DNA of 64,000 nt from positions 1,736,001-1,800,000 of the forward strand of contig NZ_JASTLB010000001.1 of assembly GCF_030499535.1 (NCBI RefSeq), in the 5' to 3' direction. This DNA comes from Streptomyces sp. TG1A-8. Lineage in GTDB: Bacteria; Actinomycetota; Actinomycetes; Streptomycetales; Streptomycetaceae. The notes beneath the pieces are model-generated. The model was given only the letters and a program-made list of their open reading frames with translations. It was not told the origin of the DNA and did no database searches. The translations under genes were made by a program, and so were the position numbers. Of the stretch, positions 1 to 64,000 are shown one piece after another (the stretch's first letter is position 1; each line of letters starts with the position of its first letter).

Positions 1-1397
1 CGTACGACGCGGCGGTCAAGAACGCGACGGTCGTCCCGCCGTCCTCCGGGGTGGGCCGCAAGGGCATGAGCACCTCGCCCTTCCTCGGCTACACCAGCAC
101 CGACACGGGCGAGGGCCTGTCGTGGGCGATGGAGGGGTACGTCAACGACTACGGCATCGCCAAGATGGGCGAGGCGCTGTACCGGAAGACCGGTGAGAAG
201 CGCTACAAGGAGGAGTCCGCGTACTTCCTCAACCGCGCCCGGGACTACGTGAACCTGTTCGACTCCAAGGCGGGCTTCTTCCAGGGCCGCGACGCCAAGG
301 GCGACTGGCGGGTCGACTCCGCCAAGTACGACCCCCGCGTGTGGGGCTACGACTACACGGAGACCAACGGCTGGGGCTACGCCTTCACCGCCCCGCAGGA
401 CAGCCGGGGCCTGGCCAACCTGTACGGCGGCCGGTCCGGCCTCGCGGAGAAGCTCGACGAGTACTTCGCCACGCCGGAGACGGCCTCGCCGGACTTCGTC
501 GGCTCCTACGGCGGTGTCATCCACGAGATGACCGAGGCGCGCGACGTCCGGATGGGCATGTACGGCCACTCCAACCAGGTCGCCCACCACGTGATCTACA
601 TGTACGACGCGGCCGGCGAGCCCTGGAAGGCGCAGGCGAACGTCCGCGAGGCGCTGTCCCGCCTCTACACCGGCAGCGAGATCGGGCAGGGCTACCACGG
701 CGACGAGGACAACGGCGAGCAGTCGGCCTGGTACCTGTTCTCCTCGCTCGGCTTCTACCCGCTGGTCATGGGCGGCGGCGAGTACGCCATCGGCTCCCCG
801 CTGTTCAAGAAGGCGACCGTGCACCTGGAGAACGGCCGGGACCTGGTCGTCAAGGCACCCCGCAACAGCACGAAGAACATCTACGTGCAGGGCGTGAAGG
901 TCAACGGCCGGGCCTGGACCTCGACGGCGCTGCCGCACTCGCTGCTGGCCAGGGGCGGGGTGCTGGAGTTCGCCATGGGCCCCGAGCCCTCCAGGTGGGG
1001 CACGGGCAAGAACGCCGCCCCGGCCTCCGTCACGCAGGACGACGGGGTGCCCACGCCGCGCGCGGACGTGCTCAAGGGTGACGGCGCCCTGTTCGACAAC
1101 ACGTCGGCGACGAGCGCGGCGGTCACCTCGGTGGACCTGCCGACGCAGGGCACGGCCGAGCCCGTCCAGTACACGCTGACCTCGGCGGCCGACCACACGA
1201 AGGCGCCGACCGGCTGGACCCTGCAGGGCTCGGCGGACGGCACGACCTGGAAGACGCTGGACCACCGCTCCGGCGAGTCGTTCCGGTGGGACCGGCAGAC
1301 CAGGGCGTTCACCATCGCCGAGCCGGGCGCGTACGCCGAGTACCGCCTGGTGCTCGACGGCGAGTCGACGCTCGCGGAGGTGGAACTGCTGGCCTGA
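1..1397 (+). CDS. GH92 family alpha-mannosidase, 5' end outside window
   Basis: C-terminal part of a glycoside hydrolase family 92 protein, a calcium-dependent exo-alpha-mannosidase family that is usually secreted. The reading frame is open from base 3 with no stop, so the start lies upstream of the window. The GH92 signature near the end of the catalytic domain is visible: an acidic stretch 'HGDEDNGEQSAWY' followed by 'SLGFYPL'. After it comes an Ala/Ser/Thr-rich C-terminal module of about 100 residues that looks like a beta-sandwich carbohydrate-binding or F5/8-type domain. It converges on a second GH92 gene and the two are separated by one strong hairpin. The two proteins are clearly different paralogues. 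The family call is firm; the linkage cleaved cannot be told from this. Confidence 0.9.
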   Translation, partial: YDAAVKNATVVPPSSGVGRKGMSTSPFLGYTSTDTGEGLSWAMEGYVNDYGIAKMGEALYRKTGEKRYKEESAYFLNRARDYVNLFDSKAGFFQGRDAKGDWRVDSAKYDPRVWGYDYTETNGWGYAFTAPQDSRGLANLYGGRSGLAEKLDEYFATPETASPDFVGSYGGVIHEMTEARDVRMGMYGHSNQVAHHVIYMYDAAGEPWKAQANVREALSRLYTGSEIGQGYHGDEDNGEQSAWYLFSSLGFYPLVMGGGEYAIGSPLFKKATVHLENGRDLVVKAPRNSTKNIYVQGVKVNGRAWTSTALPHSLLARGGVLEFAMGPEPSRWGTGKNAAPASVTQDDGVPTPRADVLKGDGALFDNTSATSAAVTSVDLPTQGTAEPVQYTLTSAADHTKAPTGWTLQGSADGTTWKTLDHRSGESFRWDRQTRAFTIAEPGAYAEYRLVLDGESTLAEVELLA

Positions 1398-1414
1398 CGC
1401 GGCACGGGCACGGG

Positions 1415-1448
1415 GAAGGGGCGGGTCCCGTTCGGGACCCGCCCCTTC
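1415..1448. terminator. Bidirectional terminator between convergent GH92 genes
   Basis: Perfect 15-bp inverted repeat (arms 1415-1429 and 1434-1448) with a 4-nt loop, lying in the 86-bp gap between two converging stop codons. There is no T tract, as is usual in Streptomyces. Confidence 0.85.
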
Positions 1449-1483
1449 GTGCCGTGCGCTCCGCTCAGCTCATGGCCGAGCGC

Positions 1484-4400
1484 TCAGCTCGTGGCCAGGG
1501 CGAACACGTGCAGGTCCGTGTCGCGCGGGAGCCGGACGCTCCTGACGGCCTTGCCGTCCGGCGCGGTGAACGGCTCGGTGGCGAAGACGTAGGTCGCCAC
1601 CGGGTCCTTGTCGGCGCCGGCGACATTGCGGTACGAGGTCTTCGCGACGACCTCGTTACCGTACTGGACGGTGCCGCCCCCGCCGCCGACGGTCCAGTCG
1701 GTGAAGGAGAGGTCGGCCGTGCCGGTGGTGCCGTCGGTGTAGGTGACGGTGGCCTTGGTCTGCTGGTTGCCGTTGACGGCGCTGCCGATGAACGACAACG
1801 CGCTCGCCGGTTCGGCCAGTTCGATGGTCTGGCCGGACGCGGAGGCGTTGTCCGGGCGGCCGGCGGGCGAGCCGGGCCAGGTGAAGGCGAGGCCGTCGGC
1901 CGTGTGCCGCTCGCCCGGGGCGAGGCCGGCCGCCGCGAGGGCCTGGCGGGAGTAGCTCCAGCCACCGCCGTCGTAGTCGGCCTCGTCGTGGTCGCCCTCG
2001 TCGTCCGAGACACCGGTGTTGTCGTAGGCGGCGAGCAGGGTGCCCGGTGCGGCCACGGTGAGCGCGACCGGCTGCTCGTAGGAGGTGCCGTCCGAGGTCA
2101 CCGTGACCTTGACGTCGTAGAAGCCCTGGGCGGCGTCCTCGGCCGCGCCGAGCGTGATCTGCTGCGAGCCGTCGGTGACGGTCCCCTCGGCGGGCGAGGC
2201 GGTGACCCCCGCGGGGGTCTCCACCCGGAAGCGGACCTCGGGCCCGGTGCCGCCGCCCAGCGCCAGCGCGCGGATGTCGATCTTCGTGCTGTCACCGGGG
2301 GCGACCGTGGCGGCGGTGGGTCCGACGCCGATCTGGTAGGGCTGCTCGCCCTGCCGGAAGGAGGGCGGCGGGGAACCGGCGCCCCAGGCGCGGTCGGCGG
2401 TGCCGGACAGGGTGTAGTCCAGGCGGCCGCCGTCCCGGACGAAGGAGGCCGGCAGCCAGGGCCGGTCGCTGGTGCGGCCGTCGACCTTCAGGGACCGGAC
2501 GTAGGGCGCGCCGGCCGCCGCTCCGCCCGCGTGGATGGAGATGTCGTTGCCGCGCGGGCGGTGGATCTCCACCCGCTCGAACAGCGGGGAGGCGAGGACG
2601 AGTTCGGCGCGGGAGGGGACCTGCGGGTACATGCCGAGCGCGGAGAAGACGTACCAGGCCGACATCGCGCCGAGGTCGTCGTTGCCCGGGATGCCCTCGG
2701 GCCGGGTCGACCACAGCTGCCGCATCGCCGCCCGGACGGTCTCCTGCGTCTTGTAGGGGGCACCCGCGTAGTCGTACAGGTAGGGCACGTTGATGGACGG
2801 CTCGTTGTCCATCTCGGACTTGGTGCCGCCGGTGCCGGTGAAGGCCCAGCCGCCGTCGGAGGTGTGGAAGAAGGAGTCGAGCCGGGCGAGGGCCTTGTCG
2901 GTGCCGCCCATCGCCGCGAAGAGCCCGGCGGGGTCGTGCTGGACCATCCAGGTGTACTGGGCGGCCGTGCCCTCCACGAAGCCGTTGCCGGTGTCCGGGG
3001 TGAAGCCGGTGACCCAGCTGCCGTCGGCCTTGCGGTTGGCGATGTAGCCGCCGCTCGGGTCGGCGGCGATGTTGAAGTTGTTCTGCCACCACTGGGCGCG
3101 GCGGGCGAAGGCGTCCGCCGTGTCCTTGCGCCCCGCCGCCGCGGCGAGCTGGGAGAGGGAGAAGTCGGCCGTGGACATCTCCAGCGTCTCGGCGGCCCCG
3201 CCCCAGGCGTTGGAGACGCTGGGCATGTAGTGCAGCTTGAGGTACTTGTCCAGGGAGGGGCGCTGGCCCGCCGACAGCACCGGCTTGCCGGCCGCCGACA
3301 GGTCCTGCTCCGTCGGTACGGTCGCCGCCTTCACCAGGGAGTCCAGGGCGCCGCGCAGGTCGAAGTCCGTGCCGCCGAAGGCCCGGATGCCGGCCAGCGC
3401 GGTGGGCGACGGGTCGCCGTTCATGACGTGGGTGCCGCTCGCGCCGTGCAGCCAGCGGTCCCAGGTCCCGCCGTTCTGCCGGGCCAGTTCGTACAGGGAC
3501 TGGGCGATGTCGGAGCCGGTGCGCGGGTCGAGGAGGGTCAGCAGTTGCACCTGGTCGCGGTAGACGTCCCAGCCGGAGAAGGTGCCGTACTGGGCGCGGT
3601 GGCCGCGGCCCACGCGGTGCACCTTGCCGTCGCTGCCCCGGTAGCGGCCGTCGGCGTCGCTGATGACGTTGGGGTGCAGCAGGGAGTGGTAGAGGGCGGT
3701 GTAGAAGGTGGTGCGGTCGGTGTCCGAGCCGCCGCCGACCCGGACGGCGGCCAGGCGGTCGCGCCAGGCGCGGCGGGCCGCGTCCTCGACGGCGCCGAAG
3801 GACTTCCGCGCCGGGTTCTCCGCCCGCAGGTTGGCCTCGGCGGCCGCCCGGCTGACGTAGGAGATGCCGACCTTGGCGTTCACCGGTCCGGAGCCCGGCG
3901 CGAACCGGACGTAGCCGCCGGCGCCCTTGCCCGCGACGGGCAGGCCGCCCCGGGAGAAGCCGCCGGTGCCTCCGGACGCCTTCCGGGAGCCCGGGCTGAG
4001 CCGGTCGTCCTGCCAGGTGCCGGTGGCCGTGAAGGCGCGGTCGAAGCGGGCGGTGAAGTACAGCGTGTAGTAGGAGCGCTGGCCTTCGGGGTCGAGGTAG
4101 CCGCAGAAGTTGCCGGAGGTGACCGAGCCGGAGATCGTGCGGGTCCGCGGGTCGATGGTGACCGAGGAATCCTCGGAGCCCACCTCGGAGTTGGCGGTGC
4201 GGACCAGCAACGAGGCCGGTTTGCCGGCCGGGTAGGTGAAGCGGGCCGAGCCCGTGCGGGCGGTCGCGGTGAGGTCGGCGGTGATGCCGGAGGCCAGGCC
4301 CACCTTGTAGTGGCCGGGCTCGGCGGTCTCGTCGGAGTGGCTGAAGTCGGAGGCGTAGACGGCGTCCTTGGTGTCGCTCGCCGGGGACGAGGTCACCTCG

Positions 4401-4750
4401 CCCGCGTACGGGAAGAACGGGATGTCGCCGCTGCCGCCCGCGCAGCCGGTGCCGGACATGTGGGTCAGGCTGAAGCCGCGGATGCGGGTGGCGTCGTACT
4501 GGTAGCCGCCGGGCGCGGCCGTTCTCGTCGCGTCGCCGCGCGTGTTCTCCGGACTCCACGAGAGCATGCCGAAGGGCACGACGGCGCCCGGGAAGACGTT
4601 GCCGCCGTTCTTGGTGCCGATCAGCGGATCGACGTACGCCGTCGGGTCCTTGACGAGGTCGGGGGGTGCGGCGGTCGCCGCCAGGGCGGGGGTGGCGCCG
4701 CCGGTCGCGAGCACCGCGGCCAGCAGCAGGGACGTCGGTCGGAATCGCAT
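1484..4750 (-). CDS. Secreted GH92 family alpha-mannosidase with NEW3-type domain
   Basis: 1088-residue secreted alpha-mannosidase. The start at 4750 is preferred because the protein then begins MRFRPTSLLLAAVLATGG, a signal peptide ending near 'ALAATA', and a GAGGAGGAAGGG ribosome site lies just upstream; a longer frame begins at 4789. The GH92 N-terminal domain and catalytic domain follow, with the family signature 'GNDDLGAMSAWYVFSALG' around residue 690. About residues 830-930 resemble an NPCBM-associated/NEW3 beta-sandwich ('GVTASPAEGTVTDGSQ'), and the remaining C-terminus looks like another binding module. Likely role: trimming of mannan or high-mannose glycans outside the cell. The promoter region carries two related palindromes (4902-4958) that suggest sugar-responsive repression. 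Confidence 0.93.
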   Translation of the reverse strand: MRFRPTSLLLAAVLATGGATPALAATAAPPDLVKDPTAYVDPLIGTKNGGNVFPGAVVPFGMLSWSPENTRGDATRTAAPGGYQYDATRIRGFSLTHMSGTGCAGGSGDIPFFPYAGEVTSSPASDTKDAVYASDFSHSDETAEPGHYKVGLASGITADLTATARTGSARFTYPAGKPASLLVRTANSEVGSEDSSVTIDPRTRTISGSVTSGNFCGYLDPEGQRSYYTLYFTARFDRAFTATGTWQDDRLSPGSRKASGGTGGFSRGGLPVAGKGAGGYVRFAPGSGPVNAKVGISYVSRAAAEANLRAENPARKSFGAVEDAARRAWRDRLAAVRVGGGSDTDRTTFYTALYHSLLHPNVISDADGRYRGSDGKVHRVGRGHRAQYGTFSGWDVYRDQVQLLTLLDPRTGSDIAQSLYELARQNGGTWDRWLHGASGTHVMNGDPSPTALAGIRAFGGTDFDLRGALDSLVKAATVPTEQDLSAAGKPVLSAGQRPSLDKYLKLHYMPSVSNAWGGAAETLEMSTADFSLSQLAAAAGRKDTADAFARRAQWWQNNFNIAADPSGGYIANRKADGSWVTGFTPDTGNGFVEGTAAQYTWMVQHDPAGLFAAMGGTDKALARLDSFFHTSDGGWAFTGTGGTKSEMDNEPSINVPYLYDYAGAPYKTQETVRAAMRQLWSTRPEGIPGNDDLGAMSAWYVFSALGMYPQVPSRAELVLASPLFERVEIHRPRGNDISIHAGGAAAGAPYVRSLKVDGRTSDRPWLPASFVRDGGRLDYTLSGTADRAWGAGSPPPSFRQGEQPYQIGVGPTAATVAPGDSTKIDIRALALGGGTGPEVRFRVETPAGVTASPAEGTVTDGSQQITLGAAEDAAQGFYDVKVTVTSDGTSYEQPVALTVAAPGTLLAAYDNTGVSDDEGDHDEADYDGGGWSYSRQALAAAGLAPGERHTADGLAFTWPGSPAGRPDNASASGQTIELAEPASALSFIGSAVNGNQQTKATVTYTDGTTGTADLSFTDWTVGGGGGTVQYGNEVVAKTSYRNVAGADKDPVATYVFATEPFTAPDGKAVRSVRLPRDTDLHVFALATS

Positions 4751-4901
4751 GACGCGGCCCTTCCTCCTCACGGACGGGTCGCGCACCACGGGTCACACAA
4801 GCCGCAGGGACAGTAACCCGTGCCACCCGCGCCGCGGAAGACCGCGTGCGCCTGCGCGGGCGCACGGCCGGGCCGCCGGGCCGGGCCGTCCCGAATGGCT
4901 T

Positions 4902-4958
4902 GACATCGTTGTCCGTTGAGACGGTAGAGTCATGTACAGAACACAAGACAACGTTGTC
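4902..4958. promoter_or_regulatory. Two palindromic operator candidates upstream of GH92 gene
   Basis: A perfect 12-bp palindrome GACAACGTTGTC (4947-4958) and a one-mismatch copy GACATCGTTGTC (4902-4913) have centres 45 bp apart, about 150-210 bp upstream of the GH92 start. Spacing and form resemble paired LacI-family operators in front of glycosidase genes, so repression by a LacI-type regulator is likely but not shown. A TTGACA/TAGAGT pair (4900-4930, 19-bp spacer) on the plus strand overlaps the first site. The rest of 4959-5320 shows no gene. Confidence 0.6.
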
Positions 4959-5320
4959 GCGCGCCTTGTGTCCCACAAGCCAGCACCATCCGGCCGGGCG
5001 TCCGGACCTCCCTCGCCCGCCCGGTTCGCCGATCCGGTGCGTACCGCTCCCGGATCCGCCCCGAGCCGCTCCCGCCCCCGGGCGGGGGCGGCTGCGTCGT
5101 TCGTTTCCGGCCAGGCGCGCCCCCACCGCAGGACGCGTGACGGGGCTGCTCCGTGCGGCGGGCCGCGGTGCACCGTGCCGGGGAGCGCTCCCGTCACCGC
5201 GTGCCCGTGGAGGCGGCGCGCGGTGACGGGGCCGTGAGCGCATCGCGCCGCCCCCGGGACACCGGCCGGGCGCCGTGGCGGTGGGTGACCGGCGCCGTCC
5301 GGCCCGCACCCCGGACAGGG

Positions 5321-5356
5321 CGGAGGGCCGCACCCCGCCGGGGGTGCGGCCCTCCG
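5321..5356 (-). terminator. acnA terminator
   Basis: Perfect 16-bp inverted repeat (5321-5336 and 5341-5356) with a 4-nt loop, 25 bp beyond the acnA stop codon. Confidence 0.85.
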
Positions 5357-5380
5357 CCGCCGTACCGCTCGCCCGCGCGC

Positions 5381-8215
<2,835 letters not shown>

Positions 8216-8294
8216 GACAGTCTCCTTCATTGATGTGCGCGTACCACCGTCAATCGTGCCGCCACGCCGGCTTGGCCGATCCGGTGAGGCCAGG

Positions 8295-8313
8295 CTAAGT
8301 TAGGCAACCCTTA
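8295..8313. promoter_or_regulatory. Iron-box-like site upstream of acnA
   Basis: The 19-mer CTAAGTTAGGCAACCCTTA matches the DmdR/IdeR iron-box consensus TTAGGTTAGGCTCACCTAA at 13 of 19 positions by hand count, about 80 bp upstream of the acnA start. Iron control of a [4Fe-4S] enzyme is sensible, but binding is inferred. Confidence 0.5.
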
Positions 8314-8345
8314 CCGGAGTGGCGGCTACGGTGCGCCTCGGCAGA

Positions 8346-8363
8346 TATCTCGATGTCGAGATA
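8346..8363. promoter_or_regulatory. 18-bp palindrome upstream of acnA
   Basis: TATCTCGATGTCGAGATA is a perfect dyad 130 bp upstream of acnA. Its form suits a dimeric MarR- or TetR-type repressor. TamR, a MarR-family regulator reported to act on aconitase in S. coelicolor, is one candidate; I cannot confirm its site from memory. Confidence 0.5.
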
Positions 8364-8582
8364 ACTCTAGTACATGGGGCGCGAATGGTCATGCCCGGCT
8401 TCCCCGGGGCGCGCCACGGAGGGCTCCCGCACGGCCGGCACCGGTCCCGCACGGGCCGGCCGGCCGCCGGGCCGGCAAGGCCGGACGGGCGGGCCGGCCG
8501 GCCGGACAGGCGAACGGCCAGTCGATCGGTCGGCCAGTCGGCCAGTCGGCCGGAGCGCAGCGCCCGGCGGCCGGCGGCCGGC

Positions 8583-8696
8583 GGCCGGTGGCCGGCGACC
8601 GGTGGCCGGCGACCGGTGGCCGGTGGCCGGTGGCCGGTGGCCGGTGGCCGGTGGCCGGTGGCCGGTGGCCGGTGGCCGGTGGCCGGTGGCCGGTGG
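8583..8696. repeat. Heptanucleotide tandem repeat (GGCCGGT)n
   Basis: About 114 bp built almost entirely of the 7-bp unit GGCCGGT, perfect from about 8615 on and with CGAC variants before that. It lies in the 620-bp acnA upstream region. A 7-bp unit reads through all three frames, so long apparent reading frames on both strands here are artefacts. The preceding stretch 8500-8580 is also repetitive (CGGCCAGT-like units). Confidence 0.9.
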
Positions 8697-8789
8697 AGGA
8701 AACCCACGGGACGGCTTCCGTGCCGCTTCGCCGCGGCGGGCGCGACGGCGGCGGCGTCCGCCGTGCCATTCCACCGGCGAGCGGGGGTA

Positions 8790-8826
8790 TCCGTCGGACA
8801 CCGGGGTTCTCCCGGTGTCCGACGGA
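8790..8826 (+). promoter_or_regulatory. Hairpin abutting the ribosome site of the DUF4236-like gene
   Basis: Perfect 16-bp inverted repeat (8790-8805 and 8811-8826) with a 5-nt loop. Its right arm ends on the first base of the AAGGAG ribosome site (8826-8831). It could be a terminator of upstream transcription or a structure that hides the ribosome site. Confidence 0.55.
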
Positions 8827-8837
8827 AGGAGACATCC

Positions 8838-9035
8838 GCGCCGCTCACGTTCCGCAAGAGCTTCCGCATCCTGCCCGGGGTGCGCCTGAACATCAACCGG
8901 CACTCCTGGTCCCTCACCACCGGCGGGGACCACGGCCCGCGACACACCCACAGCAGCACCGGGCGTCGTACGACATCGATGGATTTGCCCGGACCTTTCG
9001 GATGGCGTCGTACCCGTACCCCCAGGAGTCGTTGA
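8838..9035 (+). CDS. Small DUF4236-like protein, start codon lost
   Basis: The translated frame reads 'PLTFRKSFRILPGVRLNINR' and ends 'LPGPFGWRRT', which is the short DUF4236 family found widely in Streptomyces (about 60 residues, function unknown). A good AAGGAG site (8826-8831) is followed after 6 bp by GCG where the family has its initiator ATG, so the start codon seems to have been substituted. The next in-frame alternative is a GTG at 8763, inside repetitive DNA and without a ribosome site. Either a recent pseudogene or a gene that uses the distant GTG. Confidence 0.55.
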   Translation, partial: APLTFRKSFRILPGVRLNINRHSWSLTTGGDHGPRHTHSSTGRRTTSMDLPGPFGWRRTRTPRSR

Positions 9036-9071
9036 CAGGCCGTCACCCGAATGGCCCCCCTGAGAGGTGCG

Positions 9072-9087
9072 ATCTCATATCTGAGAT
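9072..9087. promoter_or_regulatory. Palindrome just upstream of the HTH-MurA gene
   Basis: ATCTCATATCTGAGAT (6-bp arms, 4-bp spacer) ends 12 bp before the start codon at 9100. No ribosome site is visible and GATAAC follows, so the transcript may be leaderless with this dyad over the promoter. Since the product has its own HTH domain, autoregulation is a natural guess. Confidence 0.5.
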
Positions 9088-9099
9088 AACCTCACCCTC

Positions 9100-10629
9100 A
9101 TGGCAGACGACTACCTCGTACGCATCGGCCGGCTCATCCGTGACGCCCGGCAACACCGGGGCTGGACACAGGCGCAGCTCGCGGAAGCGCTGGGCACCAG
9201 CCAGAGCGCGGTCAACCGCATCGAGCGCGGGAACCAGAACATCAGCCTTGAGATGATCGCCCGCATCGGTGAGGCCCTGGACAGCGAGATCGTGTCGCTG
9301 GGCTACGCGGGCCCGATGCACCTGCGCGTCGTCGGGGGCCGCCGCCTCTCCGGCGCCATCGACGTGAAGACCAGCAAGAACGCCTGTGTCGCCCTGCTGT
9401 GCGCCTCGCTGCTGAACAAGGGACGCACGGTGCTGCGCCGGGTGGCGCGCATCGAGGAGGTGTACCGCCTGCTGGAGGTGCTCAACTCCATCGGCGTGCG
9501 CTCCCGTTGGATCAACGACGGGGTCGACCTGGAACTGGTGCCGCCGGCCGAGCTGGAGATGGCCGCGATCGACGCGGAGGCGGCCGTCCGCACCCGCTCG
9601 ATCATCATGTTCCTCGGTCCACTGCTGCACCGCATGGACCGCTTCAAGCTGCCGTACGCCGGCGGCTGCGACCTGGGCACGCGGACCATCGAGCCGCACA
9701 TGATCGCGCTGCGCCGGTTCGGCCTGGACGTCGCGGCCACCGAGGGGCAGTACCACGCGCAGGTGGACCGCACGGTCCGGCCCGACCGGCCGATCGTGCT
9801 GACCGAGCGCGGCGACACCGTGACGGAGAACGCGCTGCTCGCGGCCGCCCGGCACGACGGCGTCACGGTCATCCGCAACGCCTCCTCCAACTACATGGTC
9901 CAGGACCTGTGCTTCTTCCTGGAGGCCCTGGGCGTCCGGGTCGACGGCATCGGCACCACCACGCTGACCGTGCACGGCGTGCCGACCATCGACGTCGACG
10001 TCGACTACTCCCCCTCCGAGGACCCGGTCGAGGCGATGAGCCTGCTGGCCGCCGCCGTCGTCACCGAGTCGGAGCTGACGGTGCGCCGGGTGCCGATCGA
10101 GTTCCTGGAGATCGAGCTGGCGGTCCTGGAGGAGATGGGCCTCGACCACGACCGGTCACCGGAGTACTTCGCGGACAACGGCCGCACCCGCCTCGTGGAC
10201 CTCACGGTCCGGCCCTCCAAGCTGGAGGCGCCGATCGACAAGATCCACCCGATGCCCTTCCCGGGCCTGAACATCGACAACGTCCCGTTCTTCGCGGCCA
10301 TCGCGGCGGTCGCGCAGGGCCAGACCCTCATCCACGACTGGGTCTACGACAACCGCGCCATCTACCTGACGGACCTCAACCGCCTCGGTGGCCGCCTGCA
10401 GTTGCTGGACCCGCACCGCGTCCTGGTCGAGGGCCCGACCCGCTGGCGCGCCGCCGAGATGATGTGCCCGCCGGCCCTGCGCCCCGCCGTGGTCGTCCTG
10501 CTGGCGATGATGGCGGCCGAGGGCACGTCGGTCCTGCGCAACGTGTACGTCATCAACCGGGGTTACGAGGACCTCGCGGAACGCCTGAACTCGATCGGGG
10601 CGCAGATCGAGATCTTCCGGGACATCTGA
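9100..10629 (+). CDS. HTH domain fused to UDP-GlcNAc 1-carboxyvinyltransferase (MurA-like)
   Basis: 509 residues. Residues 1-66 form an XRE-type helix-turn-helix ('WTQAQLAEALGTSQSAVNRIERG'-type core), and residues 73-509 form an EPSP-synthase/MurA fold. MurA transfers enolpyruvate from PEP to UDP-GlcNAc at the first committed step of peptidoglycan synthesis. The Lys-Asn pair is present in 'KTSKNACVALL' and the loop cysteine in 'AGGCDLGTRTIEPH', so catalysis is possible. The same fusion lies beside aconitase in S. coelicolor (SCO5998/SCO5999 as I recall). It may be a second MurA or a regulator that senses a MurA ligand. It has no visible ribosome site and a palindrome covers its promoter. Confidence 0.9.
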   Translation: MADDYLVRIGRLIRDARQHRGWTQAQLAEALGTSQSAVNRIERGNQNISLEMIARIGEALDSEIVSLGYAGPMHLRVVGGRRLSGAIDVKTSKNACVALLCASLLNKGRTVLRRVARIEEVYRLLEVLNSIGVRSRWINDGVDLELVPPAELEMAAIDAEAAVRTRSIIMFLGPLLHRMDRFKLPYAGGCDLGTRTIEPHMIALRRFGLDVAATEGQYHAQVDRTVRPDRPIVLTERGDTVTENALLAAARHDGVTVIRNASSNYMVQDLCFFLEALGVRVDGIGTTTLTVHGVPTIDVDVDYSPSEDPVEAMSLLAAAVVTESELTVRRVPIEFLEIELAVLEEMGLDHDRSPEYFADNGRTRLVDLTVRPSKLEAPIDKIHPMPFPGLNIDNVPFFAAIAAVAQGQTLIHDWVYDNRAIYLTDLNRLGGRLQLLDPHRVLVEGPTRWRAAEMMCPPALRPAVVVLLAMMAAEGTSVLRNVYVINRGYEDLAERLNSIGAQIEIFRDI

Positions 10630-10967
10630 GTTGCAGATACCGCCACACCCCTTCTGACCCCTATGAATGCCGGTCTAAGGGCCTGTCGGAGAACACCATG
10701 TGGGCGAGTAGAGCGCCGACCTGTGGAACCAGGTTCAAAACCACCAGGTTAATCCTCTGCGAGCCCCAGGAGCCGCCCCGCAATCGGCCTTTGGCTTCGA
10801 TCGACTGCAGGGCCGCGGACTATCGGGCCAGCGCGCCTCCATCGCGGAGGCGGCAGTTCCCAGGAGCTCCGGCACTGTGTGTGAGCGACTGCGTGCTCGA
10901 CGGGGCCGCGGCCCTGCCCGTGCGGGAGGTACCAGGTGGTTACGCAGAACGGTGGGCGCCTGGTGCC
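10630..10967. other. Intergenic stretch without a recognised gene
   Basis: 338 bp between two gene ends. I see no convincing reading frame, RNA or repeat. Base composition is a little less GC-rich than its surroundings, in keeping with the start of an accessory segment. Confidence 0.5.
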
Positions 10968-11606
10968 TCAGGCGCCGTGGGCCCCCGGCGCGCCGTATCG
11001 GGCGAGCATGGTCAGCACCGCTTCGTCGACCGCGTTGGTGATGGCGGAGTCGTCGGGCTCCCATCGCGCGAGCAGCATCCGTGGCCAGAACACGTAGTTG
11101 GAGATCATCCCGAGGAACTGCGTCGCCGCCGTCTCCGCATCGTCAAGCCGGGCTGCACCAGCGGCGTTCTCCGCCGCCAGATAGCGGCGGACCGATTCGA
11201 AGTAGGGCATCTTGCCGAGCTTGAATTGAGTCTCGCCAAGCTCCGGGAAGCGCGGCACCTCGGCGATGACGATGCGGAAGAGGGCGGCCATGCCGGGCTG
11301 GGTGAGGAGCGCCACGTATCGGCGTCCGATGGTCTCAAGCCCTGCGCGCAGGTTCCCTGGCTCGGGGAGGGGCGCCTCCTCGTCGTCGACCTTCCAGTAT
11401 TCGGTGACGATCGCCTCGAACAGGGCCGCCTTGGTGGTGAACTGCTTGAACAGAGTCGCCCTCGACACTCCGGCCGCCTCGGCGATGCGGGCCAGCGAGG
11501 TGCCGTCGTAGCCGGAGTCGAGGAACAGCTTCGTCGCCGCCTCGATGATGGACGTCCGCTTCTGCGCTGCTACGCGCCGGTGGTATTCCGAAGGCTGTGC
11601 CGTCAT
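10968..11606 (-). CDS. TetR family transcriptional regulator
   Basis: 212-residue repressor from the ATG at 11606 (MTAQPSEYHRR). N-terminal TetR helix-turn-helix with 'TSLARIAEAAGVSRATLFKQF' at about residues 36-56, followed by an all-helical ligand-binding domain typical of AcrR-like members. The ribosome site for 11606 is very close (GGAGGGC), so the true start may be a nearby GTG upstream. The gene is divergent from an SDR dehydrogenase, and the shared promoter region has two copies of a 16-bp palindrome, so it probably represses both genes. The ligand is unknown. Confidence 0.9.
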   Translation of the reverse strand: MTAQPSEYHRRVAAQKRTSIIEAATKLFLDSGYDGTSLARIAEAAGVSRATLFKQFTTKAALFEAIVTEYWKVDDEEAPLPEPGNLRAGLETIGRRYVALLTQPGMAALFRIVIAEVPRFPELGETQFKLGKMPYFESVRRYLAAENAAGAARLDDAETAATQFLGMISNYVFWPRMLLARWEPDDSAITNAVDEAVLTMLARYGAPGAHGA

Positions 11607-11634
11607 GCCCTCCAGTATGCCTCCCACTGCGAGA

Positions 11635-11699
11635 TGAGTCACTTGACTCACCCACGGTCCCGCTCCTACCTTGAGAGGAGAGGTGAGTCACTCGGCTCA
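11635..11699. promoter_or_regulatory. Paired TetR operators between tetR and SDR gene
   Basis: A perfect palindrome TGAGTCACTTGACTCA (11635-11650) and a 14/16 copy TGAGTCACTCGGCTCA (11684-11699) lie 49 bp apart in the 122-bp divergent promoter region. This is the standard layout for a TetR repressor acting on itself and its neighbour. Confidence 0.75.
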
Positions 11700-11728
11700 C
11701 CGTTAGCGTAAGCCTGGAAGGAAGCATC

Positions 11729-12517
11729 ATGGGACGCTTTGAGGGCCAGACCGTCATCGTCACGGGCGGCAGCGGGGGCATGGGCGGCAGTCATGTGCAG
11801 GGCTACCACGCCGAGGGGGCGAACGTCGTCATCGCCGGCCGCGACGACGACGCCGGCCGCGATCTCGCTGCTCGGCTCGGTCATCGGGCTCTGTCCGTTC
11901 ACCTGGATGTCGCCAGCGAGGACGACTGGGCGGCGGTGGTGCGAGAAGTCGAGGGCCGCTTCGGGCCGATCGCCATCCTGGTGAACAACGCGGGCGTCCA
12001 GAACCCGGCGGCCCCTATCGAGCACACCGAACTCCGCACCTGGGAGCACACCTTCAGCGTCAACGTCACCGGCCAGTTCCTCGGCATCAGGGCCGTGGCT
12101 CCGTCGATGCGCAGGGGCGGTGGCGGAACCATCGTCAACATCGCCTCGACCATGGCCCACGGCGGCACGGCCTTCTACGCCCCCTACACCGCCAGCAAGT
12201 GGGCCGTGCGCGGGCTGACCAAGACGGCCGCGCTGGAGCTGGGGCGGGACAACATCCGGGTCAACTCCATCCACCCCGGCGTCGTCTCCACACCGCTGAT
12301 CAACGAACCCACCGTCGCAGGCCAGCCGCCCATCGCGGACTCCTACTCGCCCGATCCCTTCGCCATCCCCCGCCTCGCCGAACCCTCTGAGATCACCCGC
12401 CTGTTGCTCTTCATCACCTCCCAGGACGCATCTTTCGCCACGGGCTCGGAATTCGTCCTGGACGGAGGCCTGCTGCTCGGTCCTGCACTCCGGCCCGAAG
12501 CCGACATCGCAGCTTGA
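11729..12517 (+). CDS. SDR family NAD(P)-dependent oxidoreductase
   Basis: 262-residue classical short-chain dehydrogenase. It has the cofactor motif 'VTGGSGGMGGSH' near residue 10, 'NNAGV' near 88, and the catalytic Tyr/Lys as 'YTASK' near 155, preceded by the active Ser in 'NIAST'. The sequence is nearest in style to 3-alpha/20-beta-hydroxysteroid dehydrogenases, but substrate cannot be fixed. AAGGAA lies 8 bp before the ATG. Expression is probably released when the divergent TetR regulator binds its ligand. The C-terminus extends slightly beyond the usual family end. Confidence 0.92.
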   Translation: MGRFEGQTVIVTGGSGGMGGSHVQGYHAEGANVVIAGRDDDAGRDLAARLGHRALSVHLDVASEDDWAAVVREVEGRFGPIAILVNNAGVQNPAAPIEHTELRTWEHTFSVNVTGQFLGIRAVAPSMRRGGGGTIVNIASTMAHGGTAFYAPYTASKWAVRGLTKTAALELGRDNIRVNSIHPGVVSTPLINEPTVAGQPPIADSYSPDPFAIPRLAEPSEITRLLLFITSQDASFATGSEFVLDGGLLLGPALRPEADIAA

Positions 12518-12611
12518 GCCGGCACTGCAGTACGGAGCGTGCAGTCGCGGGCACCCGTCTTGTTCAAGGCGAAGCGATCTTGCCTTGCGACGACGACGGG
12601 CTGGGGCAGTT

Positions 12612-13375
12612 GTGATCACGGCGTCCGAGCCGTCCTGGACAGCTCCATTCACTGGGGCGAGGCCGCGCTGCTTCGGCAGGTTGGTGGCCGCGTTGCGACG
12701 GGAGGGCGCGGATGCGATGCGGCGGGGCCGTCCGTGGAGCCTGCCGCTGGAGGGCCGCGTGCTGCTCGTGACAACGTACCGGCGCACAAACTTGACGATA
12801 TGCCGGCTTGTCCCGCTCTTCGGCAACTCGAAGTCCGCGGCCGACCGCATCATCGACCACCTCGGCCCCCGGCTCGCGCTTCAGCCTCGTCGGTGGTTCC
12901 AGGGACACCGTGCTCCTCGTGGACGGCACCCCGGTGCCGACTCGCCACCGTTCGACCGCCGAACGGTTCAAAAACTACCGCTGCTCGACTGCCCATCAGG
13001 TCATGATCGACGCCGTCACCCGCTTGGTCGTCGTGGTCGGCCGACCGCTGCCCGGCAATCGCCATGACTCCGCGACCGGGAGGGATCCGGCGCCAAGGCC
13101 GTCGTGGACACCACCACGACGATTGCCGATGGCGGCCTCCAGGGCACCGGACTGGTGATCCCGCACCGGCGAGCGGCCGGGCAAGCCGAACTCCCGGCCT
13201 GGAAAGAGGAACACAACCGGTCCCCTAAACAGGTTCGCACCCGCATGGAACACACCTTCGCCCGCATGAAGACCTGGAAGATCCTGCACGACTGTCGCCT
13301 CAGAGGCGACGACATCCACCACGCCATGCTCGGCATCGCCCGCCCATACAACCCGGCCCTTGCCAACGCCCTCCC
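12612..13375 (+). pseudogene. Decayed IS5-type transposase
   Basis: Remnant of a common Streptomyces DDE transposase of the IS5 group. The N-terminal part ('WSLPLEGRVLLVTTYRRTNL') starts at a GTG (12612). The frame then changes near 12890, giving 'VLLVDGTPVPTRHRSTAERF' and 'RLVVVVGRPLPGNRHDS', and changes again near 13078, giving 'TTTIADGGLQGTGLVIPHRR' and 'RMEHTFARMKTWKILHDCRL'. Two frameshifts and a lost stop mean it is not functional. It marks past insertion between the SDR gene and the membrane protein at 14009. I could not find clear terminal inverted repeats. Confidence 0.85.
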
Positions 13376-14008
13376 CCGCCCTCCCCACCGACGTAGGCGT
13401 GTAGGAACGCGAGCAACTTTCAACGCTCCGCAAGAAGTACGCGGCTCGCACCGCCCCGGCTGCCAAGAACGCCCAGCCAGCGAAGTCGAAACCGGCAGGG
13501 CGTACGGACGGCAGGAAACCCGCCTCGAAGAAGCCCGCGGCGAAGAGCGCGACGCAGAAGCCGAAGTCCGCACCGGTGCGTGACCTCGGTGACCGCCTCG
13601 TCAACCGCACGGCCCTCGGCTACGGCCCCCCGGTTCGCGTCGGAGGGCGACCGGGACACCGCGCGCCTGGTCCGGCTGGTGGACGCCGCCGCCGAGCGCC
13701 TGCGCCCGGGCGTCGACGTGTCGTACGGCTACTACCCCGACCGCCCCTCGTACCTCTCCCCTGGCCGTGGCGACGTGCTCCCCGAACCGCGTGATGCCCG
13801 AACTGGGCTGCCCGTGCGCGTAGTCGAGAACCGGGACCACCGCCCCGCGCCGCACCGCGAAGACTCCGCACGGCGACCTGAGCCCGTCATCCGACGTGAC
13901 GGACGGTCCGGCGCACCGAGCACTTCCCGCGTCCGTACGCTGATCCTGCGCACGGCGGTTCCGGTCCACCCCGCGCCACTGATGGAGCGAATGCGACCTC
14001 GTCGACGT
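13376..14008. other. Non-assigned stretch with possible gene debris
   Basis: No intact gene recognised. Plus-strand translation just after the transposase remnant gives a Lys/Ala/Pro-rich tract ('AAKNAQPAKSKPAGRTDGRK') resembling the basic tail of a DNA-binding protein. A different frame further on gives 'DTARLVRLVDAAAERLRPGV'. Neither has a start, ribosome site or clear family, so both look like broken ends of older genes. Confidence 0.4.
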
Positions 14009-15322
14009 CTACGCGGCCAGCGCCGGGAACACCACCACCGACCCGTCCTTGTCGCGGGCCATCTCGATCGCCACGTCCGTCGCGCGGCTGTCGGCCACGG
14101 CGCCGTCGCCCAGCCGGTGAAGGCGGTGCGCGGCGCGCAGCAGGCGATCGACCTCGCTGGTGGTGAAGACGGGGCGCCGACCGCTCGGGCGGGCCAGTTC
14201 GAGTGACGCCAGGCGTACCAGGACACCGGCGATGCCGGACTCCAGTGCGTCGAGGCTCTGCTGTTCGCGTCGGAGTGCGCGGGTGAAGTTCTCGAACGGG
14301 TTGCCGGGTTCGCCCTGGGCGTGCTCGACCGCCTGGAGGACGGCGACCCGCCGCTTCAGGGCGATGGCCAGGGACGCGAGTTCGAGGTGGGCGCGGAACG
14401 TGCCTCCGTGGTCGTCGATGCCGGGGAACGACTCCGTCAGGACTGCGAGTTCGATGGGCTCGCCCTCGGGCAGTGCGTCGAGCGCGCTCCGCCACCCGGC
14501 AAGACGGCCCTCGGCCTTGCTCAGCGCCGTGTCGAGGGTGTGCACCGCCGAGTCGAGTCCCAGCGAGAGGCCGAGTCTGCCCTGGTCGAGCAGAACGGCC
14601 GTGGCCTTGTCGACGGCGGCGCGGCAGCCGTTGAGTGCGCTGTGCTCGTCGTCGAGCTTGTCCTGCTGGAGTTGCTCCAGCAGTTCCGTGATGTGCTCGA
14701 TGGCCTGCTGACGCTTGTGGTCGGCGTGCGCGCTCACCCCCACCGCCACGGCCATGAGCACCAGCGGAGCGGCCACGGTGAGCGCCGTACCGCCGACGGC
14801 CGCGGCACCCGCGGTTGCACCGGCCCCGCCGGCCGTGCCCGCTGCCGCCGCTCCTCCGACCGGTACGAAACTCGCTTTGGCGGCAATCCTGCCGTTCGTC
14901 GAGTTCACGAGGGCACCGAAGACGCCACCGGTCGATCCCTTCGGCACCATCGGGCGCACGAGGCCCTGACCGAACTGGGCGGCGACCTTCGCCGGGACCA
15001 CCATGCGGTACAGGTTCTCGCCGGAGGCAGTCGCTTTGGCCGTCGTGAGGGAACTTCGCGACGCCTGGGTGAGGAACTGCGACAGGTGCTGCGCCAAGGG
15101 ACTCACGGCGTCGAGCGGGATGCCACGCCCACGGTCGATCTTGTCGGGCAGGGGATGTATTTCGAGTGTGACGACCGGCTCGTCGGCCAGGACGGCCAGC
15201 ACGCCGCGCAGTTCGGCCAGGCGCTCGGCCGTCATCGACTCGCCCGCGGTCAACGCCGGCACCCGGACGTCACCGGTCGCCAGCGTCCACACCGGCACGG
15301 CCGTCTTGCGGTCGTCAGTCAT
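14009..15322 (-). CDS. Hypothetical membrane/coiled-coil protein
   Basis: 437 residues, family not recognised. The ATG at 15322 has a GGGGGAGACA ribosome site. The N-terminal 120 residues are soluble-looking. Residues about 150-195 are an Ala/Gly-rich hydrophobic stretch ending 'PLVLMAVAVGV', probably one or two membrane helices. A Gln/Glu-rich helical region follows ('ITELLEQLQQDKLDDEHSAL'), then a long helical C-terminus with Leu/Ala heptads. The plan (soluble, membrane hairpin, coiled coil) recalls bacterial proteins thought to act in phage or toxin responses, but that is only a resemblance. It stands alone after an insertion-sequence remnant. Confidence 0.7.
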   Translation of the reverse strand: MTDDRKTAVPVWTLATGDVRVPALTAGESMTAERLAELRGVLAVLADEPVVTLEIHPLPDKIDRGRGIPLDAVSPLAQHLSQFLTQASRSSLTTAKATASGENLYRMVVPAKVAAQFGQGLVRPMVPKGSTGGVFGALVNSTNGRIAAKASFVPVGGAAAAGTAGGAGATAGAAAVGGTALTVAAPLVLMAVAVGVSAHADHKRQQAIEHITELLEQLQQDKLDDEHSALNGCRAAVDKATAVLLDQGRLGLSLGLDSAVHTLDTALSKAEGRLAGWRSALDALPEGEPIELAVLTESFPGIDDHGGTFRAHLELASLAIALKRRVAVLQAVEHAQGEPGNPFENFTRALRREQQSLDALESGIAGVLVRLASLELARPSGRRPVFTTSEVDRLLRAAHRLHRLGDGAVADSRATDVAIEMARDKDGSVVVFPALAA

Positions 15323-15600
15323 TGTCTCCCCCTTGCTTCCCCGGACAGTTTAGGGCTGGCGTCCGACAGGAACCGGCGCCCGTCAGTCCAGCAACCGCTC
15401 GGCGCGATCCGGGACGCCGCGGAGGTGCCGGCCGCCGGCCACCATGGCGTGGAGGAGGCGATGCCCTTCGGTGCGGCTGCGTGCGGCAAAAGCCGCTCCG
15501 CGGTTCCGCGTCTTCCTGATCACCGGGCGGGCCGAGGGGTGGCGCCCGTGACGTGCGGTCCGGCGGCCGGGCCGTGGCGGTCCTCCCGTACCGGCCGGTC

Positions 15601-15639
15601 CGCCGCCGCGGGCCCCGTCGGAGGGGGCCCGCGGCGGCG
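15601..15639 (-). terminator. Terminator after ilvN
   Basis: Perfect 16-bp GC-rich inverted repeat with a 7-nt loop, 28 bp beyond the ilvN stop. The remaining gap 15323-15600 shows nothing recognisable. Confidence 0.8.
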
Positions 15640-15667
15640 GACGTCACGGCGGTCGCCGGGGCGTGGC

Positions 15668-15910
15668 TCAGCGGGGTGCCGGCTCCAGGACCTCGACCAC
15701 GTTGACCAGCTTGGCGAGCTGCTGGGAGAGCTGGCCGATCGCCCGTTCCTCGACGTGGGCGACGATCGTCATCCGGGACCGGCCCGGCCGGCCGGTCGGG
15801 GCGACGGCGAGCGATTCGATGTTGTAGCCCCGCCGGGAGAACAGGGTGGCGGCGCGGACGAGCACGCCCGGCTTGTCCTGGACCACGGCGGTGAAGGTGT
15901 GCTGCGGCAT
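15668..15910 (-). CDS. ilvN: Short acetolactate synthase regulatory subunit (ACT domain only)
   Basis: 80 residues, starting MPQHTFTAVVQDKPGVLVRA. This is a single ACT domain with 'NIESLAVAPT', the part that binds branched-chain amino acids and activates the large subunit. Actinobacterial IlvN is normally about 170 residues with a second ferredoxin-like domain, which is missing here; the size matches the short IlvM type. It follows ilvB by 28 bp with its own GGAGAGGGG ribosome site, so the two form one operon with a terminator beyond. Feedback inhibition is probably weak or absent in such a short subunit (inference). Confidence 0.88.
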   Translation of the reverse strand: MPQHTFTAVVQDKPGVLVRAATLFSRRGYNIESLAVAPTGRPGRSRMTIVAHVEERAIGQLSQQLAKLVNVVEVLEPAPR

Positions 15911-15938
15911 GGTTGCCCCTCTCCGGGTGCCGGGGTGG

Positions 15939-17843
15939 TCAGTCGGTCTCGTCGCCGAAGTCGGGACGGAGGTCCCGGGCCGCCATGATCTCGTCGTTGC
16001 TGGTGCCGGCGGCGACCATCGGCCAGACCATGGCGTCCTCGTGCACGATCAGATCCACCACGACGGGACGGTCGTTGACCGCGTTGGCCTTCTCGATGAC
16101 CGCGTCGAGCTCGGCCGGGTCCTCACAGCGCAGGCCGACGCAGCCCATCGCCTCGGCCAGCATGACGAAGTCCGGGATGCGGGTGCCCGGGGCCACCGGC
16201 CGTGTGCCGCCGGCCGAGGTGGAGGCGCGGTCCGCGGTGGGGGCGGAGCCGGGTGCGGACGGGCCGGAGTGCAGCGCGGTGTTGGAGTAGCGCTGGTCGT
16301 AGAAGAGGGTCTGCCACTGCCGGACCATGCCCAGTACACCGTTGTTGATGACCGCGACCTTGATGGGGATGCCGTTGAGCGCGCAGGTGACCAGTTCCTG
16401 GTTGGTCATCTGGAAGCAGCCGTCTCCGTCGATCGCCCACACGGTGGCCTCCGGCCGGCCGGCCTTGGCGCCCATCGCGGCGGGGACGGCATAGCCCATC
16501 GTCCCCGCGCCGCCGGAGTTCAGCCAGCGGCCGGGTTGCTCGAAGTCGATGAACTGCGAGGCCCACATCTGGTGCTGGCCGACGCCTGCGGTGAAGATCG
16601 TGCCCTCCGGGGCGAGCCGGCCGATGCGCTCGATGGCCTGCTGCGGTGACAGGCGGCCCTCGGGTGCCGGGTCGTAGCCGAGCGGGTAGCGGGTCCGCCA
16701 GTTCTCCAGCCTCTGCCACCAGGCCGCGTAGTCGCCCCGGTGGCCCGCCTCGTGCCGGGCCCGGACGCCCAGGACGAGGTCGGCCAGCACGTCGCGGGCG
16801 TCACCGACGATCGGCAGGTCCGCCTGTCGGTTCTTGCCGATCTCGGCCGGGTCGATGTCCGCGTGCACGACCTTGGCGTGGGGGGCGAAGCTGTCCGGCC
16901 GGCCGGTCACCCGGTCGTCGAAGCGGGTGCCGACCGCGAGGATCAGGTCGGACTTCTGCAGGGCGGTCACCGCGGCGACCGTGCCGTGCATGCCGGGCAT
17001 GCCCAGGTGCTGCGGATGGCTGTCCGGGAGGGCACCCAGCGCCATCAGCGTGGTGACGACCGGCACCCCGGTCAGCTCCACCAGGGTCCTCAGCTCCTCG
17101 CAGGCGCCGGCCTTGACCACGCCCCCACCGACGTACAGCACCGGGCGTTCGGCCGCCAGGAGCAGTTGGGCGGCCTCGCGGATCTGCTTGGCGTGCGGCT
17201 TGCCGACCGGGCGGTAGCCGGCCAGGTCGGTCCGCGGCGGCCAGCGGAAGGTCGTCGTCCCCTGGAGGGCGTCCTTGGTGATGTCGACCAGAACCGGTCC
17301 GGGACGGCCGGTGGCAGCGATGTGGAAGGCCTCGCTGATCACCCGGGGGATGTCGTCCGGATCGGTGACCAGGTAGTTGTGCTTGGTGATCGGCAGGGTG
17401 ATGCCGCAGATGTCCGCTTCCTGGAAGGAGTCGGTGCCGATCATCGTGGAGGGCACCTGGCCGGTGATGGCGACGACCGGCACCGAGTCCATGTAGGCGT
17501 CGGCGATCGCGGTGACCAGGTTGGTGGCCCCCGGACCGGAGGTGGCCATGCAGACGCCCACGGCGCCGGTGGCCTGGGCGTAGCCGGTGGCCGCGTGGCC
17601 GGCGCCCTGTTCGTGGCGGACCAGGACGTGACGGACCCGGGTGGAGTCCATCAGCGGATCGTAGGCGGGGAGGACGGCCCCGCCCGGAATGCCGAAGACG
17701 GTGTTCACCCCGGCCTCTTCGAGGGAACGGATGAGTGCCTGGGCGCCCGTCACCCCGGCCTCCGTGATGCCGGCCGAGGGCGGGACGTCGGCGGTGGTGA
17801 CGGCGTCCGGTCGGTACGCGGGATCCGGTGTGTAGGTGCTCAT
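15939..17843 (-). CDS. ilvB: Acetolactate synthase large subunit
   Basis: 634-residue thiamine-diphosphate enzyme that condenses two pyruvates to acetolactate in valine/leucine synthesis. The start is the ATG at 17843 ([12 protein letters not shown]) with GAGAGG upstream; the frame stays open further upstream but without coding character. The catalytic Glu lies in '[13 protein letters not shown]', and the ThDP/Mg motif is '[17 protein letters not shown]'. All three domains are present, and the C-terminus keeps the Streptomyces-type ending '[20 protein letters not shown]'. There is no ilvC beside it, so it looks like an extra copy in the accessory island rather than the housekeeping operon. 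Its role could be supply of acetolactate or a resistant copy of a target. Confidence 0.93.
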
Positions 17844-18103
17844 CTGGCCAACCTCTCGGTTTCGTCGACGAATGGGTCCCGCCGGGCAGGGCGGGGTTTT
17901 ACCGGGGCCTGGCCTGCGCTGGTGTGCGCCGGCTCGGGCCGCCGGGCCGTTGTCGTGAGAACCGGGGCAGCAGGGTCTGTCTCCGCGCCGGTTGCCGGTG
18001 CCGCGTGCTGAGGGGTGGTCCAGCGGGCGGTGCGGCACCGCACCGTCAAGCAGCGGTCGGATCTCCGGTCGTCCGAGCCGCGGGGCCGCGAAGCGGCCGT
18101 GTC

Positions 18104-19324
18104 TCAGTCTCCGTGCGCCGCGGCGCGCGCCGTGATCCGCAGGAAGAGCAGGGCGGCGACCGCCAGGATCGCTCCGAGGCCGTACACGGTCGTCGTTCCG
18201 ACCGGGAGTGCGACGCCTCCGAGTACGGTGCCCAGGCCGATGCCCAGGTAGATCCCCGAGGAGTTCAGGGAGACCACCAGAGGGGCTTCCTGCGGGGCGA
18301 CCTCGATCAGCCGGTGCTGCTGCGGCGGCGTCTGGCACCAACTGCTCGCGCCCCAGAGCATGACCAGCAGGCCGACCACGGGCAGCAGCGAACCGTGGGT
18401 GGCGGCGATCCAGGCCAGCAGTCCGAGGGCGAGTGCCATGCTGACGTATCCGGCGGTCAGGACCCGGACGGAGCCCCAGCGGTCGGTGGCGTAGCCGGCC
18501 GCCATGTTGCCGAGCACGGCGCCCAGGCCGTACAGGAAGAGCATCCACAAGGTCGCGCTCTCGGGGACCCGCACGGCCTTCAGCACCGGGACGCTGTAGG
18601 CGTAGGCGGTGTAGCTGGCTCCCATGCCGAGCACCGTGAGCGGCAGTACGGCCAGCACGGTCGGCCGGCGCAGCACGGCGAGCCGGGTGCGCAGCGGCAC
18701 CCGCGGGTTGCCGGGCAGCTCCGGCATGATCAGCCGCACGCCGACGGCGACGAGCAGGCACAGCCCGGCCACCACGCCGAGGGCGCTCCGCCAGCCCAGC
18801 CAGTGGCTTATCAGGTTGCCGAGGGGGACCCCCAGCGCGGTCGCGACGGTCAGGCCGCCGATGACCACGGCCAGGGCTCGGGCCCGTAGCTCCGGGCGCA
18901 CCAGGGCGGCGCTCACCGCGCCGGCGTTGGGGGTGTAGGCGGCCGCGCCGGCGGCCGCGATGATCCGGCTGGCGATCAGCACGGCGAGGTTCGGTGCCAG
19001 CGCCGAGAGGAGATTGGCCACGCCGAGCGTGAGCAGTGCGGCGATCAGCAGGACCCGCCGCGGCAGCCGCGCGGTCAAGGTGGCGAGCACCGGCGACAGG
19101 ACGGCGTAGGCGGCGGCGAACACGGTGATCGACTGTCCGGCCGCCGCCACCGACACGTGCAGCGAGTCGGCCATGGACGGCAGGAACCCGGCGACGACGA
19201 AGGCGTCCGTGCCGACGGCGAAGGTGCCTAGGGCCAGCACCATGGTCGACGACAGTCCGCCCGGTTGAGGCGGGTTCTCGCCGTCAGCCGTCGGACGACC
19301 GGACGGAATCGAGACACTCGACAT
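18104..19324 (-). CDS. MFS exporter, DHA1 type
   Basis: 406-residue major facilitator with 12 predicted membrane helices. The motif A region appears as '[15 protein letters not shown]' and the antiporter motif C region as '[20 protein letters not shown]'. This class (12-TM drug:H+ antiporters such as the arabinose-efflux/chloramphenicol group) exports small molecules. It lies between the acetolactate synthase genes and an Rrf2 regulator on the same strand, so it may export the product of the island or an unrelated compound. Confidence 0.9.
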
Positions 19325-19375
19325 CCAGATTCTCCTTGTAGGCGTGCCCCGCCGGTGGCGCGGGGCACTGGTGAT

Positions 19376-19855
19376 TCAGCGGGCCGTGTGCTCGTAATGG
19401 CGCCGAGTACGGTCCGCGGCTCTGGGCGGCGCGGTGGCCATGATGTCCGCCAGCGTCTGCGCGGCGAGTTCGCGGCGCCATGCCAGCTCGGCCCTGCGCA
19501 TGGCGGTGGCGATGCCGCAGGCCCGCTGGAACTCCCGGGCGGGTGCGCCCGCTCCTTCTCCCCGCTGGCGGATCTCGGTGCAGCGGAAGACGTCGTCGGG
19601 ACCTTCGATGGCGGTGACGACGTCCATGAGAGTGATCCGCTCGGGGGGGCGGGCCATCCGGAAACCGCCCCTGGCCCCCGGCGTCGAACTGAGGATGCCG
19701 GCCCTGACCAACGCCTGCAGCTGCTTGTTCAGATAGGCGGGCGGCAGGTCGAACCAGACCGCCAGTTTCGCCGCCGGCACCGGTTCCTCGTCCCCGACCC
19801 ACGCCAGTGTCAGGCAGCAGTGCAGCCCCCACTCGACTCCCTCGCTCATCCGCAT
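19376..19855 (-). CDS. Rrf2 family transcriptional regulator
   Basis: 159 residues from the ATG at 19855 (MRMSEGVEWGLHCC). The Rrf2 winged helix is clear: 'YLNKQLQALVRAGILSSTPG' followed by 'GGFRMARPPERITLMDVV'. Of the three cysteines that hold the Fe-S cluster in IscR and NsrR only two have likely counterparts ('FRCTEI' and 'RACGIA'), so cluster binding is doubtful. No ribosome site is well placed for 19855; a TAGTGT hexamer ends 7 bp upstream, which suits a leaderless transcript. It sits 50 bp before the MFS gene on the same strand and probably controls it. Confidence 0.88.
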   Translation of the reverse strand: MRMSEGVEWGLHCCLTLAWVGDEEPVPAAKLAVWFDLPPAYLNKQLQALVRAGILSSTPGARGGFRMARPPERITLMDVVTAIEGPDDVFRCTEIRQRGEGAGAPAREFQRACGIATAMRRAELAWRRELAAQTLADIMATAPPRAADRTRRHYEHTAR

Positions 19856-19954
19856 AACCGGGACACTACACCTCCAGATTCCCACTCCACACGTCCACCG
19901 GGAAAACGTCATGCCGCGCGCGCTCGGCGGCGGTCGCCGGAGGGGCCGGTGCGG

Positions 19955-20941
19955 TCAGGCGTCCAGGTGCGGGAGGAGGAGCACTCGCCTGCCGTGCAGC
20001 TCGCCCCGCTCCATCCGGCGGTGGACCTCGGCGGCGGCGCTCAGCGGGAGCGCCTCGGTGCACCGGGGGCGGAGGCGGCCCGCGGCGAGGAGCCGGTTGA
20101 TGGCGACGGCCGCCTCGGCGAGCTCGGCACCGGTCGCGTGGGAGATGACGAAGCCGACGATGGAGCAGTCCTTCATGTAGAGCGGCCCCACCGGGAGGAC
20201 CGGTCGCGAGCGGGCGCCGGCCAGCAGCACGATCCGGCCGCGGGCGGCGAGCACGTCGACGGCGGTGGTCAGGTCGTTGGTGCCGGAGGTGTCGAGGTAG
20301 ACGTCGACGCCATGGGGGCTGACCTCGTCGATCCGCTTGGCGAGGTCGGGATCGCGGTAGTCCAGGACCTCCGCCGCGCCCAGGTCGCGGCAGTGCGTGG
20401 CGTCACGCGCGGAGGCCGTGGCTATCACCCGGGCGCCGGCCTCGACGGCCAGCACGATCAGCGCGCTGCCGACGTTCCCCGCCGCGCCGGCCACCAGGAC
20501 GGTCTCACCGGCCCGGACCCGGCCGTGGGTGAACAGGCCCAGGTAGGCGGTGGCGGCCGGATGCACCGTGGCGACCGCGTCGGCCGGGTCCACGCCCTCG
20601 GGGAGGTGATAGAGGCGGTCGACCGGGACCACGGCCCGCTCGGCGGCGGCGCCCTGCCGGCCGCCGTGGCCGAGGCTGTTGGACCAGACCAGGTCGCCGA
20701 CGGCGAACCCGGGGGCCCCCGGCCCGGCCTGGACGACCGTGCCGACCAGGTCACGGCTGATCACGAGCGGGAACCCGGCCGGGGTCCGGAAGATGCCGGA
20801 GCGGACCAGGGTGTCCACCGGGTTGACGGTGGCGGCCAGGACGTCGACCAGGACGTCGGTCGGTCCCGCCGTGGGGGTGGGCATCTCACCGTAGTGGATG
20901 TTCTCCGGCGGTCCGAGGGTCTCGATGAAGGCTGCACGCAT
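19955..20941 (-). CDS. Zinc-independent MDR oxidoreductase (quinone reductase-like)
   Basis: 328-residue medium-chain dehydrogenase/reductase starting MRAAFIETLGPPENIHY. It has an N-terminal GroES-like fold and a C-terminal Rossmann fold with 'VLVAGAAGNVGSALIVLA'. No zinc-binding cysteine/histidine set is seen, so NADPH-dependent quinone or enone reduction is the family expectation. The start at 20941 is the first that fits the family; the upstream frame lacks homology. It is divergent from the transposase-like gene at 21215, with two similar palindromes between them. Confidence 0.88.
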   Translation of the reverse strand: MRAAFIETLGPPENIHYGEMPTPTAGPTDVLVDVLAATVNPVDTLVRSGIFRTPAGFPLVISRDLVGTVVQAGPGAPGFAVGDLVWSNSLGHGGRQGAAAERAVVPVDRLYHLPEGVDPADAVATVHPAATAYLGLFTHGRVRAGETVLVAGAAGNVGSALIVLAVEAGARVIATASARDATHCRDLGAAEVLDYRDPDLAKRIDEVSPHGVDVYLDTSGTNDLTTAVDVLAARGRIVLLAGARSRPVLPVGPLYMKDCSIVGFVISHATGAELAEAAVAINRLLAAGRLRPRCTEALPLSAAAEVHRRMERGELHGRRVLLLPHLDA

Positions 20942-21024
20942 GGTCACCGAGTCTTCCACCGCTCGGCGGGACGGGACCTCGGGCAGCGGAATATCCGTCA
21001 ACTGGGCCTGCCGCCCCGCACCCC

Positions 21025-21105
21025 GGTGGTCCGCCACCACCGTCGGCGGGGCGGACATTCGGACATGCGAAGCCGCTCCACCCCCCGACCGGTGGTCCGA
21101 CCACC
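21025..21105. promoter_or_regulatory. Two GGTGGT-CCG-ACCACC type palindromes in a divergent promoter
   Basis: GGTGGTCCGCCACCACC (21025-21041) and GGTGGTCCGACCACC (21091-21105) are related inverted repeats, 66 bp apart, between the divergent MDR gene (start 20941) and the transposase-like gene (start 21215). They are good candidates for one regulator's binding sites. Confidence 0.5.
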
Positions 21106-21214
21106 AACAGCCGCAGAAGGTGGGTGTTCTGTGCACCTGGGCCGGATCGGAAGCGCTGCCTACCGTCTAGGCGTCTGAACAGGTGTTTGATTGTCCGAGG
21201 CGAGGGGATCTCGA

Positions 21215-22450
21215 ATGCGCGGCAGCACCCTGCACACGGAGGACACGCGAAGGCACGAGAACGCGGCGGTGCGCGCCCACGACCGGGGCGTCGTGCTCAC
21301 CGAGCTGTGCTCGTTCCTGTTCGCGTCGCTCCCCCGGGCCGATCAGCGGCGCAAGGGTGTCGAGTACCTGCGGGGGCTCCTGGAGGCCGAGGGCCGCAAG
21401 TCGATCCGCAACATCGCACGGCTGATCGGCGGCCGGGCCACCGAGCAGAACCTGCACCACTTCATCAGCAGCTCGACCTGGGACTGGGGCCCGGTCCGCG
21501 AGACGCTGGCGAACCATCTGGTACGGGTGGCGCCGCCGCAGGCCTGGGTGGTGCGGCCCACCGTGATCCCGAAGACGGGGGAACACTCGGTCGGCGTGGA
21601 CCGCAGGTTCATCCCCTCGCTGGGCCAGGTGCTCAACGCGCAGCAGGCGATCGGTGTCTGGTCCACGTCGGACGAGGTGAGCATGCCGGTGAACTGGCGG
21701 CTCCACCTCTCGCAGGCGTGGCTCGACGACGTACCGCGGCGCAAGCAGGTGTCGATCCCGGAGAGCGTGAACGCCCAGACGCTGGGGGCGTGCGCGGTCG
21801 AGACGCTCCTGGAGCCGCTGTCGGCATGGCGGTTACCGGTGCGGCCCGTGGTGATGGACGCGCGGGAGATGGACGCCATGCGGATCGTGCGACGGTTGCG
21901 GGCCGCCGGTCTGCCGTTCGTGGTCCGGGTCGACAGCACCGTGCCGCTGTGCCCCGCCGAGTCGGCGCCGGCCGGCCACAGCGCGGACGCGCTGCCGGCC
22001 CAGCAGATCCTCGATGTCTCCCGGAACCTGCGGCGGCCGGTGATGTGGACGGACCACGGTGGACAGCCGGGGCTGCGGACCAGCCTGGTCGCCGGTGTCC
22101 GGGTCCGGGTGCCGTCTCCCGGCCGGCGGCTGACGCTGCCGGGCCGCCGCGCGGCCGGGGGCGAGGAGGACCTGCTGCTGCTGGGGGCGGGCACCCAGGG
22201 CCGTCGCTGGCCGCGCGAGTTCTGGCTCACCGATCGCACGGCGGTACCGCCGGCGCTGCCGTTCCGGCTGAGCCGGCTGACCCGCCGGGTCGACCAGGAC
22301 TTCACCGAGATCGCCGACAAGGTGGGGATCAGGGACTTCGCCGGGCGTTCGTTCGACGGCTGGCACCGCCACGTGACGCTGGCCTCGGCCGCCCACGCGG
22401 TCGTCGCACTGGCCCGGACCGGTGACCGGCAACTGCGCTGCGCCTCCTGA
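21215..22450 (+). CDS. IS701-like transposase-derived protein, probably domesticated
   Basis: 411 residues from an ATG preceded by GAGGGG. The fold matches IS701-family DDE_5 transposases: 'EAEGRKSIRNIARLIGG', 'NLHHFISSSTWDW' and 'SVGVDRRFIPSLGQV' are family landmarks. Where active members read 'DDTGFPKKG' this protein reads 'RPTVIPKTG', so the first catalytic Asp is gone; a later Asp remains in 'VVMDAREMDAM'. I see no inverted repeats around the gene. It also contains a TTA codon (21833-21835, codon 207), typical of developmentally controlled regulators. I infer a DNA-binding protein recruited from a transposase, perhaps a regulator of the island. Similar stand-alone genes occur in other actinomycete clusters. 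Confidence 0.8.
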   Translation: MRGSTLHTEDTRRHENAAVRAHDRGVVLTELCSFLFASLPRADQRRKGVEYLRGLLEAEGRKSIRNIARLIGGRATEQNLHHFISSSTWDWGPVRETLANHLVRVAPPQAWVVRPTVIPKTGEHSVGVDRRFIPSLGQVLNAQQAIGVWSTSDEVSMPVNWRLHLSQAWLDDVPRRKQVSIPESVNAQTLGACAVETLLEPLSAWRLPVRPVVMDAREMDAMRIVRRLRAAGLPFVVRVDSTVPLCPAESAPAGHSADALPAQQILDVSRNLRRPVMWTDHGGQPGLRTSLVAGVRVRVPSPGRRLTLPGRRAAGGEEDLLLLGAGTQGRRWPREFWLTDRTAVPPALPFRLSRLTRRVDQDFTEIADKVGIRDFAGRSFDGWHRHVTLASAAHAVVALARTGDRQLRCAS

Positions 22451-22522
22451 GCCGCCGGACCGCAGGCCGGGGCGGAGCCGGCCGGAGCAGGCCGGGACGT
22501 GCCGGCCGGCCGGGTTCGGGTG

Positions 22523-24478
22523 TTACGCCCGGTCCGCCGTCCCCGGCGCGGCGGTGGGGGCCCGCTGTTCCATCAGTACTTGGCGGATGCGGGACAGCCT
22601 GAGCGCGAGCTGCACTTCGAGCGCGCGTTCGGGCTGTTGCCAGTCCCGTCCCAGCAGATCGCTGACCCGCTCCAGCCGGCGGGCGACCGTGTTCGGGTGG
22701 ACGTGCAGTCTCTGGGCCGCGCGGGTCGGGCTGTTGCCCGTCTCGAAGTAGGCGCCGAGGGTCCGGGCGAGTTCGGTGAAGCGCTGCCGGTCGTAGGCGA
22801 GGAGGGGACCGATCACCGAGTCGACGAAACCCGCGACGTCGCGGTCGTCGGCGAGCAGCACGCCGAGGAAACCCAGGTCGCGTGCGGAGGCCGAGCGTCC
22901 GACACTGCCGAGAGCCGTCATCGCGTCGAGGCAGCGCAGCGCCTCGCGGTGGCAGCCGGAGACCGAGGCCGCGTCGGAGACCGGCCCGGCGCCCGCAACC
23001 GTCACCGGTTCGTCGAACAGGGGTGACAGCTCGTCGCAGACCGCCGAGGCGGCGGCGCCCGGATCGGTGCCCGGCAGGAACAGCACGACGCTGTCGCTGT
23101 GGACGCTCTTGAGCCCGTTCATCCGGTGGGCGTACGAGGAAGCCCAGGTGTAGGTTTTGCCGTGGGCCTCGCCCTCGGAACGGGCGATCACCACGACGTG
23201 GGGCGAGTTCAGGTCGATGCCGAGTCGGCGGGCGCGTTCCTCCAGCTGCTGCGGGGGACGTTGCGGAACGGCGAGCAGGTCTTCGAGGAGTTCGTCGTGG
23301 GCACGGCCCTGGGCAATGGCGGTCCGGCTGGTCTCCAGCAGCAACTGGACCGCGGCGGCCCGGGCGACCAGCCCGAGCAGCCGGTGGTTCCGTTCGGGGG
23401 GCGGGTGTTCGGGCTTCAGCAGCAGCGTGCCGAGGTATTCGCGGCCCGCGCTGATCGGCACGGCCCACATGCCGCCGTCGACTTCCACCGGCTCGTCGGC
23501 GGTGCGGGCGTCCATGGTGGCCACCGCGGTGGCGGCGGCCTCGCTCTCGGGCATCTGGCCGACCGTGGTGAGGGGGGTGCCGTTGGCCGCGTAGATCCGC
23601 AGGCTGCCGTGGAGGTGCCGGCTCGCCGCCCGGGCCAGGGTGTGCAGTTCCGCCCCGCTCAGCGCCTGGTCGACCAGCTCGCGGTGGATCCGCCCCAGCT
23701 CGCGGGCGAGTTGCAGGGCCTGGGTGGTCCGGGCGTTCTCCCGGGCCAGCTTCCGCAGGGTGGATCTGGTCTCGTCCAGCACCTGGGCACGTTCGATGGC
23801 CAGGCCGGCCAGGTGGCCCAGGGAGCTGATCAGGGAGACCTCGTCCCGGGTGAAGTAGCGCACGTTGCGGTCGGCCACGTAGAGGACGCCGCAGGGGCGG
23901 GTGCCGTGGCTCAGCGGGACGGCCATGATCGCGCGCAGCCCCTCGGCCCTGACCACCTCGTCGAGGCCCGCGCTGTGCTCTATCCCGCTGTCGTCGAGGT
24001 AGTCCGGGGTCCAGACCGGCCCGAGGTTGGCCATCGCGGCGTTTCCCAGGCCGGCCTCATCGGGCAGCCGAAGACCGATGTTGAGGGTGGAGATGTGCCC
24101 GTCGGAGGCGCGTACGTAGGAGACCCCGTCCTCCGGACGCGGTAAGCTGATGTACGACATGTCGACGCCGAACAGGACGCGTGACCGCCTGGTGACGACC
24201 CCGAGCACGGTGTCGAGGTCGTTGGGGGCGACCAGGTCGCGGGTGGTGTCGAGCAGCGCGGACAGTCCCGCCTCACGCTGCTGACGGCGCTCCCGCTGGG
24301 AGTGGATGCTCAGGCCCAGCCGGGTGGCGCGCTCCAGGCTCCTCAGCTCGGCTTCGGGGGCGTTCTCGCGGCGCGCCTGGGCCATGAGCGACTCCAGACG
24401 GGCCAGCGGTGCCTCCCCCGCCAGTAGCTCCAGTACGGCCAACGCGCCGCGATCTTCCCGCGCACCCTGGTGTGTCAC
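22523..24478 (-). CDS. PucR/CdaR-type regulator with GAF domain
   Basis: 651-residue transcription factor from a GTG with GGAGG 7 bp upstream. After an N-terminal helical region, residues about 75-215 form a GAF domain ('RAIMAVPLSHGTRPCGVLYV'). A second sensor-like middle region follows, and the C-terminal PucR helix-turn-helix is 'NSPTRAAQRLHVHPNTVARR' near residue 595. GAF-PucR proteins are common cluster-situated activators in Streptomyces. Codon 112 is TTA (24143-24145 on the plus strand), which makes translation dependent on the bldA tRNA. It is divergent from the methyltransferase gene, and a 12-bp palindrome lies between them. Confidence 0.92.
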   Translation of the reverse strand: MTHQGAREDRGALAVLELLAGEAPLARLESLMAQARRENAPEAELRSLERATRLGLSIHSQRERRQQREAGLSALLDTTRDLVAPNDLDTVLGVVTRRSRVLFGVDMSYISLPRPEDGVSYVRASDGHISTLNIGLRLPDEAGLGNAAMANLGPVWTPDYLDDSGIEHSAGLDEVVRAEGLRAIMAVPLSHGTRPCGVLYVADRNVRYFTRDEVSLISSLGHLAGLAIERAQVLDETRSTLRKLARENARTTQALQLARELGRIHRELVDQALSGAELHTLARAASRHLHGSLRIYAANGTPLTTVGQMPESEAAATAVATMDARTADEPVEVDGGMWAVPISAGREYLGTLLLKPEHPPPERNHRLLGLVARAAAVQLLLETSRTAIAQGRAHDELLEDLLAVPQRPPQQLEERARRLGIDLNSPHVVVIARSEGEAHGKTYTWASSYAHRMNGLKSVHSDSVVLFLPGTDPGAAASAVCDELSPLFDEPVTVAGAGPVSDAASVSGCHREALRCLDAMTALGSVGRSASARDLGFLGVLLADDRDVAGFVDSVIGPLLAYDRQRFTELARTLGAYFETGNSPTRAAQRLHVHPNTVARRLERVSDLLGRDWQQPERALEVQLALRLSRIRQVLMEQRAPTAAPGTADRA

Positions 24479-24568
24479 GGCTCCCCCTCCCCCTGCACCG
24501 AAGCCGCACGACTGCTGCCACAGTGATCAAAAAGTTACTGAGCAGGGCGTCGGGCGTCAACGAATCGT

Positions 24569-24580
24569 TGGACATGTCCA
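24569..24580. promoter_or_regulatory. 12-bp palindrome between pucR-type and methyltransferase genes
   Basis: TGGACATGTCCA is a perfect dyad in the 250-bp divergent promoter region, near an AT-rich spot (24525-24540, 'GTGATCAAAAAGTTACT') that may hold a promoter. Confidence 0.45.
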
Positions 24581-24728
24581 GTGGCTGGACGGTAGTGGGG
24601 GCGCCGCGGCCGGTGGTTCGACGTGTTGCCGGGGCGCCTTCCGCAGGAGTCGCGGTACGGGCAGAATTCGGTCGGGGACCGGCGCGACCGCGGCGCCGGA
24701 GGAACGGTTCGGCCGCAGGGGGAACGGA

Positions 24729-25439
24729 ATGAACGTCATTCAGGACTACCGTCGGTCCTTGGAGCGGAGCCGGCAGGCGCTGGCCCGCGAGGACTGGCCG
24801 GCCACCTTCACCCTGTGCGGCCGGGAGTGGGATCTCCTTCGGGGGGTGTTCGCACCGGTGTACTCCCCGACCACGGAGTTCTCCATGCGGCTGATGGGCC
24901 TCGCGGACCCGGCGGCGAGACCGCGGACCGGCTCGTTCCTCGAGATCGGCTGCGGAAGCGGGGTGATCGCCGTGGCGAGCGCCCTGAGCGGCTGCGACCG
25001 CGTGGTGGCCGTGGACATCAACGAGGCCGCGGTCCGCAACACGGCGATCAACGCCGAGCGGCACGGCGTCCGGGAACGGGTCAGGAGTGTGCGCAGCGAC
25101 CTGTTCGCCGGCCTGGCGGCGGACGAGCGCTTCGAGACGGTCTTCTGGCACTCCAACTACGTCCTGGCACCTGCGGAGTACGAGTACCGGACCGTGCTGG
25201 AACGCGGCTACGTGGACCCGGGATACGCGACGCACCGCCGGTTCCTGGCCGAGGCGCCGCGCTGGCTGGCCCCGGGTGGATCCGTACTGCTGCATTTCAG
25301 CGGGCGGGGCGATCTGGCCGGCCTGCTCCGGATCGCCGACGAGTGCGGCCGCGCGCTCGAGGTGCTGCGCAGTGCCGTGTTCCGTGAGGGGGAGCACGAG
25401 GTGGAGCACATGCTGATGGAGGTGAGGACGGTGACCTGA
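24729..25439 (+). CDS. SAM-dependent methyltransferase, PrmC/HemK-like fold
   Basis: 236 residues. SAM-binding motif I is 'FLEIGCGSGVIAVASALSG' near residue 70, and the acidic residue after strand 2 is in 'VVAVDINEAAV'. The motif 'NPPY' of glutamine N5- and rRNA methyltransferases is replaced by 'HSNYVLAP', so it is not an ordinary PrmC. GGGGGA lies 5-6 bp before the ATG at 24729. As the first plus-strand gene of the island it may methylate the pathway product on N or O. Substrate is unknown. Confidence 0.85.
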   Translation: MNVIQDYRRSLERSRQALAREDWPATFTLCGREWDLLRGVFAPVYSPTTEFSMRLMGLADPAARPRTGSFLEIGCGSGVIAVASALSGCDRVVAVDINEAAVRNTAINAERHGVRERVRSVRSDLFAGLAADERFETVFWHSNYVLAPAEYEYRTVLERGYVDPGYATHRRFLAEAPRWLAPGGSVLLHFSGRGDLAGLLRIADECGRALEVLRSAVFREGEHEVEHMLMEVRTVT

Positions 25440-25584
25440 GCGGGCGTCAGGGGGGTCGGACGACCCGGGCGCCGGCACGCGGCCGGAGGGTGCGGTGCGC
25501 ACCGCCTGTCCGGGGTCAACGGCCGGGAGCCCGAAGCGGTGGCCGACGACGCCCCCGGTGGCGGCCGAGACACCTGTCGGGGCC

Positions 25585-25690
25585 CGACGACGTGGTGCTC
25601 TCCCCCGGGCCGGGTGATCCGGCCCGGGCCGCCGGCCCCGGCACCTGCCACGAGGTGCTGGAGCACGGAGGACCGCCGGTGCCGGGGTGC
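25585..25690 (+). pseudogene. Possible fragment of a glutamine amidotransferase gene; gap 25440-26343
   Basis: In the 900-bp gap before the DAHP synthase gene, one frame reads 'DDVVLSPGPGDPARAAGPG' and then 'EVLEHGGPPVPG', which matches the SPGPGxP block of TrpG/PabA-type amidotransferases and the stretch leading to the catalytic Cys. The nucleophile block itself and the rest of the domain are absent. It may be the scar of a former anthranilate or aminodeoxychorismate synthase gene. It could also be chance in GC-rich DNA. Nothing else in the gap is recognisable. Confidence 0.35.
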
Positions 25691-26343
25691 GCCCGGGCCG
25701 TCAGGGGTCGGCCGCGCTGCGCGGTGCCCGGGACGGCCGTGCACCGGAGCCGTACCGCGGGGGCCGTCACGACTTCCTGATCCGCCGAAGCGCGCAGCAC
25801 CACCCACGGGCCGCCCCGCCGGGTTCTGGGCGGGGGCGGCACCCTCCCGCGGCCGGCCGTCGGTCCGGCCCGTCCTCCGGCCCGTCCCCTCCCGCTCGCC
25901 GCCAGCCGTGCCACCCGGGCCCGTGCCCGCCGCGCCGGACCTGATGGAGTACCCGCCACCTGACGAAGTGCGGTGGGAGCCGTTGGCGGCACCGACCGCC
26001 GTGTCCCACGATCAGGACGAACCACAGCCGTCCGGCAACCCGCAGATCGTCGCCGGTCCCAGGCCCTTTCCCGCCAGTCGAGGGAGCATTCCGGCCATGA
26101 CCGATGCCGTCGCCGCCCGCCCGGGCCCCACCGGCAACGCACGGCACCACGCACGGGGGCCACAGGTGGCCTGAGCACCACGGTCCGGCCCGCTCCCGCC
26201 ATCGGCCGGGCAGCAGCCGCACCCTTCGCACCGCACCGCAGCCGCCTTCACATCCGTGCCGGGCGCAGCTTTCGCCGGGCACCTTCTCGCGAGGCACCGC
26301 GGGGGTCACCGCGCCCACCGCACTTTCGCTCTGGGAGACGCTC

Positions 26344-27516
26344 ATGGTCACCGCACTGACCGCTGTCCGGTCCAAACCGGCTCTGCAGCAGCCCGACTGG
26401 GCCGACGACGAACGCATGCTCGACGTCAGGAAGGAGTTGACCGAAAGACCGCCCCTGGTGAACGCCGTGGACGTGCGCCGATTGCGCTCCCTGCTCGCCG
26501 AGGTGGCGGCCGGCACGTCACAGGTGGTGCAGACGGGCGACTGCGCGGAGGACCCGGTGGAGTGCTCGGCCGGCTACGTCGCCCGCAAGAGCGGCCTGCT
26601 CGACGTCCTGGCGGGCATCGTGAAGATGGCCACCCACCAGCCGGTGGTCCGGGTCGGCCGGATGGCGGGCCAGTTCGCCAAGCCCCGCTCCTGCCCGACC
26701 GAGCGGGTCGGCGGCATCGAACTCCCCGTCTACCGCGGGCACATGGTCAACAGCCCGGAGCCCGACCCGAAGCTGCGGCGGCCCGACCCGCGGCGGCTGC
26801 TCTCCTGCTACGAGGCCGCGAGCAAGGCCATGACCCACCTGGGCTGGCTGAACCCGGGCGGACGCTCGACCATCTGCCCGCCGGTGTGGAGCAGCCACGA
26901 GGCGCTGCTGCTGGACTACGAACTGCCGATGATCCGTCAGGGCGACGACGGACGGCTGCTGCTCACCTCGACCCACTGGCCGTGGATCGGCGAACGGACC
27001 CGCGGGGTGGACGGCGCCCACGTCGCGATGCTCGCCGGTGTCGTCAACCCGGTGGCGTGCAAGGTGGGCCCCGGCACGCTGGTGGAGGAACTGCTGGCGC
27101 TGTGCGCGCTGCTCGACCCCGAGCGCGACCCGGGCCGGCTCACGCTCATCGCCCGGATGGGCGCCGGCTCGGTCGCCGACCGGTTGCCCCCTCTGGTCAG
27201 GGCCGTCAGGGCCGCCGGACATCCGGTCATCTGGCTCACCGACCCGATGCACGGCAACACCGTCACCACGCCCGGTGGCCTCAAGACGCGCTTCGTGGAC
27301 ACCGTCGTGCGTGAGGTCCAGGACTTCCAGTCGGCGGTTCGGTCCGCCGGCGGCGTGGCCGGCGGGCTGCACCTGGAGACCACCCCCGACGACGTCACCG
27401 AGTGCGTCCTCAACGGGTCCGAGGAGGGCAGCGTCGGCGACAAGTACACCAGTTTCTGCGATCCGCGGCTCAACCCCGGCCAGGCCGTGTCCGTGGTCTC
27501 CGCCTGGCGGGGCTGA
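26344..27516 (+). CDS. phzC: Class II (plant-type) DAHP synthase
   Basis: 390-residue enzyme condensing PEP and erythrose 4-phosphate to DAHP, the entry of the shikimate pathway. The start ATG has GGGAGA 5-6 bp upstream. Class II landmarks are the metal-ligand cysteine in '[11 protein letters not shown]', then '[14 protein letters not shown]', '[11 protein letters not shown]', '[10 protein letters not shown]' and 'LTDPMHGNT'. The shorter N-terminus matches the PhzC/cluster type, which usually escapes the feedback controls of housekeeping copies. It opens the gene set DAHP synthase - dehydrogenase - isochorismatase - ADIC synthase and raises chorismate supply for it. Confidence 0.95.
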
Positions 27517-27590
27517 CGGCGGGCCCGTGAACGAACCCAACCGACAACGGCCGGCCCGGCACCGGGCCGGCCGGCAGGGAGGTCCGAGAC

Positions 27591-28364
27591 ATGTTGAACA
27601 ATGTCGCCCTGGTCACCGGAGCGGCGGGGGGCATCGGCGCGGCCGTCGTCCGGGCCCTGGCCGAACGCGGCGCGGTCGTGGCCGCCGTCGACCGGAACGC
27701 CGATGCGCTGCGGGAGACCGTCGCCAAGCTGGTGGCGGAGGACGACCTGCGGGTCGAGGCATTCGCGGTGGACGTCACCGACAGCGCCGCGGTCGATGCG
27801 CTGGTCGACACGGTGGAGCGGGACCTGGGCCCGGTGGACCACCTGGTCAACGCCGCGGGCGTGCTGCGCCTGGGCGAGGTCAGGGACCTCACGGACGAGG
27901 ACTGGCGGGCCACCTTCGCGGTCAACGTGAACGGCGTGTTCCACGTGTCCCGCGCGGTGGTCGCACGGATGCTCCCGCGCCGCCGCGGCGCCCTCGTCAC
28001 CGTCGCCTCCAACGCCGCGAGCACGCCGCGCGCCGAGATGGCCGCGTACGCCGCCTCCAAGGCGGCCGCGACGATGTTCACCAAGAGCCTGGGACTGGAG
28101 GTCGCCAAGTACGGCATCCGCTGCAACCTGGTGGCACCGGGCTCGACCGACACCCCGATGCTCAGCTCGATGTGGCACGACGAGTCGGGCCCGAAGGGCA
28201 CCATCGAGGGCCGGCCGGAGGCGTACCGGGTGGGCATTCCGCTGGGCAAGCTGGCGCGGCCCTCGGACATCGCCGCCGCGGTGGTCTTCCTCCTCTCCGA
28301 CCAGGCCGGCCACATCACCCTGCACGACCTCACCGTCGACGGCGGTGCCGGACTCGGTGCCTGA
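27591..28364 (+). CDS. 2,3-Dihydro-2,3-dihydroxybenzoate dehydrogenase-like SDR
   Basis: 257-residue short-chain dehydrogenase of the EntA/DhbA group. It shows '[13 protein letters not shown]', '[10 protein letters not shown]', the catalytic 'YAASK', and the group-specific '[11 protein letters not shown]', '[14 protein letters not shown]' and '[14 protein letters not shown]'. EntA makes 2,3-dihydroxybenzoate; beside PhzD and PhzE homologues the better substrate is 2,3-dihydro-3-hydroxyanthranilate, giving 3-hydroxyanthranilate, as proposed for CalB3 of the calcimycin cluster. GGGAGG lies 8 bp before the ATG. A strong hairpin separates it from the next gene. Confidence 0.93.
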
Positions 28365-28375
28365 ACGACCCGCCC

Positions 28376-28408
28376 GGCGGCCCCCACCGGCTCCCGGTGG
28401 GGGCCGCC
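28376..28408 (+). terminator. Hairpin between dehydrogenase and isochorismatase genes
   Basis: Perfect 15-bp stem (28376-28390 and 28394-28408) with a 3-nt loop inside what looks like one operon. It may terminate part of the transcripts and so lower isochorismatase/ADIC synthase expression, or protect the upstream message. Confidence 0.6.
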
Positions 28409-28456
28409 CCCGGCCACCCGCGCCCCCGTACGTGTACAGAAGAGGAGACAGACGCC

Positions 28457-29085
28457 ATGGCAGGGTTACCGACCATCGAGCCCTATGCGATGCCGACAGC
28501 GGGCGACCTGCCCGGCAACACCGCGAAGTGGACCGTGGACCCGGACCGTGCGGTGCTGCTCGTCCACGACATGCAGCGCTACTTCCTGAAGCCCTTCCCC
28601 CCTCGCAGTCCCCGGGCGGTGAACTGGTGCACAACGCCGCCATGCTGCGCGAGCGGGCCGCGGCGCTGGGCGTACCGGTCGCCTACACGGCCCAGCCGGG
28701 TGGGATGACCACGGAGCAGCGCGGTCTGCTGATGGACTTCTGGGGCCCGGGCATGCGGGTGGACCCGGTCGACCGCGAGGTCGTCGAGCCGCTCGCACCG
28801 ACGCCGGAGGACTGGACGTTCACCAAGTGGCGCTACAGCGCCTTCTTCAACTCCGGCCTGCTGGACCGGATGCGTGCCGCCGGTCGCGACCAGCTCGTCA
28901 TCTGCGGCGTGTACGCGCACGTCGGGGTGCTGATGACCGCCGTCGAGGCGTTCACCCACGACATCCAGCCGTTCCTGGTCGCCGACGCGGTGGCCGACTT
29001 CTCCGCCGGCGACCACCGGCTCGCCCTGGAGTACGCCGCCAGGCGCTGCGCGATGGTGGTCACCGCCAAGGGGGTCCTCGCATGA
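28457..29085 (+). CDS. phzD: PhzD-type isochorismatase, frameshifted as sequenced
   Basis: The family hydrolyses the enolpyruvyl ether of ADIC to 2,3-dihydro-3-hydroxyanthranilate. The first 49 codons from the ATG at 28457 read '[18 protein letters not shown]' and '[14 protein letters not shown]' (catalytic Asp). The rest of the protein lies in another frame: '[19 protein letters not shown]', '[16 protein letters not shown]', 'TKWRYSAFF' (catalytic Lys) and '[12 protein letters not shown]'. The change falls at a run of six C (28597-28602); seven C would give one 209-residue protein of normal length. Codon 4 is TTA (28466-28468). The stop overlaps the next start (ATGA). Sequencing error, a real mutation, or slippage are all possible. 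Confidence 0.88.
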
Positions 29086-31004
29086 GACCGGACACCGTAC
29101 GGCCGGACATCCTGCAGCGGGTGCTCGCGCCGCAGCCGCCGCCCGCCTTCGCCCTGCTGTACCGGCCCGAGACGACCGGCCGGGGAACGCTGGAGGTACT
29201 GCTCGGCGAGGTCACGACACCGGCCACGCTGGATCGGATTCCGCTGACCGGGCCGGGTGGGCCGACCGGATCGACGCAGGACGGCGCCCGCCACGAGGTG
29301 CTGGCGGTCGTCCCCTACCGGCAGATCGCCGAGCGTGGCTTCGAGTCCACCGACGACGGCTCCCCGCTGATCGCCATCACCGTGACCGAGCAGGCCACCG
29401 TGGAACTCGCCGAGGCACTGGCGCGGATCCCGGACACGCCCATCGTGCTGGCCGGCGGTCACTTCGACATCGACGACGACGAGTACGCCGACATCGTCCG
29501 CCGGGTGATCGCCGACGAGATCGGCCGGGGCGAGGGGGCGAACTTCGTCATCAAGCGGTCCTTCGTCGCCGACATCACCGGCTACACGCCGGCCGCCGCG
29601 CTGACCTTCTTCCGCCGTCTGGTGGAGCGCGAGACGGGCGCCTACTGGACGTTCGTGGTGCACACCGGCGAGCGGACCTTCGTCGGCGCCACTCCGGAGC
29701 GGCACATCAGCCTCAGCGACGGCGTCGCGGTGATGAACCCGATCAGCGGCACCTACCGCTACCCGGCCTCCGGGCCGACACTGCCCGAGGTGATGGACTT
29801 CCTCGCCGACCGCAAGGAGACCGACGAGCTCTACATGGTGGTCGACGAAGAGCTCAAGATGATGGCCCGGATCTGCGACTCCGGTGGCCGGGTGGTCGGA
29901 CCGTACCTCAAGGAGATGGCCCGGCTGGCGCACACCGAGTACTTCATCGAGGGCCGCAGCGACCGCGACCCGCGCGAGATCCTGCGCGAGACGATGTTCG
30001 CGCCCACCGTCACCGGCAGTCCGCTGGAGAGCGCCGCCCGGGTCATCGGCCGGTACGAGCCCGCCGGCCGCGGCTACTACAGCGGCGTGGTCGCTCTGAT
30101 CGGGCGGGACGGGCGGGGTGCTCGCACCCTGGACTCCTCGATCCTGATCCGCACCGCGGACATCGACCGCTCCGGCCGGCTCTCCATCGGTGTCGGCGCC
30201 ACGCTGGTCCGTCACTCCGACCCGGCCTGCGAGGTCGCCGAGACCCGGGCCAAGGCGGCCGGCCTGCTGGCGGCACTGGAGGCCGACGGGCCGCGGAGCT
30301 TCGCCGACCACCCGAGCGTGCGTGCCGCCCTGGAGCGGCGCAACCGGTCCATCGCGGACTTCTGGCTCGCCGAGGGCGGGTCCGGGAGCCCGCACCCGGA
30401 GCAACTCGCCGGGCGCCGGGTGCTGGTGATCGACGCCGAGGACACCTTCACCTCGATGATCGAACACCAACTGCGGTCGCTCGGACTGGAGGTGGCGGTG
30501 CGCCGGTTCGACGAGCACTACTCCTTCGACGGGTACGACCTGGTGATCGCGGGTCCCGGACCGGGTGACCCGCGGGCGACCGACCACCCCAAGATCGCCC
30601 ATCTGCGGTCCGCGGTGCTGGAGCTGCTCGACCAACGGCGGCCGTTCCTCGCGGTCTGCCTGAGCCACCAGGTGCTGAGCAGTCTGCTCGGCTTCGAACT
30701 CGTCCGCCGCGACGTCCCGAACCAGGGCGTCCAGCGGGAGATCGACCTGTTCGGCTCCCGCGAGCGGGTCGGCTTCTACAACACCTTCGCCGCCCACAGC
30801 GCGCGGGAGGAGGCCGAGGCCGGGCGGGTGGGGGTGATCGAGGTGAGCCGCGACCCGGAGAGCGGTGAGGTGCACGCGCTGCGTGGCCCGCACTTCGCCT
30901 CGATGCAGTTCCACGCCGAGTCGGTGCTGACCCAGGACGGTCCCCGGATCGTCGCCGGTCTGATCACCGAGGTACTGCACGCGACCGCGGTGTCGGCCGG
31001 GTGA
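29082..31004 (+). CDS. phzE: 2-Amino-2-deoxyisochorismate (ADIC) synthase
   Basis: 640-residue fusion of an anthranilate-synthase-like chorismate domain (residues 1 to about 440) and a C-terminal glutamine amidotransferase (about 445-640). The PhzE group is shown by '[17 protein letters not shown]' in the chorismate domain and by the amidotransferase nucleophile motif '[16 protein letters not shown]', followed by '[17 protein letters not shown]'; TrpG has GHQ instead of SHQ. It makes ADIC from chorismate and glutamine without releasing pyruvate. The ATG overlaps the isochorismatase stop by 4 bp, so they are translationally coupled. It ends the plus-strand operon at a strong hairpin. Confidence 0.95.
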
Positions 31005-31169
31005 GGGACCTCGTCCCCGGGCACCGGGCGGGCTTCGGCCCGGCCGGTGCCGCCCTCTCCCGCCCGCCGGGCGGTGACGCCGGCCGGCCGGTGGCCGTGG
31101 GCTCCGGAGGAGCCCGGGGGCCTCACCCGGCCCGTGCACAAGGACCCCCGGGGGTCCCCGTCCAAGAAG

Positions 31170-31216
31170 GACGCGGCTGCCCCCGCGGGGAGGACCCCGC
31201 GGGGGGCAGCCGCGTC
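31170..31216. terminator. Bidirectional terminator between phzE-type and ligase genes
   Basis: About 21-bp inverted repeat with a 4-nt loop and one extra G in the right arm, between the converging ADIC synthase and ligase stops. Confidence 0.8.
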
Positions 31217-31225
31217 CGGCTCACC

Positions 31226-32806
31226 TCACCGCGCCGGCGGGTCGTCCTGCGGGCCCGCCAGCTGCCGGGACAGCTCCAGCCTCTTGACCTTGGTGGTGGC
31301 GGTGTGCGGCAGTTCGTCCAGCCGGCGCTGCACCGGTTCCGCCAGCGCCGGCAGACCGGCGACCGCCGCACGCCACCGGGCTGGGTCCAGCGGCCGGTCC
31401 TCGCGCAGGCACACCACGGGTATCGGGGCACCGCTCCCACCGGGGACGATGATGACCTCGAGCAGCTCCGGGAGCCTGGTGAAGAGCTTGTCCTCGATCT
31501 CCAGGGTGCTGCTGATGCCCGGGATCTCGTCGACCTCCCGATCCAGCAGGTGCAGGCAGCCCCACTTGGTGCGGTAGCCGAGGTCGCCCATCCGCCACCA
31601 GCCGTCCGGGGAGAACTGGTCGTCGAACCGCTCCTGCTCGCCGAAGTACGTGACGATCTGCCCGCCGCTGCGCACCTCGATGTGGCCCGGCGAGCTCTTG
31701 GTCGGCGGCAGTCCGTCCCGGCTCACCACCCGTACCTCGGTCATCCCGGGGAAGGTCCGGCCCACGCACCTGCCGTCGGCGCCGGCCCGGTGGCGCCGGG
31801 TGTAGGTACGGGCGGCGATGGCACCGGTCTCGCTCTGCCCGTACGTCTGCGCGAAGAACGGCATGGTCCGCCTCGACGCCCCCAGCAGGGTGTCCACGGT
31901 ACGGGGGTGGATGGCGTCGAAGGTGTTGCTGAAGCACCTGACCTTCGCGAGCGGCTCGGCCGGATGGTCCGCCAGCGTCTCCCAGTGCAGCAGCGTGTTG
32001 GGGTGGGACTCGATCACGCCCGGGGGAACCCGGGCGAACAGCTCGGCCGCACGAGCCGCGTCGTCGTCCCGCATCACGATGAGCGGATGGCCGCGCAGGG
32101 CGAACAGCGCCGTTCCACTGATCATCCGGGAGTGTGCGAACGAGACGTGGACGGCGACGGGTTCACGCCGTCCCACCGGGGCCAGGAGCACCGACTGCGG
32201 GCGGCAACGGGCCTGGATCGTGATCCCGGTCTGGACCGCGAGCTTCGGCAGGCCGGTGGTTCCCGACGTGTGGGTGATGAGCGCGGGCAGGTCCTGCGGC
32301 ATGGTCACCGGAGGCACGCGTTCGGCCCCCGCCAGGGACGCGAGGGACGTCCCGCCCGGGAAACCGCCGACCGCCACCAGCACCCGTTCGGTCGACCCGA
32401 ACACCTCGGGGGGGAGTTCCTGCTCCAGTTTCACCTGGTCGGTGACGAGCGTGGGGCGTCCCAGCCGCTGGAGCAGCCGGGTGACGGTGGCGCCGTCCAG
32501 CTTCGGCGAGAGCAGCACCGGCACCCCGCCGACGCGCGCGACGCTGTAGGCGAGCAGGGAGATGTCGAAGCTGTCCGACTTGTGGATGACCACGCGTTCG
32601 CCGGGCCGCACCTGTGCCGCCCAGAGCCGGGAGGCGAAGTCGTCGACCAGTTCGGCGATCTCCGTCAGGGTCACCCGGCGGCCCAGCTCGGGCGCGATGT
32701 CGAGATCGTGGTCCAGGTAGACGGGGCTCGCCGGGTGGCGTGCGGCCGCCCGGTCGAAGACCGTACCCAGCTGGATGCCCTTGTTGCCGAGCCGTTGCAA
32801 GAACAT
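31226..32806 (-). CDS. AMP-forming ligase (ANL superfamily), copy 1
   Basis: 526-residue adenylate-forming enzyme starting MFLQRLGNKGIQLG. ATP-binding motif 'THTSGTTGLPKLA' at about residues 178-190, adenine motif 'TYGQSETG' near 325, 'GWWRMGDLGYR' near 415, and the C-terminal lysine in 'TATTKVKRLEL'. The ribosome site is GGAAGAG. It is paralogous to the ligase at 38695 over its full length. Such enzymes activate acids as acyl-AMP for CoA or amide formation; CreM-type members instead use ATP and nitrite to diazotise aryl amines. Its place between the 3-hydroxyanthranilate genes and the nitrate module supports 3-hydroxyanthranilate or its product as substrate (inference). Confidence 0.9.
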   Translation of the reverse strand: MFLQRLGNKGIQLGTVFDRAAARHPASPVYLDHDLDIAPELGRRVTLTEIAELVDDFASRLWAAQVRPGERVVIHKSDSFDISLLAYSVARVGGVPVLLSPKLDGATVTRLLQRLGRPTLVTDQVKLEQELPPEVFGSTERVLVAVGGFPGGTSLASLAGAERVPPVTMPQDLPALITHTSGTTGLPKLAVQTGITIQARCRPQSVLLAPVGRREPVAVHVSFAHSRMISGTALFALRGHPLIVMRDDDAARAAELFARVPPGVIESHPNTLLHWETLADHPAEPLAKVRCFSNTFDAIHPRTVDTLLGASRRTMPFFAQTYGQSETGAIAARTYTRRHRAGADGRCVGRTFPGMTEVRVVSRDGLPPTKSSPGHIEVRSGGQIVTYFGEQERFDDQFSPDGWWRMGDLGYRTKWGCLHLLDREVDEIPGISSTLEIEDKLFTRLPELLEVIIVPGGSGAPIPVVCLREDRPLDPARWRAAVAGLPALAEPVQRRLDELPHTATTKVKRLELSRQLAGPQDDPPAR

Positions 32807-33295
32807 GCGTCTCTTCCCGTTCGGTAGGTCTCGGAACGCCGTGTGCCCGGTCCTCGGCCGCCCGGGGATCCCTCCGGCCGGTCGGATGCCGGGCGCATCG
32901 CGGCCCACGAGGTCGGGCCCGAGGAGCAGCGGTCGGCGACCTGGCGCTCGGGCGTCCGGCGCAAACCGGCGCACCACCGCATGCCGAGCAGTCGCACGGG
33001 TCACCCGACTCCGCGCGGCAGGTCCCCGGTCGGTGGTCGAAGGAATTTCGCCGTCCCATCCTCCGGCGGCGGTTCGATGACGCCAACGGAGAACACCGCA
33101 CTGTGTCAACTCGGTCCCGGCAACCCGTTCACCGGCCCCGTCCGGCCGCCGGACACCGTCGTGCCCGGTGCCGTCCAGGCCCCGGTGCGGTCACTTGACA
33201 AGGTCGGGCGGGACGTATTGCCCGGCCCCTCCCGCCCGCGGGAGGCTTGGCCGCGCCGAGGCCGCGTTCCCCGCGGCGTTCCCGACGCCTTTTCC

Positions 33296-33328
33296 TTCGA
33301 CGTTCCTTCGACGTTCCTTCGACGTTCC
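33296..33328. repeat. Three tandem copies of TTCGACGTTCC; gap 32807-33607
   Basis: The 11-bp unit occurs three times without interruption (33296-33306, 33307-33317, 33318-33328) in the 800-bp divergent region between ligase 1 and the nitrate transporter. An 11-bp period places each copy on the same face of the helix, as in SARP-type sites. No credible gene is seen elsewhere in the gap; it should hold two divergent promoters. Confidence 0.7.
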
Positions 33329-33607
33329 GTCCGGTGGCCCCGCGGCATGTCCCTTCGACTTCGCCCCGGACGCGGCGGGTGGTACCGAGGCCTTGAGGAG
33401 GCAGGCCCCGGCCGCGGGCAGCCCACCCCGTCCGCAAGGGGCGCGGCTCCTCCACGGGCCCTTCCGGACGGCCCGCCGCGGGCGCATGTCCGCCGGCGGG
33501 TGCCGAAGCACCCCGAACGCGGGCACGCCCGCAGCGCATCGCCCCGCGCTCCCAGCTCCGATCGGCGCCGTCTTCCACAGGGGCGCGCATCGCACAGGAG
33601 AGGACAC

Positions 33608-34972
33608 ATGACCGCCAGCACCTACCGTCCGGCCCGTCCGGCCGACGGCCGATGGATCGACGATTGGCGCCCTGACGACCCGCGGTTCTGGAACGGTCCG
33701 GGCCGCCGCATCGCCCGCCGGAACCTGATCTGGTCGATCCTCTCCGAGCACCTGGGTTTCACCGTCTGGACGCTGTGGAGCGTGGTCGCGGTCGAACTCG
33801 GCGACCACGCCTTCTCCACCGACCAGTTGTTCTGGCTGGTCGCCCTGCCCAATCTGGTCGGCGCCCTGCTGCGGGTGCCGTACACCTTCGCGCCGGCCCG
33901 GTTCGGCGGCCGCAACTGGACCGTGGCCAGCACCCTGCTGCTGATCATCCCGGCCGGCCTGCTCGGCATCACCGTCCACGACCCCGACACGCCGTACTGG
34001 GTGTTCCTGCTGGCCGCCGCGACCGCCGGGGTCGGCGGAGGCAACTTCGCCTCCAGCATGGCCAACATCACCCACTTCTACCCGAGGTCGAGACAGGGCG
34101 CCGCACTCGGCCTCAACGCGGCCGGCGGGAACATCGGCGTCAGCTCGGTCCAGGTGGTCGTGCCCTGGGTCATCACCGGCTTCGGCCTCGCCGCGGCCGG
34201 CCTGGTGTGGCTGCCGCTGATCCTGCTCGCGGCGTACGGGGCGTTCCGGGGCATGGACAACCTGCGCGGTGCCAGCTCCACCGCGGCGGACCAGCTGCGG
34301 GTCGCGGGCAGCACCGACACCTGGATCCTGTCGGTGCTCTACGTGGGCACCTTCGGTTCCTTCATCGGCTACGCGACCGCGCTGCCGCTGCTGATCGAGG
34401 TGGAGTTCCCGGAGGCGGGCCTCGCCAGGGTCGTCCTCCTCGGCGCCCTGATCGGATCCTGTGCCCGGCCGGTCGGCGGCCGGCTGGCCGACCGCTGGGG
34501 CGGCGCCCGGGTGACGCTGTGGAACTTCGCCGTGATGGCAGTGGGCGCGCTCGGTGTCGTGGTCTCGCTGCGGGTCCACGGCTACCCGCTCTTCCTCGGC
34601 TCGTTCCTGCTGCTGTTCGTCACCGCGGGCATCGGAAACGGGTCCATCTACCGAATGATCCCGGCTGTCTTCGCCGCCCGCTCGGCCCGGCTCCGGCAGC
34701 CACCGGACCCTGCCGGCGAACAGGCCGCGGCCGCCCGGGGCCGGCGCGACAGCGCCGCGGCACTGGGCATCACCTCGGCGATCGGCGCTCTTGGTGGTTT
34801 CGTGGTCAACCGGGCCTTCGGCACATCGGTCGCGGCCACCGGGACCACCGGGGGCGCGCTGCTCGTCTTCGCCGGCTTCTACCTGGGCTGCCTGGGTCTG
34901 ACCTGGCTCCGCTACCTGCGGCGCGGCGCAGCCACCCGCTCGGTGCCGGCCCGGGTGGACCTCCGTGTCTGA
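33608..34972 (+). CDS. narK: NarK-type nitrate/nitrite transporter
   Basis: 454-residue MFS protein of the nitrate/nitrite porter family with 12 predicted helices. The nitrate signature glycine-rich segments are visible: 'AGVGGGNFASSMANITHFYP' and, in the second half, 'AGIGNGSIYRMIPAVF'. The substrate-binding arginine is expected in 'LLRVPYTF'. The N-terminal 'WIDDWRPDDPRFW' is typical of actinobacterial NarK. The ribosome site is AGGAGAGG. The stop overlaps the start of the nitrate reductase gene by 8 bp, so uptake and reduction are co-expressed. Confidence 0.94.
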   Translation: MTASTYRPARPADGRWIDDWRPDDPRFWNGPGRRIARRNLIWSILSEHLGFTVWTLWSVVAVELGDHAFSTDQLFWLVALPNLVGALLRVPYTFAPARFGGRNWTVASTLLLIIPAGLLGITVHDPDTPYWVFLLAAATAGVGGGNFASSMANITHFYPRSRQGAALGLNAAGGNIGVSSVQVVVPWVITGFGLAAAGLVWLPLILLAAYGAFRGMDNLRGASSTAADQLRVAGSTDTWILSVLYVGTFGSFIGYATALPLLIEVEFPEAGLARVVLLGALIGSCARPVGGRLADRWGGARVTLWNFAVMAVGALGVVVSLRVHGYPLFLGSFLLLFVTAGIGNGSIYRMIPAVFAARSARLRQPPDPAGEQAAAARGRRDSAAALGITSAIGALGGFVVNRAFGTSVAATGTTGGALLVFAGFYLGCLGLTWLRYLRRGAATRSVPARVDLRV

Positions 34973-37127
34973 GCCCGGACCGGGGGCGTTCGGACCCGGG
35001 CCGGCACCGCAGACGCCGCCCACCGCGACGCACTGCCCGTACTGCGCGCTGCAGTGCGGCATGTGGCTGGAACCCGGACCGGACGGCAGGACCACCGTCC
35101 GGCCCCGGGCGCTGGCCATCCGCCCGGGCGGCCCACCGGGCCGGGCCGCACTCTGCCAGAAGGGCTGGACCTCGGTGGAACTGCTCGACTCGCCCGAACG
35201 GCTGCGCACCCCGCTCGTCCGCCGTGCCGGCGAGCTCCTCCCCGCCTCCTGGGACGCGGCCATGGACCTGATCGTCCGGCGGATCCGGGAGATCCAGCGG
35301 CAGGCCGGCCCGGACGCCGTCGCGGTCTTCGGCGGCGGCGGTCTGACCAACGAGAAGGCCTACGCCCTGGGCAAGTTCGCCCGGGTCGCGCTGGGCTCCG
35401 CCAACATCGACTACAACGGCCGGTTCTGCATGTCATCGGCCGCCGCCGCGGCCAACCGGGCCTTCGGCCTGGACCGGGGCATGCCCTTCCCCCTGGCCGA
35501 CGTCGCCGAGGCCGACGCAATCCTGCTGGTCGGCTCCAACCCGGCCGAGACCATGCCCCCCTTCACCCAGCACCTGGTGGCGGGCGGTGCGCTCGTCGTC
35601 GTCGACCCGCGCCGTACCCCCACCGCCGAACAGGCCGCCCTGCACCTCCAGCCGACCCCCGGCACCGACCTGGCCCTCGCGTGCGGACTGCTGCACATCG
35701 CCATCGCGCTCGGGCACCTCGACGAGAAGTACATCGCCCGCCGCACCACCGGCTTCGACGAGGTCCGCCGGGTGGTCGCCAACTACTGGCCGGAGCGGGT
35801 GGAGCGGATCACCGGCGTACCGCTGCCCGACCAGCGGCGGGCCGTCCAGATCCTGGCCGGCGCCGAGCGGGCGATGGTGCTCACCGCACGGGGCGCGGAG
35901 CAGCACAGCAAGGGCACCGACACCGTGTCGGCCTTCGTCAACCTGGCCCTGGCCCTCGGCCTGCCCGGCACCCCCGGCTCCGGCTACGCCTCCCTGACCG
36001 GTCAGGGCAACGGCCAGGGCGGCCGCGAGCACGGCCAGAAGGCCGACCAGCTGCCCGGCTACCGCCGGATCGACGACCCCGCGGCCCGGCGGCACATCGC
36101 CGAGGTCTGGGACGTGCCGGAGGCATCCCTGCCCGGCCCCGGGCGCAGCGCGTACGAGCTGCTGGACTCGCTGGGCACCCCGGCCGGACCGCGCGGGCTG
36201 CTGGTCTTCGGCAGCAACCCCGCCGTCTCCGCCCCCAACGCCCGGCACATCGGGGAGCGGCTGCGCTCGTTGGAGCTGCTGGTCGTCTCCGACCTGGTCC
36301 GCAGTGAGACCGCCGAACTCGCCGACGTCGTCCTGCCGACCACGCAGTGGGCCGAGGAGGACGGCACGATGACCAACCTGGAGGGCCGGGTGCTGCGCCG
36401 CCGCAGGATGCGGCCTCCGCCGCCCGGCGTCCGCACCGATCTGGAGGTGATCGCGGACCTGGCCGCCCGGCTGGGCCACGCCGCGCGCTTCCCCGCCGAG
36501 CCCGAAGCCGTCTTCGAGGAGCTGCGCCGGGCCAGCCGCGGCGGGATCGCGGACTACTCGGGCGTCAGCTACCGCCGGATCGAAGAGGAGGACGGCGTTT
36601 ACTGGCCGAGCCCGCAGCCCGCGGAGGGCACGGCCCCGGGCGGCGCCGGCAGTGCCGCCGGAGGCACACCGCGGATGTTCCTGGACGCCTTCGCCCACCC
36701 GGACGGCCGTGCCCGGTTCGTCCCGGTCGAGTACCGTCCCGCGGCGGAGGAGCCCGACGAGGAGTACCCGCTGTACCTGTCCACCGGCCGGATCATGCAG
36801 CACTACCAGAGCGGTGCCCAGACCCGTCGGGTGCCGACCCTCCTGGCGGGCGCGCCCAGGCCGTTCGTCGAGCTGCATCCCGACCTCGCGGCCGGCCTCG
36901 GCATCGAGGAGGGGCAGCCGGTACGGGTGGTGAGCCGGCGCGGGACCGCCCGGGCCGAGGCCCGGCTGAGCACGGCCATCCGGCGCGACACCGTCTTCAT
37001 GCCGTTCCACTGGAGCGGCCCCGGCCGGGCCAACACCCTGGTCGGCTCCGCCCTCGATCCACAGTCCCGGATGCCCGAGTTCAAGGTGTCCGCCGTCCGA
37101 TTGGAGCCGGTCACGTGCGACAAGTAG
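34965..37127 (+). CDS. nasA: Assimilatory-type nitrate reductase catalytic subunit
   Basis: 720-residue molybdopterin oxidoreductase (bis-MGD), cytosolic, reducing nitrate to nitrite. The N-terminal [4Fe-4S] site has Cys24, Cys27, Cys31 and Cys64 ('HCPYCALQCGMW' and 'ALCQKGW'). The Mo-cofactor regions include 'RFCMSSAAAAANRAFGLDRG' and 'TGQGNGQGGREHGQKADQLP', the latter diagnostic of Nas/Nap nitrate reductases. The C-terminal domain ends 'FMPFHWSGPGRANTLVGSAL'. It lacks the BFD-type [2Fe-2S] tail found in some NasA proteins; that domain is on the next gene. It starts at a GTG inside the narK stop region and overlaps the next gene by 13 bp. Confidence 0.95.
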   Translation: MSEPGPGAFGPGPAPQTPPTATHCPYCALQCGMWLEPGPDGRTTVRPRALAIRPGGPPGRAALCQKGWTSVELLDSPERLRTPLVRRAGELLPASWDAAMDLIVRRIREIQRQAGPDAVAVFGGGGLTNEKAYALGKFARVALGSANIDYNGRFCMSSAAAAANRAFGLDRGMPFPLADVAEADAILLVGSNPAETMPPFTQHLVAGGALVVVDPRRTPTAEQAALHLQPTPGTDLALACGLLHIAIALGHLDEKYIARRTTGFDEVRRVVANYWPERVERITGVPLPDQRRAVQILAGAERAMVLTARGAEQHSKGTDTVSAFVNLALALGLPGTPGSGYASLTGQGNGQGGREHGQKADQLPGYRRIDDPAARRHIAEVWDVPEASLPGPGRSAYELLDSLGTPAGPRGLLVFGSNPAVSAPNARHIGERLRSLELLVVSDLVRSETAELADVVLPTTQWAEEDGTMTNLEGRVLRRRRMRPPPPGVRTDLEVIADLAARLGHAARFPAEPEAVFEELRRASRGGIADYSGVSYRRIEEEDGVYWPSPQPAEGTAPGGAGSAAGGTPRMFLDAFAHPDGRARFVPVEYRPAAEEPDEEYPLYLSTGRIMQHYQSGAQTRRVPTLLAGAPRPFVELHPDLAAGLGIEEGQPVRVVSRRGTARAEARLSTAIRRDTVFMPFHWSGPGRANTLVGSALDPQSRMPEFKVSAVRLEPVTCDK

Positions 37128-38569
37128 TGATCGTGGGCAACGGCATGGCCGGCCACCGGGTCGCCGCCGAGCTGCTCAGCAGCAGCCCCGGGGTACGGAT
37201 CACGGTGTTCGGCGCGGAGCCGCACGCCCCCTACAACCGGGTGCTGCTGACCAACCTGCTGGCCGGAAAGGCCGACGAGCGGAGCATCCGGCTGCCGGAA
37301 CTGGCGCCCGGGGCCACCGTGCGGGCCGGTGTCGAGGTCACCGGCATCGACCGCGAGGCGTGCACGGTGACGGCCGCCGACTCCAGTGTCACCGGCTACG
37401 ACGCGCTGGTGCTGGCCACCGGCGGCTCGGCGCTGCTGCCACCGGTCGGGGGACTGCGCCGCGACGACGGACGGCTGCTGCCCGGGATCACCGGCCTGCG
37501 CACCCTCGACGACTGCCGGGAGGTGTTCCGGCTGGTCGCCGAGGTGGCCCGGCGCACCGGCGGGGGCCCGGCACGGGTGCTGGTCCTCGGCGGCGGCCTG
37601 CTCGGTCTGGAGGCCGCCCGCGGCCTGGTGCAGCGGGGCATCGAGGCGGAGATCCTGCAGGCCGACCCCTGGCTGATGAGCCGCCAGCTGGACGCCGCCG
37701 GCGGCCGGGCCCTGCTGCGCGGCCTGACCGGGCTGGGGGTGGCCGTCCGGGTCGGGGTACGGGTCGCCTCGGTGGTCGGGGACGGCCGGTTCGAGGGGGT
37801 GCGGTGCTCGGACGGGCAGCTGATCCCCGGGGACGTGCTGATCGTCGCCTGCGGTATGCGCCCGGCCACCACGCTGGCGGCGGACGCCGGACTGCCGGTC
37901 GAGCGGGGGATCGTGGTCGACGACCTGATGCGCACCGCCGATCCCCGGATCTTCGCGGTCGGGGACTGCGCCGAGCACCGCGGGACGCTCTACGGCCTGG
38001 TCCAGCCCGCCTGGGAGCAGGCCCGGGTGGCGGCCCGGACGATCGCCGCCCTCCCCGGCGTCAGGCCGTTCCGGGGCAGCAGGGTCGTGACCCGGCTCAA
38101 GACCACCGGCATCGACCTGGCCACCATGGGCGAGGTCGGCGCGGACGGCTCCGGGGAGGGCGAGGAGGTGCTCAGTTACTGCGACTCCGGCCGGAACGTC
38201 TACCAGAAGGTGGTCGTCCGGGACGGCCGGGTGGCGGGTGCGATCCTGGTCGGCGGCAGTGCCGCCCTCGGCACCATCACCCAGCTCTTCGACCGGCGGG
38301 CCGCCGTGCCGCAGGACCGGCGGCTGCTGCTCTTCCCGGAACTGGCCGGGACGGCCGGGACCGGCGCCTCGACCGGCCTGGCCGCCGACGCGCTGGTCTG
38401 CCAGTGCAACGGCGTGCCCAGGGAGGAGGTCCTCCGGCACGGCGCGGCCGGCTCACGGACGGTCGAGTCCATCGCCACCGCGACCCGGGCCACGACCGGC
38501 TGCGGCGGCTGCCGACCACTGATCGAGGAGCTTCTCGCGGGGCTCGCCCACCCCGGCGGCACCGGCTGA
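37115..38569 (+). CDS. nasB: Nitrate reductase electron-transfer subunit (FAD/BFD [2Fe-2S])
   Basis: 484-residue flavoprotein, the likely NAD(P)H-to-nitrate-reductase electron donor. FAD motif 'VIVGNGMAGHRVAAEL' at the N-terminus, NAD(P)H motif 'VLVLGGGLLGLEAARGL' in the middle, 'IFAVGDCAEH' for the second FAD contact, and a C-terminal BFD-like [2Fe-2S] domain with Cys429, Cys431, Cys463 and Cys466 ('CQCNGV' and 'CGGC'). It resembles the front half of NirB but has no siroheme/[4Fe-4S] nitrite reductase domain, so it does not reduce nitrite. The start GTG lies within the end of nasA. No NirBD genes are nearby. Confidence 0.92.
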   Translation: MRQVVIVGNGMAGHRVAAELLSSSPGVRITVFGAEPHAPYNRVLLTNLLAGKADERSIRLPELAPGATVRAGVEVTGIDREACTVTAADSSVTGYDALVLATGGSALLPPVGGLRRDDGRLLPGITGLRTLDDCREVFRLVAEVARRTGGGPARVLVLGGGLLGLEAARGLVQRGIEAEILQADPWLMSRQLDAAGGRALLRGLTGLGVAVRVGVRVASVVGDGRFEGVRCSDGQLIPGDVLIVACGMRPATTLAADAGLPVERGIVVDDLMRTADPRIFAVGDCAEHRGTLYGLVQPAWEQARVAARTIAALPGVRPFRGSRVVTRLKTTGIDLATMGEVGADGSGEGEEVLSYCDSGRNVYQKVVVRDGRVAGAILVGGSAALGTITQLFDRRAAVPQDRRLLLFPELAGTAGTGASTGLAADALVCQCNGVPREEVLRHGAAGSRTVESIATATRATTGCGGCRPLIEELLAGLAHPGGTG

Positions 38570-38622
38570 CCCGCCCGCCCACGGGTGGTTCCGGCAGGGG
38601 CCGGACGTGCTGGGCGGATGCC

Positions 38623-38668
38623 GACGGCGGTGGGGTCACCGGGATTCACCGGTGACCCCACCGCCGTC
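38623..38668. terminator. Bidirectional terminator between nasB and ligase 2
   Basis: Perfect 20-bp stem (38623-38642 and 38649-38668) with a 6-nt loop between converging genes. Confidence 0.9.
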
Positions 38669-38694
38669 AGCGCCCCTTGCGCCACCGCACCAGG

Positions 38695-40269
38695 TCACCC
38701 GCCCTGGCCCCGGGCAGCCAGCAACCTGACCAGCTCCAGCCGCTTGATCTTGGTCGTGGCGGTCTGCGGCAGGTCCCCCAGCCTCCACTGCACCGGGTCC
38801 GCCATCGGCGGCAGGGGGGCCGCCGCGCGCTTCCAGGCCGCCAGGTCCAGCGGCTTGTCGCCCTTGGTGCACACCACCGGCACGGCCCGGCCGTCCGCAC
38901 CGGGGACGATGATGACCTCGGCCAGTTCCTCCAGCGTGCCGAACAGCGTGTCCTCGGCGGCGAGCGTGCTGCCGAAGCCGTCGATCAGGTCGACCTCGCG
39001 GTCCAGCAGGTGCACGCAGCCCCACTTGGTGCGGTAGCCGACATCGCCCATCCGCCACCAGCCGTCCCGGGACACCTGGGCGTCATAGCGCTCCTGCTCG
39101 CCCAGGTAGGTGACGATCCGTCCGTCACTGCGGACCTCTATGTATCCCGGGTTCCGCTCGGACGGCGGGTTCCCGTCACGGCTGACGACGCGGACGTCGG
39201 TCATGCCGGGGAAGGGCATGCCGACACAGCGGCCGTCGTCCTCCAGCGTACGGCGCCTGGTGAAGGCGCGTACCACCGCCGGACCCACCTCGCTCTGCCC
39301 GTAGAGCTGGCCGAACAGCGGCGAGGTGCGCCGGCTGGCCCGCAGCAGCCGGTGCACGGTGCGCGGGTGGATCGCGTCGAAGGTGCTGCTGAAGAGCTTG
39401 ACGTTGGACATCGGGCCGCGTGGATCGTCCGCCAGCCCCTCCCACTCCATGAAGGAGTTGGGGTGCGCCTCCAGGATGCCCGGCTTCAACCGGGCGAACA
39501 GGTCGCCGATGTGCTCCGGGTCCGACTCGCGGAGCACCACCAGCGGGAACCCGCGGTGGAGCGCGATGGCGAGCGCGGTGATGAGCCGGGAGTGCACGAA
39601 GGAAACGTGTATCGCGACGGTCTCCCGGCCCCGGATCAACGGCCGCAGGACGGACGCCTGCGGGCGGTAACGCGACTGGAGGCTGAAGCCGGTGTGCACG
39701 GCCAGCTTCGGCAGGCCGGTCGTGCCCGAGGTATGGGTGATCAGGGTGGGCCGGGAGGCGGGCGCGATGACCGGGGCGACGCGCCCGGCCCCGGCCAGCG
39801 ACCCCAGTTCGACGGCGTTGCGGTGGCTGCCGGAGGTCAGTACCACCTGCTCGGCGAGGTCGAAGACGGCCGCCGGCAGCTCGTTCTCCACCTTGGCCAG
39901 GTCGGTGACGAGGAACGGTCTGACCGTCCGGCGCACCAGCTCGGCTACGGTCTCCCCGTCGAGCTTCGGCGAGAGCAGCACCGGGACGCCGCCGATACGG
40001 GCCACCGCGCAGGCCAGCAGGGTGATGTCGAAGCCGTCGGACTTGAAGACGACCACGCGCCGGCCGGGGCGGACCTTCGCGGCCCACAGCCGTGCGGCGA
40101 TGTCGTCCACCAGATCGGCCACTTCCGCGATGGTCGCCCGGCGGCCCAGCTGCGGGGCGATGTCCAGGTCGTGGTCCAGGATCAGTACGTTCGACCCGTG
40201 CCGGGCGGCGGCCCGCTCGAAGAGCCTCCCGAGTTGAATGCCCTGGTTTCCGATGCGTTGAAGAAGCAC
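38695..40269 (-). CDS. AMP-forming ligase (ANL superfamily), copy 2
   Basis: 524-residue paralogue of the ligase at 31226, colinear throughout: 'THTSGTTGLPKLA', 'LYGQSEVGPAVV', 'GWWRMGDVGYRTKWG' and the C-terminal 'TATTKIKRLEL' lysine. GTG start with GAGAGGG upstream. Two full-length copies on either side of the nitrate module suggest duplication followed by different roles, for example one activating an acid and the other handling an amine with nitrite. I cannot separate these from motifs alone. The next gene upstream on the same strand (SRPBCC protein, start 40906) probably shares its transcript. Confidence 0.9.
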   Translation of the reverse strand: MLLQRIGNQGIQLGRLFERAAARHGSNVLILDHDLDIAPQLGRRATIAEVADLVDDIAARLWAAKVRPGRRVVVFKSDGFDITLLACAVARIGGVPVLLSPKLDGETVAELVRRTVRPFLVTDLAKVENELPAAVFDLAEQVVLTSGSHRNAVELGSLAGAGRVAPVIAPASRPTLITHTSGTTGLPKLAVHTGFSLQSRYRPQASVLRPLIRGRETVAIHVSFVHSRLITALAIALHRGFPLVVLRESDPEHIGDLFARLKPGILEAHPNSFMEWEGLADDPRGPMSNVKLFSSTFDAIHPRTVHRLLRASRRTSPLFGQLYGQSEVGPAVVRAFTRRRTLEDDGRCVGMPFPGMTDVRVVSRDGNPPSERNPGYIEVRSDGRIVTYLGEQERYDAQVSRDGWWRMGDVGYRTKWGCVHLLDREVDLIDGFGSTLAAEDTLFGTLEELAEVIIVPGADGRAVPVVCTKGDKPLDLAAWKRAAAPLPPMADPVQWRLGDLPQTATTKIKRLELVRLLAARGQGG

Positions 40270-40363
40270 CTGCCCGCCCTCTCAGCCGCGCTACGCGATG
40301 CCGTTCCTGGAACAGTGGAAGGTCGTACGGGAACCCGTGGTGAGCCGTTTCGGAAAGGACGTG

Positions 40364-40906
40364 TCACTGCTTCTCGATGACGGCCTTGACACGTTCCAAA
40401 GTGGCCGCGAGATCACCGGCGACCTTGTCGCCCCACTCCTTGAAGAACTGCTGCTTCCGCGTCTCGTCCATTTCCGCGGTGATGCCGAGGATGCCTTCGG
40501 TGGCGGTGTCCATCCGGAAGTGATGGGTCAGCACGCTGCCCCCGGCCGCGGCCTCGATGTCGAAGGCCCAGACACTGCTCTGCTTCCGCCCTGCGGAGTC
40601 GTGCATCGCCCAGCGGAAGGTGCGCCCCGGCTCGGCGGCCACGACTTCGGCGTAGGTGGTCCATGTCCCGCGGACCACCGGCGCCCAGCTCACGACATCC
40701 GGGCTTCGCAGGTTCTCGCCCCGGAACACCGCGCCCACGGTGGCCGGCTCGCCGACGACCCAGGTGCCGCCCTGGCATTCCGGACTCCACTCCCCGCTGC
40801 GCGGGAGGCAGCTGATCAGCTCATAGATTTCCTGTGGCGTGGCCGAAATGCGGATCTCGGCGCTGGACCGGAAAAGCGGCTCGGTTGCCCTGCTGGTTTC
40901 ACCCAT
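40364..40906 (-). CDS. SRPBCC (polyketide cyclase/START-like) protein
   Basis: 180 residues. The helix-grip fold of the polyketide_cyc2 group is recognised by 'EIRISATPQEIYELISCLPR' at the start, the W/P-containing strand 'GEWSPECQGGTWV', and the C-terminal long helix 'DKVAGDLAATLERVKAVIEK'. Such proteins bind small hydrophobic molecules and may catalyse cyclisation or hydration, or only carry. It lies 94 bp upstream of ligase 2 on the same strand, so it probably acts on an aromatic intermediate of the island. Confidence 0.85.
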   Translation of the reverse strand: MGETSRATEPLFRSSAEIRISATPQEIYELISCLPRSGEWSPECQGGTWVVGEPATVGAVFRGENLRSPDVVSWAPVVRGTWTTYAEVVAAEPGRTFRWAMHDSAGRKQSSVWAFDIEAAAGGSVLTHHFRMDTATEGILGITAEMDETRKQQFFKEWGDKVAGDLAATLERVKAVIEKQ

Positions 40907-40963
40907 GCCGGGAATGGTGGCAGAGCCGTCCCGGCACAGGTCAAAGCCCCGATCGCTGGTACG

Positions 40964-41437
40964 TCAAGTTGCGCGGTCCGGCTGCGCGCCGCCACCGCCG
41001 GCCGGTACGAGGTCCCGGACGAAGTGCAACGCCGCGATCGACATGCGTCGAGCGTGGTAGAAACGGTGCGCACCGTGGTTGGACACCCCGGAGTCGAGCT
41101 CGATCCGGACGCACCCGGCGTCCCGCGCCCGCGCCTCCAACTCGGCCATCAGTCGCGCACCGACGCCACCGGAACGCGCCTCGGGACGGGTCACCAGGTC
41201 GTCGACGAAGAGCAACCGGCCACGGCTGGTCGCCAGCACCCGGTGCGCGGCAACCGCGAGGCAGCGCCCGCCACCGTCATAGGCAGCGGTGAACACCAGT
41301 CCCTGCAGGTGCGCTTCGGCGGCGAACTCCCGGAACCCGAGCGCCGTCAGACCCGGCCGCAGACCACGGATCAGCGGGGCTACGTCGGACATCATGGCGG
41401 GCTGGTCCGGCGTCAGGTCGACCACGGTCAGTTCCAC
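40964..41437 (-). CDS. GNAT family N-acetyltransferase
   Basis: 157 residues starting VELTVVDLTPDQP. The acetyl-CoA motif A is 'VDDLVTRPEARSGGVGARLM' with the Q/RxxGxG/A core, followed by 'LDSGVSNHGAHRFYHARRM', typical of GNAT proteins that modify amines. The GTG at 41437 is chosen because a TAGAGT hexamer ends 7 bp upstream and there is no ribosome site, which fits a leaderless transcript; a GTG at 41446 is the alternative. It marks the right edge of the island. Substrate is unknown. Confidence 0.85.
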   Translation of the reverse strand: MELTVVDLTPDQPAMMSDVAPLIRGLRPGLTALGFREFAAEAHLQGLVFTAAYDGGGRCLAVAAHRVLATSRGRLLFVDDLVTRPEARSGGVGARLMAELEARARDAGCVRIELDSGVSNHGAHRFYHARRMSIAALHFVRDLVPAGGGGAQPDRAT

Positions 41438-41650
41438 ACCGATCACTCTACGGCCGACCGACTCGGAACTCCCGCCGGCCCGTTCGTCCCAGCCGCTCGG
41501 CCCGTTCGAAGCCGGGGGTTCCCGACCGGCGCTCGGAACCCGGTCGCACGGCAGGCCGACCGGGCCCCTGCGGCGCGTCACCACGCGGACCGGGGCGATC
41601 ACCGATGGACGCAGGCCAGCCGGCACCGCACCCGCACGCCCGGCATGGGA

Positions 41651-41680
41651 CCTGCGTGGACCTGCGTGGACCTGCGTGGA
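41651..41680. repeat. Three tandem copies of CCTGCGTGGA
   Basis: 10-bp unit repeated three times exactly, in the 1.05-kb gap 41438-42493 that also holds the tRNA-like sequence. A second short array, CCGGTAGGA twice plus one variant, is at 42141-42167. I see no protein gene in this gap. Confidence 0.7.
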
Positions 41681-41830
41681 GGGGAAGAAGCGGCCGGGGC
41701 GGTGCGGGTTCCCTGCCACGCGGCGAGGTCCCCTCGCGTGAACCCCGTCAGCGACGCGTCAGTGCGGGGTCAGCGGGACCTGTCACGGTGGTGACCGTGA
41801 ACGGCACGGGAGACCGGGGGCCGGACACGG

Positions 41831-41929
<99 letters not shown>

Positions 41930-42493
41930 GACGCCGCGCGCCCTGCCGGCTTCCACGCCGCGGACGACGGGCCTGCGGCCCGGTCCGTGCGGTCGCTGCC
42001 GGGCGGCACCGGTTCCTTCGCGGCCGGCGGTCCACGGGCGCGCCCTCCCGGCGCCGGGAGACCGCCGTGCAGGACGGTGCCCCGCGCGGGGCCCGGACGT
42101 GCCGGGCGCGGCCGGCCCCGGCCACCCGCGGTCCGGACGACCGGTAGGACCGGTAGGACCGGTAAGGCCAGCGCCGGTTCCGGCGTCCAGTACAACCACC
42201 CCCCTCCCCGCCCCCGCCCCCGCCGACGTCGGGGTCGGGGTCGCGGGTGACGCCTGGGGCGCCCCCTGCGTCCGGATCGCCTCGCACCACGCCGTGCCCC
42301 GGCCCCCGGGGGGCCGGTGGCCCGGTCCGGGGGACCGACGGGACGACCCGAGGGGGCCGGCGGGACGGCGCACCCGGGCCCGTTCGCGGAGCCGGAGAAA
42401 AATCCGGGCGGCGATGTCGAGAATCCGCGGCCTGCTTCGTCCCCGCAGTGAACGCGACCACAATGGGCCGCACCAACACCCAGGAGAAGCACG

Positions 42494-42901
42494 ATGGCCA
42501 AGTACTTGCTGCTCAAGCACTACCGCGGCGCCCCGGCCGCGGTCAACGACGTGCCCATGGACCGGTGGACGCCGGAGGAGGTCTCGGCGCACATGCAGTA
42601 CATGAGCGACTTCGCGGTCCGGCTCGAGGGGACCGGCGAGTTCGTCGACGGCCAGGCGCTCGCCCCCGAGGGGGCGTGGGTCCGGTACGACGGCGAGGGG
42701 CGTCCGCCGGTGACCGACGGCCCGTTCGCCGAGACCAAGGACCTCATCGCCGGCTGGATGGTGATCGACGTCGACAGCTACGAGCGCGCCGTCGAACTGG
42801 CCGGGGAGCTGTCGGCCGCCCCCGGGGCGGGCGGGAAGCCGATCCACGAGTGGCTGGAGGTGCGTCCGTTCCTGACCGCGCCGCCCACCATCACGGAGTG
42901 A
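42494..42901 (+). CDS. YCII-related (DGPF domain) protein
   Basis: 135 residues with the diagnostic 'VTDGPFAETKDLIAGWMVID' stretch. DGPF proteins are small, probably dimeric proteins encoded next to ECF42-type sigma factors. Its stop overlaps the sigma factor start (GTGA), so the two are made together. The biochemical role is not established. Confidence 0.92.
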   Translation: MAKYLLLKHYRGAPAAVNDVPMDRWTPEEVSAHMQYMSDFAVRLEGTGEFVDGQALAPEGAWVRYDGEGRPPVTDGPFAETKDLIAGWMVIDVDSYERAVELAGELSAAPGAGGKPIHEWLEVRPFLTAPPTITE

Positions 42902-44055
42902 CCCCCGAGGTGGACGAGTCCCTGCTCCGCAGCCTCACGCCGGGCGTGCTCGCCGTCCTCGTGCGCCGCGGAGCCGATTTCGCGGCGGCCGAGGACGCGG
43001 TGCAGGACGCGCTGGTCGAGGCGGTCCGCGTCTGGCCGGCCGACCCCCCGCGGGATGCGAAGGGCTGGCTGGTCACCGTGGCCTGGCGCCGGTTCCTCGA
43101 CGCGACCCGGGCGGACGCCGCCCGCCGCCGGCGCGAGGACCTCGTCGACGAGGAGCCGGCGTCCGGGCCCGCGCCCGCGGTGGACGACACGCTCCAGCTC
43201 TACTTCCTGTGCGCCCACCCGTCGCTGACGCCGGCGTCCGCGGTCGCGCTCACGCTGCGCGCCGTCGGCGGGCTGACCACCCGCCAGATCGCCCGGGCCT
43301 ACCTGGTGCCCGAGGCGACCATGGCGCAGCGCATCAGCCGGGCCAAGCGCACCGTCTCCGGCGTGCGGTTCGACCGGCCCGGCGACGTCGCCACCGTGCT
43401 GCGCGTCCTCTACCTGGTCTTCAACGAGGGCTACTCCGGTGACGTCGACCTCGCCACCGAGGCCATCCGGCTCACCCGGCAGCTCGCGGCCCGGGTCGAC
43501 CACCCCGAGGTGGCGGGGCTGCTCGCCCTCATGCTGCTCCACCACGCCCGGCGCGCCGCCCGGACCGCGCCCGACGGCAGCCTGGTGCCGCTCGCCGAGC
43601 AGGACCGCGGCCGGTGGGACACCCGGGCGATCGCCGAGGGCGTCGGGATCCTCCAGGCGGCCCTCGCCCGCGACCGGCTGGGCGAGTTCCAGGCCCAGGC
43701 CGCCGTCGCGGCGCTGCACGCCGACGCGCCCACCGCCGAGGAGACCGACTGGGTGCAGATCGTCGAGTGGTACGACGAGCTCGCGCGCCTGACCGACAGC
43801 CCGGTCGTCCGGCTCAACCGCGCGGTGGCCGTCGGCGAGGCCGACGGGCCGCGCGCCGGTCTGGCCGCGCTCGCGGCACTGGACGACTCGCTGCCCCGCC
43901 ACGCCGCGGTGGCGGCGTACCTCCACGAACGCGACGGCGACCTGGTGACGGCGGCGCGGCTGTACGCCGAGGCGGCGCGGAAGGCGTCCAGCCTCGCCGA
44001 GCGCGACCACCTGACGCGCCGGGCCGCCCGGCTCAACGCCCGCGGCTGCCGCTGA
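42898..44055 (+). CDS. ECF42-type RNA polymerase sigma factor
   Basis: 385 residues from a GTG inside the DGPF stop. Region 2 is 'FAAAEDAVQDALVEAVRVWP' and 'GWLVTVAWRRFLDATRADAA'; region 4 is 'LTTRQIARAYLVPEATMAQRI'. The long C-terminal extension of about 200 residues with TPR-like helices ('LARDRLGEFQAQAAVAALHA', 'EWYDELARLTDSPVVRLNRA') is typical of ECF42 and may replace an anti-sigma factor in control. The regulated promoters probably include its own operon. A 15-bp hairpin follows. Confidence 0.93.
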   Translation: MTPEVDESLLRSLTPGVLAVLVRRGADFAAAEDAVQDALVEAVRVWPADPPRDAKGWLVTVAWRRFLDATRADAARRRREDLVDEEPASGPAPAVDDTLQLYFLCAHPSLTPASAVALTLRAVGGLTTRQIARAYLVPEATMAQRISRAKRTVSGVRFDRPGDVATVLRVLYLVFNEGYSGDVDLATEAIRLTRQLAARVDHPEVAGLLALMLLHHARRAARTAPDGSLVPLAEQDRGRWDTRAIAEGVGILQAALARDRLGEFQAQAAVAALHADAPTAEETDWVQIVEWYDELARLTDSPVVRLNRAVAVGEADGPRAGLAALAALDDSLPRHAAVAAYLHERDGDLVTAARLYAEAARKASSLAERDHLTRRAARLNARGCR

Positions 44056-44085
44056 CGGGCCGGTGCCCGGATGCGTCCGCGCGGG

Positions 44086-44126
44086 CGGGGCCCCGCACCG
44101 CTCGGTCCGGACGGTGCGGGGCCCCG
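44086..44126 (+). terminator. Terminator of the DGPF-sigma operon
   Basis: Perfect 15-bp stem (44086-44100 and 44112-44126) with an 11-nt loop, 30 bp beyond the sigma gene stop. The rest of the gap to 44429 shows only the proS promoter. Confidence 0.8.
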
Positions 44127-44416
44127 GGCTGCCGCCCCGCAGCCGGGCCGCCGGCGGCCGGCGCACCGGCCGGAGCGGGACGCGGCGGCCGGCGTCCGGT
44201 CCGCGGGCCGTCGCGTCGGGCGGGCCGCGGGACGTGTCCCGCGGGGACGCGGGCATACGGCCGCGGGGGGCCCGGCCCTCTCCGTCCCGGTCCGCCACCG
44301 AAGCGCGAGCGTCCACGCCGCGCCCCGCGCGGCGGTCCCTCCCCACCCGTACGGCAGGGCGCGGCCGTCGCCTCCGGCCGGGAAGTAATCGTTCGCACGC
44401 GCGCGAGGCCCGCACC

Positions 44417-44422
44417 TACCAT
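44417..44422 (+). promoter_or_regulatory. -10 hexamer of proS, leaderless arrangement
   Basis: TACCAT ends 7 bp before the ATG at 44430 and no ribosome site precedes that ATG, so transcription probably begins at or next to the start codon. The other in-frame ATG (44421) overlaps the hexamer. Confidence 0.6.
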
Positions 44423-44429
44423 GCCGGTC

Positions 44430-45842
44430 ATGGCAAAGGCTCCCGTTCTCACGCCCCGGGCGGACGACTTCCCGCGCTGGTACCAGGACCTGATCGGCAA
44501 GGCCGAGCTGGCCGACAACGGCCCGGTGCGCGGCACCATGGTGATCCGACCGTACGGCTACGGGCTGTGGGAGCGGATGCAGGCCGAGATGGACGCCCGG
44601 ATCAAGGCGGCGGGCGCCCGGAACGCCTACTTCCCGCTGCTGATCCCGCAGTCCCACCTCTCCAGGGAGGCCGACCACGTCGAGGGCTTCGCACCCGAGC
44701 TGGCGGTGGTCACGCACGGGGGTGGCAAGGAGCTGGAGGAGCCGGCGGTGGTCCGGCCCACCTCCGAGACGATCGTCAACGACTACTTCTCCAAGTGGGT
44801 GCAGAGCTACCGCGACCTGCCCCTGCTGATCAACCAGTGGGCCAACGTGGTCCGCTGGGAGCTGCGGCCCCGCCTGTTCCTGCGCACGACCGAGTTCCTG
44901 TGGCAGGAGGGGCACACCGCGCACGCCACGTACGAGGAGGCGCGCGACTTCGCCGCGCACATCCAGCGGGACGTCTACGGCGACTTCCTGGCGAACGTCC
45001 TCGCCATGGACTTCGTCGCCGGCCGCAAGACGGCCCGGGAGCGCTTCGCCGGTGCCGTCAACACGCTCACGCTGGAGAGCATGATGGGCGACGGCAAGGC
45101 CCTGCAGATGGCGACCAGCCACGAGCTGGGCCAGAACTTCGCGAAGGCGTCCCACACCCGCTACCTGTCCAGGGACGGCTCCCAGGAGTACGTCTGGCAG
45201 ACCTCCTGGGGTTCGACCACCCGGATGATCGGCGCCCTCGTCATGGCGCACGGCGACGACGACGGCCTCCGCGTCCCGCCGCGGCTGGCCCAGGTGCAGG
45301 CGGTCGTCCTGGCGGTCAAGGACGACGGGGCGGTCCTGGCCGAGGTCCGGCGGATCAGTGACCGGCTGGCGGCGGCGGGGGTCCGCGTGCAGGTCGACGA
45401 CCGCACCGACACGCCGTTCGGCCGCCGCGCGGTCGACTGGGAGCTCAAGGGGGTGCCCGTACGGATCGAGGTCGGGCCGCGTGATCTGCGGGACGGCACC
45501 GCGGTGCTGGTCCGCCGCATCACGGGGAGCAGGGGACCGGTGGCCGTCGATGCGCTGCCCGGGATCGTGCCCGGGGTGCTGGCGGACGACCAGGCGCTGC
45601 TGCTGGCGCAGTCCCGCCGGCGCCGCGAGGACCGTACCGTCGAGGTGACGACGGTCGGCGAGGCCGTGGAGGCCGCGGGCTCCGGCTGGGCGCGCATCCC
45701 CTGGGCCGCGCTGGGTCCGGCGGGCGAGGCGGAGCTGGCCGAGCGGGGCGTGTCCGTGCGGTGCCTGCTGGCCGCGGACGGCTCGGTCCCCACGAGCGAC
45801 GACCAGCCGGGCAACGTCGCCGTGGTGGCACGCGCCTACTGA
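44430..45842 (+). CDS. proS: Prolyl-tRNA synthetase, short archaeal/eukaryal-type
   Basis: 470-residue class II synthetase charging tRNA-Pro. Motif 2 is 'VRWELRPRLFLRTTEFLWQE' followed by 'GHTAHATYEEA'; motif 3 contains 'WGSTTRMIGALVMAHGDDDG'. It has the C-terminal zinc-like domain of the archaeal/eukaryal form and no bacterial editing insertion, unlike the roughly 570-residue bacterial enzyme also found in Streptomyces. It is therefore probably a second ProRS. The transcript looks leaderless. A duplicate synthetase can confer resistance to prolyl-adenylate mimics; nothing here links it directly to an inhibitor. Confidence 0.93.
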   Translation: MAKAPVLTPRADDFPRWYQDLIGKAELADNGPVRGTMVIRPYGYGLWERMQAEMDARIKAAGARNAYFPLLIPQSHLSREADHVEGFAPELAVVTHGGGKELEEPAVVRPTSETIVNDYFSKWVQSYRDLPLLINQWANVVRWELRPRLFLRTTEFLWQEGHTAHATYEEARDFAAHIQRDVYGDFLANVLAMDFVAGRKTARERFAGAVNTLTLESMMGDGKALQMATSHELGQNFAKASHTRYLSRDGSQEYVWQTSWGSTTRMIGALVMAHGDDDGLRVPPRLAQVQAVVLAVKDDGAVLAEVRRISDRLAAAGVRVQVDDRTDTPFGRRAVDWELKGVPVRIEVGPRDLRDGTAVLVRRITGSRGPVAVDALPGIVPGVLADDQALLLAQSRRRREDRTVEVTTVGEAVEAAGSGWARIPWAALGPAGEAELAERGVSVRCLLAADGSVPTSDDQPGNVAVVARAY

Positions 45843-45858
45843 CGTCCCGGACCGGCGT

Positions 45859-45914
45859 GCGCAGGGGCCCGGCGCCCGTGGTCCGCGTGGATCACGGGCG
45901 CCGGGCCCCTGCGC
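45859..45914. terminator. Bidirectional terminator between proS and GH43 gene
   Basis: Perfect 22-bp stem (45859-45880 and 45893-45914) with a 12-nt loop between converging genes. Confidence 0.9.
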
Positions 45915-45985
45915 CCGTCCGGCGGGGCCGCCGTGGCGTCCGGCCGCCGCAGGCGGCCCCCCTCGTCGGCCGGGGCCCCGCGCCG

Positions 45986-47056
45986 CTACTCGAAGAACTT
46001 CAGGCTCCAGCCGGTGTCGGTGTGGGAGCCGGGGACGTTGGCGCGGCTGTAGGTGGTGTTGCCCCACCAGCAGAACGAACCGGTGTACCAGTAGCGGTTG
46101 TCCCAGCTGTACGGCGTGCCCTTCGGCACCGCGTGGAACATCAGGGGGAAGGTCGGCCCGGCCGGCGGGCTGGTGCCGATGTCGCCGTTGAGCAGGACGA
46201 AGCTGTGGTGCCCGGGACCGTTGACGTGGAGGGTCGGGTCCCAGCCGCGCATCATGGTCGCGGAGTTGGAGCCGAACAGGCAGCCGTTCGACTTGTACCA
46301 GTCCCACACGTACGTCGGGTCGCCGCCGGCCCGCAGCCGCAGGTCGGCCAGGCAGTACTGCTCGCTCCAGCTGCCGTTGGCCGAGTAGACGATGTGCAGC
46401 TGCCCGTTGGGGTCCTTGATCGCCTCGGGCGCCTCGTTGATGAACGGGTTGCCGACCACCCGCTCCCAGCTCTCGCGCGGCTGCGAGATGACGTACCGCG
46501 CTCCGGTCGGCGTGGTGGGGCTGCTCATCCGGGCGATGTAGAGGTTCTGCTCGACGTTGGTGTCGCCGGCCCAGCCCGACCAGACAAACCAGCGCTGCCC
46601 GTTGAAGGTGAACATGGTCCCGTCGATGGCCCACTTGTCGTCCGGCAGGGCCAGCTTCGTCTCGGTTCCGTAGCCGGTGTCCGGGCTGGCGGAGCTGATC
46701 ACGTACATCCGGTGGGCCGATCCGCCGCCGGCCGAGAAGTAGATGTAGTAGCGGCCGCCGTCCATGACGAGTTCCGGAGCCCAGACCTCACCGCGGCCCC
46801 GGGTGTCCGACCAGACCTGCCGGGCCGGCGCCGAGGCGAGGGCGTCCGTCGACGCGGCCTGCCGCACGACGATGCCACCGCCGGTCGACTGGACCGAGAT
46901 GTAGGTGGTGCCGACCCGGATGACGCTCGGGTCGGCGGCCCGCAGAGCGGTCTGTCCCGCCTGGGCGGGGCCGGCGGACGTCAGCGACATCGCGATGGCG
47001 AGGACGCCGGACAGCACGAAGGCCGCCGCACCGGAAAGACAGCGAGAGAGTCTCAT
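45986..47056 (-). CDS. Secreted GH43 family glycosidase
   Basis: 356-residue five-bladed beta-propeller hydrolase of the arabinanase/xylosidase family. The signal peptide spans about residues 1-33 (MRLSRCLSGAAAFVLSG, cleavage near AQA). The catalytic acidic residues are likely in 'RAADPSVIRVG' (base), 'WAIDGTMF' (pKa modulator) and 'INEAPEAIKDP' (acid). The start at 47056 is favoured over 47107 because it opens the signal peptide. A perfect TGAGAGCGCTCTCA operator lies 150 bp upstream, so a LacI-type repressor probably controls it in response to an arabino- or xylo-oligosaccharide. Confidence 0.9.
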   Translation of the reverse strand: MRLSRCLSGAAAFVLSGVLAIAMSLTSAGPAQAGQTALRAADPSVIRVGTTYISVQSTGGGIVVRQAASTDALASAPARQVWSDTRGRGEVWAPELVMDGGRYYIYFSAGGGSAHRMYVISSASPDTGYGTETKLALPDDKWAIDGTMFTFNGQRWFVWSGWAGDTNVEQNLYIARMSSPTTPTGARYVISQPRESWERVVGNPFINEAPEAIKDPNGQLHIVYSANGSWSEQYCLADLRLRAGGDPTYVWDWYKSNGCLFGSNSATMMRGWDPTLHVNGPGHHSFVLLNGDIGTSPPAGPTFPLMFHAVPKGTPYSWDNRYWYTGSFCWWGNTTYSRANVPGSHTDTGWSLKFFE

Positions 47057-47205
47057 GGTTCCGTTCCCTGGTCGGCCCGCGCGGCACCGCCGGGCCGACC
47101 GGGACACGGCACGAGGACGGCGACCGGCCGGCGCCGCGCCGGAGGGGTCTGCGGAGGTGGGCCCGGCTGCCGAGGTCCCGCACCGCCGTGCCGGGGCACA
47201 TCTCC

Positions 47206-47219
47206 TGAGAGCGCTCTCA
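47206..47219. promoter_or_regulatory. LacI-type operator of the GH43 gene
   Basis: TGAGAGCGCTCTCA is a perfect 14-bp palindrome, very close to the CebR operator TGGGAGCGCTCCCA of Streptomyces cellulase genes, so another LacI-family repressor for plant polysaccharide genes is likely. The remainder of 47057-47367 has only this site and a terminator. Confidence 0.7.
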
Positions 47220-47319
47220 CAGCATCCGAGATTGCAGAGGACATGTCAATAGGTCCGCTGCGGCGGGGACGCACGTCCCCGCGCGGCTGCCCGGCGGGTG
47301 GGTGCCCGTGGGACGGCAC

Positions 47320-47348
47320 GGCCGGCACCGGGACGACCGGTGCCGGCC
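47320..47348 (-). terminator. Terminator after dasD
   Basis: Perfect 12-bp stem with a 5-nt loop, 20 bp beyond the glycosidase stop codon. Confidence 0.75.
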
Positions 47349-47367
47349 TGGGCCCGCCCGCCGGGGT

Positions 47368-48867
47368 TCAGCCCGCGACGACGGCCTCCGCGGCCGCCAC
47401 GCCGCAGACCCGGGCGGCGCCGTGGGTGGCGACGTGCAGGGCGCCGCGCGGCGGGGCCTGCGGCACCCCCATCTCGACCACCACGGTGTCCGGGCGGGCG
47501 GCGAGCAGCGCGTCGAGCGCGGCGCCCATCCAGCCGTGCCGGTGCTCGTCGCGCACCACGGCCACGATCCGGCGGCCCTCCGCGGCGGCCAGCGCGGCGG
47601 GTCCCGCGCCGTCGCCGCAGAAGGTGCCGGCCGTGCTGCCGGGCAGCAGCCGCTCCAGCTCGGCGGCCACGCCCCAGGGGGTCTCGGCGCCGACGGCGAT
47701 GTTGGGGGCCGGGTTGAAGCGGGCGACGTACACCGGCTGCGTGACCGGCCCGGCGGCGCCGGCGCGGGTCACCGCCAGGGCGCGGCGGGCCGCGACCAGA
47801 CCGATCTCCGGTTCGGGCACGGCGGTGTCCGCGCCGCTTCGCGCCCCGGCCGTCCAGCGTGCCAGCTCGCGCACCCGGGCGGCGGCGTCGTGCAGGCGCT
47901 CCTCGGGCAGTTCGCCGGAGCGCACGGCGGCCACGAGCGCGTCCCGCAGCCCGAGCACGGTGCCCTCGTCGCACAGGCCGCCGCCGACGCAGATCGCGTC
48001 CGCGCCCGCCGCGATGGCGAGGACCACGCCGTGCTCCAGGCCGTAGGTGCCGGAGATGGCCCGCATCTCCATGCCGTCGGTGACGATCAGGCCCCGGTAG
48101 CCGAGTTCACCGCGCAGCAGGTCGGTCAGGACGCGCCGGGACAGGGTGCCGGGGCGGTCCGGGTCGAGGGCGGGCACCAGGATGTGCGCGCTCATCACGG
48201 CCCGGGTGCCGGCCTCGATGGCCGCGCGGAAGGGGGCCAGTTCCCGGGCGCGCAGGGTGTCGGCGTCGACGTCGATGCGCGGGAGGGCGTGGTGGGAGTC
48301 GACGTTGGTGTCGCCGTGCCCGGGGAAGTGCTTGGTGCAGGCGGCGACGCCGGTCGACTGCAGGCCCTGGACCCAGGCGGCGGTGTGCCGGGCCACCAGG
48401 CCGGGGCCGGCGCCGAAGGAGCGGACGCCGATGACGGGGTTGTCGGGGTTGGCGTTGACGTCGGCGGAGGGCGCCCAGTCGAAGTTGACCCCGCAGGCGG
48501 CCAGGCGCCGGCCCAGTTCGCGGGCCACGCCCCGGGTGAGGTCCGGGTCGTCGACGGCGCCGAGGGCGTGGCTGCCGGGGAAGGAGGAGCCGGTGCGCAC
48601 CTCCAGGCGGGTGACGTCGCCGCTCTCCTCGTCGATGGCGACCAGCAGGTCCTCGCGCTCGGCGCGCAGCGCGGCGGTCAGCGCGGTGACCTGCTCCTCG
48701 GTGACGACGTTGCGGCCGAACAGGGCGACGGAGGCCAGTCCCTCGCCGAGGCGGCGGCGCACCCAGTCCGGCGCGGTGGTGCCGTCGAAGCCCGGCTGCA
48801 GCACCGCGAGCGCGTCCCGCGTCAGGGTGTCGGGGCCGGTTGCGAGTGTGGTCATCGGCGGTGTCAT
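47368..48867 (-). CDS. dasD: GH3 beta-N-acetylglucosaminidase
   Basis: 499 residues from the ATG at 48867, which overlaps the dasC stop (ATGA); a second ATG four codons on (48855) is the alternative. The NagZ-type motif 'KHFPGHGDTNVDSHHALP' carries the catalytic His/Asp dyad, and the nucleophile Asp is in 'LIVTDGMEMRAI'. No signal peptide is seen, so it acts in the cytoplasm on imported chitobiose or similar aminosugar dimers, releasing GlcNAc. The C-terminal domain of about 150 residues is extra to the catalytic barrel. It is the last gene of the das-like operon. Confidence 0.9.
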   Translation of the reverse strand: MTPPMTTLATGPDTLTRDALAVLQPGFDGTTAPDWVRRRLGEGLASVALFGRNVVTEEQVTALTAALRAEREDLLVAIDEESGDVTRLEVRTGSSFPGSHALGAVDDPDLTRGVARELGRRLAACGVNFDWAPSADVNANPDNPVIGVRSFGAGPGLVARHTAAWVQGLQSTGVAACTKHFPGHGDTNVDSHHALPRIDVDADTLRARELAPFRAAIEAGTRAVMSAHILVPALDPDRPGTLSRRVLTDLLRGELGYRGLIVTDGMEMRAISGTYGLEHGVVLAIAAGADAICVGGGLCDEGTVLGLRDALVAAVRSGELPEERLHDAAARVRELARWTAGARSGADTAVPEPEIGLVAARRALAVTRAGAAGPVTQPVYVARFNPAPNIAVGAETPWGVAAELERLLPGSTAGTFCGDGAGPAALAAAEGRRIVAVVRDEHRHGWMGAALDALLAARPDTVVVEMGVPQAPPRGALHVATHGAARVCGVAAAEAVVAG

Positions 48868-49694
48868 CCCTTCACGGCGCCGTCGGTGAGACCGCCGACA
48901 GCCTTGCGTTGCAGGAAGATGAAGAGGATCAGGATGGGCAGCGCGAACAGGGACGAGGCGGCCATGGTGGCTCCCCAGTCGTCGCCGAAGGCGGTCTGGA
49001 ACTGCGACAGCCACAGCGGCAGGGTCTGCTTCTCGATGTCCTTGTTGAGGATCAGGACGAGCGGGAACTCGTTCCAGGCGGTGATGAAGCCGAACAGCGA
49101 GGTGGCCATCAGGCCGGGCGCCAGCAGCGGGAGGATCACCCGGACGAAGGCCTGGGTGCGGGTGCACCCGTCGACCATCGCGGACTCCTCCAGCTCCTTG
49201 GGCACGGCGGCGACGTAGCCGCGCAGCGTCAGGATGGTCAGCGGCAGCACCATGACCGCGTAGAAGACGGTGAGCGGGACCAGGCTGTCGAGCATGTCGT
49301 TGTCGCGGACCAGCATGTAGATGGCGATGACCATGACCTCCCAGGGGGCCATCTGCGCCAGCATGAAGGTCACGACGAAGCCGCGCCGGCCCTTGAACCG
49401 CATCCGCGCGAGGGCGAAGGCCGCGAACAGGGCGATGACCAGCGACAGGAGCACCGAACACACCGTGACGGTGATCGAGTTGGCGACCAGGGTCCAGAAG
49501 TGGTCGGCGTCCACGGCCCTGCCGAAGTGGCCGAGGGTGATGTCGGTCGGGAACCAGACCGGGTCCTCGGAGATGATGTCGCCGGTCGGCTTGAGGGACG
49601 TGGCGAACATCCAGTAGACGGGGAACGCGAAGCCGGCGAAGAGGATGACGGCGGTCGCGTTGGGCCAGATACGGCCGAAGACGGAGCGCTTCAC
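48864..49694 (-). CDS. dasC: ABC sugar transporter permease
   Basis: 276-residue inner-membrane permease (MalG/CUT1 type) with about six helices. The EAA loop that docks the ATPase is 'PKELEESAMVDGCTRTQAFV'. The GTG start overlaps the dasB stop (GTGA). No ATPase gene is in the operon; in Streptomyces CUT1 systems the shared MsiK protein usually serves. Confidence 0.92.
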   Translation of the reverse strand: MKRSVFGRIWPNATAVILFAGFAFPVYWMFATSLKPTGDIISEDPVWFPTDITLGHFGRAVDADHFWTLVANSITVTVCSVLLSLVIALFAAFALARMRFKGRRGFVVTFMLAQMAPWEVMVIAIYMLVRDNDMLDSLVPLTVFYAVMVLPLTILTLRGYVAAVPKELEESAMVDGCTRTQAFVRVILPLLAPGLMATSLFGFITAWNEFPLVLILNKDIEKQTLPLWLSQFQTAFGDDWGATMAASSLFALPILILFIFLQRKAVGGLTDGAVKG

Positions 49695-50686
49695 AGCTCG
49701 TCCTCCTCTTGCTTGAGCACCATGCGCAGGTAGTACGAGGTGATGGCCAGCAGGACCAGGATGGTCAGGAAGGAGATCGCCGCGCCGACGCCGAAGTGCT
49801 GGTTGCCGACGCCCTGGACGAACGCGTAGATGGGCAGGGTCTCGGTGAGGTGGTCGGGGCCGCCCTCGTTCATCGCGAAGATCTGCGGGAACGCCTTGAA
49901 CACCCAGATGACCTCCAGGAAGGTCGTGGCGTACAGGAACGGCCGGAGGAAGGGGAAGGTCACCGAGGTGAAGCTCTTCCAGGCACCGGCACCGTCCAGG
50001 GAGGCGGCCTCGTACAGCTCCCGGGGGACGGTGGTGGTGGCGGCGTAGAGGTTGATGGCCACGAACGGGATCGACTGCCAGACGATGAGCAGCGTGACCA
50101 CGGAGAAGGTGGAGAACTGCGAGCCGAACCAGTTGTAGTCGGCCATGGAGTGCCAGCCCAGCTTGTCCAGCACCCAGTTGACGACGCCGAAGCGCTGGGC
50201 GAACAGCCACTGGTAGACGGTGGTGGCGGCGATGACGGGCATGGCCCAGGCCAGGACGAGCCCGAGCATGAGCAGCAGTCGCATGCCGCGCCCGAGGCGG
50301 GCGAGCAGCAGCCCGGTCAGGGTGCCGAGCAGCATGATCAGTACGACGTTGGCCGCGGTGAAGGCGACCGAGCGCTCCACGACGTGCCAGAAGTCCGAAC
50401 CGCTCAGGACCTCCTGGTAGTTGTCGAAGCCGTTCCACTCGGTGAGGTGCTGGATGAGCTGGCGCGGGTTGAGGTTCTGGAACGACAGCATGCCGTTCTT
50501 GACCAGGGGCCAGCCGAGCAGGATCAGTGTGGCCAGCAGCGCGGGCAGCAGGAGCAGGTAGGGGGTGGCGGTGCGGCGGCCGGACGAGGGCCGCGGGGCG
50601 TGGTCCTCACCCCTTGACGCCGGTGCCGGGGCTTTGCGGACAGCGGGCTCCCCGGCCGTGTCCGTGCCTTCGGTCTGCACTGACAT
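49691..50686 (-). CDS. dasB: ABC sugar transporter permease
   Basis: 331-residue MalF-type permease. The N-terminal 40 residues are cytoplasmic and Pro/Arg-rich; about six helices follow. The EAA loop is 'PRELYEASLDGAG'-like ('VPRELYEAASLDGAGAWKSF'). It follows the substrate-binding gene by 90 bp and overlaps dasC. Confidence 0.92.
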   Translation of the reverse strand: MSVQTEGTDTAGEPAVRKAPAPASRGEDHAPRPSSGRRTATPYLLLLPALLATLILLGWPLVKNGMLSFQNLNPRQLIQHLTEWNGFDNYQEVLSGSDFWHVVERSVAFTAANVVLIMLLGTLTGLLLARLGRGMRLLLMLGLVLAWAMPVIAATTVYQWLFAQRFGVVNWVLDKLGWHSMADYNWFGSQFSTFSVVTLLIVWQSIPFVAINLYAATTTVPRELYEAASLDGAGAWKSFTSVTFPFLRPFLYATTFLEVIWVFKAFPQIFAMNEGGPDHLTETLPIYAFVQGVGNQHFGVGAAISFLTILVLLAITSYYLRMVLKQEEDEL

Positions 50687-50776
50687 GAGTTGCCATCTCT
50701 TCCGTGGCCGTACCGGCGGTACGAACGACGTCTGTGCCGGGGGCTCCGCCCTGGGGCGCGCCCCCGGCGCGGGTCA

Positions 50777-52057
50777 TCAGTTCTGCTGGGCCAGACGCTT
50801 GTTGATCTCGCCCTCGACCTGCTTGGCGGCGGCCGCCGGGGACTTACCGCCCAGCACCGCGGTCATGTAGGACTTGATCGGGTTGGGGCTGTTCTCCACC
50901 GCGGCCCACTCGGGGATCAGCGGGGTGGTGCCGCCGGCCGCGGCGCCCGGCGCGGCGGCCTCGGCGACGGCGTTGCCCTTGAGGCCGGCTTCCAGGGACT
51001 GCTTGTTGGGGATGACTCCGTTGAGCTTGGCCAGCTCGCCCTCGTAGGTGTCGGACAGGGCGACCTTCAGGAACTCCTTGGCGAGCGCCTGCTTCTTGCT
51101 GCCCTGGGCGACGGCGAGGTTGGAGCCGCCGAGGAAGACGCCCTCGGGCTTGTCCGCGCTCTCACCGGGGATGGTGAAGTAGCCGAGGTCCTTCTCGATG
51201 GACTTGTTGGCCTGGACGGCGGTGCCGGCCTCCCAGCCCATGCCGATGAAGGCGCCGGTCTTGCCCTTGGCGAAGACCTGGGCCTGCTGCGGGGTGGCCT
51301 CGTCCTTGTCCTTGGGGGCCTTGGAGTAGGAGGCGTACTTCTTGTAGATCTCCATGGCCGCGGCGACCTTCGGGTCGCCCAGGTTGGAGACGTACTTGTC
51401 GCCGTCCTTCTTCACCAGGTCCGCGCCCTGCCCGATGGTGAGGCCGTCGAAGAAGTACCAGTTCTGGCCGGGCATGTAGAGCGGCTCTGCGTCGGTCTTC
51501 TTGCCGATGGCGTCCAGGTCCTCGAAGAACTCGGCCCGGGTCTTGGGGGTGTCCTTGAGGCCGGCCTCGGCCCAGATCTTCTTGTTGTAGATGACGACGC
51601 GGTTGGCGAAGTACCACGGGGCGGCGTACTGCTTGCCGTCGTAGACGGAGGACTGGGAGACCGACGGCGTCCAGTCGGTGCCGATCTGCTGCTTCAGGTC
51701 GCCCAGCTCGGCGAGGCCGCCGGTGGCGGCGTAGGCCGGGGTCTGGGTGTTGCCGACCTCCAGGACGTCCGGCGGGCTGGACTCGGAGAGGGCGGTGGTG
51801 ATCTTCTGCTGGATCCCGTCCCACTTCTGGATCTCGAACTTCAGCTTGGCGCCGGTCTTCTTCTCGAAGGCGGCCGTGACGTCCTTGGTCCACTTGTCGG
51901 GCGCGGACCCGTCCATCGTCCAGACGGTCAGCGTCTGACCCTTGAAGCTGTCCGGTCCCGCGTTCTTGCCACTGTCGTCGCCGTCATCCCCACCACACGC
52001 CGAGACGGAGACCATCATGCCCGCGATCACGATCGCGGCCGCAAGCTTGCGCTTCAC
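50777..52057 (-). CDS. dasA: Aminosugar-binding lipoprotein
   Basis: 426-residue extracellular solute-binding protein (CUT1). From the GTG at 52057 (GAGGAGGG upstream) it begins with a lipoprotein signal whose lipobox cysteine is residue 21 ('MMVSVSACGG'). The mature part has a MalE-like two-lobed pattern ('LTVWTMDGSAPDKWTKDVTA', 'IGMGWEAGTAVQANKS'). Being divergent from a DasR homologue and followed by two permeases and a GlcNAc-ase, it most likely binds chitobiose or a related N-acetylglucosamine dimer. Four dre-like sites lie in front. Confidence 0.9.
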   Translation of the reverse strand: MKRKLAAAIVIAGMMVSVSACGGDDGDDSGKNAGPDSFKGQTLTVWTMDGSAPDKWTKDVTAAFEKKTGAKLKFEIQKWDGIQQKITTALSESSPPDVLEVGNTQTPAYAATGGLAELGDLKQQIGTDWTPSVSQSSVYDGKQYAAPWYFANRVVIYNKKIWAEAGLKDTPKTRAEFFEDLDAIGKKTDAEPLYMPGQNWYFFDGLTIGQGADLVKKDGDKYVSNLGDPKVAAAMEIYKKYASYSKAPKDKDEATPQQAQVFAKGKTGAFIGMGWEAGTAVQANKSIEKDLGYFTIPGESADKPEGVFLGGSNLAVAQGSKKQALAKEFLKVALSDTYEGELAKLNGVIPNKQSLEAGLKGNAVAEAAAPGAAAGGTTPLIPEWAAVENSPNPIKSYMTAVLGGKSPAAAAKQVEGEINKRLAQQN

Positions 52058-52151
52058 GCCACCCTCCTCAGGGATGCCACTAACCCCCCACGCCCTCGGC
52101 GGTGACCTGCGAAACGACGCTGTTGCGCGTAGGGCTCGGGACCTGGCCACT

Positions 52152-52320
52152 AATGGTGTAGACCAGTACGGTGGAGCTTGGCCTAGACCTTTTGAGGTGT
52201 CAAGGGTGGTTCGGACAGCCGATCACGGCCGTTACGAGAAAGACACCGGAGCGCACGCCTCCCCTTGTGCGGACCTGGACCAATGGACTGGACCACTCAC
52301 TCTGGTTGGACTAGACCATG
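52152..52320. promoter_or_regulatory. Four dre-like (DasR) operator sites
   Basis: Against the consensus ACTGGTCTAGACCACT, hand counts give 13/16 at 52152-52167 and 52282-52297, and 11/16 at 52177-52192 and 52305-52320. All lie in the 314-bp dasA/dasR divergent region. Control by the neighbouring DasR homologue, relieved by glucosamine 6-phosphate, is expected. Confidence 0.8.
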
Positions 52321-52371
52321 GGGCGGTGATCGCTATAACGGGAGACCGTCCACACAGCCGGGAAGGCAGGC

Positions 52372-53154
52372 ATGACCCCTGACGCCAGCAGCGCCCAGCA
52401 TTCCAGGGGGGCGCCCGGCCGCACCGCGCGCGTGCCGAAGTACTACCGGATCAAACAGCAGGTGCTGGAGATGACCCGGGCGCTCCAGCCCGGTTCGGCC
52501 ATGCCCGCCGAGCGCCTGCTCGCCGTCCGGTTCGGCACCTCGCGCACCACCATCCGGCAGGCCCTGCAGGAACTCGTCGGGGAGGGCCGCCTCGACCGCA
52601 TCCAGGGCAAGGGCACCTTCGTCGCGCAGCCCAAGCTGTACCGCACCCTCCAGCTCACCTCCCACACCGAGGACATGCGGGCCCAGGGCCTCGAACCGGC
52701 CTCGCAGGTGCTGGACATCGGGGAGGTGCCGGCGGACGGGAAGCTGTCGGAGCTGCTCGGCACCGGTCCGGGCGAACCGGTCCTGCGCGTCGAGCGGCTG
52801 CGGCTGGCCGGCGGCGCCCCGATGGCGATCGAGACGACCCACCTGTCGGTGCGGCGCTTCCCCGGACTGCGCCGGTCCCTGGCCACCTGCCCGTCGCTGT
52901 ACACGGTGCTCGCCGAGGTGTACGGCGTCCATCTGGCGGAGGCCGACGAGACCATCGAGACCTCCCTGTCGACACCGCGCGAGGCCCAGCTCCTCGGCAC
53001 CGACGTGGGCCTGCCGATGCTGCTGCTGTCCCGGCACTCCCGGGACGCCGGGGGCACGCCGGTGGAGTGGGCACGCTCGGTGTACCGGGGCTCGCGCTAC
53101 AAGTTCGTCGCGGCCCTGCGCCGGCCGCCCCACCCGCGCCCCGGCGCCCGGTGA
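52372..53154 (+). CDS. dasR: GntR/HutC-family regulator, DasR homologue
   Basis: 260 residues. The N-terminal winged helix is '[20 protein letters not shown]' with '[17 protein letters not shown]', and the UTRA effector domain has '[20 protein letters not shown]', '[19 protein letters not shown]' and '[20 protein letters not shown]'. These agree closely with DasR of S. coelicolor as I recall it, the global GlcNAc regulator of chitin use, development and antibiotics. Whether this is the single DasR of the organism or a paralogue cannot be decided here. The divergent dasABCD-like operon and the dre sites support the call. Confidence 0.9.
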
Positions 53155-53580
53155 CCGGCCGGGAAGGTGACGGGCGGTGACCGTCCTGCCGCACGCCGCG
53201 GCCTGCCCGGGCAGCCTGGCCGCCGCACCGGTGAGCGCCCGCGCCCGGCCGCACCGGTGAGGACCCGCGAGGCGGTCCGCCCGACCCAGGGCGGGCCGGC
53301 CGGGCGCTCGGGGCCGAGCGTGCGGCCTGCCGCCGGCGCTGCACATCGCCGGGCCGTGGCCCACCGCGCGCCCGCACCGGGCACCGCGCGGCCCCGCGGA
53401 CCGGCTCGCCGACGAGCGGGACGGGCCGCGCGCGGACGCCCCGTCCCCGCGCACGGGCGTCACCGCCCACCACCGGCTGCCGCCGCCCCGGTGCGGGCAG
53501 CGCCGCACCGGCCCGGACCCTGCCCGGCGGCTTCGGCGTCGACGGCCCGCCGGAGCGGGGGGGTGCCTCTATGTCTTTCG
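53155..53580. other. Intergenic stretch before the IS110 element
   Basis: 426 bp of very GC-rich DNA with no gene I can support. It may contain the distal end of the insertion element next to 53580 and debris of a gene broken by it. Confidence 0.45.
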
Positions 53581-54783
53581 TCAAGCGAGGCGTGGGGTTC
53601 TGGGTTCGTAGAAGGTGCCGTCGCGGAGCATGGCGAACAGCACGCTGGTGCGGTGGCGGGCCAGTCGGAGAAGCGCCTGGGTGTGGGTCTTTCCGCGGGC
53701 CCGGCATCGGTCGTAGTAGGTGCGGGAGGCGGGATCGTGCAGGGCGGCGAACGCGGACAGGAACATCGCGCGTTTGAGTTGCCGGTTGCCGCCTCTGGGT
53801 GCGTGTTCGCCGTGGATCGAGGTCCCGGACGACTTGGTCGTCGGGGCGAGGCCGGCGTAGGAAGCCAGGTGAGCGGCGGTGGGGAAGCTGGACCCGTCGC
53901 CGACGGTGACCAGCAGCGTGGCGGCGGTCCTGACCGCGACCCCGGGAATCGAGGTCAGGACCGGGGAAAGAGGGTGAGCCTCCAGCAGCTGTCCGATCTG
54001 CGCTTCCAGGGCTCGTCGCTGTTCGTGGACGGCCGCGAGGGAACGGGCCAGGGACGGGATCACGATGTCGAGGGTGCCGGTGCCCGGGACCACGACGGTC
54101 TGCTCGTCGAGCGCGTCGAAGACCTCGTCGATCAGCCGGGCGGCCATGCGCGGGGCCTTGGGCCGGATCACCTCAACGAGCCTGTGGCGACCGGCCTTTC
54201 GCAGCGCGGTGGGGGATCCATAGCGTTCCAGCAGCCAGGTCACGGCCTGGTGGTCCAGGCGTGGGCCAAGGACGCGTTCCAGGCTGGGGTGGAACTGGGT
54301 GAGCAGGCCGCGTATCCGGTTGGAGGTGCGGGTTGCCTCGGCGGCGAGGTCCTGGTCGAAGCCGACCAGCACGGTCAGCTCGGCGGTGATCTCGTCGGTC
54401 AACTGGAGCGAGCGCAGGGTGTGCGGCATGGTCCGTGCGGCGTCCGCGATCACCGCGGCGTCCTTCGCGTCGGTCTTCGCCTCGCCCGGGTAGAGATCGG
54501 CGATCCGCCGCATCGAGAGTCCGGGCAGGTAGGCGACCTTGCAGCCGGCGTCCCGGGCGACGGTCAAGGGCAGGGCTCCGATGGAAGCGGGCTGGTCCAC
54601 GATGACCAGCACGGTGCCGAACTTCGCGGCCAGCTTGTCGAAGACAGCCCGCAGCTTCGGCTCGCTGTTGGGCAGCTGCTTGTCGAAGACTTTCTTGCCG
54701 GCCGGGGTGAGACCGTGCCCGTGATGGGCGCTCTTGCCGACGTCCAAGCCAAGGAAGACGCCCACGTCGTCGATGTCGTCCAA
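53581..54783 (-). mobile_element. IS110-family transposase gene
   Basis: 400-residue DEDD recombinase. The N-terminal RuvC-like domain starts 'VGVFLGLDVGKSAHHGHG', with further acidic residues in 'IVDQPASIG' and 'EAKTDAKDAAVIADAART'. The C-terminal Tnp_20 domain has 'LTSIPGVAVRTAATLL' and 'LASYAGLAPTTKSSGTSI', the latter with the serine that acts as nucleophile in this family. The TTG at 54783 is chosen because GGAGG lies 5 bp before it. The protein is intact, so the element may be active. IS110 elements lack terminal inverted repeats; exact ends cannot be read here. Confidence 0.9.
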
Positions 54784-55238
54784 CCCATCCTCCGGAACGG
54801 GGTTCGTGCGGTGCTGGCCAGGGCGTTGGCGTCGTATGCGCGCATCCACGTTATGCAGACCTGCCGCCTGCAAGCGGCCGGGCATTGCGCCAGGCCAGGC
54901 GGTAGTCGGACCTCTCATCAGCGTCTCCAACGGCGCCTCTCGGGCCCGGTGACACCACCCCCCAGGTCATCCGTTCGACAGGGGGAACAGTCATGCCGGG
55001 CCCGGAAGCCAGCGGCCCTCTTGCAGGACCGCGAAGAACATAACGGGGGGCGCACCCGCGGGCCCGCCGTGGACCTGCTGGAGGAGCTGCTGCACCGGCG
55101 GGTGAGCGGGGAGGGCGCGCCGGACCGGGACGGGCGGGCCCGCTTCCGCCCGCACGACGCGGTCCGGCGGTACGGGACCCACGGCGCCGGGGCGGCGCAC
55201 CCGCCGCCCGCCCGGCGGGGAGCGGCGCCGCGGCGCGC
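54784..55238. other. Non-coding left end of the IS110 element and flank
   Basis: In the IS110 group the non-coding stretch upstream of the transposase gene carries the bridge RNA that pairs with donor and target DNA, so a structured RNA is expected in roughly 54784-55000. Several short dyads are present, but I could not define the RNA or the end of the element. From about 55060 the plus strand reads like gene debris ('DLLEELLHRRVSGEGAPDRD'). Confidence 0.45.
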
Positions 55239-56807
55239 TCAGTCCAGGAACGCCGTCTCGATCCAGCGGCGCACCGCCCGCGGGCGCATCCGGTGCAGAC
55301 GGTCGACGGTGTCGGCGACCTGCGGGGAGCCGCCGACCGACAGGAACTTCTCGCGCACCAGGTCCGCGTGGCCCGTCCGGGTCTCCGGACCGGCGGCGCC
55401 CACCGGGATCAGCCGGGTGCGCGAGACGGTGCGGCCGTCCGTCAGCCGCACGGTGACCCGGGCGCCGGTCGCCTTGGTGGCGCGGGAGAAGTCCCGGTCG
55501 TCGGCCTGCAGCGCGCCGACGAGGTCCACGAGTTCGTCGCCGCCGAAGCCGCGCAGCCAGGGCACGGCCAGGTCCCCGGCCTCGCGCACCGCCTCGCCGA
55601 ACGGCGCGTCGGACAGGAACAGCTCCCGGGTCATCTCCGTGTCGTGCTCCAGCCGTATCCGCTTGGCCAGTGCCCACCGGTCGGGGTCGTCCAGGCGCGG
55701 CGCGGAGAAGTCGTCCACCGTGAACCCGCCGGTGAGCAGGGTGGTGGCGACCGGGTAGGGCACGTCGAGGACCAGCGCGCCCAGCGGGGAGCCGGGGCCG
55801 GTGACGTACTGGGCGGCCCGCTCCCCCGCGAACAGCGTGTACAGGGATGCCTCCACGACGACCTCGGCGACGTCCTGCGGCCGCACCGCGCCGAGCTCCT
55901 TGTGGATCTCGGCGGCGCAGTCCACCGCGGCGTCGATGCCGGGCCCGCCGGGGTGCATCTTGAACGACAGGGTGTCCGTGTGCCAGCGCCGGCCCAGTCC
56001 CTTGGCCACCGCCTGCGGCAGCGGCACGGTCGCGAACCGGGCCAGGAAGCCGTCCCGGTGCTCCATGATGTCCGGGGCTCCGCGCAGGCCCGCGTGGGCC
56101 GCGTCGCAGGCGTCCATCGCGGTGCGCACCGGGGTGAAGGTGTTGAACAGGCGGGCGTCACTGGCCAGGAAGGCGCGCATGAGCGGCCAGTTGGGCATGG
56201 CGAAGGCCAGCCCGAAGGCGTTCTCGAAGAGGGCGGCCGGGGCCCGGTCGCAGTGCAGGCGCCCGGCGACCGCGCCGGCCAGGTGGGTGTGCACGGCGCT
56301 CTGGCCGCGCAGCGGGCCCAGGGTCGCGGAGGCGGTGATGCGGGCCGCGCACTCGTTGGCCGCCACGACCGCGGTGAGCAGCGAGAGTCCGTCCAGCCGG
56401 CGGGCGTAGGCGAAGGCGAGCGGGACGGCGACCGTGGAGTTGGACAGGTGGCCGGCGTACGCGGTGTCGTCCAGGTTGAGCCAGGAGCCGAGCGCCGCGA
56501 ACACTCCGGCGGCCTGCCGCGGGTCGCGCTGCATGGGGTGCCCGAAGGCGGCCACCAGCTTCCTGCCGAGCGGGTGCTGCAGGCCCGCCCGGATCGAGGC
56601 GACCTGGGACAGCACCTGGCTCGCGGCGAGCTTCAGCACCCGGCACGGGATGTGCTGCGGGCGCAGTGTGGCCGCCCAGTGGGAGAGCTCGCGCAGCGGG
56701 GTGTCGGCCGGCGGGCGGCCGCGGCCGGACCGGGGCAGGGCGTGCGCCTGGTCGGCCCAGTCGGCGCACAGCGCCCGGGCGACGCTCTCCGCGAGGACAG
56801 CGGTCAT
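55239..56807 (-). CDS. MmgE/PrpD family protein
   Basis: 522 residues. The family includes 2-methylcitrate dehydratase, cis-aconitate decarboxylase and iminodisuccinate epimerase. The N-terminal helical domain shows 'GSWLNLDDTAYAGHLSNSTV' and 'AVVAANECAARITASATLGP', the C-terminal domain 'SFKMHPGGPGIDAAVDCAAE'. In a biosynthetic cluster it probably dehydrates, isomerises or decarboxylates a carboxylated intermediate (compare the PrpD-like protein of the tautomycetin cluster). The GGAAGG ribosome site is 8 bp before the ATG. It follows a hairpin after the SnoaL gene, so it may be read by partial read-through. Confidence 0.88.
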   Translation of the reverse strand: MTAVLAESVARALCADWADQAHALPRSGRGRPPADTPLRELSHWAATLRPQHIPCRVLKLAASQVLSQVASIRAGLQHPLGRKLVAAFGHPMQRDPRQAAGVFAALGSWLNLDDTAYAGHLSNSTVAVPLAFAYARRLDGLSLLTAVVAANECAARITASATLGPLRGQSAVHTHLAGAVAGRLHCDRAPAALFENAFGLAFAMPNWPLMRAFLASDARLFNTFTPVRTAMDACDAAHAGLRGAPDIMEHRDGFLARFATVPLPQAVAKGLGRRWHTDTLSFKMHPGGPGIDAAVDCAAEIHKELGAVRPQDVAEVVVEASLYTLFAGERAAQYVTGPGSPLGALVLDVPYPVATTLLTGGFTVDDFSAPRLDDPDRWALAKRIRLEHDTEMTRELFLSDAPFGEAVREAGDLAVPWLRGFGGDELVDLVGALQADDRDFSRATKATGARVTVRLTDGRTVSRTRLIPVGAAGPETRTGHADLVREKFLSVGGSPQVADTVDRLHRMRPRAVRRWIETAFLD

Positions 56808-56855
56808 GGCGGGTACCTTCCTGGTGCCTGCTGGGGGCCGGGGGTGAACATGACT

Positions 56856-56885
56856 GCGGGAGCACCGGCACGCCGGTGCTCCCGC
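56856..56885 (-). terminator. Terminator after the SnoaL-like gene
   Basis: Perfect 14-bp stem (56856-56869 and 56872-56885) with a 2-nt loop, 15 bp beyond the SnoaL-like stop and upstream of the PrpD start. Confidence 0.75.
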
Positions 56886-56900
56886 GGTACGTGCCGGAGG

Positions 56901-57269
56901 TCAGGCGGCCGGGACCTTGTCCAGGAAGCCGTAGACCGCCTTGATCTTGCCCTCGCCGTCGGTGACCAGGACGTCGAAGCCGATCGCGATCGGCTCGGCG
57001 CCCGGCTCGGTCACCAGGCCCCACTGGAAGCGGGCCTGGTCGTGGTGGGCGTCGACGGTGCCGTGCAGTTCGAAGGTCAGGCCCTTGAACTGGTCGCGGG
57101 CGCCGGCCACCACGGCCCCGAAGCCCTCGTGACCCTCGACCGCGGCGAGCGGGTCGATGTACGGGGCGTCGGCGGTGAACAGCTCGGCGATGGCCGCCGC
57201 GCGCTTGTCGGCGTCCGCCTCGTTCCAGATGTCGAGGTAACGGGAGACGGTGGTGGTCAGGTCGCTCAT
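56901..57269 (-). CDS. SnoaL-like (nuclear transport factor 2 fold) protein
   Basis: 122 residues with the cone-shaped alpha+beta fold pattern: 'TTVSRYLDIWNEADADKRAA', 'DPLAAVEGHEGFGAVVAGA' and the strand 'QFKGLTFELHGTVDAHHDQA'. Members include polyketide cyclases, ketosteroid isomerase and hydroxylases. In this cluster an isomerase or cyclase role is the best guess. GAGGAG lies 9 bp before the ATG. It is 62 bp downstream of the lipid-kinase-like gene on the same strand. Confidence 0.87.
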   Translation of the reverse strand: MSDLTTTVSRYLDIWNEADADKRAAAIAELFTADAPYIDPLAAVEGHEGFGAVVAGARDQFKGLTFELHGTVDAHHDQARFQWGLVTEPGAEPIAIGFDVLVTDGEGKIKAVYGFLDKVPAA

Positions 57270-57331
57270 GCGGGCGTTCTCCTCTGTGACTTGCTTGACT
57301 TGTTCTTCCGACAGGTGGCTTCGTGAGGGCT

Positions 57332-58282
57332 TCAGGGGGTGGCCGGCGCCCAGACGGGGAGGGCTCCGGGGAGCACCTCGAAGGTGGCCGAGGCACCGAT
57401 GCCGTGCTGGTACTCGCCGTCGTGCTCCAGCGGGAGCCGGCGGCCGTCGGTGCGCTCGACGGTGATGCGGCGGCCCCGCGCGTACACGGTGGCCGGGTGG
57501 TCCAGGTGGGCGGCGTTCAGGGTCAGGTCGGGCACGTCCGCGGCGGCGACGGCGCCACCGATCACGCAGACGTCGAGCAGGCCGTCGTCGAGCAGCGAGC
57601 CGGGCATCACGTGGAACCGGCCGCCGCGGTAGGGACCGCCGCCGACGTTGGCGAGGATGGTGGGCCCCTCGTGCACCACGCGGCCGTCGACGGTGACCCG
57701 GCCGGGGTACGGCTCGTAGCCGGCCGCCGTGTCGGCGAAGGCGCGCACGTAGCGCTCCCGGCCGCTCAGCGGCAGCTCGCGGGCGGTGATCAGCGCGTCG
57801 GCGATCACGCCCGAGCAGGCGCCCAGGTAGACGTAGTTGCGGGTTTCGGCGAGGCGGGCCAGGTCCAGCCGGCGCAGGCGGGCGCTGCCGCCGACGCCGG
57901 AGTCGGTCAGGATCGCCTTCAGCGCCTCGCTCCAGGGCCGCTCGCCCCAGAGCATCTTGTAACCGGAGTTGCCGGTGCCGCCGGGCACCACCGCGAGGGT
58001 GGCGTCGCCGGTGACGGGGACGAGTCCCTGGACGGCCTCGCGGACGGTGCCGTCGCCGCCGATGGCGACGACCAGGTCGGGCGCCCCGTCGGGCCGCTGC
58101 AGGGCCCGGCGTACGGCGACGGTGGCGTCGCCGGGGCCGGTGGTGAGGTGGACCTCGGTGTGCTCCAGGCAGGAGGCGCACAGCTCGCGCACCTCTTCGA
58201 CCAGCTCGGGCGAGTGGCTGCCGGATGCGGGGTTGCCCAGGACGAGGGCCCGGGTGGGAGCCGGGGCTGCGGTGTCTGCCAT
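57332..58282 (-). CDS. Diacylglycerol kinase-like protein
   Basis: 316 residues. The nucleotide-binding signature 'VVAIGGDGTVREAV' is near residue 70, then 'AVVPGGTGNSGYKMLWGERP' and the C-terminal sandwich domain ('PGSLLDDGLLDVCVIGG'). Family members phosphorylate lipids such as diacylglycerol or sphingoid bases. Inside a biosynthetic cluster it may phosphorylate a pathway hydroxyl or take part in self-protection. The usual 'GTGNDFA' motif is altered to 'GTGNSGY', so the substrate may be atypical. SARP-like direct repeats lie 90 bp upstream. Confidence 0.88.
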   Translation of the reverse strand: MADTAAPAPTRALVLGNPASGSHSPELVEEVRELCASCLEHTEVHLTTGPGDATVAVRRALQRPDGAPDLVVAIGGDGTVREAVQGLVPVTGDATLAVVPGGTGNSGYKMLWGERPWSEALKAILTDSGVGGSARLRRLDLARLAETRNYVYLGACSGVIADALITARELPLSGRERYVRAFADTAAGYEPYPGRVTVDGRVVHEGPTILANVGGGPYRGGRFHVMPGSLLDDGLLDVCVIGGAVAAADVPDLTLNAAHLDHPATVYARGRRITVERTDGRRLPLEHDGEYQHGIGASATFEVLPGALPVWAPATP

Positions 58283-58371
58283 GCGGGCGTACTCCTTCGT
58301 CGGACAGGGGGCACCGGAGAGGACCGGGCGGGATGCGCCCCGGCGTCGCGGCGTTCCCCACTGTGCCGGGA

Positions 58372-58404
58372 GGCACTGTCACGGCGCTGACGCGCCACTG
58401 ACAC
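58372..58404. promoter_or_regulatory. Three 11-bp direct repeats upstream of the lipid-kinase-like gene
   Basis: GGCACTGTCAC, GGCGCTGACGC and GCCACTGACAC follow one another without gaps (58372-58382, 58383-58393, 58394-58404). The 11-bp period and CTGACAC core match the style of SARP activator sites, and the same unit occurs upstream of the P450 gene (62263-62284). Confidence 0.65.
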
Positions 58405-58427
58405 GGGGCGCGGCCCGAACACGCGAA

Positions 58428-58457
58428 CGTCCGGCCCCCCAGGGCGGGGGCCGGACG
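58428..58457 (-). terminator. Terminator of the P450-MFS-hydrolase operon
   Basis: 12-bp perfect stem (58428-58439 and 58446-58457) with a 6-nt loop, 20 bp beyond the hydrolase-fold gene. Confidence 0.75.
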
Positions 58458-58477
58458 CGGTGCGGACACGGCGGGTG

Positions 58478-59311
58478 TCACTCCTTGACGAACGCCAGCA
58501 GGTCGGCGTTCAGGCGCTCGGCGTGGGTGGCGAACAACCCGTGCGCGGCGCCCTCGTAGGTGAGCAGCCTGCTGTCCGGTATCAGCTCCGCGGTCCGCGG
58601 ACCGCACAGTGCGTAGGGCGCGCCCAGGTCGGCGGTCCCGTGGATCACCAGGGTGGGCACCGTGACCGCCGCCGTCTCCGCGCGCTGGTCGGTGGTGAAC
58701 AGCGTGCGGTAGACCTCGGTCCCGGCTCTCGGCGAGGTGTCCAGGCACAGGTTGATCAGCCAGCCGGCCAGTTGCCCGGAGATCGGCAGGCCCTGCGGGT
58801 CCGGGTCCGGGCGGCCGGTGAAGAACGGCCAGGTGAGGGCGTCCAGCCAGGCGGCCCGGTCGGTGCGGATGGCCTGCTCCACCTGGTCGAGGAGCGCCGG
58901 GTCGAGCCCGTCGGGGTTGTCCGGGGCGTTCAGCAGGAACGGGGTCGTGGACGCGACCAGGGCCAGCTTCGAGACCCGGTCGGTGCCGTGGCGGGACAGG
59001 TAGCGCACGCACTCCCCGCCGCCGACCGCGTAGCCGACCAGCACGGCGTCCCTCAGGTCGAGGTGGTCGAGCAGGTCGGCGAGGTCGTCGGCCAGGGTGT
59101 CGTAGTCGTACCCGTCCCACGGGACGTCCGAGCGGCCGCTGCCGCGCCGGTCGTAGGTGATGCAGCGCAACCCGTTCCCGGCGAGGAACGGCGCCTGGAA
59201 CTCCCACATGCGGGAGTCGGCCATGGCCACGCCGAGCAGGACGACGGGCCGGCCGGCGCCCCAGTCGCTGTAGTGCAGCCGGGTCCCGTCCCGGGCGGTG
59301 AGGTGCGGCAT
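58478..59311 (-). CDS. Alpha/beta-hydrolase fold protein lacking the nucleophile Ser
   Basis: 277 residues, close to non-haem chloroperoxidase-type hydrolases ('TARDGTRLHYSDWGAG', 'CITYDRRGSGRSDVPWDGYD'). At the nucleophile elbow the family reads G-F-S-M-G-G-G-E; here it is 'GYAVGGGECVRYL', with Ala in place of Ser (GCG codon). The oxyanion region is also changed ('VVLLGVAMADSRMW' instead of LHGWP). The acid ('HGTADLGAP') and His ('GAAHGLFATH') remain. It therefore should not hydrolyse esters by the usual route and may instead catalyse a cyclisation, lyase or isomerase step. AAGGAGG precedes the ATG. Third gene of the P450 operon. Confidence 0.9.
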   Translation of the reverse strand: MPHLTARDGTRLHYSDWGAGRPVVLLGVAMADSRMWEFQAPFLAGNGLRCITYDRRGSGRSDVPWDGYDYDTLADDLADLLDHLDLRDAVLVGYAVGGGECVRYLSRHGTDRVSKLALVASTTPFLLNAPDNPDGLDPALLDQVEQAIRTDRAAWLDALTWPFFTGRPDPDPQGLPISGQLAGWLINLCLDTSPRAGTEVYRTLFTTDQRAETAAVTVPTLVIHGTADLGAPYALCGPRTAELIPDSRLLTYEGAAHGLFATHAERLNADLLAFVKE

Positions 59312-59346
59312 GTTCCCTGCCTCCTTCTGTGGTGGCGGCCGGGCGT

Positions 59347-60819
59347 TCAGTCCCTGGCGGCGCGGCCGGGGGCGGCCAGCACCAGCAGGGAGGCGAGGAC
59401 GCCCAGGCAGATCAGCGGGATGAGAGTGGTGGTGAACGCGTGCGGGTAGGCGCCGGCCTTGCCGCCCGCGTCCGCGAGCGCGGGGAAGAACACCGCGCCG
59501 GCGATCGCCACGCCGACGGCGGCCCCGCCCTCCTGGGCCGTGTTGAGCAGGCCCGAGGCGGCGGCCGCGTGCTCGGGCACCGCTCCGCCGAGGACCAGGT
59601 TGGTCAGCGGGCCGGTGGTCAGGCCCATGCCGAGCCCGGCGACCAGCAGCATGGGCAGCAGCAACAGCACCGAGCCGCTCAGGTCCAGCTCCCGCACCGT
59701 CAGGGCGATCGCGCTGTAGCCGACGGCCAGGGTCAGCGGGCCGGCGGCCACCCGGCGGGCGGTCACCGAGGCGGCGAAGCGGGCCGAGACGAGCGAGGCC
59801 CCGAAGTAGCCCGCGCCCAGCGCCAGGAACAGCAGTCCGGACTCCAGCGGGCTCAGGCCCCGGCCCAGCTGCAGGTAGAGGGCGAGGGTGAAGAAGAACG
59901 AGCCCATGGCGAGGAAGTACACGACCGTCGCGAGCAGGCCCACCGAGAACAGCCGGGAGCGGAACATGCCCGGCTCGACCAGCGGGCCGCGACCGGCGGC
60001 GGCCCGGCGGCGCAGGTGCCAGACGGTCACCGCGAGCAGGACGGCCGCCCCGGCCAGCGACTCCCACACCCACACCGGCCAGTCGCGCTCCTGGCCCTCG
60101 AGCAGCGCGAACACCACCAGTGCGAGGGTCGCCGTGACCAGCAGCGCGCCGGTCAGGTCGAGCCTGGTGCCGCCCTGGCCGCGCGACTCGGGGATCGTGC
60201 GGCGGGTGAAGGCGAGGGAGGCCAGGCACAACGGGACGTTGATCAGGAAGATCGTGCGCCAGCTCAGGCCGGCCATGTCGACCGTGATCAGGGCTCCGCC
60301 GATGAACTGGCCGAAGACGCCGGCGAGTCCGATGACCAGGCCGTAGACGTTGAAGGCGCGGTCGCGGGCCTCGCCCGTGTACACGGTGCCGATGATGCCG
60401 AGCACCTGCGGGACCATCAGTGCCGCGGAGGCGCCCTGGGCGATGCGGGCCACGGCGAGGACGGTCACCGTGGGCGCCAGGCTGCACGCGGCCGAGGCCA
60501 CCATGAACAGGACCATGCCGAGGGCGAACATCCGCCGGCGGCCGTAGAGGTCCCCGAGCCGGCCGCCGGTGATCAGGCCCGAGGTGAACGCCACGCCGTA
60601 GCCGACGACGATCAGCTGGGCCTGGGCGGCGGTGGCGTCCAGGTCGGCCTTGATGGCGGGGACGGCCACGTTGGCGATGAAGAAGTCCAGCACCGTGATG
60701 AACGTGCCGACGAGCACCACCAGCAGGGCACCGGCCGAGGGGGCGGCGGCCGGCGCGCCGACGGGTTCCGTCCGCTCGTGCTCCTGCGCCGCGACTTCCG
60801 GGCTCAGTTCAGAAGTCAT
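59347..60819 (-). CDS. MFS exporter, DHA2 type (14 TM)
   Basis: 490 residues of the EmrB/QacA group with about 14 helices. Landmarks are 'TVLDFFIANVAVPAIKADLD' in helix 1, 'GGRLGDLYGRRRMFALG' (motif A) and 'GPLTNLVLGGAVPEHAAAAS' near helix 11. It probably exports the product of the right-hand cluster and gives resistance. It lies 60 bp after the P450 gene and 35 bp before the hydrolase-fold gene. Confidence 0.94.
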   Translation of the reverse strand: MTSELSPEVAAQEHERTEPVGAPAAAPSAGALLVVLVGTFITVLDFFIANVAVPAIKADLDATAAQAQLIVVGYGVAFTSGLITGGRLGDLYGRRRMFALGMVLFMVASAACSLAPTVTVLAVARIAQGASAALMVPQVLGIIGTVYTGEARDRAFNVYGLVIGLAGVFGQFIGGALITVDMAGLSWRTIFLINVPLCLASLAFTRRTIPESRGQGGTRLDLTGALLVTATLALVVFALLEGQERDWPVWVWESLAGAAVLLAVTVWHLRRRAAAGRGPLVEPGMFRSRLFSVGLLATVVYFLAMGSFFFTLALYLQLGRGLSPLESGLLFLALGAGYFGASLVSARFAASVTARRVAAGPLTLAVGYSAIALTVRELDLSGSVLLLLPMLLVAGLGMGLTTGPLTNLVLGGAVPEHAAAASGLLNTAQEGGAAVGVAIAGAVFFPALADAGGKAGAYPHAFTTTLIPLICLGVLASLLVLAAPGRAARD

Positions 60820-60879
60820 GACGACTCCGTTTCCTTGATTTTTCAGTGTGGGTTGTGCGGTGCACCGGGGTTCCTCCGG

Positions 60880-62088
60880 TCACCAGGTCACGGGCAGGTG
60901 GGTCACCCCGTGGAAGACGGTGCCGCGGCGGAACAGCGTGCGCGGGTCGGCCGCGAGGCGCAGGCCCGGGAATCGGCGCAGCAGGGAGCGCAGCGCCAGC
61001 TCCATCTCCAGGCGGGCCAGCGGGGCGCCCTGGCAATAGTGCGGGCCGAAGCCCCACTGCAGGTGCCCGCTGGTGTCGCGGCGCGGGTCGATGCGGTGCG
61101 GACAGGCGAAGACGGACTCGTCGTGGTTGCCGGCGGGCACCGAGATGACGACGGCGTCGCCCTTCTCGACCGTCACGCCGCCGAGTTCCAGGTCCTCGGT
61201 CGCGAGGCGGACCATGGCGTCCTGGGAGATGGACCAGTAGCGCATGGACTCCTCGATGAAGTTGGGGATCAGCGCGCCGTCGTCGGCGGTGACCTGGGCG
61301 CGCAGTTCGTCGTCGCGCAGCAGCGCGAGGACGTTCAGGCCGATCTGGTTGGTGGTGGTCTCGTGGCCCGCGACGAGCACCAGGCGGGCGATGCCCACGA
61401 GTTCGTCGAGGGTGAGGGCGCCGGTCGCGTGGTGGTTGACGACGAGGCGGCTGATCAGGTCGTCCCCGGGGTCGGTGAGCTTGCGCAGGGCCAGCTTGGC
61501 GAGGTACTCGGACATCTCCGTGAACGCGGCCAGGGAGACGGCCGGGTCCTCCTGGGAGATGGTGACGCGGGTCTTCTCGACGAAGAACGGGGAGTCCTCC
61601 TCCGGCACGCCGAGCAGGCGCGCGATGACCAGCGTGGGCAGGGCCCGGGAGAAGACGGCGTGCAGGTCGGCGGGTTGCGGCTGGGTGGCCAGCTCGTCCA
61701 GGAGCTCGTCCACCAGCCGCTGCACCGGTTCGCGCAGCCGCTTGACGCGGCGGGCGGTGAACTCGGTCTGGATCATGCCGCGCAGCCGTGCGTGCTCGGG
61801 GTCGTCCAGGCGCAGGAAGGAACTGGGGTTGCCACCGGGCGGGACCTGGATGCGCACGGGAGCGCCCGGTAAGGTCTCGTCGGCGCTCAGGCGCGGGTCG
61901 GCCAGGGCCTGGCGCACGTCGGCGTAGCGGGTCACCAGCCAGGCGAGCCGGGACTCCGCCGCACCGGCCGGGAGACGCACCACGCAGGGCGGAGCGGTGC
62001 GCAGTTCGGCCAGGACGGGCGGCGGATCGCCGTCCTCGGTCCGGGCGAAGGGCCAGTCGAGGATGTCGGTGTGGTCCGCGAGTGACAT
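60880..62088 (-). CDS. Cytochrome P450, CYP105-like
   Basis: 402 residues from the ATG at 62088 (TGGAGGACC upstream). The oxygen-activating I helix has 'VLVAGHETTTNQIG', the ExxR pair is 'EESMRYW', and the haem-binding loop is 'GFGPHYCQGAPLARLEM' with the cysteine ligand near residue 350. Sequence style is that of actinobacterial hydroxylases. It should oxidise the cluster product late in synthesis. It heads the operon P450-exporter-hydrolase fold and has SARP-like repeats about 175 bp upstream. No ferredoxin gene is adjacent. Confidence 0.94.
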   Translation of the reverse strand: MSLADHTDILDWPFARTEDGDPPPVLAELRTAPPCVVRLPAGAAESRLAWLVTRYADVRQALADPRLSADETLPGAPVRIQVPPGGNPSSFLRLDDPEHARLRGMIQTEFTARRVKRLREPVQRLVDELLDELATQPQPADLHAVFSRALPTLVIARLLGVPEEDSPFFVEKTRVTISQEDPAVSLAAFTEMSEYLAKLALRKLTDPGDDLISRLVVNHHATGALTLDELVGIARLVLVAGHETTTNQIGLNVLALLRDDELRAQVTADDGALIPNFIEESMRYWSISQDAMVRLATEDLELGGVTVEKGDAVVISVPAGNHDESVFACPHRIDPRRDTSGHLQWGFGPHYCQGAPLARLEMELALRSLLRRFPGLRLAADPRTLFRRGTVFHGVTHLPVTW

Positions 62089-62262
62089 GTTGGTCCTCCA
62101 GGATGGGGGGGCACAGGTGTTCCTCGGCACCGACTGTCTTTCTGCACTGGACGCGGACGCGGTTCGACGGGTGCGAACGGGCACGGGCGGGCACGAGCGG
62201 GCCGCCCGGGGAGACGCCTGTCTCCGGGCCGTACGCGGACGTCGTGCGCCACCTTCGCGCAC

Positions 62263-62284
62263 GGCGCTGACACGGCGCTGACAC
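62263..62284. promoter_or_regulatory. Two tandem GGCGCTGACAC repeats upstream of the P450 operon
   Basis: Exact 11-bp direct repeats (62263-62273 and 62274-62284), the same unit as at 58372-58404. Probably sites for the cluster's own SARP-type activator, which would lie outside the window. Confidence 0.65.
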
Positions 62285-62835
62285 GGGTCCCGGCAGGAAC
62301 CCGTGCGAGTCGGTGGGAGGAGCGGTTAGCGCGCGGCGGTGACCGCGCTCCGGGGGGTCCGGGCGTCCGTGGCCCGCGGGGGCGAGGACCGGGAACGGCG
62401 TCCGGACTGGGCTCCGCTGCGAGGGCAACGACCCCGCAGGCCCTCGGGCCGGCGGCCGAGGCGGCCTGGAGCGTTGCGCGGAGCGGGGGTGCGGGCCATG
62501 TCGGACGCTCTCCTCACGTGGGACGTACCGGCGGCGGACCGGAGTGCCGGCGGGCGCGTGCGGTGCTCATGACTCTGTCAAGAAGCCCTGACCTGGAACT
62601 GATCCGTGGCTGACGGGGGCCGGTGGCCGGGCCGCCCGCGCCGCGCTGTCCGCCGGTTCCGCTCCGGTGGGCGTCGACGGCCCCGCTGGGCCGTCCCGTA
62701 CCGGTGCGGTGCGGGCCGGGAACGCCACAACGCGTGGCGGGGCGCGGGACGGCCCCCGGACGGCAGTCGTCCTTCGGGTCACTGTCCCGCGCCCCGCTGA
62801 CACGGTGCGAGGTGCCTCGGCGGGCTCCGCCGGGC
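62285..62835. other. Gap between P450 and thioesterase genes
   Basis: No gene supported. Very GC-rich and without clear hairpin terminator; a lone CTGACACGG occurs near 62797. The thioesterase transcript may end here. Confidence 0.45.
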
Positions 62836-63636
62836 TCAGCGTGCCTTCTGGGCGACGAGCCGCTGCAGGCGGTGCGCGAAGTGCGCGGTGACGGCCTGGG
62901 CGTGCGTGTCGATGTAGAAGTGGCCGCCCTCGTACTCGTTGTGGCCGAGGTACGCCGGCGTGCGGCCGGCCCAGTGGGACATGGCGTCCGGGGCCTCCTG
63001 GAGCGGGTCGCTGCGGCCGCCGTACGAGGCGAGCGGGCAGGTGACGCCGGCGCCGTCGTCCTCGTACTGGGCGGCGACCCGCAGGTCGGCGCGCAGCGCC
63101 GGGACGACCAGGGCGAGCATCTCCGGGTTGTCGTAGATCTCCGCCGGGAACGAGCCCAACTTCTTGATCCACTCGACCAGTTCGGTCTCCGGCATGCGGC
63201 TCTGCTCCTCCGTCGGCTGGAAGAAGCCCTCGGGCGACCAGCCGGACATGCCGACCATCACCGGAGCCGGACCGCCCTCCTCCTCCATGCGGATCGCCAG
63301 CCGGAACGCCAGCTGGGCGCCCAGGCAGTGGCCGAAGAAGGCGAAGGGCCGCTCGTCCAGGTCGTCGAGCACCGCCTCGTGCAGGGCGTCGAGCAGCGGC
63401 CAGAACTCCTCGTACGTCGGCTCGTCACGGCGGTTGTGACGGCCGGGCAGGGTCACCGCCTGCGGGGAGATGTCCGGCGGCAGCAGGCTCTCCCAGTCGC
63501 GGTAGATGATGGCGCCGCTGCCCGCGTGGGGCAGCAGGAACAGCCGGATCGAGGCGTCGGGCGAGGGCTCCACGGGGTGGAACCACTGCCCCGCGCGGGA
63601 CATCTGGCTGCCGATGGTGCCGATGGCGGTGCTCAC
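62836..63636 (-). CDS. Type II thioesterase with Cys nucleophile
   Basis: 266-residue editing thioesterase of PKS/NRPS clusters ('RLFLLPHAGSGAIIYRDWES', 'AVTLPGRHNRRDEPTYEEFW'). The nucleophile elbow is 'FFGHCLGAQLAFRLA', Cys instead of the usual Ser; the catalytic Asp is in 'GGRSDPLQEAP' and His in 'YEGGHFYI'. It probably removes wrong or stalled acyl groups from carrier proteins, so a PKS or NRPS is expected further right. The GTG start overlaps the stop of the LLM gene by 3 bp, showing translational coupling. Confidence 0.92.
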   Translation of the reverse strand: MSTAIGTIGSQMSRAGQWFHPVEPSPDASIRLFLLPHAGSGAIIYRDWESLLPPDISPQAVTLPGRHNRRDEPTYEEFWPLLDALHEAVLDDLDERPFAFFGHCLGAQLAFRLAIRMEEEGGPAPVMVGMSGWSPEGFFQPTEEQSRMPETELVEWIKKLGSFPAEIYDNPEMLALVVPALRADLRVAAQYEDDGAGVTCPLASYGGRSDPLQEAPDAMSHWAGRTPAYLGHNEYEGGHFYIDTHAQAVTAHFAHRLQRLVAQKAR

Positions 63637-64000
63637 GTCTGCGTACTCCCAACGGTGGTGGACGGGCCGAGGGCGCGTACCGCGGGCAGCAGCACCTCGG
63701 CGATCTCCTTCAGCTGCGGCTCGGGGTCGAGGGATCCGATCCGTACGACCAGGTGCCGGGCACCGGCGCGGACGTACCCGCCGAGCCACTCGGCGCACTT
63801 CTCGGCGCTGCCCCAGGCGTAGGCCTGGATGGTCCGCATCTGGTCCAGGGAGCGGCCGTAGTAGTGGCTGATGTAGTGCTCCAGTTCGGCCTTGGCGGCG
63901 GCCTCGTCGCTGTTGACGGTGACCGTCGCGTACAGCGCCGGGGTGACCGTGCGGCCGGCCTCCGCCGCGAGTTCGGCGATGCGGCGGCGGGCGCGGCCGT
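63633..64000 (-). CDS. LLM-class F420-dependent oxidoreductase, C-terminal part
   Basis: About 122 residues of the C-terminus; the gene runs past the window end. The segments 'GRTVTPALYATVTVNSDEAA', 'LEHYISHYYGRSLDQM' and 'YAWGSAEKCAEWLGGYVRAG' followed by 'ARHLVVRIG' are typical of luciferase-like monooxygenases and F420-dependent enzymes. In biosynthetic clusters these act as reductases or oxygenases. It is coupled to the thioesterase gene. Confidence 0.85.
   Translation of the reverse strand, partial: GRARRRIAELAAEAGRTVTPALYATVTVNSDEAAAKAELEHYISHYYGRSLDQMRTIQAYAWGSAEKCAEWLGGYVRAGARHLVVRIGSLDPEPQLKEIAEVLLPAVRALGPSTTVGSTQT

Follow-up and report, generated by a model that had tools for sequence, protein, structure and literature searches.

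The window analysed here, a stretch of 64,000 nucleotides from Streptomyces sp. TG1A-8, carries three genes predicted to import and reduce nitrate, placed between two ligase genes of a biosynthetic cluster. Many of the surrounding genes have counterparts in the penzonemycin (pzm) cluster, the phenylhydrazone cluster of Streptomyces sp. SCSIO 40020 (PMC9323291), and in the Streptomyces halstedii locus L112. The features are as follows.

15939..17843, minus strand: acetolactate-synthase-like TPP enzyme, Pzm16-like (Pfam; 79% to L112)
18104..19243, minus strand: MFS transporter, Pzm15-like (Pfam; 85% to L112)
19376..19855, minus strand: Rrf2 regulator, Pzm14-like (Pfam; 79% to L112)
19955..21058, minus strand: zinc-type quinone oxidoreductase, Pzm13-like (Pfam; 65% to L112)
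26344..27516, plus strand: class II DAHP synthase (Pfam)
27591..28364, plus strand: SDR, dihydro-hydroxyanthranilate dehydrogenase type (Pfam; role from position in the pzm set)
28458..29085, plus strand: PhzD-like isochorismatase, frame shifts near 28600 (Pfam; two frames in tblastn)
29082..31004, plus strand: PhzE-type chorismate-binding/glutamine amidotransferase (Pfam)
31226..32806, minus strand: LIG1, paralogous ANL ligase at the Pzm17 position (AMP-binding, Pfam; 85% to the second ligase of L112)
32840..38718, no strand: slot between LIG1 and LIG2, with narK-nasA-nasB in the window and creE-creD in loci L113, L115 and L129 (blastn junctions)
33608..34972, plus strand: narK, nitrate/nitrite MFS transporter, 454 aa (MFS_1, Pfam)
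34965..37127, plus strand: nasA, assimilatory-type Mo nitrate reductase, 720 aa (Pfam, NCBIfam, motifs, tree)
37115..38569, plus strand: nasB, FAD and BFD [2Fe-2S] electron donor, 484 aa (Pfam)
38695..40269, minus strand: LIG2, CreM/Pzm18-like ANL ligase, likely a nitrite-dependent diazotase (AMP-binding, Pfam; tree)
40364..40906, minus strand: SRPBCC protein, Pzm19-like (Polyketide_cyc2, Pfam)
40964..41446, minus strand: GNAT acetyltransferase, possible Pzm3 counterpart (Pfam; collinear in L113 and L115)

The nitrate genes and the ligases beside them

The preliminary description of this DNA had placed a compact nitrate reductase operon between two paralogous AMP-ligases near 3-hydroxyanthranilate (3-HAA) genes, and this arrangement is borne out. 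The overlaps are 8 bp for narK/nasA and 13 bp for nasA/nasB, with all three genes on the plus strand; LIG1 and LIG2 are paralogues of 63% identity, and the 3-HAA genes lie at 26344-31004. NasA consists of Molybdopterin and Molydop_binding domains (Pfam) and has the full [4Fe-4S] cysteine set that had been claimed for it (C24, C27, C31, C64), and its Mo-Cys motif DYNGRFCMSSA is found also in the other NasA of the chromosome. Its best NCBIfam model is the assimilatory nitrate reductase NasC, on which it scores 766.7 bits (cut-off 1100); the 778 bits of the genome's other NasA also fall short. For NarK, only the NarU and NarK models of NCBIfam match, both under cut-off. NasB combines Pyr_redox_2, Rubredoxin_C and Fer2_BFD domains, and NIR_SIR is absent from it. 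Transcription of the nas genes runs opposite to that of both ligases, which counts against their supplying nitrite to the cluster. GlnR-like boxes number 75 in the window against 87.8 expected, and none with fewer than two mismatches lies in the region upstream of narK. An Rfam search gave no matches.

LIG2 carries the motifs TSGTTGLPK and YGQSE and is 85% identical to the ligase at the Pzm18 position of L112; its kinship to CreM is taken from the table of the pzm paper (PMC9323291). Against a role as diazotase, it scores 67 bits on the AvaA6 diazotase model, far under the cut-off of 975. The SRPBCC gene adjoins the ligase in many loci. The genes leading from chorismate to 3-HAA are present, though the isochorismatase is frameshifted in the assembly. 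As judged from Table 3 of PMC9323291 for the pzm side, both clusters contain 3-HAA genes, a CreM-like ligase, a second ligase, an SRPBCC protein, an acetolactate synthase, an MFS transporter, an Rrf2 regulator, a quinone reductase and a transposase, whereas pzm has CreD/CreE (Pzm11/12) and the window has narK-nasA-nasB instead.

Nitrite sources in related loci

Both flanks of the slot are collinear with L113, L115 and L129, in which creE-creD takes the place of the nitrate genes. In the ligase tree, LIG2 forms a 100/100 clade with its counterparts from L112, L113, L115 and L129, and the other four members all have creE/creD. Neither CreD nor CreE was found in the window, and a search of the two non-coding ends of the slot for creE/creD remnants returned chance-level matches only. 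The window cassette appears, on sequence grounds, to stand where its sister clusters carry the genes that convert aspartate to nitrite. Since creE-creD lies outside the LIG2-LIG1 slot in L112, the locus with the overall content nearest to pzm, and the slot is empty in L121, the cassette could equally well have been inserted here while creE-creD was lost from another place, with no direct exchange of the two. Elsewhere in the same genome, a CreE query found only 37 and 40% matches, as against 57-100% in 28 of 29 other genomes, and the creD match is broken, with residues 1-103 missing and a change of frame.

The DNA fetched for 79 named loci, chosen by the ligase alone, contains creE/D together with nas in 20 cases, nas only in 7, creE/D only in 29 and neither in 23. 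NasA accompanies the ligase more often than by chance, since it is present in 27 of the 79 loci and about 0.4 would be expected from the 60 NasA-like matches in 30 genomes. The nas-only loci belong to Streptomyces, Micromonospora, Longimycelium, Kibdelosporangium, a Kutzneria MAG and a Pseudonocardiaceae MAG; at a threshold of 1e-30, CreE had no match in six of the seven genomes. Counting against nas as the dedicated nitrite source, some nas-only loci outside the named set have CreE elsewhere in the genome (G009, 58%; G239, 57%; G215, 70%). On the ligase tree, from which the 23 loci with neither source were left out, the label for the nitrite source changes at least five times. Among 14 genomes searched for the "neither" class, four gave no CreE match and two only 39% matches, so that these loci either can do without a nitrite source of their own or have a ligase with another function. 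P0124 (NasA, 81%) and P0015 (ligase, 81%) agree in the length of their longest contig, 78,098, a hint that ligase and NasA are paired there too.

Nitrite reductase genes and the origin of the cassette

It had been stated that the window lacks a siroheme nitrite reductase, and indeed a whole-genome NIR_SIR search has no match there; within the window, neither the siroheme (C-terminal) half of NirB nor NirD gave a match. Some 90 kb outside the window, at 1.646 Mb, a reading frame encodes two NIR_SIR domains, which speaks against nitrite as the wanted product. The gene order narK-nasA-nasB is shared with the assimilatory operons narK-nasA-nasB-nirB-nirD of other actinobacterial families (L207-L211, L213-L216, L218, L219), where NasA is ~62-72% and NarK 51-63% identical to the window proteins. 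In these families nirB-nirD follows nasB in all 11 uncut loci, whereas the window cassette has neither gene. Next to CreM-like ligases there is a second lineage of nas genes, in which NirB is reduced to the flavin half. The NasA tree, with 38 rows (8 of the 20 native-labelled loci, 8 further ligase loci, 6 of the 7 named nas-only loci, L132 being left out, 11 nirBD operons, the window, L195 and three proteins), unites the LIG2-operon type in a 100/100 clade and groups the window type with a nirBD operon at 99/97; the NasA of L034, in two pieces, was left out. By sequence, these are two separate nas lineages. The second lineage is found also in an operon with aspartate kinase, homoserine dehydrogenase and MetX- and MetY-like enzymes (L194/L195, L196/L197), in which nitrite could act as a nucleophile or supply the N-oxide of an amino acid made from homoserine.

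An alternative is that the three genes are an additional nitrate reductase of the usual assimilatory kind, which is here by chance and delivers nitrite to the chromosomal NirBD for growth. The enzyme is of the assimilatory type, the genome's nirB could take the nitrite, and in this genus nasA often lies away from nirB. As the fetched DNA contains the siroheme half of NirB for no more than 8 of the 20 nasA loci labelled native, a nasA without an adjoining nirB is weak evidence in Streptomyces. The labels "BGC" (L094, L096, L097) and "native" (L080) were assigned before the surroundings were viewed; L080 adjoins PhzE-like and DAHP-synthase-like genes. Chance placement is nevertheless unlikely: the cassette is not the organism's only assimilatory nitrate reductase, a case considered earlier, because another nasA lies ~4 kb from that nirB (G000:C1, 4.88 Mb), and, furthermore, the nas genes occupy the creE-creD slot, nasA occurs in 27 of the 79 ligase loci and NirB is reduced to its flavin half in ligase operons. 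It is also quite improbable that the cluster is decaying and makes no product, with the cassette as a passenger. The isochorismatase frameshift and the broken creD elsewhere in the genome fit such a decay, but the frameshift falls within a run of Cs, where a sequencing error may account for it, the remaining core genes are open, the NasA motifs are intact and the ligase-NasA pairing seems to recur.

A proposed route from nitrate to the diazo group

Most probably, narK-nasA-nasB serves a penzonemycin-like cluster as its own cassette for nitrite supply, and the nitrite is used for diazotisation. The sequence shows the gene families, the slot, a genome lacking both a close creE and an intact creD, a window free of nirBD, and separate nas lineages, two in number; the product and each reaction that follows are predictions. 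NarK would import nitrate, and NasB would hand electrons from NAD(P)H via FAD and [2Fe-2S] to NasA, which would turn nitrate into nitrite. No recognised cluster gene would reduce nitrite further, and LIG2, as a CreM-type ATP-dependent ligase, would join it to aminated 3-hydroxyanthranilate to give a diazo compound, which with an acetolactate-derived partner would form a phenylhydrazone. The cassette itself is related to the narK-nasA-nasB-nirB-nirD assimilation operons, minus nirBD. That nitrite is the wanted product, as originally suggested, is favoured by the creE-creD slot, the missing nitrite reductase genes and the lack of a close creE in the genome.

Section 18 of the review PMC11705231 describes nitrite as the nitrogen source of the ANL-type diazotase in the cremeomycin cluster (CreM/CreD/CreE) and other ATP-dependent diazotase clusters, and the same is presumed for the window; there nitrite comes from aspartate, whereas here it would come from nitrate. 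According to the same review, which cites Wang and Ryan 2023, the distal nitrogen in alanosine clusters without ANS genes is proposed to come from nitrate/nitrite reductases. The earlier expectation that a nitrate reductase would be a different source holds with respect to CreD/CreE, but the alanosine clusters are a precedent, so that the window is a new variant and not the first case: most likely, to judge by its genes, a nitrate reductase in place of creE-creD in a diazo-type cluster. No such arrangement is described among the literature matches listed, which consist of abstract openings and leave most subscription papers outside. Alanosine differs, by description only, in its diazeniumdiolate chemistry, with NO named in the title of a cited work (PMC11705231), from the diazotisation predicted here. 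On that precedent (passages of PMC11705231 and the title of its reference 218) nitrite might be converted to nitric oxide as the reactant, which is very improbable here, as the window genes scanned with Pfam, which lie between 5 and 47 kb, include no NO-forming reductase and CreM-type enzymes use nitrite directly.

Beyond this cluster, the case is evenly balanced for the view that an assimilation operon without nitrite reductase is a portable nitrite-supply cassette of specialised metabolism, interchangeable with the aspartate-nitrosuccinate genes. Its recruitment would have happened two or more times: once with a NirB shortened to the flavin half in CreM-like ligase operons of several actinobacterial families, a lineage found also in the aspartate kinase/homoserine operon, and once with nirBD gone, as in the window. 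The exchange of nitrite sources between close cluster relatives represents a natural swap experiment. If the view is true, nas genes with an absent or truncated nirB next to ligases would be a handle for genome mining of N-N clusters that are missed by CreD/CreE searches, environmental nitrate would be a nitrogen source for their products, and the inorganic nitrogen cycle would be tied directly to diazo and hydrazone biosynthesis.

The cassette and its neighbourhood

The cassette consists of narK (33608-34972), nasA (34965-37127) and nasB (37115-38569), and re-checking the sequence upheld the coordinates and overlaps of the preliminary description. NasA retains the [4Fe-4S] cysteine set noted there, at C24, C27, C31 and C64, and NasB is the FAD/[2Fe-2S] partner described; Pfam gives it FAD and BFD [2Fe-2S] domains and no siroheme domain. 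The Mo-Cys motif of NasA, DYNGRFCMSSA, is shared with the other NasA of this genome. Three tandem TTCGACGTTCC copies upstream of narK (33296-33328) form a possible regulator site. A frame-composition gene call and Pfam gave the following gene set for the window.

Genes of the window in listed order (protein-coding genes by gene call and Pfam)
Acetolactate-synthase-like TPP enzyme, adjoining the ACT-domain gene
15668-15910: ACT-domain gene
After the TPP enzyme: MFS transporter, Rrf2 regulator, quinone oxidoreductase
21215-22450: DDE transposase-like gene
After the transposase: PucR-type regulator, methyltransferase
DAHP synthase, SDR, isochorismatase, PhzE-type synthase, then the ANL ligase LIG1 (31226-32806, reverse strand)
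33608-38569, forward strand: narK, nasA, nasB, then the CreM/Pzm18-like ANL ligase LIG2 (38695-40269, reverse strand), SRPBCC protein, GNAT
41843: tRNA-Ser

This set is like that of the penzonemycin (pzm) cluster, which additionally holds CreD and CreE, the aspartate-to-nitrite proteins; its published description lists 3-hydroxyanthranilate (3-HAA) genes pzm6-9, transposase pzm10, CreD and CreE as pzm11-12, a quinone reductase, Rrf2, MFS, acetolactate synthase, acyl-CoA ligase, SRPBCC and a CreM homologue, 48% to CreM in the paper's table (PMC9323291). The pzm gene order recurs from SRPBCC through CreD in locus L112 (S. halstedii NRRL ISP-5068); this locus is 85% identical to the window in both ligases and the MFS protein and 79% in acetolactate synthase and Rrf2, and its DNA matches 15931-19337 at 82.7%. 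The DDE transposase-like gene, counterpart of pzm10, is matched in L116, L128, L131, L132 and L144, and may belong to the conserved gene content of the cluster instead of being a transient transposon. The isochorismatase gene (28458-29085) occupies two reading frames around 28,600, shifted within a C run, and relatives have intact copies; the shift is either a sequencing error or real. A 437-aa ORF (14009-15322) beside the ACT-domain gene has good codon composition and no Pfam match.

The slot between the two ligases

The three comparators Streptomyces sp. MJM8645 (L113), S. rubellomurinus (L115) and Kitasatospora phosalacinea (L129) share the order SRPBCC, LIG2, CreE, CreD, LIG1, followed by 3-HAA genes on the opposite strand, with GNAT preceding SRPBCC in the first two. 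The window is collinear with all three (75-84% identical DNA) as far as 38713-38719 and again from 32830-32839, and between these junctions it carries narK-nasA-nasB where they carry creE-creD. In the tree of LIG2 proteins, that of the window groups with those of L112, L113, L115 and L129, all four labelled creE/creD, in a clade supported at 100/100. Searches of the slot's two non-coding ends with L113 CreE and CreD returned chance-level matches only. The ligases are adjacent both in L112, with creE-creD behind the quinone reductase, and in L121, where creE/creD are absent from the fetched DNA and the genome's CreE match is only 39%; creE-creD may thus have been exchanged directly for nas, or lost in one step with nas inserted in another.

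The window (G000:C1:1736001-1800000) belongs to a 7.66-Mb genome in 4 contigs. A CreE query from genome G173, searched in this genome and 29 others, found only 37 and 40% matches here and 57-100% matches in 28 of the 29 others (39% in G069). The CreD query gave a single partial match, L074, which lacks residues 1-103 and is divided between two frames (104-367 and 367-463). This query passes the NCBIfam nitrosuccinate lyase model (776 bits, cut-off 650); for CreE no NCBIfam model matched, and that query was named from a close relative's Pfam domain and its position adjoining CreD. The creD remnant (L074:7109-8178; G000:C1 about 2604108-2605177) adjoins a class II DAHP synthase-like gene, and a possible recombinase gene, judged by eye, lies ~3 kb beyond. 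Another nasA, 66% identical to that of the window, lies at 4.885 Mb, with a siroheme-domain nirB ~4 kb away and a short gene that position and length mark as a presumed nirD. A 624-codon frame at 1.646 Mb, ~90 kb outside the window, has two NIR_SIR domains.

Putative nitrite sources and nitrite reductase among ligase loci

With the ligase as sole query, 79 loci were fetched and then searched for markers, CreE or CreD, and NasA, being counted when more than half their length was found. By this count 29 loci carry creE/creD only, 20 carry both sources and 7 carry nas only (L118, L132, L151, L156, L159, L163, L181); in 23 the retrieved DNA contains neither, and 9 of these reach less than 8 kb to one side or both. 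As to the search proposed in the preliminary description, for clusters combining narK-nasA-nasB with ANL ligases and lacking nirBD, nas occurs in 27 of the 79 loci, and in their fetched DNA the siroheme half of NirB was found in none. In L118, L151, L156 and L163 the narK match starts 15-113 bp past the LIG2 match, where creE starts elsewhere. On the ligase tree the nas-only label requires at least 5 changes. Searched with CreE alone, 6 of the 7 nas-only genomes gave no match at 1e-30; the seventh, a Kutzneria MAG, holds two CreE fragments on contigs other than that of the locus. A second locus set, including some of the same strains, contains L045, with nas and a shortened creD without creE, and L050, L052 and L064, with nas and no creE/creD nearby, whose genomes hold CreE-like genes elsewhere (58, 57 and 70%). 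Counting against a general link, the search of the genomes of 14 of the 23 loci with neither source gave no CreE match in 4, only 39% matches in 2 and 54-70% matches elsewhere in 8. Having a source of nitrite within or close to the cluster is thus common but not universal. Loci L172, L174, L178, L180, L183 and L188, with creE-creD and ligase, come from Mycobacteroides, Mycobacterium and Segniliparus records.

The siroheme half was sought in 158 sequences (the window, L010, and L034-L190 minus L103) and found in 8 (L010, L076, L077, L083, L084, L086, L087, L093), all among 20 nasA loci labelled native; none was found in the window, in line with the preliminary description, or in the fetched DNA of the ligase loci. 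The weight of this absence is reduced by the control, since 12 of the 20 native-labelled loci likewise lack the siroheme half in the fetched DNA, so nasA often lies apart from nirB in this genus. In the ligase operons, nasB is followed by a ~400-residue protein corresponding to the flavin half of NirB alone, which is their distinguishing mark. All 7 nas-only loci of the 79 extend at least 1.2 kb past this gene without a siroheme half, as do 14 of 15 flavin-half genes in the second set (two being the same gene); in 19 other loci of the 79 with this gene the sequence ends too near for judging, and L153 lacks it.

Origin of the cassette and proposed chemistry

Window NarK was matched in 14 of 395 relatives, one of them the source genome itself. 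The loci of the remaining 13, which all belong to other families, were retrieved; in all 11 that are uncut the operon is narK-nasA-nasB-nirB-nirD, whereas the window cassette ends after nasB. Window-type NarK is rare (3 of 394 genomes within the family and 1 of 392 in the genus sample, own included). In a 38-row tree, NasA of the ligase operons forms a clade (100/100), and the window groups with the NasA-type proteins P0122-P0124 (100/99), joined by L195 (100/99) and then by the nirBD operon L213 (99/97), a topology that points to two separate recruitments of nas, one of each type.

Other settings were also found. The other two genomes of the family with this NarK type, G617 and G583, have the cassette between homoserine dehydrogenase and aspartate kinase, in the order MetY-like, MetX-like, permease, homoserine dehydrogenase, narK-nasA-nasB, aspartate kinase, ProA-like (L194:13270-18509 to L195:1-6749; L196:10207-17998 to L197:1-4244), the genes being named by Pfam in G617 and by likeness of first residues in G583. 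These operons gave no NirB match besides NasB and possibly encode a nitrite-using homoserine pathway of a new kind. L080 (genome G108; L080:5045-13798) may represent a third type of cluster fed by a nitrate reductase: PhzE-like and DAHP-synthase-like genes are immediately followed there by nasA, nasB and a NirB-like gene of 515 residues.

For alanosine clusters without the aspartate pathway, a nitrate reductase has been proposed as the supply for N-N chemistry (PMC11705231), the same role that we infer for the window; a preprint terms these reductases non-dedicated (PMC12154649). The literature searches turned up no report of a nirBD-less nas cassette replacing creE-creD in a diazo-type cluster, of loci with both nitrite sources or of a truncated NirB. 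CreM and CmaA6 are described as diazotising with nitrite and ATP (PMC11705231; PMC10777205). Judged from protein families, nitrate would be imported and reduced, and LIG2, like CreM, would use the nitrite with ATP to diazotise a substrate that may be an aminated 3-HAA, the product probably being a penzonemycin-like hydrazone.
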